A stretch of DNA of 64,000 nt from Nymphaea colorata (taxonomy: Eukaryota > Streptophyta > Magnoliopsida > Nymphaeales > Nymphaeaceae), in the NCBI RefSeq assembly GCF_008831285.2, contig NC_045144.1:12367155-12431154 (forward strand). Direction: 5' to 3'. This document shows, piece by piece, positions 1 to 64,000 of this stretch (positions within the stretch are counted from its first letter, which is position 1; each line of letters starts with the position of its first letter). The notes below the pieces were generated by a model. The model ran no database searches and was not told the origin of the DNA. It worked only from the letters and a program-made list of their open reading frames with translations. The translations under genes and the position numbers were made by a program.

Positions 1-352
1 CTTGGTGTAAGCTTGAGTGTTCATCTGTGTAGGAGTACCCTCCCAAGGTCCTTTGCAAGTGTATAGATTGGGGTTCCTAGCATTGGTTGGTCGGCTTGGG
101 AACTTTGTAAGCGGCTTCGGCCATCCTTGTAAGTAAAGTGTAATAGCTTACTTGCTTTCCCTCGTGATGTACTCTTCTGTTTGAAGTGAAATATATTACG
201 AGTTTTCTTTCCACACTCTTTGTGTAAATTTGTGTCCTTTGTTTTCGAGAAAGTGTTCAAGTGATCTGCGCCCACTTGAACGAGGCGAAGGCTTGCGGCT
301 TACTGGCGAGAGTTTGCCGCGCCGCACGGGCCGAAGGAGTCGGCCCGTGACA
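1..352 (+). repeat. 5' LTR of chromovirus A (truncated by window start)
   Basis: This stretch matches 2457-2815 almost base for base, apart from a 7-bp GTGATGT duplication present only in the 3' copy. It ends in CCCGTGACA two bases before the primer binding site. About 70 bp of the LTR's 5' end lies outside the window. Confidence 0.9.
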
Positions 353-354
353 AC

Positions 355-366
355 TGGTATCAGAGC
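355..366 (+). other. Primer binding site (initiator tRNA-Met type)
   Basis: TGGTATCAGAGC lies two bases after the LTR end. It is complementary to the 3' end of plant initiator tRNA-Met, the usual primer for chromoviruses and copia elements. Confidence 0.88.
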
Positions 367-448
367 CCAGATTCAGGTCAATCTGGGGAAGCGATTGGAG
401 AGTCGGTGTAGATCGTCGCGCCGACTTGCTACCGTTGAAGAAGGAGCC

Positions 449-1876
449 ATGGCATCATCATATAATCTGCGAGGTGCTAAAGGCAAGGAACCGGCCCGTC
501 CAGAGGAGGCGAGCCCAGGCCGTCAAGGGGAGACGAGCCCAGACCGTGGCCAGGGAAACCTGGAAGAGACGGTGAATAGGTTGGTCGCAGATGTGGCCAC
601 CCATGAGGAAACCCTCGGCTTTGCCGCCGAGACCTTTGAGGAATTCAAGGAGGAGATGAAGTTGATGCGGGAACAGATGGCCGAGTCAGTGGCCTTGAAC
701 CGTTCACTCTCCGACTTGGTGAAGACCTTGCAGGACGAAGTTGCTGAACTTCGGGCTTCAAATCAGAGACTGCTACGTATTAGCTCATCCAGCAGTAGCC
801 ATGAGAGGACCAGTAGGGTCGACGTTCAACGTCTGGCGAAGTACAGTGGTAGCCGGGATGCGAGGGCGATCGATAACTTTCTGTTTCAAGTGGACTACTA
901 CCTGGACTTGCAAAACGTAGTAGAGGAGGACTTGAAGATCAAGACCGCAGCGATGTTGTTAGAGGGAGATGCTGTGGCTTGGTGGAGGCGGAAGATGTTT
1001 GACGTTGAGAATGGCGATTGCACGATTGCTACCTTTGACGACTTCCGTAAACAGCTGAAGGGGTACTTCATGCCTGTGGATGCCGAGAGACAGACTTACC
1101 GGATGGTGGCGAACCTGAGACAGACAGGTTCCTTGCGGGAATATGTTACAGCCTATCAAAAGCTCATGTTGGATGTACCTAAGATGCCAGAAAAGGATAA
1201 ACTTAATTGGTTCATCATAGGGCTCCAATCTTGGGCCCAAGCCGATGTGGAGAGATCAGACCCGAAGACTTTGGAGCAAGCATATGTGGCAGCCGAGCGC
1301 TTGGCAGATACTCAATGCAAAAGCTACACTGAGACCTTCAAGCCTACGAGGGAGTCCGACCACAACGGTAAGGAGGAGCGACGAGACAGAAGTGGATCGT
1401 CATTTCAGAGGCAAACTGGGGGAAGGCAATTCTTTCGCAGGGATTACAATGGGCCACCAAGAGAAGTAACTTGTTGGGTTTGTGGGGAAAGGCATGAGGC
1501 ACGCGTCTGCCCAAAGCGAGTAAGGCTGACATGGCAGGCCAATGCTGCGAGGGCTATAGAGGCAAGCACTTCAAGGTCATCTGCAAATGCGCTACAAGGT
1601 GGAGATGTGGAAGAGCCCAGAATTGGGGCACTTCAACTTCTTCACGCCTTGACAAAAGAGGAGGAAACGAAGGTGACAATGACACCTTCAACGGAGCTCA
1701 TGTGCATAGAGATTCTGGTGAACGGAAAACCTACCATCGCCATGGTAGACACAAGAGCCACGCACAATTTTATTTCGGAGGAGGAAGTCGGGAGATTGGA
1801 CCTCACCCGAGGAAAGGGGGAGTCACGTGTGAAGGCAGTGAACTCAGAGGCAAGACCGATCTACGCCATAGTCTGA
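449..1876 (+). pseudogene. gag-pro: Gag-protease of chromovirus A, ended by a premature TGA
   Basis: The reading frame is open further upstream, but the ATG at 449 (MASSYNLR) follows the primer binding site and matches the Gag start region of the element at 45-51 kb. In order it shows a coiled-coil-like N-terminal part (about residues 40-110), a retrotransposon Gag region ([16 protein letters not shown]), and a CCHC-type knuckle CWVCGERHEARVC with C-X2-C-X3-H-X4-C spacing. A retropepsin-like segment follows in which the catalytic DTG is DTR (MVDTRATHNF). The frame stops at TGA 1874-1876; the sister element has an Arg codon at the equivalent site, so a C-to-T change at a CpG is the simple explanation. 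The Gly-to-Arg change should abolish protease activity. Confidence 0.85.
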
Positions 1877-2350
1877 GATGCATTTGTGAAGATTGAGGGT
1901 TGGTCGGGAAGGGCCAACTTCTCGGTGGTTCAGACAGATGATTTCCAGATGATTCTAGGCATAGAGTTCCTCTATGCATCAAAGATGGTACTGATGCCGC
2001 ACTTACGCAGTGTAAGTATCATGGACGAGAGGCACCCTTGCATGGTCCCAACCGTCCCAACAAGGAAGGATAAAGGTAAGGCCGTGGTAGTATCCACTCT
2101 TCAACAAAGGCAGGGCAGAGACTCTAACAGAAGCCTCCCAGAACGAGACCTCACCGTGCCGCGAGTATCGCCGACCAAGCAAGCAACAGATCGGCGGGTG
2201 GAGAAGATTCTTCGGCAAAAAGCAAACTCTCGAGGGGAGCCGAAGAAATACCAAGTAAAGTGGATAGGCGAGCAAGACCCAACGTGGGAGTATGCGTTTT
2301 GCATGAAGCAGTGCTACCCGTTGGACGTGAAGACCTATCACAGCAGATAG
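1877..2350 (+). pseudogene. Protease C-terminal part fused to integrase chromodomain tail (pol deletion)
   Basis: The same frame continues after the TGA with the end of the protease region (FSVVQTDDFQMILGIEF, SIMDERHPCMVP). After about residue 70 it jumps to the extreme C-terminus of a chromoviral integrase: KKYQVKWIGEQDPTWEYAF is a chromodomain-like signature, and the frame closes at TAG 2348-2350. Everything between (reverse transcriptase, RNase H, integrase zinc finger and DDE core) is missing. The join is in frame. Chromodomains in this lineage guide integration to particular chromatin, but here the tail has no catalytic partner. Confidence 0.8.
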
Positions 2351-2373
2351 CGCCTGATTACGGCGCTTGTTTT

Positions 2374-2386
2374 GAAGGGGGGAGCC
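2374..2386 (+). other. Polypurine tract of chromovirus A
   Basis: GAAGGGGGGAGCC lies immediately before the TGTT start of the 3' LTR. The same tract occurs on the - strand beside the LTR at 45472-45876. It is the expected plus-strand priming site. Confidence 0.8.
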
Positions 2387-2815
2387 TGTTCCCCTGTGTC
2401 AGGGTTGTAGAGTCTTTGTTTTTGTTTTAGTTGATTTCCTTTGTGTATGTTTGGGCCTTGGTGTAAGATTGAGTGTTCATCTGTGTAGGAGCACCCTCCC
2501 AAGGTCCTTTGCAAGTGTATAGATTGGGGTTCCTAGCTTTGGTTGGTCGGCTTGGGAACTTTGTAAGTGGCTTCGGCCATCCTTGTAAGTAAAGTGTAAT
2601 AGCTTACTTGCTTTCCCTCGTGATGTGTGATGTACTCTTCTCTTTGAAGTGAAATATATTGCGAGTTTTCTTTCCACACTCTTTGTGTAAATTTTTGTCC
2701 TTTGTTTTCGAGAAAGCGTTCAAGTGATCTGCGCCCACTTGAACGAGGCGAAGGCTTGCGGCTTACTGGCGAGAGTTTGCCGCGCCGCACGGGCCGAAGG
2801 AGTCAGCCCGTGACA
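2387..2815 (+). repeat. 3' LTR of chromovirus A
   Basis: The 429-bp LTR starts TGTTCCCC after the polypurine tract and ends CCCGTGACA. It matches 1-352 over the shared part. The next five bases, ATAGG, should be the right-hand target duplication. Confidence 0.9.
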
Positions 2816-3420
2816 ATAGGAGCCTTTCAAATAAATGGGAAATGATATTGATATGATTTTCTCTTGTCTTTGATTTGATTAAGAGATCATCAACATAAGC
2901 ATCCATAATGTTATGCATATGATTATGGAATATGGCAATCATTGCCTGTTGATAGGTGGCTTTGGTATTTTTTAGCTTGAAAGGCATCACTGTGTAGTAA
3001 AAAGTTCTCCATGAGATCAATTTGACCTGATCATACCTAGAGTATCCATCCATGAAGAACATTGTGTGACCTATGGCACTGCCTACCAGCAAGTCAATTT
3101 TGGGTAATGTATAATCATCCTTAAAAGAGTGACTTTGTTCAAATCTTTGAAATCAATGCAAAGACAAATTTTGCCATTTTTTGTTAAGAACTACCATGAT
3201 CTTTTCCAACCATTCTAGATAGTCAATTGTTTGGATAAGTCCGGCTTTCAATAGGTCTTGGAGTCTTTCTTTGACTTGTCCTTATAGTCTGGGGTCCAAT
3301 TTTCTTAGTTTTTTTTATTTGGCATGCATTCCGGTCTTAAGGGCAACCAATGCTTGACCAGTTTAGTGTCAAGGCCTGGCATGTTCTCGTATGCCCATGT
3401 GAAAGCCTTTTGATGTTTTA
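2816..3420 (-). pseudogene. Reverse transcriptase fragment of the Tat/Ogre-like element
   Basis: Near 3.4 kb on the - strand there is a degenerate 'MPGLD' block. Next comes KICLCIDFKDLNKVT (about 3.13-3.18 kb, the conserved R-x-C-V-D-Y/F-R-D-L-N region). A run then reads FFMDGYSRYDQVKL, VMPFKLKNTKATYQQAM and AYVDDLLIKSK (about 3.06-2.86 kb); YVDD is the catalytic aspartate pair. The frame ends exactly where the inserted LTR begins, in the segment that normally continues after 'HLFERL'. At least one frameshift lies between the two halves. It is not functional. Confidence 0.8.
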
Positions 3421-4429
3421 TGAGGAACTCGATCAATTCTGTCTTTTCCCCTAGAGAGAGATTAGTGCCAATTTGTAGTATTTTTGGGTTGTCTGTAGTG
3501 TCTACATTAATTTTCTCAATCGGATCATTAACTAAATGTGATTCTTGATCTTAATTTCCCATTTGAGTGAGCTCTAGATATTCTATCTCTAAGAGCTCCG
3601 ACTTATTTCTGCCAGCAAAGTTGATAGCTTTCCTCTGAATACCATTCTAATTCAAAAAGAGAAATTGTAAGACAAAAATGCAAGATTGAAACAAGTCAGA
3701 TTGTATATTATTGCATATCATTGACATTACAAAATGTGGCGCTTGGTCTTCAGAGTACAATGATTTTTCTTGAAAAATGAGAAAAACAAAGTAGATAGCA
3801 TGATTAATTTTTGATTGGTGGTGAACATCCACCCATGGAGTCCCTTTGACAAATGGTACTAGCTTGAGCTCTTGTTCTTCCACCACCTTTTTGTTGTTGC
3901 AACAGCCTACACCACGAGTGCCCCTCTATCTAGGGACTGTGACAGGTTTTATGGTGCCATCAAAGTTGTTTTTGATGCCAGTAAATGGTTGATATTCTTG
4001 TTTTGATATCCTTGTTTCAGTAGGAGCTTGAATCCCTTCTTGTACTGAGAGAATTTCTTGAAAAAATGATGATCTTTGTAAGTTAGTCCTAGATGAGTAG
4101 ACTTGCGGCCCTTGATCACCCACATCTGCTTTTTGGGTTTGTGTAAGGAAATATTACTGAAATTTTGTACCAATACATCTTTTCTGTGGACTTGCACATT
4201 GGGCACTTTGATAAAAAATGTTGATACGGGTATCATTGGATGAGGATATTGTTCCTGATGGTCCTCTGCGTATATTGTAGTTAGTTGCATCCCTCTAGCT
4301 TATCAGATGCATTGGTGCAGGGTAGATGGTACTGTGTTGGCCTAATGAATCCATGGTATGCCCAACAACAAATTGAAAGATGGTTCTATATCCACTATGT
4401 GGAATAGAACCTCAAATAGGGTCCTTGTG

Positions 4430-4600
4430 ATCTCCACTTTTAGACATGGGTACCCCATGCAGGGCTGGCCCTGTCCATCATATCTATGGTCTATGATTGG
4501 TGCAAGTGCTTATTCTGGTTCTCAGATCCCTAGAGCATGTGTTGTCTGAAACAGGTAAATGTTCAAACTTTCCCCACCACCAACCAACACATGAGTGACC
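4430..4600 (-). pseudogene. Possible retropepsin remnant
   Basis: On the - strand a block reads VTHVLVGGGESLNIY. This resembles the 'V-L-V/I-D-x-G-S-x-L-N' active-site region of Tat-type proteases, but the catalytic Asp is replaced by Gly. Stops follow within about 30 codons. Its position between Gag and RT supports the call; the sequence alone is weak. Confidence 0.4.
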
Positions 4601-5199
4601 ATACTGCCCCAGGTTGTGATTGTAATATAGAGGGCATCATTCTGCAAAGCACCTCCATCAGCGAGATCATCATCTATGAAGTATATTGTGCCATTTTGGT
4701 ATAACTCATAGGTCCCTTGGACCCATTTTTCGGTCTTGATGTGGGTTGGAGGTTCTTGCTAGTTATATAATGTTTTTGGAGGCTCTATATCTAATTCTTC
4801 TTCTTCTATAGAGGCAAAACTGGTAAAGGTGCTCCTTTGTCTCTCCATGCTAGTAGCTTGAAGAATTTAATTTGAACTTCCTTTATGCAAGTCACCACGG
4901 CTTGCCATTTTGGTGTGATAGAAGTGTGTAATCATTGAAATTGTTTCCTTTTCATGTTTTGGAAGAGGATTGGTGATTATCTCTAGCCGTCTATTTGTCA
5001 TCTTGATCATTTCTTTGCCTATTGTATCTTAGATTATATTTTTAAGTACTAGGTAGTCCTCCATGTCATGCCCCAGTACTCATGGAATTTGCAGAATTAG
5101 TTTTGGTTCTTCCCCATGACATGAGGATTTGCAACTTTGGGAATGACAGTGTGCCCCTTTTATAGTAGTTTATCCAAGATCACTTTGTAAGATTAGTCC

Positions 5200-6262
5200 A
5201 AAACTATAAATTTTCTATCATAACTCTAGCCTGGTGTTTGTTCTTATTATTGTTGTTGTTGATGGGTTTAGTTTTGAAGTCAATTTTTTCTTCTTTTTTT
5301 CCCACATTTGCAACAACATTGGCTGGAACACATTGGGCCTTGTTCTTCTTGGCTTCTTCTTTAAGTTTCATTAGTGTTACTACATCGAATACCCCATTCT
5401 TTGTGTTGGCTTCAATGCATTCGGCTCTTTCTGTCAAATCAATGAATGACTTTATGGGAGCATTAGAAATTAGGCTTCTTAGTGGCTGAGAGAAATTGTT
5501 CGTAATCAACCCCAATGAGTGAGATTGAGATATTGGATCCCCCATTTTAATGTACACAGATCTTCATCTCTGGATGAAGTCTCTGACCTTTTCTCTTGGC
5601 CGTTGTCTGAGGTTGCAGAGACAGGTAATAGTTGGAGTAGTTTCTACATTCTAAATAAACCGCTTGATGGACAAATTGATTAGTTTGTCAAAGTTTTTGA
5701 GTTCTATCGGGTTAACATGTTTCTGGTATAGGCTTAGTTGAAAGCAATAGAAGGGAGTAGGATGATTGTTTCTGAATTTGTAACATTCGGCGAAGAACAT
5801 CATCAAATGAGCTTTAGGATCACATCCTGGCCATCGAACTTCACAAATTTCTTTGACTAGTTCTTGATGTATTTATCATTTTTGAAGCTTTTATAAAGTC
5901 CATGCAAGTAGAGTTCCATTTGTTTTTGCCTTTGAGTCAGATGGCATTTTGTTTCTTCTTCACTTCTTGGAGTTTGACTTTGATAGATTCCCCCTTCTTC
6001 CTTTTCTCTTTGGGGGTTGTCATGTTGTTTTCTCTACTATTGGTTTTGGTAGTGGTGTTGCTGGTGATATCACTATCATTGGACGATGATTCCTTCTTAT
6101 TTTTCTTCTTTTCTACCTTTACTTGCTCTTTGTTGAATCTAAGCATAAATTGGTAGAACCTCTTATGTTCCTCCTAATTGGATTCAGGGGCCTTCAAGGC
6201 AATGCTAGAGCTTGAAGATGATTTGTCAACTTGGTGAGGAAGTGGTTGTTCCGACTCCATTT
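5200..6262 (-). pseudogene. Gag remnant of the Tat/Ogre-like element
   Basis: The likely start is the ATG near 6262 on the - strand (MESEQPLPHQVDKSSSS), followed by a Lys-rich charged stretch (about 6.15-5.94 kb). A broken Gag core ends in the best-preserved piece at 5557-5204: MYIKMGDPISQSHSLGLI then LTERAECIEA, a pattern typical of Tat/Ogre Gag C-terminal halves. An Asn-rich run (NNNNNKNK) lies at 5.23-5.26 kb. Several frameshifts separate the pieces. Confidence 0.65.
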
Positions 6263-6499
6263 CTATCCCTCTCTTTCTCTGACTTTAGGTTTCCACCATG
6301 AATTGGATGTTCATCTGAGTGAAAATGAAGAAAAGAATGACAGAGATTATAATTTTAGAAAATGACTTGATGACAGACCGAAAAGTTATTTCATTGCAAT
6401 ATCAAGATGAGATAATGTTGTTTTGAAAACTTGATAGATTACAATGCATTTAGACTAAGTTTTCATCCCTAACTAAGGGTGACCAATGGAGGGGTACCT

Positions 6500-7900
6500 T
6501 CCCACCATTTGGCATAATTAGGACCTATGGCTGAGCCAAACAAGGTAGATATGGGAAAAATGAACCCATTATTGTTGGGGTAAGACATATGTTTTGGACC
6601 ACTATGGAGTACCAAGCTTGTGCTCTATGATGGCTCCTTCTGATTTGTTGTCATAAACATTCCTTTGCCACTATGCGAATTGATGGATACAATGCTTTGG
6701 ATGGTACTCCATTGTAAAGTATGGTCCCAAGAGTAGGGAACTTCTATCCAGGTTGTATGTGTATCTTGATTTGATGATGTCTCTATCGAAGAAATCCCAT
6801 ATGATGCCTTCTTCATCAACTTGTTCCATTCTTCCATGGTAGTGTTCCATGCTAAAAAATCTCCTGTTAGGATTCCGAAAATAGCTGGATTGCAGTCATG
6901 CATGCTTGTAAAACCAAGACTGTAGGGGGAAGACGCACCCTTTAATGCGGTTTGCATGTTCAATAAAAAAGTTGAACAACCATTTGTATAGGAAGGCAAA
7001 AGCTGTCATGACTATTGATCTATGGTGGGCTTTAATGTGTTCCCATTTTCTGAAGAGATGAGAGACCCTGAGATCCATAGTTTTCACTTTGTTGTAAAAT
7101 AATATTAATCCAATGGTGCATCTCATCATTGACTTTTTGTATTTGGCAGAGACATTGCCAGATAGGGTGGTTGGATCGACTTATTGGGAGAGCTCCTTCC
7201 TGAGACTCTCCAATTGAATGAAATGGTGTCGATCTTGTTCAAGAAGTGGCCAACTCCTTTTTATAGTGAGTATGCATATCACCTCTAAAATTTTGACTTC
7301 TTTTTTGTTGATGAGGAACTGACTGTCAATCGACACCTATGATCTCTTTTTGGCTCAGAGAGTCCCATGATGTTGGAAAACTCATCCAAGGTAATGGTGA
7401 TTTCATCCCATGTAAACCAGAATGTGTTGGTCCTTGGATTTCACCTTTCTGCAATTGTGTGGATCAAACAACCATTGATATGTTGGGTCGCCAAGCTGAC
7501 CACTTCTTCTAAATAATTCTCCAAGTGGTTTGGGAACATACGTCTAAAGCTGGGGTACCATGACTAGTACCATTGGGTAAGTAGACCCCGGTTGGTATGG
7601 TTCAATGTCTGGATTGGCCTTGGCATTCACCAAAGAGAATATGATCACATGTCTGAAGAGTCCATCTGGACACAAGGAAATTGACTCCATTAGATATTTG
7701 AGAGGATTGATGTAACACAAGATGAAGTATCATTTTGTGCAAAAGGGGAAATAAACAATCATTTCTTATAATTATATTGTTTGGAAAAAATAGTCTTGGA
7801 CCCTTAATGAGCCTTTGTTATACCAAGATCAATGGTATTGGGCCTTGCTAAGTATATATAGGTTATGGGGCTCTCCATTTCTCCTTGTTCAGCCATCGAT
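6500..7900 (-). pseudogene. Upstream extra ORF with a plant-mobile-domain-like segment
   Basis: Upstream of Gag on the - strand there is a further decayed reading frame. At about 7.36-7.46 kb it reads NPRTNTFWFTWDEITITLDE followed by FSNIMGL. That resembles the plant mobile domain (PMD) pattern 'W.P.THTF....GE.T.TLEDV..L.GL' known from plant host proteins and from some gypsy and Mutator transposons. Further pieces at 7129-6896 and 6999-6625 (LRVSHLFRKWEHIKAHHRSI) have no recognised domain. The PMD assignment comes from pattern memory and needs a profile search. Confidence 0.45.
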
Positions 7901-10900
7901 ATTCCAGGGACTATTTTCCATTTTGGTACTAGTGAGGGGATTTTTCAATCCAATTGGTCGGTCCAATTGTAAGGCTATATCTTAGATTGGGTCCCAGAAA
8001 TAACCCGACAACATGATGACAATGGGTTTTTTGAAACTTGAACGCATAAATAGATGTCCTTATTACATGCATCCCAAAGAGATAAGTTTTTAAACTTAGA
8101 GAACAAACATAGGCCTCACACAATTCCTAGATTAAGAAGGGCTAAGGATTAATACTAAGGGACCATGTTTTTCTTCTCAACTGGTCCTAGATGCACAAAG
8201 TCATGGATGATGCCAGTAGGTGTGGTCATGAAGGTTTTATGCAATTGATGTCCGACATTTTTAGAAAATAACTTGTGCTTGAGAAACTAGACAAATGATG
8301 ATGAGTTCCACCGGTGTGCCATTTGTTTGCAACCTGAACTTCATGGCAGCCTGTGTGATTGAAAGAAGACCGTACGAAGCAGAAAAAATTTTGTTTGAAA
8401 ATAGATTTTTAGGAGAAAGGAATCCACCCATCAGTACATGAACCGACTTTTCCCGCCACCTTTAACAAGGATAATCGATCTAAGGTCTAGGTTTTCTCAA
8501 GTTTTGACAACTTATTGTTCCTACACACGTGTAAAGATTGGATTTTGGATTTTGGATCTCATTTTGAACAAGTTCGAGAATATTTCAGAATTTTGGAAAT
8601 TCAGAGATTGGAAAATTGTATTTGATTTTTTGAATTAATCCTGAAAATTAATCTTCGATTTGGTCCAAAATTTGGAGTTTTAGAAATTTGAGAATTTGGA
8701 TTTTGGATAGGATTGAAATTGAATTGAAGGTGGATAGAATTGGGATTTGATATTGGATTTTTGAATAGAATTTGGAGAATTGAAATGGGTTTTTTGAAAT
8801 TGAGATATTGAAAATTGGACATTGAAGATTTGATGTTTGAGCTAGATCTTAAAATTTCTTGGAAATGGAACTTGTTTTTGAAACCAAATTTTGGTTTTAG
8901 AAAATTGGATTTAGACCTTATAGATTGAAATTTCTAAGTTTTGAAATGGCTGAAAATGGACCAATATTTTGGGTTTTGAACGTGGCTTTTGGAAGTATTG
9001 GGAAAAACTTGATTTCACTCGCTTGGTGAATTTGGAAAGTTAGAATGTAGGAATATCTTGTTTTGGAATTTGGACCAAGATCATGGTTATTTGCTGGATT
9101 TTGTTTTGAAAATTAGTTTAATTTTGGAGAAAATCCAATTATGGATTTGAAATTGATTTTGAAAATTTAGGTATTTCAACCATTCTGAAAATTTTATGTT
9201 TTCACGTCGACATAAGTGAGGTGCTCAAGCTTTTTGTTGCTATATGACTTGGTCATGGTAGCAACTCCAACTTGACTCACTTATATTTTGCGAAAGTAAG
9301 TGGGTGCTTTGTAAAATAATTGTATGCATGTGTTTATAATCTACATGCATATCAAATGCTTCACTCTCTTTCACTCCATACACAATTTCAATGAGATCTC
9401 ACATAGATATAGGTCCACCCTATGGGTGTAAAATGTAGGATGTGCTCCAAGATTAGTCTTGAAGTCAAGAATAGCATTTGGAGCTAATGTCCATGGGCTT
9501 GGTTTTTAAGATTCTGATGTTGTAATTGGGGTTCTAAAATGAATTGGCTGAGGATGAGCTTCAATGATCAAAACTCACCGTTAGAGATTTTGAGAGAAAC
9601 TTCTTTTTCAGTGAGGAAAATGTGAATTCCTATAGGATAGGCTTTGGCTCTTGGTTCAAAATGGGATTTAGTTTGGAAAGTTGATTTCAACTTCTTTTTT
9701 GTGTAAACTGTTGGCAAAGTAGGTTTCTTAGATCAAGAACCTAACTTTTGAAAATTCTTGCTATTAGGTTTAGAAAATTTTTTGAATTTCTCTAAGTTGG
9801 CATTTTTGTAAGATTGATTTTGAGTTAAAAATTGCTTGATAAATAGCTTGTATTATTTTTGAAAGTAATAGGACATTTGGAAGCACATGTTTCCAAATAT
9901 GTCTGATAGGAATATGTTTCCACTAAGGATTTGATCAAAACACTTGTTTTGGATATTGATGCTTCTTTTGAAACCCGACTAGATGAACTTGTTAATAGTT
10001 GATTTCAAAAATCAAAGATATTTCTAGAAATTTTAGAAATGAGACAAGTTAGAATGAGCCCATTTTGTTTGATTTGTTCCATTTTAAGATAGACCATACT
10101 CTTGGATTGAGTAAATCCAATCCTTGATGGAACCGTTTCGTGAGATCCAATCCTTTGTATCATTCAAAAGAACATCCATGCTTTGTTCCTCTCTCTCTCT
10201 CTCTTTTCCTTCATTCATTCAATTACATAGAAGAGAAGGTGACATGCTTGCCCAAATCATGGTAGTATTGCTTCAATATTTCACGAATGGAATCTCTTGT
10301 GGGGTTTTGGGTAGTGTCACCAAGGTTGTGGTTTGGCTGAGCTGAGACAGCTTGAGCAAGGGAAGTTGGCTAGAGCAGGGGGTGCCAAGATGACTTTGAT
10401 TTTGAGTTGAGTTGTGAACACTTACCTCAAATACACCTTGGAGGCAGAGGTCAATTGGAGCAGGAGCTGCCTAGGAAGCTTGGGCTGATGGTGCCTTGCC
10501 TCAGTTCAAGTTGACGTCTAGCAAGCTTGATTTCCAAGGCTAACGTCCTCCTCTTGATGGTTGTTTCAGCTAGGAAGTCAAGAGTCTCTTGGCTAGAGCA
10601 AGAGTACATGGAGGAAACTTGAGAGGATGGTGTAGGAGCTTGAGAGAGATCTTGATAAAGGGCTTACATGAATGGTGTGGAGGCTCGAGAGAGCTCTTGA
10701 GAGAGATGTCCAAGGTTGCTAAGGGCAATCGACAACTTCGGGAGAAAAAGAGGCATTTACCTATTACAGAGATGGTGTGATTTTGATTCCTTTTTTCTTA
10801 TTTACCACTCTATTTAATTAAGGGTCTTTAGCTGCTCACAAGTGATGGTTTATACAGGCACCAAGTCATGATGACTTGGTGCTAGACAGATTTTTTTGGA

Positions 10901-12238
10901 AAGCCAAGGAAACATGGAGCAATCTCCATGATTTTGGCATAGGGAGGAAGCAAGGGGCACCTTCTCCCTTGCCAATCAGTTTTTCTATTTTGGATTTCTT
11001 GTCTACCTTGCCTACCTTGAAAATCAAGCAAGCATGGAGGGCTGTCTCTTCATGTCAGCCATAGAGATTTGGTGTTTGAGTAGCTGGTTATGATTCAGTG
11101 AGAAAGAAGAGGAAAGGGGAACATCTTTGTGAACTGCTTTTCTAAATTGTTTTTAAGAAAATTGAGGAAATCATTGCTCTCGGCGATTCAATCCTAGATT
11201 TTCTTAGAGAGAGAAACTCACAACGACTTATTTTTCTCTATTTGTGTTGGAATAAGATTTTAATTCTCCCTAATGAAAATTCCAATCTAGATTGAAAATT
11301 TGAGTCTTAGATCATGATTTTTATCGATCTCAAATGTAATCTTGCAATTTTTCCCAAATTTGACAAAAGTCCTAAATTTTGCAATTTATTGAATTTTTGC
11401 AAGTGGTTCCTAGACTTGGATCTGGAATTGGATTAGGTGGGCATTGACTCAATCCAAGATTTTTTCTTGAAAATTTTTAAAATTGCCATTAAAAAAAAGT
11501 TTAAGAAAATTTGGAGTGTAAACATCTTTTTCTTGATAAACTATATGACCCTCCTACTAGCCAATCCTATTGAGTGATTCATATCTTTCTTGAGTGACAC
11601 ATTATCAACGTGATTGAAGCATAAAAGAATTATGTTCAGAGAACCCATCATCAATCTCTAGCGTAAAACATGTTCTTGGTAGCCTATGCCATCCTTTATA
11701 CCCAATGGTTAGAGAAAGACATTCTTTTCTATTTTCTAAAGTTAAAATTCATTAGTTTTATTAAAATCAGTGTTTAAGAAACCTTGCATTTACATGTGAA
11801 AATCTTTATGCATATACATAGAACTTCAAACTCATTTTTGTCTATTTGAAAGTGCTTTCAAAACTAACCATCTAAAGGCTTTGGAAACTTAGCCTGGGCT
11901 CTATCTAATGAGTCCAAGTTCATTTCCAGGTTATATCAATGATGAAGTTGGTAGATTTTCAAATTTAATTTCTATATTTATGACCCTAGTCTCTATGAAG
12001 AAAACAATAGAAAAAAGAATTAAAACATCCCTTACTTTGTTATTGTCCTTGAAAATCAACATCTAAAGAGAGAAATTGAGAAAAGTAAACATGATTTTGA
12101 TGCTTATACCTGGCTCGTCCTTCTTTGACCATGTCCAGCAGTGGGTATGGCTTCGGTTCTCATTAGGTAAAGTTGAACATCAATTATTTGAAGCTTTAGC
12201 TGCTCATAGGTGAAAAATCAGAAAGGAAGCAACAGAAA
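7901..12238. other. Non-coding, T/G-rich then mixed sequence; possible LTR or leader of the Tat/Ogre-like element
   Basis: No coding signal is visible. The stretch 8480-9200 is strongly biased to T and G on the + strand (many ATTTTGGA-like words), as in long Ogre-type LTRs or leaders, but no terminal TG...CA pair or second LTR copy was found. A foldback lies at 9212-9284. From 9.3 to 12.2 kb I see nothing recognisable apart from a short (CT)n at about 10190-10205. Confidence 0.5.
9212..9284. repeat. Foldback (nested inverted repeat)
   Basis: Outer arms ATAAGTGAG (9212-9220) and CTCACTTAT (9276-9284) enclose TCAAG/CTTGA (9225-9229 and 9271-9275), GTTGCTA/TAGCAAC (9236-9242 and 9259-9265) and ATGAC/GTCAT. 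Together they could form one interrupted hairpin of about 73 nt. Confidence 0.6.
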
Positions 12239-12430
12239 ACCATTGGGAGTGGTGAGGGAAGGAGATCGGAGATGGAAGAAAATGCCTTAGAAGCAGAAAG
12301 AAGAGAAGAGAATGTCATTGAGGGAAGACAATACCATTGCTGGTGGTGAGGGAAGGAGATCAAAAGGGGAAGAAGATGCCCTATAAGCAAATAGAAGAGA
12401 AGATAATGTCACTGAAGGGAGAGAGCATTT
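12239..12430. repeat. Two tandem copies of a 96-bp repeat
   Basis: Units 12239-12334 and 12335-12430 both begin ACCATTG and share the GGTGAGGGAAGGAGATC core. The period is a multiple of three, so the - strand reads related 32-residue repeats (LLPSP...MV), but no start, domain or gene context supports translation. Confidence 0.65.
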
Positions 12431-12523
12431 TCGAGTATTAGGGGATGGAGATACCATGATGCACGATGTTGTTTGCAATATACCATGCAGGACAGGAAAA
12501 GCATCAGGGAGTGTGAACAGGGA

Positions 12524-12879
12524 TGTTAAAAAAACATGGATCCTAAACATCAAATGAGGCACAAATAAGGCACCAAAAAAGTTAATGTGGTTCGGCAGGT
12601 TGTCTACATCCACAAAGAGAAGGATAGCTTTTCATTCTTATTATTTTGTAGCATTAGAATAGAGCTATTAATAGCTCATTACATGGACTCAAGATGGTAA
12701 GTGGAAATAAGGCAAGAAATATGGTAAGATGCAATAAGGCAAAGGCAAGTGATTATCTAACAAGGTGTGTTAATCCCGTACAATGTGGTAGAGATACTGC
12801 TGATTTGATCTCCTACTAAGAATATCTTATCTCCTACCTTTTCGACTTTATCTTCCAAAAATATTGGATTTCTCTAACA
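12524..12879 (-). repeat. 3' LTR of the copia element
   Basis: The 356-bp LTR reads on the - strand from TGTTAGAGAAATCC to ACA (TGTT on the + strand at 12524). It shares GGCACCAAAAAAGTTA and GCTTTTCATTCTTATTATT with the copy at 17.1-17.4 kb, but has about 40 bp more near its 3' end. Confidence 0.85.
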
Positions 12880-12894
12880 GCTTCCTCCTCTCGA
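12880..12894 (-). other. Polypurine tract of the copia element
   Basis: On the - strand GAGAGGAGGAAGC lies directly upstream of the LTR start TGTTAGAG. Confidence 0.7.
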
Positions 12895-12959
12895 CATCAC
12901 GAACAATCTTCCCCTCAAGTTGACGAGTAGATGTCAATTTGCCCCAAGTTGCTAATGAA

Positions 12960-14460
12960 TGATGATGTACCTAGGGCAATCTTCTCTTCGCAAAAACATC
13001 TACCCATTGAAATTCAGTTTTCACAAGTGGTGTCTGAATAATACCATCTTGAATCTTTTCTTTGATAAAATGACAATCAAATTTGATGTGTTTGGTATGT
13101 TCATGAAAAACTGGATTTGCACCAATGTATATGGCCGCCATATTATCCCACATGTGTTTCATGGGTTCTTCCACTTCAATGTTAAAATTTTTTCACGGCA
13201 CCTTACACAACGGAGAGTGATGTCTCAAAGACCATGGTGGATTCATAAAACTTGTAACCGATATTAATTCACATGTACATGAGGCCATGGCCCTATATTT
13301 GGCTTTTGCACTTGATTGAGCCACAACCAACTTTTTTTGTTTTTCCAAGTTACTAGATTTCTCCCAACAAAAATGTAGTACCCTAATGTAGATCTTCTAT
13401 TATTTGGGTCTCCAGCCCAATCATCTTAACAATACCCAATTACTTTCATTGGTTGGTCATGTTTCATAAGAAGTCCTTTTCATGTAGTTCCTTTTAGTTA
13501 TCTTAGGATCTTGTGGGCAGCCTGTACATGACTCAACCTTGGCTTGTGCATGAATTGACTGATAAGGCTCACTACATAAGTAATATTAAGCTGAGTAACT
13601 GTTAAATAAAGAAGCTTTCCAAATAATTTCTGAAATCTTTGAATTCTCTCAAATTCATCTTTTCATCATTTTTTAGCTTGCAATTTATTTCAAGAGGAGT
13701 ATCAAGAACATGTACTTTCTTTGGCATATAAACACCCCATGGTTAGAATGAGCTACTTCTCTGCCTAGAAAGTACCTCAGAATTCCCAGATCCTTGATTT
13801 CAAATTGCTTGTTGAGATAAGCCTTCACTAGTGCCATGAACTCTTCATCTTCACCTGTCAAATATAATGTCATTTACACAAACAAGTAAAATAGTTAGCT
13901 TAGATGAATGATTTGAAATAAACATTGTATAATTTGCATTATTTCATTTAAAACTGATGCCAATACGTACCTCATTAAGCGAGAGAACCATGCTCTGGGT
14001 GACTGATTCATCCCATATAGTGCCTTCTTAAGCCTACACACATACACTTATCCGTTCTTCACAGCTTGGGGTACTTCTATGTACACTTCTTTATTTGGAT
14101 CTCCATGTAGGAAAGTGTTCCTAACATCTATCTTAACCAATTTCCACCTTTTATGTGACAATATTGACTAAAGAATTTTGGCAGTATTCATTTTCACCAC
14201 ATAGGCGAAGGTCTCATTGTAGTTGACCCCTTTTGTCTTTGTGAACCCTTTTGCAACCAAATATGCTTTCTGCTTCTCAATAATACCATCACTATGATAT
14301 TTAATCATGTACACCCACTTACATCCAACCACTTTCTTCTCCTTCGGAAGTGGAACCAAGTCCCATGTTTGATTCTTTTTGCTATAGCAAGTATCTCTTA
14401 CTTCATAGTCTTTTAAAATGTACACTTCTATAGGGTCCTTCATAGGATCTTGGCTCAAGG
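12960..14460 (-). pseudogene. Copia reverse transcriptase and RNase H remnants
   Basis: The RT N-terminal part at 14458-14168 reads NQTWDLVPLP, VGCKWVYMIKY and AYLVAKGFTKTKGVNYNETF, the conserved entry to copia RT. The C-terminal part at 13873-13685 reads FEIKDLGILRYFLGREV. The RNase H end at 13174-12971 reads [20 protein letters not shown] then [12 protein letters not shown], the classic 'D-N-x-A-A-I-x-I...NPVFHERTKHIE-D-CHF' pattern. Stops and frameshifts separate the blocks. The copia YVDD core region (about 13.87-13.95 kb) falls in broken frame. Confidence 0.85.
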
Positions 14461-14899
14461 TTGGAGTAGGTAATAAGTATATAGGCTTTGTAATGTTTGG
14501 TCAAGGTTTCAAAATTATGGTACTTGTCCATGGAGTAGTTATGATTAGTTGATAAATAGGTGTAAAAGTCACATAATCTAGATGGTGGTTTAGAAGGATG
14601 GGTTGATCTTCTAAGAGAAAGTACAATTAGTTGATTTGGTTCAAGGCTTTGATTTTCAGAGTAGGGTTGGAAATTTGAGGTGGTTCCAAGTCATTGTTTT
14701 GGTTATTGGTTCTCAAAGTAGTAGGGTCACTAGAAAGTTTTCCAAATACATCTAAGATTTGAAGAGCAGGACCAAAAGTAGCATCAGGAGAGTTGAAGAT
14801 AGGGCTTTGAGTCTCCTCCTGACTTGGTGTGCCATGGAAGGGTTCTTTCTCAAAAAACTTTACATCCCAAGTTATAAACAGTCTTTTAAATGAGGATCG

Positions 14900-15955
14900 A
14901 AGCATTTGTATTTTTTTCTTCAATTGGAATATCCAAGAAATATGAATTTCAAGGCATGTTTTTCAAGCGTATTTCAAAGTTTCTCTTGTATGTGAACAAA
15001 ACATTTGCACCTAAACACCTTTACATGGCAAATGGAGATTTTTTTTTTCAAGAAGAAGCTCCAATGGAATACGATTTTCAATGTTGGAATTAAGTACTCT
15101 ATTTGAAAGGTAGCAAGTGGTACCTATGACGTCATCCCAGAAATGTTGTGGGACATTTATATGGATCATGAGAGATCGAGCAATAGTAAGAAGTTGCCTT
15201 TTTTTCGGCAAATCCATTTTGTTGTGGGTTGCCGGCACAAGTTAATTGGGATTGTATTCCTTTTCTTCTCAAGAACTCCTCAAAATTCTCATTAACATAT
15301 TCCCCCCTGCCCCTCAATTGTCTGACTTTAGTTTTTATTTTGGCTCCGTATTAAGTATGCACCATGTTATAGAACTCTTGAAAAATCTTGAAAACTTCAC
15401 TTTTATTTCTAAGAAAGAATATCCATGACATATGAGTTTTGTCTTCAAAAAAAATAGACATAGTACCTATATCTCATATATGATTCCACTAGAGGTGGTC
15501 CCTAGATGTCTCAGTGTATTGTTCATTGGATGGTTGGAATGGTTGCCTTGTTGATTTTGAGAACTCACGAGCATCACAAGAATGTCCATCTATAGTGAGA
15601 TTCAGAACAAGCACATTTAAGCTTCTATTGGAGACATGCCCAAGTCTCACATGCCAATGTTTGATATTCAGATCTCTTATTCTTTTCACTGGTGTGTGCC
15701 AAAAAACTTACTCCACAAGACTCCATCACAGATAGGACATTGTGTTCCCGTCCTCTACCAATCTCCTTCTTCATTTCCAGATCCTGAAAAAACACACTCT
15801 TGGCGTAGAAAACTATAAGTTTGGGTATCTTACTTATTGATATCAAACTGGTAGAAAGTTTTGGAACATATAAAACACTAGATGAATAGTTACTTTCAAA
15901 GAAAGAAATTTTCTCCAATCCCTTTTATAGCAATACATGACCTATCAGCAGAAAT
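14900..15955 (-). pseudogene. Copia protease tail, GAG-pre-integrase and integrase remnants
   Basis: 15918-15625 resembles the segment after the protease (VLYVPKLSTSLISISKI). 15689-15489 carries WHVRLGHVSNRSLNVL, the GAG-pre-integrase motif. 15317-15132 reads QLTCAGNPQQNGFAEKK, matching the integrase 'TPQQNGVAERK' core with a deletion. 15238-15011 continues with LTIARSLMIHINVPQHFWDD then CYLSNRV. The segments lie in different frames. Confidence 0.85.
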
Positions 15956-15999
15956 AAGTTTTTGGTTATCTCTATCAATAGCAATCAATCTTGACAGGT

Positions 16000-17040
16000 C
16001 ATTTGATAGATCACCTAGCACAAATAGCAATCAACCTTCTGCAGCTTTACCAACTGGATGAGATGAGATTACATTTGCCTTGAAAAAAATTTCAAAAAAA
16101 TTCTCTAGGTTATCTTTTGGTGATGAAGTTAGCAAGGTCTGGTTGAGAGGTCAATTTCTTTTACTGGTTTGCCAACAATCTCCCAACACTTTTCCAGAAC
16201 ATGACCAATTTTCTTGCAATGTGAGCACCTTAGCCTACTTCAGTTCCTTTGAAATATGTTTCCACTATTTTGATAGTTTGAATCAACCGCTTGGAATTGT
16301 AATCAAAATGGGTCAAGTATGCCATTTTCTCATGAGCTTCTTAGCTACACTTAGTTTTGGAGGATGGGTTCATAACTTTCCTCAAAGCATGTGCTCTTTG
16401 GATGGCTTGACATATCTGATTGAAATTGAGCAGTGGAAAGGTCATAAGGATCTGGCTTCTAAGACATTGATACTTGGGTCCATGCCCACCAAGAGCCTGA
16501 AAGACTTTGTCTTCTTCAAATCCCTATCATAGACCCTTGTGTCCAAGGTTGCTAGTCGGTACTGAGCAAGTTTTGCCATTTGGACTGCACAATTTATTCA
16601 AATAAAGTTTCATTTGCTTGTTTTTTGTGAGATTTGCTTTGTTGAGCTGTAGTTGATTTACATGGGCAAGATTATTTTGCTTGTTGTACTTATCTTTTAG
16701 TGTATCTCATATTTCTTTCATTGTCTCCTTATACAAAAATAGTCTTGAGATAGAGGGCTCCATAGAGTTGAGCAGCCACAACATAACCATGTCATTTTCA
16801 TATTGCCATTCTTCAAATGTGAGATCATTCTTCGTAAGGGGAGTAATCTTCCTATTGATGTAAACCACTATAGATCACCCACTTTAAAAAAGACGGGCAG
16901 CCTTGGCCAACTCAAGTAATTGATGTCGTTAAGGAGGGTAATGTAATCTTGAGTGTACCTTGATTTTCAGTGCTTCCTCCCTTCAACTTGCTTTGTTGAT
17001 TGTCAGACATCCCAATCATGGTAAAAAAAACAAACGTAGG
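16000..17040 (-). pseudogene. Copia Gag remnant with an intact CCHC zinc knuckle
   Basis: On the - strand, blocks near 16.75-16.83 kb resemble the copia Gag segment 'W..EN.MVM.WLLNSM...IS'. At 16227-16186 the reading is CSHCKKIGHVLEKC, a perfect C-X2-C-X4-H-X4-C nucleic-acid-binding knuckle. The Gag start lies near 17.02 kb (MIGMSDNQ). Several frameshifts are present. Confidence 0.75.
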
Positions 17041-17059
17041 AAACCCTGGTCACTTGCCT

Positions 17060-17072
17060 GGCTCTAATACCA
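17060..17072 (-). other. Primer binding site of the copia element
   Basis: The - strand reads TGGTATTAGAGCC immediately after the LTR terminus CTACA, a one-base variant of the initiator tRNA-Met site. Confidence 0.85.
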
Positions 17073-17388
17073 TGTAGAAAACCGTGGGTCATAAGCATCT
17101 AATAAGGCACCAAAAAAGTTATCCAAGGAGAGAATGAGAGCTTTTCATTCTTATTATTTGCAGCATTATAGTGGGGCTATTAATAACTTGTTACATGGAT
17201 TTAAGATGGTAAGCGGTGATAAGGCAAGAAATATGGTGAGATGCAATAAGGCAAATGCAAGTGGTTGTCTAACAAAATTCGTTAATCTCATGGAAAGTGG
17301 TGGAGATATTGCCAATTTTTATCTCTTGCCAAGAATATGTTACTCCTGCCTTCTCAACTTTTTCCAAAAATATTGGATTTCTCTAACG
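17073..17388 (-). repeat. 5' LTR of the copia element
   Basis: The 316-bp copy is direct relative to 12524-12879, with many substitutions, so the insertion is old. Its outer end has CG where CA is expected on the + strand. Confidence 0.85.
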
Positions 17389-17415
17389 GCTTCCTCCTCT
17401 TGACATCACTAACAA
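17389..17415 (-). other. Second polypurine tract, outside the 5' LTR
   Basis: GCTTCCTCCTCT then GACATCAC on the + strand matches the sequence next to the other LTR (12880-12905), i.e. internal element sequence beyond the presumed 5' LTR. Homology stops at about 17415. Confidence 0.7.
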
Positions 17416-17887
17416 TGTATCCTGGCAACATTATGTGAATCTAAATTATTAGCATAAGAATTGTAGTCGGTTAGGGGGTCTGTCCTAACACATGGTCTCT
17501 CACCATGCCGGGAACAATGTTTCTTGAAAGGGCATTTCTTGATGGAAGGAATGGTCAATCCATTTATTTTTGGACTGATAACTGGGGTTGAAGCATCCTT
17601 CAATCTCTTCTTCATGGGCAAGACTTTAAAGCACAAACATGTAAAAATGATTTGAACCAGTCCCTTTTGTGTATGAGGGCCAACAGGAAAGCGGTTATGC
17701 ACTCTTTGAATAGGAATCAATTTTCTGAAAGATCATGTTAATCTTATTCCTATCATGTTTTCAGCTCAATCCTTCTTAGCCATAAAGATGGCAGATTACT
17801 TTTAGAATTGGACTCTTCCAAATTTGTCCCACTCTGATATTTATAACAAACTTATTACAATCATTTGGAACCAACATGGCTTATATA
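17416..17887. other. No recognised feature
   Basis: A 103-codon open frame on the - strand (17720-17409) partly overlaps the copia flank. It shows no domain and I do not consider it a gene. Nothing else is visible. Confidence 0.5.
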
Positions 17888-17970
17888 TGTGTTATGTGTA
17901 AAAGGAACTCAAAATCTGCTACTCACATCTTCTTGCAAAGTCAAGTAGTTAACAAGTTTGGAAGTTCATG
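17888..17970 (+). pseudogene. Possible LINE relic: zinc-binding end of a reverse transcriptase (zf-RVT)
   Basis: The + strand reads CVMCKRNSKSATHIFL then W after about 15 residues. This resembles the plant zf-RVT pattern 'C..C....E...HLF..C....W' found after LINE reverse transcriptases, with the third Cys replaced by Ser. Downstream to 18.5 kb there are short open stretches but no further motif and no poly(A) tail, so the call is tentative. Confidence 0.35.
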
Positions 17971-18529
17971 GATGAAAGAATTTCTATTTAAGTTCAGCTG
18001 TATAGTTCTATATTAGAAACATGGTATTGTGGGGTGGAGCTGGAAATTTAGAGCTAGATGTCTGGCCAGTTGCCCAGATCATGTTGCCCCTGTGGGAAGA
18101 TGTTAAACATATGGTTCTTAATGCTAAAATGGTCAGCTAGGTATAAAATAAAGCTGATGTCTTCTTATGGTTCTAGGGGAACATTAGTCCAGGTCTCTGG
18201 CCTATTTTTGCTAATGCAGAAGTCATCCTTCAAGCTGCTTGTTTGGAGATTGTAAGATGCGTACAATTTCCTACATTATTAGAAGCAGAGAAGGAAAATA
18301 TTTGAAATTAGTCATTCTTTTTTCATGTATGGGAGTTCTTGAATATGACCAGGCACTACCATGGTGAAGTCAGATTTATACTAGTCTCCAAGAACCGATG
18401 TGAAAAAGCTATTTGTCATCTTATTTTTTATGGTTTGGGTGTTCAGTTTTGTACAGATGAGGAATGGAAAATTACTGCCCTCAAATGTAATCCGGCTAAG
18501 CAAACCTTAGGCCTCAGCAGTTGAATGGG

Positions 18530-21500
18530 ACGACCTTCCCCCACTTGGGATCAATTGTATCATCCTCAATGTGTTCATTACTGAGATATTTTTTTTTGTT
18601 TCTCCTTTTTGTATATCATTGTATATTCTCATTTCATAAATTTTTGTATATCATCTCTCCCAATAGATCGCATCTCGGGTGTATTAATTGGCCAACAAAA
18701 TTTAAGTTTTTGTGACCTTTAATAAAAGATAATATTGTTACTCATTCTTGTTTATGTTTTCTTTCAACTACCTATCACAGTAGCTCATGACTGAATTGGT
18801 TGTCCTATATAAATTGAGAGATAGATAAACATAGAAATAGACTGAATCCCCATAATAGATGATGATGAAAAAGTCTATCACCATTTTTTCCTTGTTTTTC
18901 CTTTAAGAGAGAGAGAGAGAGTGAGAGAGAGAGAAAATTAAAAGGAGTCCCACTTCTGTCACCCAAGTTTTTTTAATTTATTTAAATGGAGAAAGGAAGG
19001 GTCTTATTCATGGGAGTATAGATGATCTAGTCCTCGGCCCGCCAAACTTCACCACCTCCTTTTGTCCATCCAATCCAATCCTCCACACGTCATCCCAACC
19101 ATATTAATTAAACATAGCCTTGTTACCAAACTGTTTGCCATTCAATCACCAAAAAAAATGCTGCAATCAATGGTCGGATCAACTTCAAAGCACCCTCCTC
19201 TTGATTGGTACAGAAGCAAGTCATCATACTATTTAAATGGTGACTAGTTGCCTAGATTTACCGAACCATCTAACGAGGGCCGTCTATCTGATGCAAATGG
19301 ATGGTTGAGAGAAACACATGAAGAAAAATGTGAGAATAAACAAGAAGACAAAAATACCCATCACATTTTTCTCCTTGTTTTTCTCTTACCCATCCATTAT
19401 GATAGATCGGATGGTCCTGAATAAATGGTGGGATGACTTAAAAAAGTAGAGTCACCCAACATATGTACATATATATATATGGAGAGAGAGAGAGAGAAAG
19501 TAATCTTGAGAACAACATGATCCTTAAAAGCAAAGGAATAATAAAGTTGTACAACTATGAGACTGAGCCCTTTGGACCCATGACCCCTCAAAAAAGGTTC
19601 CATCAATTTTACCTAACCCATATTCTCTTAGAGGCCGTTTCCCCTTTTTTTAAGCCGTTCAAAATTATGAGTCAAGGCAAATTAAGTACCACCTTCATGC
19701 TTTGAGCGAAATCGTCCGCATTGATAAAAGAAAGTCATGGACGTCAAAGTTCAGTTGACCCAGCCCAGAATATGAGATCATGTGTGGATTTTGCACATTG
19801 TTTTTACTCACTAAAATTGGAAAAGAAACAGTAAGTTTGGCCCCTAAAAAAGAAGTATTTCTCTCATGCAGGCCATACCCTTGAATCTTTTATCAAATAA
19901 GTATCCGAATTTGTATAAGTTTGAATCCAAAAGATCGAAGGTAGGCACATCCACGCAAATCACATTCTGATATATTCAGAACCCTTTATGTGACATTTCA
20001 GGTTATGAGTCAAATTTTGCATTTGTTCCAACATATTCCATAGTTAAGGGAAATGACATTTGAAAACTAGTTTTCCAAGCTAAAATAAAGAAACGATAGA
20101 CTCAGATAAAGGCAGAGATTATGTGGTTAGATCACTGAACAAAAGTCATAAATTACTCAGTGAATTCAAAATACAAGAGAAGATTTTCTTTTTCTTGATG
20201 TATATGTGTGTGCGTGTGTATGCCCATTTTTGCCAACCTTTTCGTCCAAAATTTGAAAAATCTATCATTTTAAACAAGTACAGAAAAAATAGTTGCATGT
20301 TATTCAATATTTTTTTTTAACCAATGTTTTAAAACCTGCTAACTCGGGGCTTGACTCATTTATTATTGACTCATAACTCAGCAAGTCAACTTGGTGACTG
20401 GGCCTGGTTTTGTTAACTAGTGCTTTTAAAAGAATATATATATATATATATATATAACTTGTATACATTAAAAAGTTGTAAAAATTACTTGAATCCATGT
20501 ACAATACATATCATCATGTAATAACTAATATTTTTTCTTTTGATAACAAGAAATTGGAAAATTAAGCTACTGCCCTACTCCACCATTGCATATTTTCAAA
20601 AAAACTATGTGGCAAGAATTAATATATCAATGAAAAACAAGTCAATACAAATCAAACACTAAGATTAATATATTCAAAATTTACAAATATCTAATGGTTA
20701 ACAAATTTGACATACATGTTAATATTATGTAAAACTAAACATCCGAAAGTAAAGAGTCCAATGTCCTAAAAATTGAAATAAGTACATTGTAGAAGAAGTT
20801 AAGCCTAATTAGCTTTAACTTTTCATTTGTACTATGCAAATTTAATAAATGAACAATTCTAAGTTCTTATATGTCAATAATTTAGAATGTTCATGTAAAA
20901 AAAAGTATTAAGTAATTAATAAACAAACCACCTTGTTAATTACAAAAAACAAAAGTTGCTGCTGCCCTACACTGAGTTAAATGAGTTTTGGTCTAGTCAA
21001 ACCAAGTTTCGGCCAAGTCATGTCGAGTTTCAACAAAAAATGAGTCCTCTTACCATCAAAAGGCTGTGTTAAACAAAGTCATGGAGACTCCATGCGTTTC
21101 TAAACAATGCTTAGAACTAAAAATTGAAAATCAGATTATTTCATGCTAACAAAAGAAAAAAAATAAAGTTGATCTGATTGGGAGTATTCGGCCACTAGAC
21201 TGTGAATTTCCTTCAAGTGGTTATTTCAAATCAAGTGAACATATATTGAATAAAAAGTAAATATAAAATTTTGATATCGAAAGTTAAGTGAACTTTAGTA
21301 TCAATAACCATTCAAGAAAATTTTCAATTACCATCATATAAAAAATCATAAAGTCAAAACACTAAGCACAGAAGATCGCATTGTATATGTTATCTGTCTA
21401 CCATTGAAGTGTTGTATTCAAGAAAACCCATCTGCTGGAGGTTGGGCCTCCTACCCTTTTATTAAGAATAGACAAAAGCTTACACAACCAAAAATACAGT

Positions 21501-21748
21501 CAAGGAAAGGTGTTAGAGCCTCTATGCATTGGAGTTGTATAGAAGCAGGAAGGTCGGAAGGGACCCTTAGTTGAGCAGCACATCTTTTGTTCCATACACA
21601 GTCACTGTGCCACATACTTCTGCCTTCCAAAATGGAGGTAACAATTCTCTTCCACCTAAACTCATTAGAAATTATTATAACTGTTTTAGTTAGATCGATT
21701 TTACAAAATTCCAGCACTTGATCTAAGACTTCTTCCATTGACGTGTCC
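18530..21748. other. Intergenic, AT-rich, microsatellites only
   Basis: Simple repeats are (GA)n at about 18908-18934, (TA)n(GA)n at about 19469-19498, and (TA)n at about 20435-20455. No coding region or recognised element is visible. A 141-codon - strand frame (21876-21451) crosses the boundary of the transposon at 21757 and is not a gene. Confidence 0.6.
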
Positions 21749-21756
21749 CTTGTAAC

Positions 21757-22313
21757 CAATGTCACCTGGGTGCGTTTTTTTTTTAACCCGCACCCGTACC
21801 TACATCGAGGATTGACGGCGTCTTTCGATTTCGGCCGACACATTCTCCCTGAAAACTCTACCCGCCTAGTGAGCAATGCTGAGATTGAAAACTCTAAACC
21901 GCTCTTTGAGCGTTGCTCTTGCTGAAGAGCCGACTGTCCTTGGAGGAGATCTCCCGGTGCTGCAGCTTCTTGACACTGTTGACAATGCCGTCAGAATGGG
22001 GCCTCCTCTGGGCGAGGATCCGACGGCCGCTACAAGGGCTTGGGCGGACGGACACTTTTTTGCCGCCCATCACCACCTCGAAACCACTACTCGTTCTAAC
22101 ACCAAAGCTCAAGCACAAGCAGAAGGCTACCCTCCCCCTCCAGTGGTCCTCCTCCTTCTACCCCTCTAGCCCGCAGATCGATCGGAGTCGCTGGCCTTGG
22201 CGGCATCTCAGGTTCAATTGGGCGATAAAACCGTCAATATCGCTGCTGTTCCACATGAAACCCCACCTCCCTTTCTTCCTCCCTCAAAACCCGCACAAGT
22301 ACCCTACCTCGCT

Positions 22314-22350
<37 letters not shown>

Positions 22351-22676
22351 ATAGGGATTCGGTGTTCGCCCGAGCCGAATAGGAAGAATTGGGGAAGACA
22401 GAAGATGGTCGGCGGGGGAAGGTGGAGCGGGTAGAAGGAGGCGTCGGGGTTAACGGTGGGGTCAAGTTGTCAATGGTGATACTTAAGTGAATTTAAATGT
22501 TATTAGAATGTTGTATTAGATTTTTTATATTTTTATGGTAAATATTTTTTATAAGTTTTTAATATTTTTTATTGCTTATAATAAATTAATAATAATAATA
22601 AATAATCTCACCGCACTGCAATTTTTTGAAATGTGTCGCACCGAGCACCCCCGCACCTCACACATTGGTGACATAG
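21757..22676. mobile_element. Small DNA transposon, GTGCGG family, copy 1 (8-bp TSD CTTGTAAC)
   Basis: The 920-bp element is flanked by perfect 8-bp direct repeats CTTGTAAC (21749-21756 and 22677-22684). The left end is CAATGTCACCTGGGTGCG; the right end read inward on the - strand is CTATGTCACCAATGTGTG. Near the right end lie a GCCGCACC/GTGCGG-type array, an ATTTTTTGAAATGTGTCGCACC block and an (AAT)n stretch, all shared with the copies at 22.73 and 36.06 kb. The interior (about 21.83-22.45 kb) is GC-rich and gene-like. No transposase is present. The 8-bp duplication fits the hAT superfamily, and some Mutator elements make 8-bp duplications, but the end sequence is typical of neither. Confidence 0.82.
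21830..22460. pseudogene. Probable captured host-gene sequence inside copy 1 (source unknown)
   Basis: Base composition shifts abruptly from AT-rich flanks to GC-rich, codon-like sequence. Open stretches exist on both strands: + 21876-22169, + 22197-22382, and - 22118-21894, the last with GIVNSVKKLQHREISSKDSR then LFSKSNAQ. The - strand stretch looks like part of a real protein, but I cannot name the gene. A (TC)n tract at about 22316-22347 ends the region, as in many 5' leaders. It may hold pieces of more than one gene. No complete gene is present. Confidence 0.45.
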
Positions 22677-22727
22677 CTTGTAACAAGAAAAATAGCAAGG
22701 GCGATGTCGACAGGGACGAGCTGTACC

Positions 22728-23303
22728 CAATGTCACCTGGGTGCGTTTCCCAGGAGCTCGCACGGGTTCGGGTGCGGGTGCGCTCCAGGTGCGCACCCGA
22801 TGATGAGGCACACCCAAACCGCACTCAGGAGAGTTGGATCAAGTTTCGAGTCAAAACCAAATTAAAACCAAGTTCATTATGGTTTGGATCTGGATCTGAT
22901 TTCGAGATAAAACCAGATTAAAAATCCACAAAATCAAATCCCGATCGGCCGGGGCATCTAATTTAATACATCTATAGATGTATTATATGTTCTCTTTTCT
23001 CTTTCAAAAAAACGATACATGACTAAAAAATGGTGGCATGGTGGCTTTCATAAAATGATCTGTTTGCCTTTTTTCAAATATTTCTTTTTTGATTTTTTCC
23101 CATTATCATAAAAAATGTATAATTTTAATTGTGTTATTCAATTTTTACGAAAAATTAATAATAATAATAATAATAATATTAATATTAATAAAATATCTTC
23201 ACCATATCGCCGCACCTAATTTTTTTAAAATGTGCCGCACCGACACTTGCGACACCCGCACTGGTACCGGCACCCGGCACCCACACTCCGCATTGAGACA
23301 TAG
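22728..23303. mobile_element. Small DNA transposon, GTGCGG family, copy 2 (8-bp TSD GCTGTACC)
   Basis: The 576-bp element has perfect flanking repeats GCTGTACC (22720-22727 and 23304-23311). The left end CAATGTCACCTGGGTGCG is identical to copy 1 over 18 bases. The right end inward on the - strand is CTATGTCTCAATGCGG. GTGCGGGTGCG repeats lie at both ends, and an (AAT)n block at about 23155-23195 precedes the right-end array. The interior is AT-rich with no gene-like sequence. It lies only 51 bp from copy 1 in the same orientation. Confidence 0.85.
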
Positions 23304-23311
23304 GCTGTACC

Positions 23312-25279
23312 AGCAGCACCGTGCTTTCTAAAAAATAAGAGAGAGAGGGGGTTCTCCATTTTATTTTGTAAAAAAAAAACATGGTTATCTGGTGCGCTTT
23401 ACTGTGAGGGAAGGGAAGGGTGATGGCTTCCTTTCGTACATCAGGTTGAAAACTTTACACTAATGCCCCTTTAGCTGCCACCGATGAGCATCCAAGCGCC
23501 AACCTCCTTTCCTAATCAAACCCCAGACCCTTCCTATGGCTTCATGTCAAGGAAAAAATTGAGCTGCACGGAATTTAAGAAATGTTGGATGTTATGTCAT
23601 GCTCTGGTCATTTGGAAGATTTGGGCCTTCCGTAACCAGGCAGTCCATGATAATAAGTAAAAGAAAAGAACAACGATAACAAATTAAGGTAGAAAACGCG
23701 CAGTCAAAAAAAACAACCAAAAATCAAGTCTTAAACCAATCACAAAATTAGGCAAAATGGGTTTTGAAGATCATTAATCAGGAAAGCAATAGAACAAAAG
23801 ATGGAAGGGGAGGAGGATCAGTTCAAGGAAAAGGAGAATGGCGGGGAAGCCATTGTTGGGGTATCCCATGCGATTTAATAGAGGAGAAATCAACCATCAG
23901 CAGATGATCCATCATTTGTCGTTTGAGCACCCAAAAAGACGGTTGTCATCCAATAGAGAAAAAGAGCAAGAGATAAACAGAAGGAGAAAGACGCTCTCTA
24001 CTGCTAAGACGAGAGAAGAAAGTTGTTAAAGAACCTTCTTTCAGAAATTGGAAACCCTCAGCTGATTGTTTTTGAGCCCTTGCAACGAGTTGACAATGTT
24101 TCCTGTGGCAACTCAGGCAGCTCCACCGAGCGAGCTACAAGTTTGTGTTATGGCGGAAGAGAGAGGAACGCACAGTCAGCAAAACCCCTTTTCTGTGTGA
24201 GGGTTTCGACTTTGGAGCGAGAGAGTGGGAGGATTTAAGCGAGAGTAGTTTCAGCAAAATGGAACGCCTCGTTCTGGGGTGGCCATTTCACATACGAACG
24301 CAAAAATGTGTTCCTAAAGGACAGGGGAACTACTTGTCCTTCATGTTTTTTTTGGTCTGGTGTTTGGTGATGTTACATTTTTTCTGAGAACATTGTGTCC
24401 TTGGAACACAGAATGTCACTCAATCCAAACACCCTCGAAGTGTTTTAGCATGAAGAGCACATCTCCAATCAATTCCAGTGAAAATGCTTGAGAGGTCATT
24501 TTCTTAAGTTATGATTAAATTGTAAAAAGCTTTCATTTCCTTTGCCAACCAACACAGGTCCGCTTCAACCTTGGGTTGTTAGGATGGTAATGTTTGAATG
24601 CATCAATGTACTAGAAGGGGCATTTAGTAGTATGAACATTATATTAGTATTTTATAAATATGTATGAAAAATGAAAGTAGGTTCATGAAACACCAACATG
24701 GTATTTCTATAGCATTCCTATTACTAATGCCCTTAAAAGAATCAAGAAAGAGAGGACAAATGGGAGAGACTTGAAAGAGAGGACAAATGGGAGAGACTTG
24801 AAAGAAAGGACAAAATATAGGCAAATAATAAAAAAGTAAAGACAATAATGGGAAAAGGCCATCTGCTGCTTTCTGTACCATTGTCAACCTTCATAAGAGC
24901 TTATCTCGTAATGCAAACGTTTTTGGATGTGCTGGACGTGTGCGTAATATTTTGCATTTTAAGTTTGTATAGACTTTTTAAAATGGCATATGGGCACATC
25001 TCCTCCAATTTAGGTGATCATCAGTTGCTCATGACAGCTGTTTAACTAGTTCAATCTTAATATCACATTTCCATCAATCTAGATGATCATCAGTTGTTCA
25101 TAACAGTTGTTTAAACTAGTTTAGTCTTTTATATATATATATGTGATTGATAGTTACCAGACTGCTTAGGTAAGAGATGAAAACCAGATCTTTTAAATTT
25201 ATGTTAAAAAGTGTTTTAAACAAAATATGAACCTTTTAATGTATTTACAAACATTAATTTAATATAAATCATGCTTTAA
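23312..25279. other. Intergenic; short tandem repeat only
   Basis: No supported gene. Open stretches of 60-80 codons (23838-24387) have no domain or splice context. A 27-bp tandem repeat lies at 24746-24815. Confidence 0.5.
24746..24815. repeat. 27-bp tandem repeat, about 2.6 copies
   Basis: The unit GAAAGAGAGGACAAATGGGA plus GAGACTT occurs at 24746-24772 and 24773-24799, followed by a partial copy. Confidence 0.8.
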
Positions 25280-26455
25280 TTCGGGTGACTTTTTGTAAAA
25301 AAAAAAAAAAGATTGATCTTTATTGATGTTATAAGAGTCGTTCATTTTTAAAAAACATTATTTAAGTAAAAAAACAACTTAATACATGTTTCACATCAAA
25401 TCACTTTAAGATCATATTTATAAGGTTAAATTTCAAAAAAAAAAATTAATTTCAATACGTTTTGTGCTTGCGATACTTATAATTATGTTACCAAAGATTA
25501 TAGCAGTTTGTATTATGTCAATTTGACTATATGTATACATTTAGCATGATTTATTTTGAAACCTATTTTCTAACAAAAAGGTAATTCAACAATGTATGTA
25601 CGACGCGATTGGTCTCAAATGTCACTGCCCGGGTCACTAATAAAAGACAGATAAAATAGTCCGCTAGCTCCTGCTTAATTGGCGGACAGCTAGTTCACAT
25701 TATGTCCTGCCACATCTTTGCTACCTCACCACTGTCACCATCACCACCACCGTCAGGGTGATTCTCAAGGCCCTGCCCTACGCCGTGTTTGACCTAATAA
25801 ATTGTGTCCCCCCCCCCCCCCCCCCCGTTTCAACTCCGAATTAATGGACTTGAAACCACTTCAAACTTCATAGTCAATCCCTGTTTTAATTTATCATAGT
25901 TCAAGTCACTTTTTGTGAAAAAAAAAAGATTGATCTTTACCCTACCAAAATACTGATGTTATAAGAGCCGTTCATTTTTTTTACTATTAAAAACTTACAT
26001 GTTTCACATCAAATCACTCTGAGGATCATATTTATAAGGTTAAATTTCAAAAAAAAAAAAAAAATAATTTCAATACGTTTTGTGCTTGCAGTACTTATAA
26101 TTATGTTACGAAAGATTATAGCAGCTTGTATTATGTCAATTTGACTATATGTATACATCTAGAATGATTTATTTTAAAACCTATTTTCTAACAAACAAGG
26201 CGGACAGATAAAATAAAAGGCCATTTATGCAACCACACAGATAAAATAGTCCGCTAGCTCCTGCGTAATCGACGGACAGCTAGTTCACATTATGTCCTGC
26301 CTGATCTTTGCTACCTCGGCACTGTCACTATCACCACCAGGGTGATCCTCAAGGCCCTGCCCTACGCTGTGTTTGACCTAATAAATTGTGTTCGCCCCCG
26401 AAGTAATGGACTTGAAACCGCTTCGAACTTCAAAGTCAATCCCTGTTTTAATTTA
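25280..26455. repeat. Tandem duplication of a segment of about 0.6 kb
   Basis: Copy A (about 25280-25890) and copy B (about 25900-26455) share blocks in the same order: a poly(A) run then GATTGATCTTTA, TTTCACATCAAATCACT, TTGTGCTTGC, AGTCCGCTAGCTCCTGC, CACATTATGTCCTGCC, TTTGACCTAATAAATTGTG and AATGGACTTGAAACC. Copies differ by small indels and many substitutions. Copy A carries a 20-base C run (25808-25827) where copy B has five Cs. No coding capacity is evident. Confidence 0.85.
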
Positions 26456-27951
26456 CATAATAATATAAGGGCATTAGTTTGTTGGGATGGCCCCAATTGT
26501 TAGTTTGATTCTTATAGCCGTCAACTTTCTTGCATGAACTAAAACATAAGCGTCAACTTTCTTGCATGAACTAAAACATAAGCCCTAGAATAGTATGAGT
26601 TTTATAATTAATTTGATGTTGTCAAGTAAGGGACAATGTTTTAGGTGAGCTGAACAAGTATTTTTTTCATCCTATTAGTTAGAAAGAGAGCCAAAACGTT
26701 CACCCAACCCGCTGTCTCTTTAAAATAAAGGATCTACTTTTGGTTCTGCAAGGCGCCTCTTAGTCATGTGCCGCGGCAGCCTTCCTCCAACCCTTCTTTC
26801 TTTTACGATTTTTTTTTTTTTACCGTATAAGGAAGTTGATGTGTAGCCGCCACCTCGAACTTAATTTCCTTGCATCATAAATATAATAGGGGCAAACAAA
26901 GTGAGCCGATGAATCCAACGACGGCGAGTTTGAAGTCAGACGTGAACCATTTTGACCGCGCCAAAAAGCATTTGTCAAGGTCTACCAAGAGATTTTACGG
27001 GAGACTGAGGTGCTGTAGTCATATTTGACCGTGTAAAAGTAATTAGAGATGATGCCTTCCGCTACGAAAGTATATTCTTATAAGGAGGAAGGATGCGTGC
27101 CGCGAGCTGCCTTCGTATTCCATTAATGCCATAACATCTTCCACGTGATCCGGCTTTGTCATCTGTATCCAATCCCAACTAAAAAAGTTTCTACTTTGAA
27201 TTCCATCGACGAAGCCACCACTTTAGATTAGAGGGCCACGACTACTGTCCTCCGGTCATTAAGGGTGTTGTCATAATTAATTATTTAATTATACGCACCA
27301 GCGAGAAGGTGATAAATGATATGTTTGAATAAAATTTCTCAAAAAATTTTATGGGACCAACTACATTTTCAAATTTTTTGTCAGGGCAAAATTAGAATTT
27401 GGTAAAATTTTTATTTTCCAAAAGATTAGGAGGGCCATGTCCCCTGCCAAGCCCTCCTCCTTTTGGTAGAAGGCTAACCTCTTTTTCGATTTTCTTGGTT
27501 GTTAATTTTTTTATAGGCCAACACGGAAGTATAAACGAAAAAATTTAAAAAAAAAAAGGGTGGGGTGGGGAGGAAAGAGAGAGGTTTGATTGCCCTGATC
27601 TAAAATTCTCATGATTTGAAACCGTATATTTAAGATCAGAGCCCTCCCCCACTTTTATGTTAAATGAAAACTTTTATCAATATGAAAAGATAAAATGAGT
27701 GTTTCAAGTGTTGATATAAACCAAAGAATTACCATGTATTTCTTTCCACATTAACAAAAGTATGTCACATTAGATCCATTGGTTTTAAATCTAAAGGAAT
27801 CAAGCGCACCCTAAGAGTTTTGGCTTCATGCTTTGTACCGAATGTTCTGTTAACATGTCATTCTTAGTGGTAAGAATTTTACGGGTTGTATGGATGACGC
27901 TCACAAAACCTGGTATTGAAGGCAATTTGGCCTCTAAAACCTGGCTTTGGT
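26456..27951. other. Intergenic; one perfect 32-bp tandem duplication
   Basis: CGTCAACTTTCTTGCATGAA with its following 12 bases is duplicated exactly (26519-26550 and 26551-26582). No gene or further element is recognised. Confidence 0.55.
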
Positions 27952-28335
27952 GGTGTTTGGATGACATGAAAACTGGTTTCATGCAAACTCACTTTTCACA
28001 AAACATCCTTTTGATATGGTGATGAAAAACCTACTGTAACTAAGGGTGTTCAATTTGTTTAGACGGTAGGTACTGAAATTTATATTTAAGAATGCTCTTT
28101 TCCTTTTGCATTCAATAATCAGTTGAACTTGCTTGATTTTTTTTTTCTTTACAAGTATCATCAAAAAATCATTTTTTGTTATCCAAATAAAAACCAGGTT
28201 TTGAAAAAGTGAAAACCTGGTTTTTGCCTTGTCATCAAAACAGGGTAACCAGATTCTTAAAACCCAATAAAAAACCAAGTTTTAACAAACTAGGTTTCGT
28301 GAAATCTAAGTTTTCGAGGGTGTCATCCAAGCGCC
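27952..28335. mobile_element. Candidate MITE with 15-bp inverted ends
   Basis: The left end GGTGTTTGGATGACA and the right end, read inward on the - strand as GGCGCTTGGATGACA, match at 13 of 15 positions. The inner flanks are also loosely complementary (GAAAACT...TTTCA words). The 384-bp interior has no coding sequence. I could not find a convincing target duplication, so the superfamily is open. Confidence 0.45.
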
Positions 28336-28500
28336 TTCTTAAGATTTTCCTTTTAACGCTTATAAGGGCTTAAAGCGCCCCTTTGTTTCTTTTTCCTTGT
28401 CTCTCGGGGTGGGTAGCATTCGTAGAAATGAAAGTGAAGACCTGTTGTTAAGGCGCACCAAACTCACCAATCACGTTACCCCCACTTGAAGCGTAGTATT

Positions 28501-28950
28501 CAGGGGTGGGCATCGGGCCCGGCCCATCGGGCAGCTCAGCCTGGGTCTCTGCTCAGGCCCGGCCCACCATACCGACCACCTTTCCCCCTCCCGACCCCCT
28601 TTTCCCCTGCCCTCCCATTGGGTCCCCACCGACGGCCCACACGATGAACGACTGCAGGCGCAGCAACGGCAACAGAGGAGGAGGGGGACGGAGGAGGAGG
28701 GGGAGGGAGAGGGGGAGCAGAGAGGAGGAGCGGGAGCAGAGAGGGAGAGGGAGAGGGAGAGGGGGAGCGGGAGCGGAGAGGGAGAGTGGGAGCAGAGAGG
28801 AGGAGGGAGAGGGGGAGCGGGGGACGAAGGGCGGGAGTCGGGCTGGGCAGGGCCGCCGCCGGGCTGACGTATCGGGCCCGGGCCGGGCCAGGTTTTTCCC
28901 GGCCCAGACCTGGGTCCGACCGGGCCAGCCCGGCGGCGGCCCGGCCAGGC
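28501..28950. mobile_element. GC-rich non-autonomous element with 8-bp flanking repeats and a purine tract
   Basis: The sequence begins CAGGGGTGGGC, like many plant hAT termini, and is flanked by GTAGTATT (28493-28500) and TTAGTATT (28951-28958), 7 of 8 identical. GGGCCCGGCCC-type words occur near both ends in inverted arrangement, but the right terminus (CGGCCAGGC) is a poor inverted match to the left. The centre (28674-28830) is an almost pure G/A run. Long open frames on both strands here (28506-28967, 29020-28553) are composition artefacts. Confidence 0.55.
28674..28830 (+). repeat. G/A-rich minisatellite-like tract
   Basis: About 155 bp consist almost only of G and A on the + strand, built from GGAGGAGGG, GGGAGAGGG and GAGCGGGAGC words. 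Several GGGG/GGG runs could form G-quadruplex or triplex structures. Confidence 0.8.
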
Positions 28951-28958
28951 TTAGTATT

Positions 28959-29415
28959 CTTTGTTGAATATTAGGCAGGCACTTTTCCTTTTGTTCAAGG
29001 ACATATTTTGATTTGTGCAAGAGAAAAGAAAAAGGAAAAAGAAAAATGACAAATTTTTCACGCTTTCAATTTTGTCCTTATAAAAGAGTTGCTTTTTATT
29101 TTCCCCGTGTTAGTTAAGGGGCATTGCCCAACCTCCAGTGTTTCCATATCCACTTCAAATGCTCGAGGCCCACGTTGTCTGTAAGAACGCTCGTTTCTCA
29201 CCTGCCATTTACCAAACCAGCAGAACGTCATTGCTTGGACAGAACGATATTGACAGAACGATATTGATTGTGTTCTTATTTATTATCAGGGGCGATGGCT
29301 GGTGTGGGCACTGTATGGGCAATTGACCGCACTGGTTTATTCTCATATTGATATTTTAAGGTAAGTTTTTTTATTTTTACATTGTTGCTTCTTAAAATTT
29401 TAAAATTAAAGCCCT
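28959..29415. other. No recognised feature
   Basis: Short spacer between the GC-rich element and the three-LTR element. It has a 19-bp imperfect repeat (GACAGAACGATATTG twice near 29240-29265) and nothing else. Confidence 0.5.
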
Positions 29416-29420
29416 TTCAC
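29416..29420. other. Left target-site duplication TTCAC
   Basis: Identical to 32364-32368 at the other end of the three-LTR element. Confidence 0.8.
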
Positions 29421-30131
29421 TGTCACGGGCCGAGTTTCTCCAACCAGCGCGGCGCCGAAGGCGTTCCCCAAAGCCTTCGGCCAGCCTGACATCTCTTGCT
29501 TTAGCGAAAGCATTCATTTTTTCTTTGGGACTGTGGACTAGACGAGGAGGGTTAAGCACTCGGCACACCATCACCCAGGTTTATCCCATTGTCAGCCATC
29601 TTTAAGCCGTGGCCATGAGTCCTTGTCAGAACTTCTCCATTCTTCCAAGGCCTATCTACATCCAAACGAAATCTGGGTAGGGGTAGACTTCCCTTGAGAG
29701 GAAGTCCCCAGCCGAAGCCAATTGACGACTATATGTCATTAAGTAAGGCGGCCGACCATCGCCCTACTCGCCGATGAGCATTCACTTGCTCACCCCCGCG
29801 TGACTCTACGCGGTTGTGGAACGCAGCATATGCACCCACTGGGGGAATTGCCCCTAACCCACGTGCACCCCCCTATGTATCCAAACACTACGCGTGGGAA
29901 ACCCACTGGATTCCCCAACGATGGACTTGCACTTCCAAAGGGACCGCTGATCTTGATGCATTGAAACGCCTTGTCGTCGCACCACCGTGCTGCACATTCC
30001 ACGTGCATTGCTTTCTGCTAGACTCGGCGCGCGATTGAATCTCACATGCCTTCCAACTATGCTTAAGCTGCTGGCCAAGCAGCATCACCTTTTACTGGCT
30101 TGGTCGGGCCAGACACAGTCGGCAGGCAACA
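29421..30131 (-). repeat. LTR1 (3' LTR) of the three-LTR element
   Basis: The 711-bp LTR begins TGTCACGGGCCGAG and ends GGCAACA on the + strand (TGTTGCC...CCCGTGACA on the - strand). It matches LTR3 along its whole length. Open frames inside (e.g. 29814-30038) are not supported as genes. Confidence 0.88.
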
Positions 30132-30739
30132 TTCTCTCACCGCCAAAATCGTCACTGTCCTCAGTGACTCTGCCCCGAGCGATAGAAGTTCAGCTACCGT
30201 TCCCTTGATTTCTCTTGAACTCAGCCTTCATCCGTTCGTCTGGTTGACGCACCCGTCACGTCGCGGCTACTCGCCTATCGGGTGTTTTACCTCTAGTCAA
30301 TTCCTTAGCATCATCTCACTTTTCTATCACTGTTTGCACTTTTCCTTAGTAAAGTTCGGAACATCTCTGAAGACCACTAAATCTCAAATTTCCAAGCCGT
30401 GTTGCCAACCCGTGCACATGCTCCTTTCTCGGGACATGTCAACACTAAGGGCACTTGCCTTCTTGGACAATCATTTTCCACGTCGGGTCTCACCCTATCT
30501 GTCTCAGCGAGCGGCTCTCTTGGCCGTTCTGCTCCTGACGCCCAGACACCATCTTCGGAATGTATGATCTCCATCTGGCCAACACCAACGCGGTCACCTG
30601 AACCAGTGTCCGACGAACATGGCTGAACCCTTAGGGCACCAAACAAGCCAACATTTTTTTTTGAACCACTTGTTTGTTATCATCACAGCATTCTCATCTT
30701 TCAAGTTCCCTTCAAGAAATCGTATGCTCTGATACCACT
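30132..30739 (-). other. Internal region 1 of the three-LTR element, with primer binding site
   Basis: 608 bp without coding motifs. The primer binding site is at 30726-30737 (TGGTATCAGAGC on the - strand), two bases from LTR2. A purine-rich GGTGAGAGAA on the - strand at the left edge is the likely polypurine tract. Confidence 0.75.
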
Positions 30740-31210
30740 TGTCACGAGCCGAGTTTCTCCAGTCCGCGCGGCGCCGAAGGCGTTCCCCAAAGCCTTCGGC
30801 CAGCCTGACATCTCTTGCTTTAGCGGAAGCATTCATCTTTTCTTCGGGACTGTGGACTAGACGAGGAGTGCTAAGCACTCGGCACACCATCACCCAGGTT
30901 TATCTCATTGTCGGCCATCAGCAAGCCGTGGCCATGAGGTCCTGTCAGAACTTCGCCATTCCTCCAACTGCCTATCTACATCCAAACGAAATCTGAGTGG
31001 GGGTAGACTTCCCTTGGGAGGAAGTCCCCAGCCGAAGCCAGTTGATGACTATATGTCATTAAGTAAGGCGGCTGACCATCGTCCTACTCGACGATGAGCA
31101 TTCACTTGCTCACCCCTGCGTGACTCTACGCGGTTGTAGAACGCAGCGTATGTGCCCACTGGGGGAATTGCCCCTAACCCACGCGCACCCTCTTGTATAT
31201 CCAAACACTA
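30740..31210 (-). repeat. LTR2, truncated
   Basis: Matches the first 470 bp of LTR1 and then jumps after CCAAACACTA into internal sequence homologous to about 30296. About 240 bp of LTR and 165 bp of internal sequence are missing. Both parents carry CTA at the junction. Confidence 0.85.
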
Positions 31211-31654
31211 GTCCATTCCTTAGCATCATCTCACTTTTCTATCACTGTTTGCACTTTTCTTTAGTAAAGTCTGGAACATCTCCGACGACCACTAAATCTC
31301 AAATTTCTAAGCCGTGTTGCCAACCCGTGCACATGCTTCTTTCTCGAGACATGTCAACACTAAGGGCACTTGCCCTCTTGGACAATTCTTTTCCACGTCG
31401 GGTCTCACCCTATCTGTCTCAGCGAGTGGCTCTCTTGGCCCTTCTGCTCCTGACGCTCAGACACCATCTTCGGAACGTGTGATCTCCATCTGGCCAACAC
31501 CAATGCGGTCACCTGAACCAGTGTCTGACGAACATGCCTGAACCCTTAGGGCACCAAACAAGCCAACATTTTTCGTTGAACCACTTGTTTGTTATCATCG
31601 CAACGTTCTCATCTTTCAAGTTCCCTTCGAGAAATCGTCTGCTCTAATACCACT
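31211..31654 (-). other. Internal region 2 (shortened), with primer binding site
   Basis: Closely matches 30296-30739 (CATTCCTTAGCATCATCTC onward). The primer binding site is at 31641-31652 (TGGTATTAGAGC on the - strand), two bases from LTR3. Confidence 0.8.
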
Positions 31655-32363
31655 TGTCACGGGCCGAGTTTCTCTAGCCCGCGTGGCGCCGAAGGCGTTC
31701 CCCAAAGCCTTCGGCCAGCCTGACATCTCTTGCTTTAGCAGAAGCATTCATATTTTCTTCGGGACTGTGGACTAGACGAGGAGTGCTAAGCACTCGGCAC
31801 TCCATCACCCAGGTTTATCCCATTGTCGGCCATCGGCAAGCCGTGGCCATGAGGCACTATCAGAACTTCACCATTCTTCCAAGTGCCTATCTACATCCAA
31901 ACGAAATCTGGGTGGGGGTAGACTTCCCTTGGAAGGAAGTCCCCAGCCGAAGCTAGTTGACGACTATATGTCATTAAGTAAGGCGGCCGACCATCGCCCT
32001 ACTCGACGATGAGCATTCACTTGCTCACCCCCGCGTGACTCTACGCGGTTGTGGAACGCAGCATATGCGTCCACTGGGGGAATTGCCCCTAACCCTTGCG
32101 CACCCCCCTGTGTATCCAAACACTACGCGTGGGGAACCCACTGGATTCCCCAACAACGGACTTGCACTTCCAAAGGGATCGCTGATCTTGATGCATTGAA
32201 ACACCTTGTCGTCACACCACCGCGCTGTACATTCCACGTGCATTGCTTTCTGCTAGACTCGGCGCGCGATTGAATCTCACATGCCTTCCAACTATGCCTA
32301 AGTTGGCCAAGCAGCATCATCTTTTACTGGCTTGGCCGGGCAAGACACAGCCGGCCCGCAACA
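31655..32363 (-). repeat. LTR3 (5' LTR) of the three-LTR element
   Basis: The 709-bp LTR runs from TGTCACGGGCCGAG to CCCGCAACA on the + strand and is followed by TTCAC. Confidence 0.88.
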
Positions 32364-32368
32364 TTCAC

Positions 32369-33323
32369 CCTGTTTATTATTATTTGAGAACTGCTCCTGT
32401 TCGAAAGGACGGACTGGAAACTCCAATCAACCATATTCTTGTCTACAAAAAAGCATAACAATGGATTCTAATTGTTTTTTCAATTACGCAAACACAATAT
32501 GAACAATATGAGGAAATCTAAGAACGGTCTTAAAAGTTTAATTTTTTCTAAGTGCAGCCTTATAAATAAGATTTATAAAGGTATAAAAATCATGGATACT
32601 GTAGCTTTCCGCAATTATATGTAAATCATTATTTATAGCTTTTATGTTGTAAGTCATATGGCTAAATTTTAGCAAAAACTCTGGCAGATCTCATTCACTA
32701 TCGACTCTCCAATAAAGGCATAATCAAGGGTGACTTTTTTTTCTGAAAAGTAATTTAAGATATCCCCAAAGAGAAAAGAATTTGGAAATAGCCGATAAGT
32801 TAAGAGGGCTTCGCTATAATTACCGGAAAAAATTACATTCTCTCTAGTTTAAGTAGAAGCAACGGCAAAGCCTGATTTAGTCCGACGCGTGCTCGACTTT
32901 TTGTCCAATACTTGTTCCGGCACCCAACACTTACAAAGGCCAATATCCACGGATCGGTGTTCAAATCCTATGACTCGTGCTATGCTCCGGTGCCTACTCC
33001 TCTTTGGCCTGCAAATATTGAAAAATATGACACTTGAGAATGAGAATGGTATATCTTAGGTCTATCCAGCACCTGAAGAAAGTTAGAGCATCTAAGCATT
33101 AAGGCTATGGCCTTGGAGGTTTTAAGCTCAAAACGGTATCCCTGAAGCAAACATTTAAAAATGAATCAAATCTCAATTCCATGCATGTATTAGTTTAGAA
33201 TTGTTATTAACTAAAGCCAGGTCTCATTTTTTATAGTTGAATACAAAACAAAATTTCGTGAGATATTGTTTATATTTACGTATATCATCCTAAAAATGTA
33301 GTTATGATAAAGCAAACATAGAC
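32369..33323. other. No recognised feature
   Basis: AT-rich spacer between the three-LTR element and the CACTA transposon. No coding signal. Confidence 0.5.
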
Positions 33324-33326
33324 TTG

Positions 33327-33660
33327 CACCACAAAAAACCGATGAATTACCGACGGCCAAAAAATGTCGGTGAAACATGGCCATCCCTTAGCCACGCATT
33401 GATCATTAATGAAAAAGTGCCCGTAAAAATCATCACTGACATATCTTAATTGCACATCAATGCGCCAAACACGTAGGTAAATATAGATTATTGCCGACAT
33501 CCATGTGTGTCGGTAATAGAACCTTTTATCGACAATCCCCTGGATGTCGGTAAAACTTCATATCAACAGTGGTCTTAGATGTTGGTAAAACGTTTTGCCA
33601 AAATTTGTTTGGACATCGATAAAACTTTAACCGACGTTCAACAAACGTCGCTATGACTCT
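33327..33660. repeat. Left CACTA terminus and subterminal repeats
   Basis: Dispersed direct and inverted units of (T)TACCGAC / GTCGGTAA(AA) type, for example at 33350-33375, 33493-33515, 33547-33555 and 33630-33650, in varying states of decay. Confidence 0.75.
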
Positions 33661-33834
33661 TTATCGATGCAATTTTATGTGTCTGTGAAAGTATTTTAAT
33701 TTTTTTTTAATCCGCATAAGACATACAAATAATTAATATGTTTAATCTTTATCGATGCAATTTTATGTGTCTATGAAAGTATTTTAATTTTTTTTAATCC
33801 GCATAAGACATATAAATAATTAATATGCTTACAT
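33659..33834. repeat. 88-bp tandem duplication near the left CACTA end
   Basis: CTTTATCGATGCAATTTTAT and the following bases to TTAATATG occur twice with a period of 88 bp and only a few differences. Confidence 0.8.
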
Positions 33835-34059
33835 ATTCCATATATCAAACGAAACAGTTAAATGTTCATAAACTAAACAATTATATATAGCAAATGTTCA
33901 AACTTATATTACAAGACAACTGATTCACTACGGTTCAAAGTTACAAAAACATGAACATATATTGCTTCCACAGTAATGTCATTGTCAAGGTGGAAATCAT
34001 GTAAAGTTTGGTTGTGTCGCTATGTCTATAATGAACATTAAGAAAACATGTTAAGACTA

Positions 34060-34258
34060 TCAGAAATAAAGTTTAACAAATAGTACTCATTACATAAAAT
34101 TAAATGTTACACAATTTGTATCACTAAGTTGTTGTACCATAAATTGAGAAACTTGAACTTGAAATTTTTGGAATTACTGCTGAGATTGAAGAAACTGAGA
34201 CTTAAGCACAGAAACTTTATCCTTCAGTAATGCATTTTCTTCTCGCATGGTATGTATG
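34060..34258 (-). pseudogene. Possible C-terminal coiled coil of a CACTA TNPA-like protein
   Basis: The - strand reads MREENALLKDKVSVLKSQFL from 34248, then QSQQ, a stop, and FQKFQVQVSQFMVQQL. The heptad-like leucines and Gln-rich tail are common at the C-terminus of plant Ptta/En/Spm transposase-associated proteins. No other part of that protein was recognised, so this is a position-supported guess. Confidence 0.35.
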
Positions 34259-34299
34259 ACGCTCAAATTAAAGGACAATATGAATGAACAAAGACTGAC

Positions 34300-34881
34300 A
34301 CCAAACCTCATCATTCGTACTCAATCATGTCTCTCCTGTCCCATTATTGGGAGTAGACGCCATTACTTTCTAGTGTATCTTGTGGCCCTTCAAGCATTGT
34401 TTAGAATTGTTATTTTACTTGATCCTATAATATATGATAACATATATCATGAAGAATGTAATTATTTGAGTATATAATAACATATATCTTGTTCAGATAT
34501 AAGAATGTAATTGTTTGAATGAGACTTACAATCACACTGTTGGTTTCAGGGTTTGAATAGTTTGTGTTCTTACTTATCATAATAGCAATTACCAAACCTC
34601 ATCATTCGTACTCAATCATGTCTCTCCTGTCTCATTATTGGGAGTAGACGCCATTACTTTCTAGTGTATCTTGTGGCCCTTCAGGCATCGTTTAGAATTG
34701 TTATTTTACTTGATCCTATAATATATGATAACATATATCATGAAGAATGTAATTATTTGAGTATATGATAACATATATCTTGTTCAAATATAAGAATGTA
34801 ATTGTTTGAATGAGACTTACAATCACATTATTGGTTTCAGGGTTTGAGTAGTTCGTGTTCTTACTTATCATAATGACAATG
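34300..34881. repeat. 291-bp tandem duplication inside the CACTA element
   Basis: 34300-34590 and 34591-34881 are near identical (start CCAAACCTCATCATTCGTAC, end TCATAATAGCAATT versus TCATAATGACAATG). The few substitutions suggest a fairly recent duplication. Confidence 0.88.
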
Positions 34882-36047
34882 AATAGCTCATTACATGATG
34901 GCTACTCAGAACTTTCTCCAAACTATATATTGCAATACAAGATATCAATACTATGTGCAGTCATATAATATATAAACACACATAACACATGCATCCTTCT
35001 CCTTAAAAGGAGCAAAACTCTATGTGCCAGTTGTATGAAAATACTTCTATTTAGCATGCACTTGTGCAGATTTTTTTACTAATTTCTTGAAACATGAAAG
35101 CATCTTAATGTATGAAATATGTATAATTTTTTCTATACAACGTTGCCTTTATATTACAAACCCATTAATATACAAATATCGTATGCATACTTTTGACTTA
35201 TCTATATGCATTGTTTGGTAATCAATCTCAAGTGTTGCTTTTAACACACACAAAATGGATGTAATAACATCATAATATATTATATAAATAATGTATCATA
35301 CATATGTGAAGTTCAGAATGTTCTTACATACTATGTGATAGAACAACCTTGTGATTAAATAATATGAACATATTTACTTTTAATAAGTCTATGGTTACTA
35401 ATTCTAATGCGCCTAATTGACACTTTATTCTCTCTACACTAGATTCATATTTTAGATTAATAATAATGCCTTTGGCATTCCTTTCAAGTCTATTCATTCT
35501 TAATTCTATATCCTAGCAATACGTTGAGTAAAATGTCATACATTCATATGCCAAATAATCTATTGCAATTGATTATTCTGGTTGACTTTTACTATGTACA
35601 TACATCTTTAACTTAAATAAGTACATGATACAAACATAAAGTAATAGTGTGAAGACAAAAATTACTCTCGTTAACAACTTCTTTGTAATAAAATTAAACC
35701 AAAAAACATATCTCTCAAATGGATACATTCACTTGTATTGCACTAATCCACCCAACCAAATTTCATTTGCTAAATGAATTATCAAATTACACAATCACAT
35801 CGAAAAAAGTTGGTTGAAATATCATTTCTAATTGACAAAGTGTCATGCTAATTTTCCATTCTAATTTTGATAACTCAGCATCCGTTATGGCCTTCATACA
35901 AATTTTTTGAAAAACTCACAATAGTTTATCAACACGAGACCAACCTTTGTGGGTAGAGATCTCCTTAAAGCCAAATGAAGCATTGTTTTAAGAGTATGTG
36001 AGAGTCATGACTCTTCAGATTGGAGATCTTGTGTCACTCACAACAAC
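34882..36047. other. AT-rich interior of the CACTA element, nothing recognised
   Basis: No open frame of note and no motif on either strand. Confidence 0.5.
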
Positions 36048-36055
36048 TTTGTGTG

Positions 36056-37078
36056 CTATGTCACCAGAATGCGGGGTGCGGGTGCCGGTGCGGATGCGGA
36101 TGCGGGTGCCGGTGCGATACATCTCAAAAAATCACGGTGCGGCGGTGCGGCAAGAGTATTTATTATTATTATTAATTTATTATTAATATTATATATTAAT
36201 AATATCAAATTTGATATTATTAATGCACCCTATTGAAGTGCATCTAGTGCTGAATATCGTAAGTCCTGCAATTCTTTTGCAAAAACATAGATTTTGGTTA
36301 GTGGTGCCAATGTGTTGGCTTCTTCCATTAGCTGGGGAATGGGCTGTAGGGCTGTGTCACTTGGGTCAGAAGCACAAACACGTTAAGACTATTAAAGTCT
36401 AAAACAGGGAGCAGGAGCAGCGTATCCAGTTTTAATTTATGTGTAGTTCGTGAAACGCGACGGCTACCACCTGTTGATTAGGCTACCACGTGTACGCCAC
36501 AGCTCCCATCTTCCAACAGCGAGAGGCAGTTCACAGACACCAAGAGGGGAAGAGAGAGGAGAAGGCAAGCGAAGAAGAGACGCAGGCAGGAGAGGGAAGT
36601 CATGGCCCTCGGCGACGGGAAGGAGTTCAAGCTTGTGGCCCTGTGGGCTTCAAGAACTTCGTCCGCCCTGATCGGACCGGTTCACCGTCAAGCGGTTCCA
36701 CCATGTCGAGTTCTGGTGCGGCGACACATCCACCACCGCCGCCCGCTTCTCCTGGGGACTTGGCATGAGCCCTATCACCCGCTCCGACCTCTCCACCGGC
36801 AACCCATTCTTTGCCTCCACCGTCCTTCATTCTGGCAACCTCGTTTTCGCCTTCACCGCCTTACTCCCTCACCATCTCTGCGGACGCCGCCTCCCCCTGC
36901 TCCCTCCCTTCCTTCTCTGCCACCGCGCTATCTGCTTCCTCGCTTCCCACGGCTCCACCCTATTATTCTATTAGGGTGCGGGTTGGGTGCGAATCTGGGT
37001 CGCACCCGTACCCGCACCAGCACCCGCGTCGTTTCGACGCGGGTGCGTCACCAGCGCTGCCGCACCCTGCTGACATAG
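36056..37078. mobile_element. Small DNA transposon, GTGCGG family, copy 3 with captured HPPD (8-bp TSD TTTGTGTG)
   Basis: The 1023-bp element is flanked by perfect TTTGTGTG (36048-36055 and 37079-37086). The left end is CTATGTCACCAGAATGCGG; the right end inward on the - strand is CTATGTCAGCAGGGTGCGG. The left end corresponds to the right ends of copies 1 and 2: GTGCGGGTGCCGGTGCG array, ATACATCTCAAAAAATCACG, GGTGCGGCGGTGCGG, then (TTA)n. The copy is therefore inverted relative to them. The right end has an array of the same words plus a short palindrome (ACCCGCGTCGTTTCGACGCGGGT). The GC-rich interior carries a host-gene fragment. It inserted into the CACTA element. Confidence 0.88.
36602..36960 (+). 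pseudogene. HPPD: Captured fragment of 4-hydroxyphenylpyruvate dioxygenase (N-terminal part)
   Basis: Read in shifting frames, the + strand gives KEFKLV, GFKNFVRP, then FTVKRFHHVEFWCGD, ARFSWGLGM, SDLSTGN and, further on, a 'SHG' end. These follow in order the start of plant HPPD, the tyrosine-catabolism/plastoquinone and tocopherol pathway enzyme. The piece corresponds to roughly the first 110-120 conserved residues. An 8-bp insertion after KEFKLV, a shift near 36680 and another near 36852 break the frame, and the C-terminal iron-binding half is absent, so it cannot make the enzyme. The upstream 36440-36600 (with CCACGTGT and AGAGAGG words) may be captured promoter/leader. The family assignment is by recognition of conserved blocks. 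Confidence 0.78.
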
Positions 37079-37086
37079 TTTGTGTG

Positions 37087-37788
37087 ATATGTTGCTTGAA
37101 TAATCATCTAGAACTATTAATCTTTTCATCACGTTATACAATATACCTTTCTCATTTTTGTTCATACTGTAACATGCTGGAGGAAATACCTACCTATTTG
37201 AATTTGAATGTTGTCGTGTATGAAGTGACTTTCATATATTCATTTCCTTCAAGTCCACTATAGCATTCAAATGATCTTTTGATTTGTTGCATATATTTGA
37301 TAATGGACCAATGATGTTGTAATAAACCTTCTTTTATATATGCATAACATCTAAATTATGACATAATATGTTATGCTCTTAATATGACAAAGTGAATAAA
37401 ATATTTTTTTCTTTCAATTATATCTGAGTCATTCCTCTATCTTTGTGTTCAACGTCATATCGTCCAACAATTCTGGCTCTACAATCATGTGTCAAGAAAC
37501 TGGTCTTAATTTCACTATACCATCAAACATGTGTTTGTTTTTTTGATATCTATGACTTAAAGGAAGCTAATGTCGATGACTCATATAGTATATCTAATTA
37601 TTATGCTTTAGTCTGCAACTACATATAGCTTTATGACATACGTAGTCAAACTAGCTTACCCTTTGTGCTCCAACCTAATATGTACGTATATCCCAAAAAA
37701 ATTATGTATAGTTCACAATAGAGTCAAATACACTTACTCCTTCACCCACAACAGATTCAATTCATTAACCAATGGTTGTAGACAGACA
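37087..37788. other. AT-rich CACTA interior, nothing recognised
   Basis: No motif on either strand. Short open frames (37443-37628, 37633-37869) lack any support. Confidence 0.45.
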
Positions 37789-38122
37789 ATCATTCAATTT
37801 GTGTTTGGAACTATTGGTCCTGAGACGATTAATGACAACAACATATATAATTACTTTCTGCATATCTAATGTGAAAAATTACATATTCTAAATTGTCTTT
37901 TCTTTGCATAATCCAAGTTAGATTATCAATCTTTTAATAGGCTTGTACAAGCAATTTCAGTATGATCAACTCTTCATATTATGAATACTATATTTTAATC
38001 ATTTGATTTTTTATTCATGCAAATGAATACTCTTTGTGAAGCTTGTCATGAAATCTTTTAAACAAGTATATAAACAATTATTTCAATAATCATATACTTT
38101 TCAACAACGTCATAAAATGATG

Positions 38123-38170
<48 letters not shown>

Positions 38171-38495
38171 TATTATCATTAACTCAAAGATCAATAAATT
38201 AATTGCATCATTCAATGATGAAACATGTTAAATAAATTTTAAATGATGCTACAATTCAAACGGTTCAAGAAAATTATAAGTCTTTAGTTATTCAAATAAT
38301 TCGTTGCACACTTGATGGGTGGGTAAAAAGGCTAGGAACAGAAAACATTCAAACGTCTACAAACTCATTCAAATGACAACCAATCAATGTAATATTTTAA
38401 AAATAAGTATGTGTACAGCTAAATTAGACATAATCAAAATTTGACATTTGAATCTAGCAAGGACAAAAATTGTGAAAAAAATTAAGGGTTTTGTA
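37789..38495. repeat. Long direct repeat, left copy (flanks the pararetrovirus relic)
   Basis: The 707-bp copy matches 42750-43419 from ATCATTCAATTT to TTAAGGGTTTTGTA in the same orientation. It contains a (TA)n run at about 38127-38168 that is much shorter in the other copy. No coding sequence. Confidence 0.88.
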
Positions 38496-38499
38496 CCTT

Positions 38500-39630
38500 C
38501 TTTTGTCTTTTGTCTTATAAGTTTTTGGGTGCCTAGGTTCTCTATCATATCTTTGTAGTGTATATATCTGTTTACAAAAACTATATTCTCATTTTAATTG
38601 CTTAGAAATGGTTATTTCAGTATACTTCTTTACCAATTCATCGATAATAAATTGGATCCTTGTGCTAATGTTATCTAATTGAGGTATTGTTTCTTTTTCT
38701 TTGTATTTTTTATGAATTTTAGAACCCAGTGGATCTGGTAATTTAAGAAATAAGCTTTTTTGTATTTTCTTATTATAAAAACATCCTGCTATAATAAAAG
38801 AAATCTTGTAAGAAATGTTTTATATATCATCAGTCTTTAATTTGGAGTTGTTCTAGTTTTCTAATCGAATCGTGTTGTTGTTTATCAAATCCTATATTTG
38901 GTTGGTATCCTAACAGAAGTAATTGTATTTTATTTGTGAAGTTATAAATGTTTTTTCCTAATAGAATTTCTTTTTGTAAGTCCTCAGGTGGTTCTCTCTT
39001 GTATGCTTCCCAAGATGCTCTAGCAGTTTATCCTAAAAAATTTTCTGCCCATGTATACATCTCTTCTGTTGTCTATATCTCTTGATTCATTTTATCCCAT
39101 TTTCTAGCGACTCTTTGGGACCATTTTTCTAGTGCTGAAGGTAATAATTGAGGATCATGGGCACTTATATTTAATATCATTCCTTCATCTAGTAGATTCT
39201 TTCTATCTAAAGTTTCTAACGGCATACGTTTGCCTTTAAGTTTATAAGTGTCACTTTCTTTATATTTTACGTAAGGTCTTTTAGGGAGTTGTCCAGGTGA
39301 ATAAGATACTATTGGTGGTTGTTGAGCTTGTGGTCTCTCTTGGTGATCTTTCAGTAGTAACTAGGTCTCGTGGTGATCTTCCAATAGTTGTTAAGATGAT
39401 TCTGGAGAGTCTATCTCCATAAGGTTTTTTGAAATATTTACAAGCTTTTCTATAGAATTATCTTCTAATCTATTTACCCTAACATTTCCTATTAGGTCTA
39501 CGTATAAATTATCTTCCTCATGAATTTTCCCTTTGGTTAATAATTTGATTTCTAGTCTGAGAATGTCTTCTTCTGATAAGTCAAATCCTTTTGGGAATAA
39601 GATACAATTGTTTTCTAACCTTTTCATTAG
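38500..39630 (-). pseudogene. Pararetroviral coat-protein-like remnant
   Basis: The - strand shows an acidic linker (39627-39391), then the conserved caulimovirid capsid pattern: TWAENFLG near 39.05 kb, an aromatic/charged stretch after it, and NIYNFTNKIQLLL near 38.93 kb, followed by a Leu-rich block. Downstream codons decay rapidly into stops before 38.5 kb. In the intact family this protein encapsidates the genome. Here at least two in-frame stops precede the core and the end is lost. Confidence 0.6.
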
Positions 39631-39699
39631 TCCTCGAGTTGACTCTGAAATTCTTCTGATTCATTTTCTTCACTAGGCTGTTTTTCTTTATAGTCTAGA

Positions 39700-40564
39700 A
39701 ATCTTACAGTATAACTACCACTGAGGTTTTTAAACATTAGTCTTTAGGAATTTTAATGTTAGTATTTATTTCTAAGTTTTTACTAATATTCCAATCTAAT
39801 CCTTCTAATTCTTCAGGATTAATAGCCGTAGGCTTAATCGTCCATATACCTTTACTAGTCATGGATTCAATTATTGCTTTTATATTGATTTTGTATTTTG
39901 TTGTACTATTATTTGTCACTTTTTTTAAGAATCCTACATTTATGACTAGGTTTGCTTCCCCTGTGAAGGTTTCATATCATTTAGTCTGGATGTCTATAAC
40001 TATATGTTCTAGATCTCTTATGCTGAGCAAGAAATCAGATGCACAATAGAATATTCTCTTGTTGTCGGACATATCAATCCCCGTACTTGCTATGATGGCT
40101 TTTCTAGCGTCACTTACCCATCACTTGTCGAGTAAAGTGATTAAAACTTTTGTCCCTAAGTTTCTTCTAGCTAATCCTTTAATTCCTATAATTATTAGTC
40201 TAAGATGAATAAACCTATTATGATTTCGTAATAATTGATTAATACTTTCTTGACTCACAATTCCAACATTTTGGTGTTCAGTGGTTACACAAACTTCTTC
40301 TTCTCTACTTATTCTAACTAATTGCAGGTTTATACTCTAAAACCATGTCCTATATAAAGTTCTTGGGTTTAATAGAGTTAACTGATCATTATTGTAGATT
40401 TCTAAATCTCTATTTACATCTATTATTTCTTCTAACGTTCTAGAGCTAGGGCCCTGACTTCAGATTGTCCTAGTCAATAGATTCTCATCTATCTGTCTTA
40501 TTTCATTGGTATTGCTAAGGGCTCTACTAATACTGGAGAAGGAATGTCTTGTAGTCATTAACTT
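39700..40564 (-). pseudogene. Pararetroviral movement-protein-like remnant (30K family)
   Basis: A likely start lies near 40564 (MTTRHSFSSI). The best-preserved stretch (about 40.27-40.13 kb) includes HLRLIIIGIKGLARR, the conserved 'H-x-G-x-I/V-x-V-G-I-K-x-L' region of caulimovirid movement proteins that form tubules through plasmodesmata, with IFYC further on. Several in-frame stops interrupt it (for example near 40.35, 40.13 and 39.98 kb). A short Ile-rich frame from about 40.87 kb upstream could be another ORF remnant. Confidence 0.62.
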
Positions 40565-41790
40565 CTATTTTCTAAAAGGGGTAATACTTTTGGGAATAAG
40601 GTTAGGATTAAGGATATGTTTTATTCTACTATTTCTTATATTCAAATTGTCTAGCCTTTTTGTTAGTTCTTGATTTGTTCCTTGTGGCACTGGTCTTTTA
40701 CCTAAAGTTCGTTAGAGTTGACTAATTTTCTGGCTTAATTTTGTTATCATAATAATTATGATATTTAGTTGTCGAACTATTATTTTATTAGGATTGCTAG
40801 GTGGATCATATTTGCTAATCCTTTTGTATTTGGGAAATAGATCCTTTGTATATAGATGTCTACTTTATCACTCATTTAGGAATAAAATAGAAACAGATTT
40901 GATTTATAAAGCTTGCTTGTTTTAGTGTCTTATGCTTTGAGTATAAATATCCTAGTTTGTTCATATGATGGTGCGGTGGAAAATAAAGGAAGTTTTAATA
41001 TGTTTGTTTTATATTTCTAATTAGTAATCAAGAATAGTTTTTAAATATTTAATTCTAACTTTAACTAGTGTAAATGTATTTAATATTGTTGAGTTTTTAA
41101 ATAAACATGGTTTTTCGAAATCAAAAGATTCTTTAGCTTACTAGGTACTCATCTCTTTTTATCCCGCAATCCTATGTATCAACCATACAAATTCACACTT
41201 TGTTTATGAGTCTCATGTTTTAAGTTGGAAAATTTCTTTTCACATGAACAAGGTTCTACAAACAGATAACACATCTATTATAAAAAAGAACAAACTAGAA
41301 CATGGAAAACTTATGGTGTGATTCCCTTGGTTTTGAAAACTTTTTTGTATTCTCCTTTCAAAAAACACTATGAGCGACATCATGTCATCTCATTCAGACT
41401 TTCCAGTTCGTGTACTTTTTTCCCTAAACGGCCTCTTGTCTCACGGGTACTTTTTTTCCACAATAGCCTATTGGTCCTTAAGGATTTACACAGTAGCTCG
41501 TCCAGATAATCAAGAACTCAGAAACATGGGAATAACATCATAAACAAACATGTTATAGCAGGTCTTCGTTATAAAACATCGTTCCTACGCATAGATCTTG
41601 GCTAGGCCAGAACTTCCAACATAAAACATAGATTCATAACAACAGATTATACAGGTGTATGCAAAAATACATGCTTTCGGGGAAGAGACTTTCTCATTCG
41701 ACTTATAAGTGAAGTACTAAAATAAAAAACACACATAAAAACTTTCATTAAAAGCATAACATACTTACAACACTAAGAGTGTACTACTAT

Positions 41791-41802
41791 GCTCTGATAC
41801 CA
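41791..41802 (-). other. Primer binding site of the pararetrovirus relic
   Basis: TGGTATCAGAGC on the - strand, the initiator tRNA-Met site used by Caulimoviridae, about 1.2 kb upstream of the movement-protein remnant and about 200 bp downstream of a TATA box. Confidence 0.7.
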
Positions 41803-41994
41803 AAAAAGAAAGGGGACCAGATTTGCACACAAAAGCGCCAAATCGCTTTTACAGCATGGGAGGCAGTGGAGAAGAAAATGAAGGAGAGTGAGGAAGGGAG
41901 AGGGGCCTAAGCACTTAGAAGTAAGTACTCAGTAATGATGGATTGTGTGGGTAATGGATGTAGAAGTGGATGGATGATACAAACGCAAGAGTGG

Positions 41995-42228
41995 TGCTTA
42001 TATAGGCACCAAACTTCAAAACAAATTACAACTTAGAAAATGAATTGGATTCTTTCCCGAACAAGCTAAACACTAGCAAACAAAAACAGTTACATTCGAA
42101 TAAACTTGAAAGAGGACAACTGTCGTGTGCTAGATGAGGTGACAGTCGAACGTGTCCAAAAAGTTAAAAGTGCTACAGTGCCCAATAGTGTCTGTCGCAG
42201 TGCTACAGTGCCCAATAGTGTCTGTCGC
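41995..42228 (-). promoter_or_regulatory. Probable pararetroviral promoter with a 30-bp tandem repeat
   Basis: The - strand has CCTATATAAGCACC at about 42009-41996. Further upstream (42228-42169 on the - strand) an exact 30-bp unit containing CACTGTAGCACT is repeated in tandem. The geometry (tandem upstream repeat, TATA box, then primer site) resembles pregenomic-RNA promoters of this virus family. Confidence 0.45.
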
Positions 42229-42749
42229 AGTGCCTGCCTTCGCTTTTTCTCAACGAGAAGCCATGTGTCTTGTTACTTTTTATTTTTTTGACGCGTATGA
42301 AATTCCTTCATCTTTATTTCCTTTATATTCACGCAAGGTTGTTTTATATTACATCAAGAAAGTCGACAACTACAACAATCTTCTATAGGCTTCTCGAGAT
42401 GATTTGCCTAAGGTTGTGACCTAGAGCTTATCATGTGGGTATGTCACAGGGTAAATTTTTATTCCGAAAATTTACAAATGTAAAACTCATACTTATCCTG
42501 GAGGGTTTTTTCAGGGTAGATTTTGAAGTGATAATTTACAACAGAAATCCTATTTTTTAATTTGGGGGATTTTCTCAAAGAGAAGTTTATCACGCACCTT
42601 CTCGAACGGATGATGCTTAAGTTTTACGTGGGAAACACTATACCCATGAAAAGTTTAACCATAACTTACAATAGTCAAGTTTTATCGATCTTGACAAACG
42701 TTAAGCTGCAGGGTTAAAGACTCATCAACTTCGTCCCTACTTTGGTTAA

Positions 42750-43419
42750 ATCATTCAATTTCTGTTTGGAACCATTGGTCCTGAGAGATTAATGACAACA
42801 ACATATATAGTTACTTTCCGCATATCTAATATGGAAAATTACACATTCTAAATTGTCTTTTCTTTGCATAATCCAGTTAGATTATCAATCTTTTATTAGG
42901 CTTGTACAAGCAATTTCAATATGATCAACTCCTCATATATGAATAATATATTTTAATCATTTGGTTTTTTATTCATGCAAATGAATACTCATTGTGTAGT
43001 TTGTCATGAAATCTTTTAAACAATAATATAAACAATTTATTTCAATGATCATATACTTTTCAAACGTCATAAAATGATGTCTTATATATATATATATTAT
43101 CATTAGCTCAAAGATCAATAAATTAATTGCATCATTCAATGATGAAACATGCTACATAATTTTTAAATGATGCTACAATTCAAGCGGTTCAAGAAAATTA
43201 TAAGTTTTTAGTTATTCAAATAATTCCTTGCACACTTGATGGGTGGGTAAAAAGGCTAGGAACACAAAACATTCAAACATCTACAAACTCATTCAAATGA
43301 CAATCAATCAATGCAATATTTTAAAAATAAGTATTTCAATAGTTAAATTGGACATAGTCAAAATTTGACATCAGAATCTAGCAAGGACAAAAATTGTTTA
43401 AAAATTTAAGGGTTTTGTA
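42750..43419. repeat. Long direct repeat, right copy
   Basis: The 670-bp counterpart of 37789-38495. The two differ by scattered substitutions, small indels and (TA)n length. Confidence 0.88.
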
Positions 43420-43759
43420 TTTGTTAGAGATTTTATGCAATTATATATCAAATTGAAGGTATTAAAATAAAAAAGACATTTTCGCAAAGCTTCACAGCCA
43501 AATACTACTGGAAAACAACAATATTTCACCATTAAAAATCATATATATGCCCTACAAGCATGTTAAAACCTAAAATCATTCACAAATAAAAAAAAAAGGG
43601 CGAGGGGATTGAGGAACCAACCTTTTAGTTGTCCAAAAATGATGAACACCTGCACTTACCAGAAAAAAGTGATAACCGCCAGTGGGAAGAAGAAGGTAGA
43701 GAAAAAAAATGAAAGAAGAAGAAAGGATAAAAAGGGTTTAGACCAAGCTAATAGGCTGG

Positions 43760-44254
43760 GGAAGCCTTTACCGACATGTTGGAGACGTCGGTAAGGACCC
43801 TACTTGAAAATGCCGGTGAAATTGGTGCGGTAACTTTTACTGCCGTTGGAAGCGCGTCAGTGAGCAACAATTAACAATGCTCGGGTAATACGTTGATTAA
43901 AGTATAGTTATACCAACACGCAAGGTAGGCGTCGATAATTTTTTGTAGGGAAAAAATTTCACCAACGCATGACCACACGTTGATAAAAACTAGCTTCTTT
44001 TTATTAACATCTACGAAGTGGACGTCAGTAAAACTTTTTACTGACGTTAATTTTGAGCTGGATGTAAAAGTTTCATTTTCAGCGACGTTTCTAAATGTCG
44101 TTGGTAAAAACCTAACTTCAACAACATCTTAATGCCACGGGTCGGTGAAAGCTGGTTTTCACGGACGTCTTCCTCTGGACATGAACTTTTCACTCACATT
44201 TGTCTCTAGACGTTGCTTTTCCCATGCATATGTGAATCCTCTTTTTCTGTAGTG
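43760..44254. repeat. Right CACTA subterminal repeats and terminus
   Basis: Repeated ACCGAC/GTCGGTAA and GACGTCAGTAAAA-like words (43769-43795, 44020-44050, 44090-44110, 44150-44170) end in TTTTTCTGTAGTG, the inverted CACTACAGAAAAA. Confidence 0.8.
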
Positions 44255-44257
44255 TTG

Positions 44258-45466
44258 CTAAAACATGAATCTAACAACAATTTATTTGAAAACTTCTAAC
44301 ATGCCAAGTTTTCGCTAACATGAATGGCCATCTTTTATCCATTATAGTTAATTATTATTTTTATTATATGTCGTTATTACTTTCCGTGTTATTGTTATCT
44401 TTCATCAATCCCAACTGAAAATAAGAACCCAAATATAAATCAGTCAGGTGGATCCAGTTGGCTTTGGTCCCGAGGTTTCAGACCCGGAAGACAGTAAGTG
44501 GTGGTTGGAACGAATCGGATGGGATATGGCACAGTTACACCAAGTAGAGCCAAAAAGTAAGGACGAACTGACATACGACCGATCCAAGCGCCCAAAACCG
44601 AACACGTAGACAAGGAGGCCGAACCCGAAAGAGATGAAAAGAATTGAAAGAAAAATATTAAACGTTATGTGCAACGCTTTGACTGCTGATTGGGAGTGGG
44701 TGGTAGGCCAGGGTAGCTGTCTTCTTTTATCTCTCTTAAGTGTTTAAGCAGTTGAAGCCACCGCTATCAGCGGTTTTAAAGTACTTTTATAATATTCGGA
44801 AATCTCTATTACTTTTAATTATATTTCCCTTCCTTTTTCTTAAACCAAGATTTTTATTACGTTTTTTTTACTGATTCTGGAAAGATTACATACAATGCAA
44901 TTGGGCTCCTGAATTGATTGGGATAACATCGGTGCGCATGTCAATCAAGCAGCTGAACACGGCGTTGATAATTAAAAGAGAGAACGACAACCACCAGGTC
45001 TTCAGTTTAGGTCACCCGCCGCCTGCTCCCGGTGGAAGTGGAAGAGGCCATTGCCTTGTTAATATTCTTGTGATTAGCATTTTTTAGGTGTCAGCGTAGC
45101 AAGGTCCACCAACCAGCTTTTGTCATAGATTGAGAATAGCTAAAACGCCCCTTTCATTTAAGTGGAAAGCCTCGACAAGTGCGGAAGGATTTGAGAAAGC
45201 TTTTTATCTCAATACCCTTCGAGCTGAAACATGGGAACACGGCTCCCCGTGTTAACGGAGCAGGTTGCATTGCATGTTTGCTCATGAGAAGGGAGGGCCT
45301 AAAAACAACAAACCAGCTTCCATGGTATGGACTCAGGCTTCACTTATATGTGCTAACATCCGAGCAAGCTACCATTAATTTTCTTTAGAAGCGGTAATGA
45401 TCACCACCTTTGCGCTATTTTTTTCTTTGAAGGTGTTCAAATTAATAATAATAATTTAAAAATAAC
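44258..45466. other. No recognised feature
   Basis: Spacer between the CACTA element and chromovirus B. Short frames (44444-44674 on -, 45179-45388 on +) show no domain. Confidence 0.5.
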
Positions 45467-45471
45467 TGGTC

Positions 45472-45876
45472 TGTCACGGGTGACAACTTTGGCCCGTGCG
45501 GCGCGGTAAGAACCTGATTGCCGCAAGCCTTCAAACCACCGAACGGGGCGCAAAAGTAGTTTGAGAAAACAAATGTATAAAGAATGCTCGTGAATAAAGA
45601 AATCTCGCAATGTATTCGCTTGGAAAATTAGTACATCACGAGAAAGATAAGTAAGGAAAATGATCTCGACTTTACTTATGGAGGATGGTCGAGGCCGCTT
45701 ACAAGATTCTCATGCCGACCACCCAAAACAAGAAATCCCAATACTTGACACTTAGACCGGTGGGAGGGTACTCCCTTACAAGTAAACATGCATATGCAAA
45801 TGACTCAACATAAGCAAAGGAAGCACAATGCAAAACAAAGCAAAGAACTGTACAGACTCCCAGACACATGGAAACA
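45472..45876 (-). repeat. 3' LTR of chromovirus B
   Basis: The 405-bp LTR is TGTCACGGGTGACAAC...GGAAACA on the + strand. It is followed inward by the polypurine tract. Confidence 0.93.
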
Positions 45877-45890
45877 GGCTCCCCCCTTCA
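45877..45890 (-). other. Polypurine tract of chromovirus B
   Basis: The - strand reads TGAAGGGGGGAGCC directly before the LTR start TGTTTCC. Confidence 0.8.
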
Positions 45891-47050
45891 AGTTATGCGT
45901 CGTCCTCGGCGCCAGCAGTTTCATGATAGGCCTTGACTTCCAGCGGGTAGCGCTGCTTCATGCGGAATGCATACTCGTGGGGTTGTGTTCGCCTATCCAC
46001 TTCACTTGGTACTTCTTCGGCTCCCCCAAATAGTTTGTCTTGTGCCGAAGAATCTCTTCCATCTGACGGTCCGCCGCTCGCTTGGTCGGCGGGGCTCGCT
46101 GCAGGATCGGGTCTCGTTCTGGAACACTTCGCTCGGGGTCTTCCTCATTGACATAGAAGGGCTTCAGGTTACAAACATGGAACACTGAATGCACCTTAAA
46201 GTCTGGCGGCAAGTCTAGCTTGTAGGCTAGCTTTTCGATTCTCTTCAGCACTGTGAAGGGTCCCTCATACTTGCGGATCAATGACCTGTGTCGACCACGG
46301 AAAATGCTCGTGCGATCAGGATAGAGCTTTACGAGGACTTGATCACCCACTCGGAATTCCATTGGCCGTCGATTCCGATCTGCAAACTTTTTCATCTTTT
46401 TGGCGGCCTTGTGTAAGAACGCCTTAGCCATATCCGTCTGTTCCTGCCAATCGCGAACGAACTGGTAGGCAAAAGTGGGTCTTCCCTTTTCTTGGGCTGC
46501 AAGGGTATGCGGCATCAACGGTTGTTATCCAGTGGCTATTTCAAATGGACTATGTCCAGAAGACTCGCTCTTCTGCAAATTGTAGCAAAATTGAGCTACA
46601 TCCAACAATTTCACCCAATCTTTTTGATTCGCACTGACATAGTGTCGAAGGTATTGTTCCAACAATTCGTTGATTCGTTCAGTTTGGCCGTCCGTTTGAG
46701 GGTGGAAACTTGTTGAGAATAATAAATCCGAACCCCAACAAACGAAATACTTCACGCCAAAATTTCTCTGTGAAGCGAGCGTCCCGATCACTGAAAATGC
46801 TTTTCGGCACGCCCCAATGCTTGACAATATGCTTCACGAACAACTCGGCCGTCTTTTCCGCGGGACATTCTTTAGAGGCTGGGATGAAGGTGGCGTACTT
46901 TGAAAATCTATCCACAACCACAAGGATGGAGCTGAAGCCGTCAACTTTGGGCAAGCTGACGATGAAGTCCATGGAGAGGCCTTCCCACGAACGTTCTGGA
47001 ATAGGAAGAGGCTACAGGAGACCAGCAAGCTTCTGGTTTGTTCCCTTGTC
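45891..47050 (-). pseudogene. Integrase core and chromodomain of chromovirus B (broken)
   Basis: The core begins with SMDFIVSLPKVDGFSSILVV (about 46.98-46.92 kb, first catalytic Asp). It continues with [19 protein letters not shown] (second Asp) and, after a +1 frameshift near 46735, with [13 protein letters not shown] and its Glu-containing neighbourhood. A TAA replaces a Gln codon just after EIATG (near 46523). The C-terminal part has the GPF/Y-like VRKYEGPFTVL-type block and then KKYQVKWIGEHNPT. A 4-bp deletion relative to element A removes the Trp of the chromodomain and shifts the frame to a stop at 45958; the old frame would end near 45895. Confidence 0.88.
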
Positions 47051-48394
47051 CTGCTGACAGATCAAACATGTTTTCACATATGTTTCAACGTCGTCGCGCA
47101 TCTGTGGCCAGTAGTAGCCACGTTCGAGCAGTGCCAGTGTCCGCTCCTGGCCAGGATGGCCAGCCCACAATGAGTCATGACACTCCTTCAGCAACTCTCG
47201 TCGGAGATTGCCCCATCTAGGCACGAACACTCGTCCGCCCTTTGCCATCAAAAGTCCAACTTGTAGCCAGAATTGACGCGTCTTTCCCGCCTCTATTGTT
47301 TCGACCAAGTGCTTGGCCACTGGGTCCTGCTTCATGCCTTCTCGAATCTGCCCGAGAAGAGCACCCTCGAGTTGCGCTTCGGATGATGTTGTCCGGGTAG
47401 ATGCCAACTCCGCCTTTCGACTCAGTGCATCGGCTACGACGTTTGTCTTCCATGCCTTGTATTCCAATGCAAAATCGAATTCTGCAAGGAATTCCTGCCA
47501 TCGAGCTTGCTTCGGACTCAACTTCTTTTGAGTCTGGAAGTAGCTTGTAGCTACACTATCAGTCTTTACCACGAATTGGGACCCCAACAAGTAATGCCTC
47601 CATGTCCGAAGACAATGAATAATGGCCGTCATTTCCCTTTCTTGCACGGAGTACCGTCGCTTTGCGTCTTTCAGCTTCCGACTCTCATAGGCAACTGGAT
47701 GACCTTCCTGCATCAAAACTCCGCCAATGGCAAAATCTGATGCATCCGTGTGGACTTCAAATTTCATTGTGTGGTCGGGCAACCTGAGCACAAGCTCCTG
47801 CGTCAGGGCCCTCTTCAACTTGTCGAAGGCATCTTCTTCGAGCTCTTCCCAAGCCCAAGTTCGGTTTTTCTTTAACAAATCAGTGAGAGGCGCAGTTATC
47901 AAAGAATACCCATCAATGAATCGTCGATAGTAATTTGCCAAACCGAGAAAAGAACGTTGTTCTGGTACATTGGTTGGCGGTTTCCAGTCTTGAATTGCCC
48001 TCACCTTTTCTGTGTCCATTCGCAGCTGACCTTTTCCCACAATGTGACCGAGAAAACTAATTTCCGATTGGCTGAATAGGCACTTCTCGCGCTTCACATG
48101 GAGTTCGTTTTCCTCCAATACCTTGAACACTATTCGCAAGTGTTCCACATGGTCCCTCATGGAGCTACTGTACACTACAATGTCATCAAGATAGAGTACC
48201 ACGAACTTATCTAAGTACGGATAAAATATCTTATTCATTAGAGTCGAAAAAATGGCTGGGGCATTCGTCAATCCGAACGGCATTACCAAGAATTCAAAGG
48301 CACCGTAACGAGTGACGCAAGTGGTCTTTGGCTCGTCGCCATCAACAATTCGAACTTGCCAATATCCTGATCTGAGGTCTAACTTGGAAAACAC
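47012..48394 (-). pseudogene. pol: RT, RNase H and integrase zinc finger of chromovirus B
   Basis: A 460-codon open stretch. RT has [28 protein letters not shown] and [10 protein letters not shown] (catalytic YLDD at 48193-48182). RNase H has [14 protein letters not shown] and TDSVATSYF. The integrase N-terminal HHCC finger has [11 protein letters not shown] and [10 protein letters not shown]. It is bounded by a TAA at 48410-48412 and a TAG at 47012-47014, both where the family pattern calls for Gln. Internally all catalytic signatures are visible. Confidence 0.92.
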
Positions 48395-48409
48395 TTGAGC
48401 TTTGCCTAG

Positions 48410-50071
48410 TTAATCAAACAGATCTGCAATCAAAGGTAAGGGGTACTTGTTCTTCACCGTTACCTTGTTCAACGCTCGATAATCCACACATAGCCTTTTG
48501 GAGCCGTCATGCTTCGCTTGGAATAACACTGGTGCACCAAAAGGAGCTTTGGAGGGTCTGATTATACCTCCAACTAGCATCTCGTCCAACTGTCGCCAAA
48601 GTTCTCTTAATTTTGCAAGAGCCATTCGATATGGTGCCATTACCGGAGGTTTGGCACCAGGAAGAAGTTCGATGGCATGATCCACCTCACGTCGAGGTGG
48701 CAGCCGTCTAGGGAGCTCCGCAGGCATTGTTCCTGCGAATTCCGCTAAGACAGGTGCAAGCGCCTCTGGGACCAAACCAGGGGAGTCATTAGTCACTTCC
48801 CTGATTGCCACCAAGTACGTCTCTTCGCCATGCTTGAGGCCTTTCTTCAACTGAAGGGCAGATATCATTGCGGCTTTACCCTTATCCCTCTTTATCGATG
48901 TTACTGGAACCATACAAGGGGACTTCTCATCCATGATACTAATACTGCGTAGGTGCGGCATTGGGACCATTTTCTCAGTACTGAGGAGCTCCATGCCTAG
49001 GATCATCCGGAAATCATCCATCGGGACCACCGAGAAGTTGGCCCTTCTTGACCAACTTTCAATCTTCACAACCGCATCCCGAGCCACTCCGTGGATGGGT
49101 TTGGCCTCTGAGTTCACCGCCTTCATGCGTAACTCTCCCCTCTCAAGGGTTAGGCCTAGTCTCCTCGCCTCCTCAACTGAAACAAAGTTATGTGTGGCTC
49201 CCGTGTCTACCATAGCCAGGGTAGACCTTCCATTTACCAGGATTTCCAAGTACATGAGGTCGTTAGAAGGTGTCGCTGTCACCTTCACTTTTTCCTCCAT
49301 TTTTATGGTGTTCAGAAGTTGAAGTGCACCCATCTTTGGTCCTTCACCTTCTTCACCTTGTACCGCATTAGCAGATTGCCTTGAAGAGCTTGCTTGATTG
49401 TCCCTGTTTACACGCTTTGGACATTGCCTTCCTAAGTGATTGCCATCACAAAACCAACATTTCAACACTCTATTTTGAGAGTTGTCGTTTCTGCGAAAGA
49501 AAGTTCTTCTTTCGACTTGGCGCTGAGTTGATGATTCATCTTTCTGTTCCCTTCGATCATCTTTCTTTCCTCCATGGTCAGGCTTCCTCGACGGCTTGAA
49601 GGCGTTAGTGTAGCTCTTGCGCTGAGTATCAGCCAAACGTTCTGCTACCACATAAGCATCCTCCAAGGTCTCCGGATTACTCATTTCCACTTCGGATTGT
49701 GCCCACGACTGAAGTCTCAAAATAAACCAGTTCAATTTATCTTGTTCTTGCATATCTGGCACATCTAACAACAGCCTTTGATAGGCCCTCACGTAATCTC
49801 GCAAGGATCTGGTATGTTTCAATTCACCAACCATCCGATAGGCATGACGTGTCGCATTCGGGGGCATAAAGTAAGTTCTTAATTCTCGCTGCAAATCATC
49901 GAAAGTGTCTATTATGCAGATCCTCTTTTGAATGTCGAGCATTTTCCTTCTCCACCATGCCACAGCATCGCCCTCTAGCAACATAACCGCACTCTTAACT
50001 TGAAGGTCGTCCCCCATAATGCCTTGCAAGTCGAAGTAATACTCCACTTGGAATAAAAAGTTGTCGATCAC
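48410..50071 (-). pseudogene. gag-pro: Gag C-terminal half, protease and RT start of chromovirus B
   Basis: A 553-codon stretch. The Gag core reads [15 protein letters not shown] and [11 protein letters not shown]. The zinc knuckle is [13 protein letters not shown]. Retropepsin has [16 protein letters not shown] with the DTG triad intact (contrast DTR in element A), about 49.2 kb. The end is the RT entry region ([40 protein letters not shown]). In one frame it would join the upstream Gag start and the downstream RT; TAA codons at 50159-50161 and 48410-48412 separate them. Confidence 0.92.
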
Positions 50072-50158
50072 TCGACTATCCCGAGTTCCATTGTATTTAG
50101 CTGGTCTCTGAACGTCGACCCTCGCTGGCCGATCGTCACCTCCACCTACAGAGATTTG

Positions 50159-50446
50159 TTATTGTAGTGTGCGGTTCTTTACCTGAAGTTCCTTGACTTC
50201 AACCTGTAACGCGGTCACTGTGTCAGTCAGTGCTCGATTCATGGCCACTAGGTCGGCCATTTGTTCCCGTAGTACCTTCATCTCGTCCTTCATTTCCCCG
50301 AAGGACTTAGCTGCATTACCCAACGCTTCTTCATGAGTAGTTACGTCGGTAGCCAGCTTGTTCACCATCTCGGTCAGGTCTTCCTGACCCTGGGATGTAC
50401 CCATCTCGTCAGAATGGGCTACCCCCTTGCCCTTGGCACTTCGCAA
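50159..50446 (-). pseudogene. Gag N-terminus of chromovirus B
   Basis: The frame is open from 50626, starting inside the LTR, but sequence homology with element A (YNLRSAKGKG versus YNLRGAKGKE) places the Gag start region near 50.45 kb. The part to 50162 forms a coiled-coil-like segment (EMVNKLATDVTTHEEALGNA, DEMKVLREQMADL). The TAA at 50159-50161 takes the place of a Gln codon. Confidence 0.8.
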
Positions 50447-50574
50447 ATTGTATTGAGTCGCCAGGGCTTCTTCCTCTTCGATCAACGATCGTCGGAGGCC
50501 TCTTTCGATCAACGATCGTCGGCGTGTAGTTCTACACCGACTATCCAACCGCTTCCCCAGATTGCCGAACCTGC

Positions 50575-50586
50575 CTCTGATATCAA
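50575..50586 (-). other. Primer binding site of chromovirus B (variant)
   Basis: The - strand reads TTGATATCAGAG next to the LTR end CCCGTGACA, a changed form of TGGTATCAGAG as in element A. Confidence 0.7.
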
Positions 50587-50587
50587 T

Positions 50588-50993
50588 TGTCACGGGCTGA
50601 CAACTTCGGCCCGTGCGGCGCGGCAAGAACCTGATTGCCGCAAGCCTTCAAACCACCGAACGGGGCGCAAAAGTAGTTTGAGAAAACAAGTGTATAAAGA
50701 ATGCTTGTGAATAAAGAAATCTCGCAATGTATTCGCTTGGAAAATTAGTACATCACGAGAAAGATAAGTAAGGAGAATGATCTCGACCTTACTTATGTAG
50801 GATGGCCGAGGCCGCTTACAGGATTCCCATGCCGACCACCCAAAACAAGAAATCTCAATACTTGACACTTAAACCGGTGGGAGAGTACTCCCTTACAAGT
50901 AAACATGCATAAGCAAATGACTCAACATAAGCAAAGAAAGCACAATGCAAAACAAAGCAAATGATTGTACAGACTCCCAAACACATGGGAACA
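50588..50993 (-). repeat. 5' LTR of chromovirus B
   Basis: The 406-bp LTR is TGTCACGGGCTGACAAC...GGGAACA on the + strand, about 95% identical to the other LTR, followed by TGGTC. Confidence 0.93.
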
Positions 50994-50998
50994 TGGTC

Positions 50999-51886
50999 AA
51001 TCTTTTGAAATATTTAAAAAAAACTGTCCACATGATACGTATCTGCCTGTGCGCCTAACTAATTCATAAACATAATTTCGTGAATGAAAATTGTCGAGAA
51101 TATTACGCAAAAAAGTATATTTAAATCTTAAAAAAGGTAATTTCTTTGAAAAGTTTGCATATCAAAATCTTAGGCTCATTTGCTAACAATCTCATCTCTA
51201 TATCTCTCTCTCACACATACACACACAAAGACTTCTTTATCCACCTTTTGTCTATACGATGACACTAAAAACAAAACTGAATGATTAAGATAAACAGAAT
51301 TGTGAAACGCTCTCTGTTTATAGTATTTTATTTTTCATTTAGAGTGAAAATACTTTCTTAAATGTATTTTAAAACTTTTCACTTTCTTAAATGTATTTTA
51401 AAAAGTTATCTTGTAAATAGAGCTGCTAAACTATTTGGGCCTGTAAATCATAACCTCTTACCGAAAACATTCACCTTGTAATACTTTTAAAAATCGCTGT
51501 GTAATTCTATACAGTTCTTTTCTTGAAACATCAATTGAAAATGCAAAGAGCTCAAAGTTTCATATGTCGGTGAACATTCTCTGGAGCAAACCCACATCTA
51601 CCTTGGCCGCTTGTTATGGGGTTAATTATCTTGGCCTTGTCGAACGGACGAACGAGAGTCACCTTCTCCTGCGTCAAAAAAAAAAAAAAAAAATCGGATG
51701 CCAAACAGAACTCTGCAAAATGAGCCATAAAGCGAGGACTAGCAGGAAACCTTTCTCCAGTTCGACCCCCTTTTTTCTTCCTCCTTCTGTTGACCTGCAC
51801 CAACGCCACCACTGTCTCTCTCTCTTCCATCACAACTTGATTGCGTTGCTTTTTTGGTTCTCTGCCATTGTCTCGCAGTTTCTCTG

Positions 51887-51941
<55 letters not shown>

Positions 51942-51943
51942 AT
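50999..51943 (+). promoter_or_regulatory. Upstream region and probable 5' UTR of the LRK10L gene
   Basis: About 950 bp separate the chromovirus from the start codon. A long pyrimidine tract, mostly (TC)n at about 51891-51938, ends five bases before the ATG and is probably 5' UTR. A poly(A) run lies at 51676-51693. No clear TATA box could be assigned. Frames across the (TC)n run on both strands are artefacts. Confidence 0.5.
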
Positions 51944-52787
51944 ATGATTTCGACCGGCGGATGGGTTTCATCTGCTCGAATAATTCAGGGGGCTCCTTTC
52001 TTCTTCTTCGTCTTCTGTTTCTTCTTCAACCCCGTTCTTTCCGCAACAAATCCGAACTACACAGCCTGCGCCCCGCAGACCTGCGATGGGATCCTCATCC
52101 AGTACCCCTTCTCCCTTTCTTCCCAATCAGGCAGCGGATGCGGCTACCCTGGCCTCAACCTCCTCTGTCTTGACAACAACCAGACCCTCCTCCTCCAGAC
52201 CCCCACCCTCAACTTCACCGTCAGCGGCATCGACTACTCTGCCCGCAGCATCGATGTAGCCATCGACCCCATGTACATGGAAGGTCCTGGAAACTGCCGG
52301 TATCCGCGGAAGAACATGACCCTTGAAGACATAAAGGGTACAACCGATCCCCTCCCTTTCATCTTCACCAACGGAGCCACGATACAGGTGACCTTCTTCT
52401 ACAATTGCTCGACGCCTTCCAGTGGTAGCGGCAGTGGTGGTTACTCTGGGGATGGCGGTGTTTACGATTTCACCGTCAATGTGGTCCCTTCTTGTTCTGC
52501 CGCTGCTTCGCGTTCCTACGCCTTCTTCGGCGCCGACTCGCCTGGTACGGTTGCCATGAACTGCCAGTCCTCTGTGATCTTCCCGGTGTCGGCGTCGTCT
52601 ACTGTTAACAATCTGGCAAGCACCTTGAGCGACAGCTTCTCCATGAATTGGACGGTCGACACCACGATTTGCCGCGGTTGCTCTGGGTCAGATGGGCGTT
52701 GTGGCTCTGACTCCAAGGGCAACTTCATGTGCTTCTGCCAGGATGATTCTCAGAATGATTCTCACCTGGCCACCTGCAACCACTCCG
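51944..52787 (+). CDS. LRK10L: LRK10L exon 1 (signal peptide and extracellular domains)
   Basis: 844 bp ending in phase 1 at CACTCCG, with donor GTAACT at 52788. Reading through the donor gives an early TAA at 52820-52822, so splicing here is needed to reach the kinase. Confidence 0.88.
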
Positions 52788-54847
52788 GTAACTCTCCCTC
52801 TCCCTCTTTCGTAACAACATAATGTTACAGATGGGCACCCCTCACTTTTTCGCTGTTGTTTTTTTTTTTTCAAAAAAAAAAAAGACTTTAGTATAAGAGA
52901 AAATATCAAGGTTTTTGGAGCTCGTTCAATCTGTCCACTCGATCGTTCGTTACTTTTCCGGTAGCTTTATGGTATAAAGCTGGTACTGTCTCGTCCGTTC
53001 CCCGTCTTTCCATTTTGTTCAAGAGCTAGAGGAACTGAAAGTTTACATGGAGAAGCGGTGATCATTCTACCAGCCATAAGGTTCCCTTCTTTTTTTTGGA
53101 TCAAACTTCATTGAATAAATTTTTTAGGCAGGCCCTTTCTGTGTCGGAAACCTCCTTAATTTCCTCCCTCCGTTCCTTCTCATCAATTTGTTCCGATTAG
53201 GCACATTTCGATACCACACAACCTTCAACAACCTAATTAGAAAGTTTTTAAGTAGAAACGCAGTTCAAACTAAGTTCCTTTCACTGTCTCATTAAACTGT
53301 TGTATGAGAAAACATATGGCAACAATTTCAATATAAATAAAAGAAAAGGCTGCCCATGCATCTGATAGCATCAAGAAGAGGTCGAACGGAGCGGCTGCCT
53401 TCAAATTTTAACAGTAAGTCGTTTTTTTCGGGGTGTGTAGAATTTCGTGCGGTTATTCAATTAGTTTTGGAAGAAAAGGAAAAGTGATGGCAATTAAGAT
53501 GGGGATGCCAATTTTGGTTTCATATTTTGCGTTCACAACCAGGTGGGTACATATGTTCATCTTCCTCGTGGCTAGGTCGGCTGCATGTCACATGGAAGGG
53601 CGTTTTCGACTTTTACAAATTTGGGGAAATTCTCCTCGTGCAGGTCAGTCTTCCCACCCACCCACCCACCCACCCGCGTTGACAAAAATGACAAACCATT
53701 GCCTGGAAGTCTGAACCTCCACGCTTTTGACTCTTCCTCTCATCAGCTTTCTTTCCACTCTGCCTCTCGTGAGTTCCAGTTTCTTTTTTTTAAAGAAAAC
53801 TTTATTGTTCGTTTATTAGGTAAGTTTCTCGTCCAAGATAAGCAAGTGGGAGGTAGATGATTCCTATTGGATTATACATCATGATCTTCCGTCGTGTCGG
53901 TTACCCAAAAAAAAAAAGAGCAGGTCCCGTGTCCATATTTGCACAAATCATTTATCTAGTATTTTCTTTTTACTTGTCCCTTTTAAAAATTTTCATTTGG
54001 TTAAGTTATTTTTAGTTTTTTTTTTTTGTTAAATTAGAAAGAGAGAATAAGCTCAATTGGCTCAACGCCTAGGAGCCAGGACGATTCAATCGAATGCACC
54101 TGTCGGTCCTGTCCCAAACCACAATTCCTGCCTAACCTGTGTCGGACAGTAATCGACCCTGGGCCGAGCGGGAGGTGGACTTGCTTGATTCGGGTCCATC
54201 GGTAGACCAGATCTGCAGCCCGACCCGACCTGGTCTGATCTCGCCACGTGTTTCATGCAACAAGAAGGAATGAACCAGGAGTTTTCGCTTTCCACAGACT
54301 TGTCATGGTGGTAGTTGTTTTGATGTTTTATATTGGTGAGGTGCACTCATCATCCGGGCGCGACGGCCGGTCTCGTCTCTCCAGCAACCTTAGATGTAAT
54401 TACCGGAAACCAATGGGCCTGCTGCGTGCTCTTTTTTACTCTTGTAGTTTGCCTTCTTAAGGTAGCAGAAGTGCAGCTAAACACCTGCACGATTGAAGCA
54501 ATCTCTGCCTCTTAATTAGTGCTACAGGGTAAAGAATTTCGGTTTCTCTCCAATTTCTCTTAGGTTTAAAAACATTTCGCTTGCAGACAATGTCTAAGAA
54601 ATGTGCGACATAGATTGTCCTTGTAATTGGTTATATATATATTATATACATGTACATACACACACCTCTAGTTGTCGGATAGAATTTTTTTTATTTTCCA
54701 TCACCAAAATCTGTTTTAAAAAGTTCATTGGCCACGGTTTTTGTTTGGCCACTGTTCTTCAAGACGTTTAGCAACGATTTTTAGTGTTTTTAGTGATAGA
54801 AAATAAAAAAATCCTTCTGGCAATAGAGGTGGCCAACAGATTTCATC

Positions 54848-54914
<67 letters not shown>

Positions 54915-57900
54915 GAGAGAGAGAGAGTTCAGGTTATCAATCATTATCAGAAGTAGCCATATGATTCAGATCTAGGACAGTCAAAAGGGTAGCCCTCCAT
55001 GAGAATGCATGAGATCATTGAAATGCCTCTGGTGGCCCAGATAGTGTTGGTTCATTTGTTCACTTTATATAAATGTTATATGGTTTCCTATCAGCACCCC
55101 AGTTACCCGAAATGCTTACACTCACAGACATTGCAAGTGCATATATCACACAGCACTACATGAAAATCTGCTCATGCCAGCAAAATTCTTCAGCACATAT
55201 TTGATGATAGTAAAAATTTTCTTTTTGCTTCAGTAGTACTTCCACCATTTTGTTCCTTTTATTTGGCATGCATCATTCTAGCATCTAGAAAAATTTGCAT
55301 TATCGAGACATGGGACAAAAGATAGTTTTTGCTGTCATCTGTTGTCCTTACATGCTAAGGGTGGTCTACATGAATAATTTCGCAAAATTTATTGATAAGT
55401 TAATAAAATAAAATTGCTATCGTCCTACACAGAGGAAGTCCTGTAAAAACATTTAAACTTTCTTTTCATAAGAGGCATGCAAAGTATATTTCTTGTTCCA
55501 TTTGCAAGTAGTTTACAGTTTACACATTCTTATCATTGTTATTCAAGTTTTACAGTATTTAACTTCCATATGTTAATTACAGGAGGCAAAAAAACTGGAA
55601 TAATAGCAGGTATGCACCCCATCTTATTGATCTCTTATATGCATGAGCAGATATGTGATCCCAACATGAAAGTACTTGGCCTCTCCATGCTCATCCTTCT
55701 TATAAACCATAAAATTTGAAAGCACTCAACTGAATTTATATAAAAGATTGAAAATTTCAGCATCAATTGCTAGCAGTAGCATGTGACTGTGTGAGACCAA
55801 CATATTTCCCTGGAGAACCATAAATACTGCTATGAAGAATTATTTTAAAATTGTTCATGCAGCTCTTGCTATAGTTAAACGATCCTCTTTTCATAATTCA
55901 TCCTGTTGAAAATTAACAATAAGCTGGTCGTAAAGTTCCCTGTAATGTTATAAAGTTTCCTTAACTCTGAACAATTTCTTTAATGTTCTTTGCCAACAAT
56001 TGATAATAGATCGTAATTGGTGATGATAAATGGTCTACATAACCCAGTGGTTGGAGTACTTCTTTCATATGGTGGGAGTCATTAGTTCAAATCCAATAAT
56101 AGGAAGAGGTATTTAGGTAATGGAGTCAACGAATGACAACTACTAGTCTACTAGGTTTTTCTACCCCTTCTTTTTTTGTTGATTTTGTACCTTCCCCTTA
56201 TTCCACTCTTGCTCACTACTCTTTTTAGTTACATCGGTCAGATTGATTCTACTTGATTGTACTGAATCCAATATGCATAATGGATTATGTGGATCGGCTA
56301 GTACAAAACAACTGAGACTCTGCTCATTCCCTGGTTTGTTTGAGGGCTATTGCTTCTCTCTTGCAGAAGCAGTCATTCAGGAATTTGTGCTCAAGTTTGT
56401 ATCTAGCCTGTGTTTTTTGGTCTTTTCCAACATGTCAGTCTGAATCAGAACAGTTAAAGGAAGGAAAATCCAACCACTTGTTCGTAATTAGCAGCTGATG
56501 AGTATGGATTGGAGATTGTCCACCCTTACAAGTTGAATTGGTCCAGTTTTTTTATGACTAATAGAAGTGCTTTCTTAGGTCTTCTTTCTAAAATTTTCTT
56601 TGTTAAGTCAAATTAGTTTGAACATGATAAAGTGGTTCAAGTCAGCAGCTTAGCAGAAACATGTTGATCAATTCCATCGATGGGTATAGATGGTACAAAT
56701 TAAAGAACTGCAATAACCTTCCTAAGTATTCTGAGTAAGGAGTAGTCAAGCTTGGAGAATCAGTTTCTTTATTTTTTCTGCACGACACAAGCTGCAGAAG
56801 TTGTTGGTTGGTCCTCAAGGGTGGAAACAGTCAGTAGCTGAAGTTGGCAATCTTAAATTTTCTTTCATGAATATAACCTCTATTTTCATTGCCACAGGTG
56901 TGACCACAGCTTCTGGGCTTTTGATCATTGGAATGTTTCTCACATTCTTCTGGTTCCGTTACTATCGTGCCAAAAAGCGTTCTTCCTCTACCATCTATAC
57001 TAAATCTACTACCTCCTCAATGACTTCAAGCCAATTTGATCTGGATAGCAGAAGCTTCCGGCAAAGGTATGGTGGCAATGTCACCATCTTCACATACAAG
57101 GAGCTCCAAGAAGCCACCAATGATTTCAGCTCCTCTAATGAGCTTGGTGATGGAGGATTTGGCACTGTCTACCTTGGGAAACTCCATGATGGCCGCAAAG
57201 TAGCTGTCAAGCGCCTGTACGAGAACAACTACAGGCGTGTTGCACAATTCATGAATGAAATTGCGATACTCTCCAACATCAATCACCCGAAACTTGTGCG
57301 CCTTTATGGGTGCACTTCACGCCATAGCCGTGAGCTGCTCTTGGTTTATGAGTACATAAACAATGGAACAGTTAGTGATCACATTCGTGCTTCACATGCT
57401 GGAAAGAGACACCTCAAATGGAAAGTGCGGTTGACTATAGCCATTGAAACAGCTGAGGCTTTAGCTTATCTTCACCAGCTAGATCCACCAATCATTCATC
57501 GAGATGTTAAGACTAACAACATCCTACTTGATAGTAAATTTCATGTCAAGGTTGCTGATTTTGGATTATCACGCCTTTTTCCAGCAGACGTGACCCATGT
57601 TTCAACTGCCCCGCAGGGCACACCTGGTTACGTTGATCCTGATTATCACAAATGCTACCAATTAACAGACAAGAGTGATGTTTATAGCTTTGGTGTAGTA
57701 CTTGCAGAGCTCATCTCTTCATTGCCTGCTGTTGATATCAGAAGACACAGGCACGAGATCAATCTTGCTAATTTGGCAGTCAACAAGATCCATAATCATG
57801 AACTACATGAATTTGTTGATTCGTCTATTGGGTTTGAGACTGATGAGTGGGTCAACAGAACTGTGAGGGCTGTGGCAGAGTTGGCATTCAGGTGCTTAGC

Positions 57901-58123
57901 AGCAGAGAAGGAGGTGAGGCCCAACATGGATGAGGTTGCCGAGTCATTGAAACGTATTCAAACTGGGGAGCATTGTCCGGAGAAAAGAACATCCACAGAA
58001 ATTAAGAGCGACACTGGTGCACTTCCAAAGCCTGATGGCCCTCTTTCACCAAACTCTGTAACGGATAAATGGGAAAGCCACTATACTACACCAAACAATA
58101 CACCTAACACCAGTACGGGATAA
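51944..58123 (+). CDS. LRK10L: LRK10L-type receptor-like serine/threonine kinase (three exons)
   Basis: Join 51944-52787, 55583-55609, 56898-58123: 2097 bp, 698 residues. Residues 1-33 are a signal peptide with a Phe-rich core. About 42-115 is a GUB_WAK_bind cysteine-rich domain (CAPQTCDGILIQYPFSLSSQ). About 165-275 is a WAK-associated C-terminal domain ending CRGCSGSDGRCG...FMCFCQ. Eight N-glycosylation sequons fit an extracellular position. About 288-310 is the membrane segment. The kinase domain runs from about 373 to 640: glycine loop GDGGFGTVY (374-382), Lys395 in VAVK, Glu411, HRD 491-493, DFG 511-513, TPGYVDPDY in the activation segment; all catalytic residues are present. A Ser/Thr/Pro-rich tail closes it. 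The layout matches plant LRK10-like kinases (leaf rust 10 resistance-locus type; Arabidopsis At1g18390 group), cell-surface receptors with roles reported in defence and ABA signalling. The ligand is unknown. Confidence 0.93.
52788..55582 (+). other. LRK10L intron 1 (2795 bp)
   Basis: Phase 1, GTAACT...TTAATTACAG. It contains a GC-rich, possibly transposon-derived patch at about 54060-54245 (GGTCGGG-like words) and a (TC)n(TA)n(GA)n run at 54850-54928. No other exon is needed to keep the frame. Confidence 0.75.
54850..54928. repeat. Compound microsatellite (TC)n(TA)n(GA)n
   Basis: About 32 bp of TC, about 32 bp of TA and about 14 bp of GA; the TC and GA arms are complementary around the self-complementary TA centre. 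Confidence 0.9.
55583..55609 (+). CDS. LRK10L: LRK10L exon 2, 27-bp microexon
   Basis: Flanked by TTAATTACAG and GTATGC. With the 1-nt overhang of exon 1 and the first two bases of exon 3 it encodes GGKKTGIIAG in frame, the juxtamembrane residues leading into the membrane helix VTTASGLLIIGMF. Many LRK10L relatives have a basic 'KK' segment just here. Skipping it would also keep the frame (27 nt, phase 1 on both sides). Confidence 0.8.
55610..56897 (+). other. LRK10L intron 2 (1288 bp)
   Basis: Phase 1, GTATGC...ATTGCCACAG with a pyrimidine-rich stretch before the acceptor. No element is recognised. The open reading continues upstream of 56898 (to a Met at 56801), but its sequence is not receptor-like and is best read as intron. 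Confidence 0.75.
56898..58123 (+). CDS. LRK10L: LRK10L exon 3 (membrane helix, kinase domain, tail)
   Basis: 1226 bp from acceptor CCACAG at 56892-56897 to TAA at 58121-58123. The whole kinase domain is in this exon, as is usual for the family. Confidence 0.9.
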
Positions 58124-61100
58124 GGTACACTCTCATTGTTAGCTCATGGAATTCCATTGTAGTTAATGACATCTTCTGGTCACAGTTTTTCTTTTCCCTG
58201 TAAATAGAGAGTTGTTACTGTATTTCTCTGTGTTTTCCAGTAGTATCGCTGCTGTGTTTTTGCAGCTTCTGTTGTTGCTGGAATTATGTTGTATGGTACA
58301 GCGGCTATTCCAATCCCAATTGTTTGGTCCTACTCATTATCAGTGGGACTTACTAAGCATCTGCTTGCTATTTTATTGTAATAGTGGATTTTGGTGTATC
58401 AAGCTTACTGTGCGCATCATCACTGCCCCATGTCTCTTTTCACTACTCTGAATCTGAATATCTTAGCAGAAGTTAATTTGTTTTCTCTCTCTCCCTCTCT
58501 TTTCTTTCACACAGACACACATACTACAATTAACAAGAAAGCAAGTAGGACCTGTTGATAAAGTTTCAGAGAAAAGCATTTGCATGTCCCATTGGTTTCC
58601 GGGACAAATGCAAGAAAGAATCAAGAAAAAAAAAATCCTTCGTGAGAGAGAGAGATAGAGAGAGGTTATCAATTAGAGAGTTAAGTACGACAAGGCAAAG
58701 TATGTGGTTTCTTGACCGACCATGATCATAGCCAAAGAGAGAGGTGCTAAAATGCAAATCAGCATCGATCAATAGTGATAGACCCTGAACTAATGCAATG
58801 TTACATTGCTAGAAACCACTCTCTCCTAAACTATCGTATCTCCTGATCCGACGTTTCTCTCTTTCACTTTCTATCATGCAAATTATGCTTAGAATAAGTG
58901 CAGAAGGGCTAGATGTTTGCTTCATCGAGCCATTGGTTCATCAACGTTCTTTTTATATGTTTTTGTTTAATTATTTGGAATTATGGTTGTCTATGTTTTG
59001 CCCCGTACAGACAATTCTAACAGGGAAGGCCCTTTGATGATTTATTAGCGTGAATATTCGATGCAAATTGACATTCTGAAGCATCATTATTTCAGTCCTT
59101 ACAAAAGTGATAGAATCATAGAAGATAGTTACTACTAAAGCTTAACCTTCCAAGGATCACCAAAGAAATTTGAGGACTCTATTTCTTCTACCGATGGATC
59201 AGCGTCACTTTCCCATTTTCAGAAAAGTTATTTAGAGTAACAATTTCCTTCAGCTCAAACTAAGAAGGTTGCATGCTCAAACCTGCTAAAGACAAGATAA
59301 AGAACGTCTTGAAACTACCCTTCTTGCAAAGAAGCACGAGAGCAGAAGCTTGAAAGCTCTAAATTTGAGGGACCATGCGGCAATGGATGACAGCATTTTG
59401 TAGCTAGAACTCATATCAAAGGGTTTGGTTGAAAAGCTGAAAACGTCACACAGGACCTTGAAACGAGGTATAGCAGTTTTCTATATATGCTAATGAGTAA
59501 AAAACCGTTGTCTGATCATGCAAAAATGTCCATAAATTCCCTCTTGAAGAAGGACTAGTAGAAAAGCCAATCAACTAATGACGCCTCTGATTTGCAATAA
59601 GATCCGTACATCAGCGGACTCGGAGAATGGGATGTGCAGAAGGAAAATAGGATTAAAGTGCTGACGGCGGTCTCACTGAGCCCTAGAGCAGGACATCTGG
59701 GCAGTAGCTCATGTTAAATTATGTCTCCATAAACAGAAAGAGTCTACAGTCGATCATGCGTGAAGTGTGGATAACACGATCATTGACAGAGAATATCGTA
59801 GCGCCACAATATATGAGGCTGAAATTGACCAGACGTGATCATAAGTGAGGCTGACAGTCATGCACCAATAGCTAAATACCTCTTGCAAACATACGCCGTG
59901 TAATATAACCAATGACTAGAGTAATAAAAAACTTCATATTCAAAAAAAGAAAAAAAAAAAAAAAACTAAGAGGCATCTACATAACCTTTTAAATTCATGG
60001 TCCAGCTTTTGAGTTGATGTGGCTGTCTCTCCATGTTAGGGATAAAGAGCCTGCTGTGTGCTTCAAATCCAAGATCCAACACAGGCCAAATTGCCAACAA
60101 AGAGTTAACTCCTACACCTCATTAAGATCCTGAAATAATAAGATGATGTCATTGCCTTCCGTAGAATTTGACGGAATTGATTCTTTATGAACTTTATAGA
60201 AATCAAGAATTCAGTTTCTGTAAAGCTTCAAAAGATTGATCTAGCCACTTCTATATTAAGAGAACCTCTTTCCCCTAATCGTGCTTCAGGGAATTAAAGA
60301 GAGACATTAAATTGTGGATGCAGGTTCACACAAGCAAACCAAGTATTGACAACCTGCATTTCAAAGATCATGTTTTACATATGGGATCAAAAATATTGTC
60401 AAGGCTGACACTACAGGTTATGATATCAGATTGAAAGTTCTTTTTTGTGTTTCTATTGTACGATTTGTAGTTTCCTTCTGTTCATACTTGTAATTTACTC
60501 AAAATAGCATTCTGTGTATTGATGGATTTGGGAGCCAAGAGTTTCTGAATTGAAAAAAAAGAAAAGGTTTATAGCAATGTGTCGTTACCGGGGACAATTT
60601 GTAACCCCCATGAAGGCGACACTATGCCGGCGAGGAAAATTTTGTACAAAGCAAGTCCTATACCGGTACTGAAATATCAGTAAGGATCTATGCCCATGTT
60701 TCAATTTGACCGGTATAGACAAAATCTATCTTCAATAAATGAATTCCACCATGCGCCCTGCCGCCAATTTCTTCCTCGTGTTAATCCCGCCACTCCATGT
60801 GGCTTCTGCCTACCTCCTCCTCTTCTTCCCTCTTCCTTACCTTTGGTGGAATTTAATGAGTCTTCTTGTCGCCCCCAGCATCCTTCTTTCTCAGAAGCTA
60901 CAATCTATTCTTCCTCCCCAGTGTCTCCTCTTTGACCCGCTCCCATAGAAGAAGAAGCCTCAACTCATTCAGTTACGAATCCTACTGCAGTCCTCCAATC
61001 CCTCTTTCCATTCGAGGCAAATAGCATTGAGCAAATTCTCATCACCTTTTCTTTCATGAGCAGTTACAGCGATATGGCGGGTTTTAATTGCCTTCTCAAG

Positions 61101-61473
61101 ATTGTCTTTTCGCTCTTGGACTAATGTAAAGGTATATATTTACTGTGGATGTGAGTTGTTTTCTGCAACATCCTTTTCAATATTGTTCCTTTTCGAGGCT
61201 TTCGTCCCTTTTTTTTCCCCAATTTTATTTTCATTTCTAAATAAGCCATTGCTGTTGGCGTTGATTTTGACATCGTGGAGTTGAAGTTGGAGTCCACATC
61301 ATTGGCATGGTCGCTCTTACAATATCTAGTTTGCTTTTGTGGGCGGCATATGCGAAGAAGTATGTTCCCAATTTTTTACATTGTTGTACTAAAGATTTTC
61401 ATATACTATTGGATAAATATGGTGCTTCTTGGGACATCTTTTATCAAAATATAACTTGACTACTATTTTGTAG
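58124..61473. other. LRK10L 3' flank and intergenic sequence
   Basis: The 3' UTR probably extends to about 58.4-58.5 kb, but no single poly(A) signal can be chosen. (TC)n/(GA)n patches lie at about 58483-58505 and 58645-58667. Open stretches at 60690-60948 have no domain and no splice context. Nothing else is recognised. Confidence 0.5.
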
Positions 61474-61620
61474 GGCTGAACGCGAGCCGAGTCAAGCTTG
61501 AGCTCGGTCAGCTTGAGTTTCACTAGACTCCTGGATTGCTTGGCTTGAGCCTGAGTCGAGCTTAACAATATCAGCTCAAGCTTGAATCAATTGACCGAGT
61601 TGAAGCTACAGCTCCACTCG
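61474..61620. mobile_element. Possible hAT-like terminal fragment
   Basis: TAGGGCTGAACGCGAGCCGA begins a stretch rich in GAGC/GCTCG and CTTGAGC words. This pattern is widespread at one end of plant hAT-derived repeats. No partner end or target duplication was found. Confidence 0.35.
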
Positions 61621-64000
61621 TCTAAGGTCATTTAGCAAATTACTCATTAATTGACATGTTCAATTTCTTCATTAAACATGCCCTATTCCCAATATAAGCA
61701 TGTCGACGATAAACCTGCTCCCCATTTCTAATAGGCTGACTTTTAAACAATCATAAAAGCTTGAAATGTTAATTTTCTAATACAAAATCACATGTATGAA
61801 GATTAAGTTTACCATATTACAATATCGCTACAATCACAATATCGTAAAAACATAACACTACAATCACAATATCGCATTTTATAGTATTAAGGCACAGAAA
61901 AGAATATTGATATTATAGCTTATGAAGGAAAAAAGATACAAAAATACCTAAAAGAAACTTAGATTTTAGTCGATCAGCAAATTAGAATAGGGTTTTATCA
62001 TGCATCCTAAATATTTTAGTTCTCATCTAGGACGAGCTCAAGGGATATGCTTTTGAAAGACTCATGTTGATTAAAAAATTTGGAAATAAGAAATAAAATT
62101 GCCCAAAAACAAAGAATTTAGCTTCTTAGTGTTTCAAAACACCACCACCTTACATGGATGCTTTGACACAGACTGTGTGCCAAGAAAAAATATCACGTGT
62201 ACGAGTAAAGCCTCACAATCTTCAAAAAAAAAAAAGGCAGACATACAAACAACCTAGGCTCTCCATCCTCTTTTCTGAGTTCTAAACCAAGCATGGACTC
62301 TAAAAACAAGAGGTTAAGATATTGATCGCCAACTGAATGAGCTTTCATAAAAGCATGTTGCATGACCAACGGATAACATCAGAAGCTCCCAACATGTCTA
62401 CCATGCCATAGGTGACAAAAGACGATATTGGAACAAACTAACCAGTTTTTTTTTTCACATTTTTTTTCCACATGCTAACAATTGGCACTCCAATGACACA
62501 ACAACCCAGCCTACCATGCATTGCGTGATGTAGCAGCAAGAAATATAAGGGATTGATGAGTATAAGATAAATACTTGTTTAATTTCAGTTCCAATATAAG
62601 GAACCGTCAACATCTCAGAAATTGTGAATATGGAAGTGCTTCAAAAAGGCATAATATCTTGTCAGATTTACCTTTAGCACATGAAAATAATCTAAATGGA
62701 GTGCATACATCAATCTGGAGATCTATATCAAATTAAGCTTATAGTCCAGTAGATTCATCCGTTCTCATCCTCTACTTGCTTCTATTATTCTCTCACCTGT
62801 TTCAATTGAAAAACAAGTCTGTCAACCTGTATCCTATGAATGATAAAAGATGACCAATATAAAAGGCAGGAGCATAGAATCAACAAGCAATTGTTTGGAA
62901 TAATATCCATGATGAATTAGGAACTTAACAATACAACTGAATTATTCAAAAGAAATAAACTCAGCTGATTCAGCTTCAATAGTGTCCTACAAGGAAACCA
63001 ACTCTAATTCATCAATAAACAACTACTACAATATAATATATAAAGACAAATTAATGTTAGAAACTTTGGCGAAAATACACTTTCCTTCAGCAATACTGTA
63101 ACATTATTCGTTGGGTCACTGTACTGTTTTATCTAAGCACATTAGGACACTTATATTTATCCGCCACGACCCATCCTTACTTATGGCGTGAACCGTAGCC
63201 GATAAGTTCTATATATTCACAACCGATCGATTTGCTTTCCCTGCCCAAGCCATTCTCGACAGTTACGCGGCACCTACATATTATGAAAGGAAGGGAATAA
63301 GAAAGGCCTTTCCACGAGCCATTTCCATGCCGGTAGATTCCCCCATATTCTGAAAGGAAGGGAAGTTGTCGAAATGTTGTGGAGGAGTCTGGGTTTCGCT
63401 TGAGATGAAATGTTGTTGCTCGGTGAGACGGCAAACTGATGGAGATTGTTGTGGCGGTTATGGTACTTGCTGGTTCAGGGGTTTGGGCTGGGTTAGAGAT
63501 GGAGGAAATCCGGTTTGAAGCTCTGATGTGGAAGTGAAAAAAGGCTTATGGATGAGGATTGTTGTGATGTGGTGGAGTTTGGAGTTTTAGAAATCAAGCG
63601 GCTTCGAGAATGGATTGTTGGTGGATTTGGAGAGCAGAAAGACAGGGGACACCAGGGAGACCGAGTTAGTGAGTTCTCTGTGTTCTATTTCTTTTTCAGA
63701 TTTTGCCTATGTTGCGGATTGTGCAAGAATCGAAAGAGTTTTAGCCTTTGCTTTGTTTTCTGATATGAGGTTGACGATTGTTTGGTTTTCTCTAGGATTT
63801 TGATGACTTGAGGACAGAAAATTGAGTGTGGATGCAGAAATATGGGGAGAAAATCATCGGAGACTCGTCTAGTAGTTGAGCGTTAACAAAAATTCAAATA
63901 CAGCTTTAGCAAGGAAGTGCAAGAAGTCAGCTTCTCTTGATTCTGATTTCATAGCTTCGTCAGGAAGAGTAGAGAAGGAAACTCTAAAATTGAGGGAATC
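61621..64000. other. No supported gene to the window end
   Basis: AT-rich to about 63.1 kb. From about 63.2 kb composition becomes more gene-like on both strands (- strand frame 63434-63177; + strand frames 63548-63803), but none has a recognisable domain or clear splice sites. A gene's first exon or leader crossing the right edge is possible. Confidence 0.35.

What the first reader, a model, noticed from the sequence alone, without database searches (positions are those of the whole stretch)
21749..37086. A small DNA-transposon family with C(A/T)ATGTC ends, GTGCGG subterminal arrays and perfect 8-bp target duplications
Three copies (21757-22676, 22728-23303, 36056-37078) share a terminal C(A/T)ATGTC motif, GTGCGG/GTGCGGGTGC arrays next to the ends, a conserved ATTTTTTGARATGTRTCGCACC block and an (ATT)n run on the CTATG side. 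Each has a different, perfect 8-bp flanking duplication, so the boundaries are exact. The 8-bp length fits hAT, and 8-9 bp fits some Mutator elements, but ends starting CAATG/CTATG with GTGCGG arrays match neither family as I know them. The arrays may be transposase-binding sites, as AAACGG repeats are in Ac. Two of three copies carry gene-like GC-rich cargo.
Basis: partly seen in the sequence, partly recalled or inferred. Interest (0 to 1): 0.88.

Follow-up and report, generated by a model that had tools for sequence, protein, structure and literature searches.

The report
Gene-capturing hAT transposons in water lily
The three marked segments are real, precisely bounded, non-self-sufficient jumping genes of a plant (a blue water lily by all signs), most likely a new family of the well-known hAT type, two of which have picked up foreign pieces, one of them from an ordinary host gene.

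Summary
In detail: three elements (920, 576 and 1023 bp) with exact ends and perfect, different 8-bp target duplications; 0 such pairs in 100 shuffles. The host is inferred to be Nymphaea colorata. Genome-wide, 35 of 46 CAATG-type left ends pair with a right end and a perfect 8-bp duplication. Two corrections. First, CTATG is the commoner terminus and can occur at both ends, as in window copy 3; CAATG is a left-end variant. Second, the family is most likely hAT: 37 duplications fit the hAT target pattern nTnnnnAn (T2 28/37, A7 20/37), and a candidate 4.4-kb long copy encodes a hAT dimerisation domain (PF05699, E 2.7e-14). The ends of that long copy were located by searches but not read, so the link is inferred. 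Copies 1 and 3 look like gene-capture (Pack-type) elements: copy 3 carries a broken N-terminal fragment of 4-hydroxyphenylpyruvate dioxygenase (E 1.3e-21); copy 1 carries 558 bp that match one other place over the whole length, at 91%. Verdict: a new family of a known kind. Its TIR second base (T) departs from the hAT end rule as I recall it.

The parts
21757..22676 (+). Copy 1: 920-bp non-autonomous element, CAATGTCACC...GGTGACATAG
   Evidence: (as L015)
21749..21756 (.). Left target duplication of copy 1, CTTGTAAC
22677..22684 (.). Right target duplication of copy 1, CTTGTAAC
21894..22451 (+). Foreign piece in copy 1: 558 bp matching one other place over the whole length (C10:24649335-24649876, 91%); the left element sequence of the query does not match there; donor gene not named
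   Evidence: searches gave no usable protein name
22728..23303 (+). Copy 2: 576-bp MITE without recognised cargo, member of the ~585-bp subfamily (7.9% from the consensus of 20 copies)
   Evidence: (as L016)
22720..22727 (.). Left target duplication of copy 2, GCTGTACC
23304..23311 (.). Right target duplication of copy 2, GCTGTACC
36056..37078 (-). Copy 3: 1023-bp Pack-type element, CTATG at both ends, AT-rich (ATT) side at the low-coordinate end
36048..36055 (.). Left target duplication of copy 3, TTTGTGTG
37079..37086 (.). Right target duplication of copy 3, TTTGTGTG
36414..36953 (+). Foreign piece in copy 3: matches C14:12372817-12373389 at 84%. Inside it, 36672-36890 encodes an N-terminal piece of 4-hydroxyphenylpyruvate dioxygenase (HPPD); the frame is broken around it
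36300..36397 (+). Second foreign-looking piece in copy 3; matches four places on C11 (80-94%) that match nothing else of the query
22617..22676 (+). Right terminal region of copy 1 with the AATTTTTTGAAATGTGTCGCACC block and GCACC repeats
36056..36150 (-). ATT-side terminal region of copy 3: GGTGCGGGTGC array plus block (CGATACATCTCAAAAAAT read on +)

Best explanation
The three segments are non-autonomous members (one MITE, two Pack-type gene-capture elements) of a hAT transposon family in the water lily Nymphaea colorata. SHOWN: exact ends, TIR C[T/A]ATGTCACC, perfect 8-bp duplications with the nTnnnnAn preference, end-restricted GGTGC/GTGCGG arrays (one orientation on the ATT side, mixed on the other), many CTATG ends in the genome (704 match rows, several per end), and cargo matching other genomic places. 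INFERRED: a hAT transposase encoded by a rare longer copy (candidate C2:9889684 to about 9894072, about 4.4 kb, whose 132-aa exon carries PF05699) binds the subterminal arrays, pairs the ends, excises the element and inserts it into an 8-bp staggered cut. Copies 1 and 3 arose when host DNA was enclosed between two such ends and then moved as one unit; the cargo of copy 3 recurs at 97% beside another family end, so it moved or was copied after capture.
For: 27 exact 18-mer ends, 0 in the reversed control: 22 pair with a GACATAG end and a perfect 8-bp duplication, 2 with one mismatch, 3 unpaired. 19 further left ends (controls 3): 12 perfect, 1 one-mismatch, 1 (L030) perfect with a variant right end, 5 unpaired. 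TSD pattern over 37 perfect duplications: T2 28, A7 20, both 18; binomial p for both about 6.5e-10 with window base frequencies; the Buster-type nnnTAnnn (recalled as such) only 1 of 37. nTnnnnAn is the target pattern of the hAT element Hermes in passages of PMC2803484 and PMC10368747. Hermes, Tag1, Ac and Tol2 need or bind subterminal repeats (passages of PMC3143072 and PMC10368747). Candidate long copy: an end of the kind seen on ATT sides at C2:9889684+, a left-type match at C2:9893935-9894065- (78% to positions 8-154 of the L012 left end); the 901 bp read between them hold PF05699 at 53.2 bits, cut-off 21.4, in the expected orientation. Gene capture: HPPD E 1.3e-21; donor-like matches; the whole queried part of copy 3 again on C8 at 97%, 232 bp inside a family end.
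Against: The CTATG terminus has T at base 2, while hAT ends as I recall them are YARNG (A at base 2). Of the 150 hAT genes listed (of 1113 first-look candidates) the only ones within 15 kb on the inner side of any of 135 ends lie beyond two short complete elements. Three hAT genes with open frames of 657-699 aa have no family TIR pair with an 8-bp repeat in the 5.2 kb read around each, only lone 7-base end words. No convergent pair (under 20 kb) among the 135 exact ends is longer than 874 bp. Position 6 of the duplications is also A-rich (21/37), which the hAT pattern does not predict. Pfam found nothing in the HPPD-like piece. The TSD scans looked for 8-bp repeats only.
Confidence: 0.85

Rival explanations
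1. The family is hAT-like, but the 4.4-kb C2 segment is not its autonomous member: a hAT gene of another family lies by chance between two family ends, and the true helper is elsewhere or lost.
For: Neither end of the segment was read; the left match is only 78% over positions 8-154; no TSD checked.
Against: With 1113 loose hAT candidates in 408 Mb, a random 4.4-kb stretch holds one about 1% of the time (my arithmetic). The coding strand and the distance of the last exons from the ATT-type end fit an autonomous hAT.
Confidence: 0.18
2. A Mutator-like (MULE) or other superfamily with 8-bp duplications (for instance P or KDZ).
For: CTATG ends are unusual for hAT (recalled); Pack-type capture is best known from MULEs (recalled).
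Against: The 37 perfect 8-bp duplications show the nTnnnnAn signature (selected for 8-bp repeats, other lengths not scanned); hAT domain in the candidate long copy. No search for a MULE, P or KDZ transposase was made.
Confidence: 0.04
3. A categorically new superfamily.
For: End sequence not found for any named family in the one text search made for it (15 of 301 papers listed, none about transposons by title).
Against: Target signature and hAT domain as above.
Confidence: 0.01
4. The cargo is not captured host DNA but old internal transposon sequence that host loci later shared.
For: Some cargo hits lie close to other family ends (C10:12306133, C10:2952859), so part of the sequence does travel with the family. 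For the C14 match no end sequence was in the query, so whether it is a gene or another element was not tested.
Against: HPPD is a host metabolic enzyme (function is general knowledge), and the C10:24649335 match of copy 1 lacks the left element sequence that was in the query.
Confidence: 0.07

Closest known systems
hAT superfamily, Ac/hobo/Hermes-type target choice
   Same: 8-bp duplications with nTnnnnAn, short TIRs, many subterminal repeats; PF05699 in the candidate long copy
   Different: TIR CTATGTCACC has T at base 2 on most ends; GGTGC/GTGCGG arrays as subterminal repeats; group within hAT not determined by a tree
Tag1 of Arabidopsis (hAT)
   Same: As recalled it also begins CAATG; distinct short subterminal motifs at its two ends with different affinity for the transposase (R-TGACCC and L-AAACCC: passage of PMC3143072)
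   Different: Different subterminal motif, longer TIR (recalled), no sequence relation shown here
Pack-hAT elements of maize and rice (PMC8903248)
   Same: Non-autonomous elements with 8-nt TSDs carrying host gene pieces; neighbouring same-family insertions mostly in the same orientation (copies 1 and 2 are 51 bp apart and co-oriented)
   Different: Different ends, different host; the main text has 0 occurrences of Nymphaea or Amborella (passages read)
hAT MITEs such as mar of Drosophila (PMC3517528, search listing only)
   Same: Short, non-coding hAT derivatives with inverted ends
   Different: Unrelated host; sequence not compared

Membership tests
hAT superfamily | 8-bp target-site duplication | tested here: met
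   35 of 46 CAATG left ends pair with a right end and a perfect 8-bp repeat (one duplicate copy, L011, included), 3 more with one mismatch, 8 not paired
hAT superfamily | Target preference nTnnnnAn (Hermes/Ac type) | tested here: met
   T2 28/37, A7 20/37, both 18/37; pattern from PMC2803484 and PMC10368747
hAT superfamily | Transposase with hAT C-terminal dimerisation region (PF05699) | tested here: inconclusive
   Present between two family ends 4.4 kb apart, but the ends were not read and no TSD was seen
hAT superfamily | RNase-H-like catalytic core with DDE residues | not tested
   Only 901 bp of the long copy could be read
hAT superfamily | Short TIR starting YARNG (recalled) | tested here: inconclusive
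   CAATG ends fit; the commoner CTATG ends break base 2
Pack-TYPE transposon | Host coding DNA inside a TIR element with a TSD, no transposase of its own | tested here: met
   HPPD piece in copy 3; for copy 1 a 558-bp foreign piece of unnamed coding status
Pack-TYPE transposon | Intact donor gene at another locus | tested here: inconclusive
   C14:12372817-12373389 and C10:24649335-24649876 match the cargo but were not read
MITE | Short, non-coding, homogeneous, multicopy | tested here: met
   20 copies of 555-597 bp at 1.2-7.9% from their consensus
Mutator-like (MULE) | 8-11 bp (mostly 9) TSD and usually long TIRs (recalled) | tested here: inconclusive
   8-bp repeats, only that length scanned; TIR identity about 10-12 bp, short for a typical MULE
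Mutator-like (MULE) | MULE transposase | not tested
   No MULE family search was run

The most novel reading that the evidence does not exclude
In this early-diverging flowering plant, one hAT family with re-coded termini (CTATGTCACC, base 2 = T, with a drifting CAATG left end) acts as a recurrent exon and promoter shuttle: two independent captures lie within 15 kb, and one chimeric HPPD-bearing capture has been amplified to several loci.
Probability: 0.35. Interest if true: 0.45.

Novelty: new member of a known kind. Interest (0 to 1): 0.3.

Why it matters
It gives an exactly bounded, apparently recent hAT family in Nymphaea, a lineage that split early from other flowering plants, with a candidate helper copy and gene-capture products. 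Its base-2 variation at the termini (CTATG/CTATG and CAATG/CTATG copies both moved) is a natural test of which terminal bases a hAT transposase needs.

Tried and rejected
Rejected: (1) the idea that every copy needs one A-end and one T-end. The early copies showed CAATG/CTATG only because the search pattern demanded CAATG; L051, L052 and window copy 3 have CTATG at both ends. In L037, L030 and L031 the ATT block sits on the CAATG side. (2) L012 as a long copy: no GACAT[AT]G right end in 10 kb. (3) Three hAT genes with long open frames (L048-L050) as helpers: no family TIR pair with an 8-bp repeat; lone 7-base end words occur. (4) Naming the donor of copy 1: no Pfam, PDB (best E 0.26) or protein hit (the protein search only weighs candidates of 0.55-1.75 times the query length, so a full-length parent could be missed). 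(5) Literature for the end sequence: the 15 papers listed of 301 are unrelated by title; N. colorata + hAT + transposon gave one paper, on Anthurium.

Dropped before the TSD count: L011 (duplicate of L010), three one-mismatch cases (L014, L020, L036), and L012, L023, L027, L031, L034, L039, L042, L046. L023 and L027 are complete elements with non-matching flanks; L039 has a right end with two mismatches in the flank and L046 a right end with an unrelated flank.
Full report
What is there. The window holds three transposon copies at 21757-22676, 22728-23303 and 36056-37078, with flanking repeats CTTGTAAC, GCTGTACC and TTTGTGTG. A mechanical scan finds exactly these three in the window and none in 100 order-2 Markov shuffles. 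Copies 1 and 2 have CAATG at the left end and CTATG at the right; copy 3 lies in the opposite orientation and has CTATG at both ends.

Host. The window is G000:C7:12367155-12431154 of a 407.8-Mb assembly in 783 contigs. A kinase gene in the window has N. colorata paralogues on a contig of 24319297 bp, the exact length of G000:C11. The published N. colorata genome is 409 Mb in 804 scaffolds, 770 of them on 14 pseudo-chromosomes (passages of PMC7015852). So the host is inferred to be Nymphaea colorata.

The family genome-wide. Of these, 22 have a GACATAG right end with a perfect 8-bp duplication, 2 with one mismatch and 3 none. A looser pattern adds 19 left ends (46 in all, controls 3): 12 perfect, 1 one-mismatch, 1 perfect with a variant right end (L030), 5 unpaired. 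Paired sizes run from 80 bp (one-mismatch repeat) to 1128 bp. Twenty copies of 555-597 bp form a MITE subfamily, 1.2-7.9% from their consensus. CTATGTCACC ends followed by TGCGG give 704 rows (several rows per end, only the first 100 listed, controls 4); two stricter forms give 53 and 36 places, controls 0. Two CTATG/CTATG copies were read and both have perfect duplications (L051, L052). CTATG is therefore taken as the common terminus and CAATG as a left-end variant; the apparent A/T asymmetry came from the search pattern.

Superfamily. Over 37 perfect duplications, T is at position 2 in 28, A at position 7 in 20, both in 18 (binomial p about 6.5e-10 with window base frequencies; the two positions were chosen beforehand from the recalled hAT pattern); nnnTAnnn occurs once; position 6 is also A-rich at 21/37. 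nTnnnnAn is the Hermes (hAT) target pattern (passages). The GGTGC/GTGCG motifs are confined to the ends: 12.5, 0.1 and 8.2 per 100 bp for left, middle and right of 33 elements; read inward, GGTGC against GCACC is 189 to 2 on the right end and 124 to 132 on the left. Passages of PMC3143072 and PMC10368747 say that hAT transposases bind or need such subterminal repeats; binding was not tested here.

Helper copy. Of the 150 hAT genes listed (of 1113 loose candidates), the only ones within 15 kb on the inner side of an end lie beyond two short complete elements, and the nine convergent pairs among 135 exact ends are 222-874 bp. Three hAT genes with open frames of 657-699 aa show no family TIR pair with an 8-bp repeat in 5.2 kb. 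A search with the 220-bp left region of L012 gave 49 matches from 40 scored of 134 first-look candidates. One, C2:9893935-9894065 on the minus strand, faces an end of the ATT-side kind at C2:9889684, 4.4 kb away. The 901 bp read between them hold a 132-aa exon with PF05699, E 2.7e-14, 53.2 bits against a cut-off of 21.4. In the protein database 34 of 35 candidates passed E 0.001, the best 53% identical; the named ones are plant proteins, one from Nymphaea thermarum. By the density of hAT candidates a random 4.4-kb stretch would hold one about 1% of the time (my arithmetic).

Cargo. Copy 3 carries, at 36672-36890, a piece matching 4-hydroxyphenylpyruvate dioxygenases (26 PDB sequences at E up to 0.01, best 1.3e-21); Pfam gave nothing. 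The reading frame is broken around it. The DNA 36300-36975 has 10 matches: itself; C8 at 97% (a family end lies 232 bp before it); C9 at 92%; C14:12372817-12373389 at 84% over 36414-36953, the likely donor gene (not read; the query held no element ends, so an element copy is not excluded); two C10 places next to family ends; and four C11 places matching only 36300-36397. Copy 1's 21894-22451 matches C10:24649335-24649876 at 91% and, for its first 105-107 bp only, two C4 places; the left element sequence of the query matches other places instead. These are marks of gene capture, as in the Pack-hAT elements of PMC8903248 (passages). Copies 1 and 2 lie 51 bp apart in the same orientation, which fits the local-insertion model in that paper.

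Mechanism. Shown: ends, duplications, target pattern, end-restricted arrays, multicopy spread, foreign cargo. Inferred: a hAT transposase from a longer copy binds the arrays, excises and inserts elements with an 8-bp stagger; cargo was enclosed when two ends were mobilised together or during repair of an excision gap.

Novelty. A new family of a known superfamily with known kinds of derivatives (MITE, Pack-type). I found no named match, but Repbase and the N. colorata repeat library could not be searched. The T at base 2 of the terminus is the one feature a specialist might find unusual; the rule it departs from is recalled.

Noticed in passing
window 230-1876 and 45958-50071: Ty3-type retrotransposon remains: gag/capsid with a weak protease match at the left, and gag-protease, reverse transcriptase/RNase H and integrase pieces on the minus strand at the right.
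   Followed up: no
window 51944-58123: Wall-associated/LRK10L-like receptor kinase gene; the kinase part is 97% identical to a Nymphaea thermarum protein.
   Followed up: partly
C8:7163290-7164197, C9:3655416-3656066: Further copies of the HPPD-bearing element or cargo, 97% and 92% identical to copy 3; the capture was probably amplified.
   Followed up: partly
L010/L011 and L046/L047: Pairs of elements with the same left target word at places 318 kb and 66 kb apart, suggesting segmental (or assembly) duplication rather than separate insertions; in L046 the right flank differs.
   Followed up: partly
L036 (about C4:6614897-6614976, minus strand): An 80-bp element made of little more than the two ends, with a one-mismatch 8-bp duplication: close to the minimum a transposase could still have moved.
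   Followed up: no
L037, L030, L031: The ATT/GARATGT block sits on the CAATG side instead of the CTATG side, so base 2 of the terminus is not tied to one subterminal end.
   Followed up: partly
G000 genome: hAT genes are abundant: 1113 first-look PF05699 candidates, with groups of equal-scoring matches with long open frames (three of 657 aa and three of 699 aa), hinting at other recently active hAT families.
   Followed up: no
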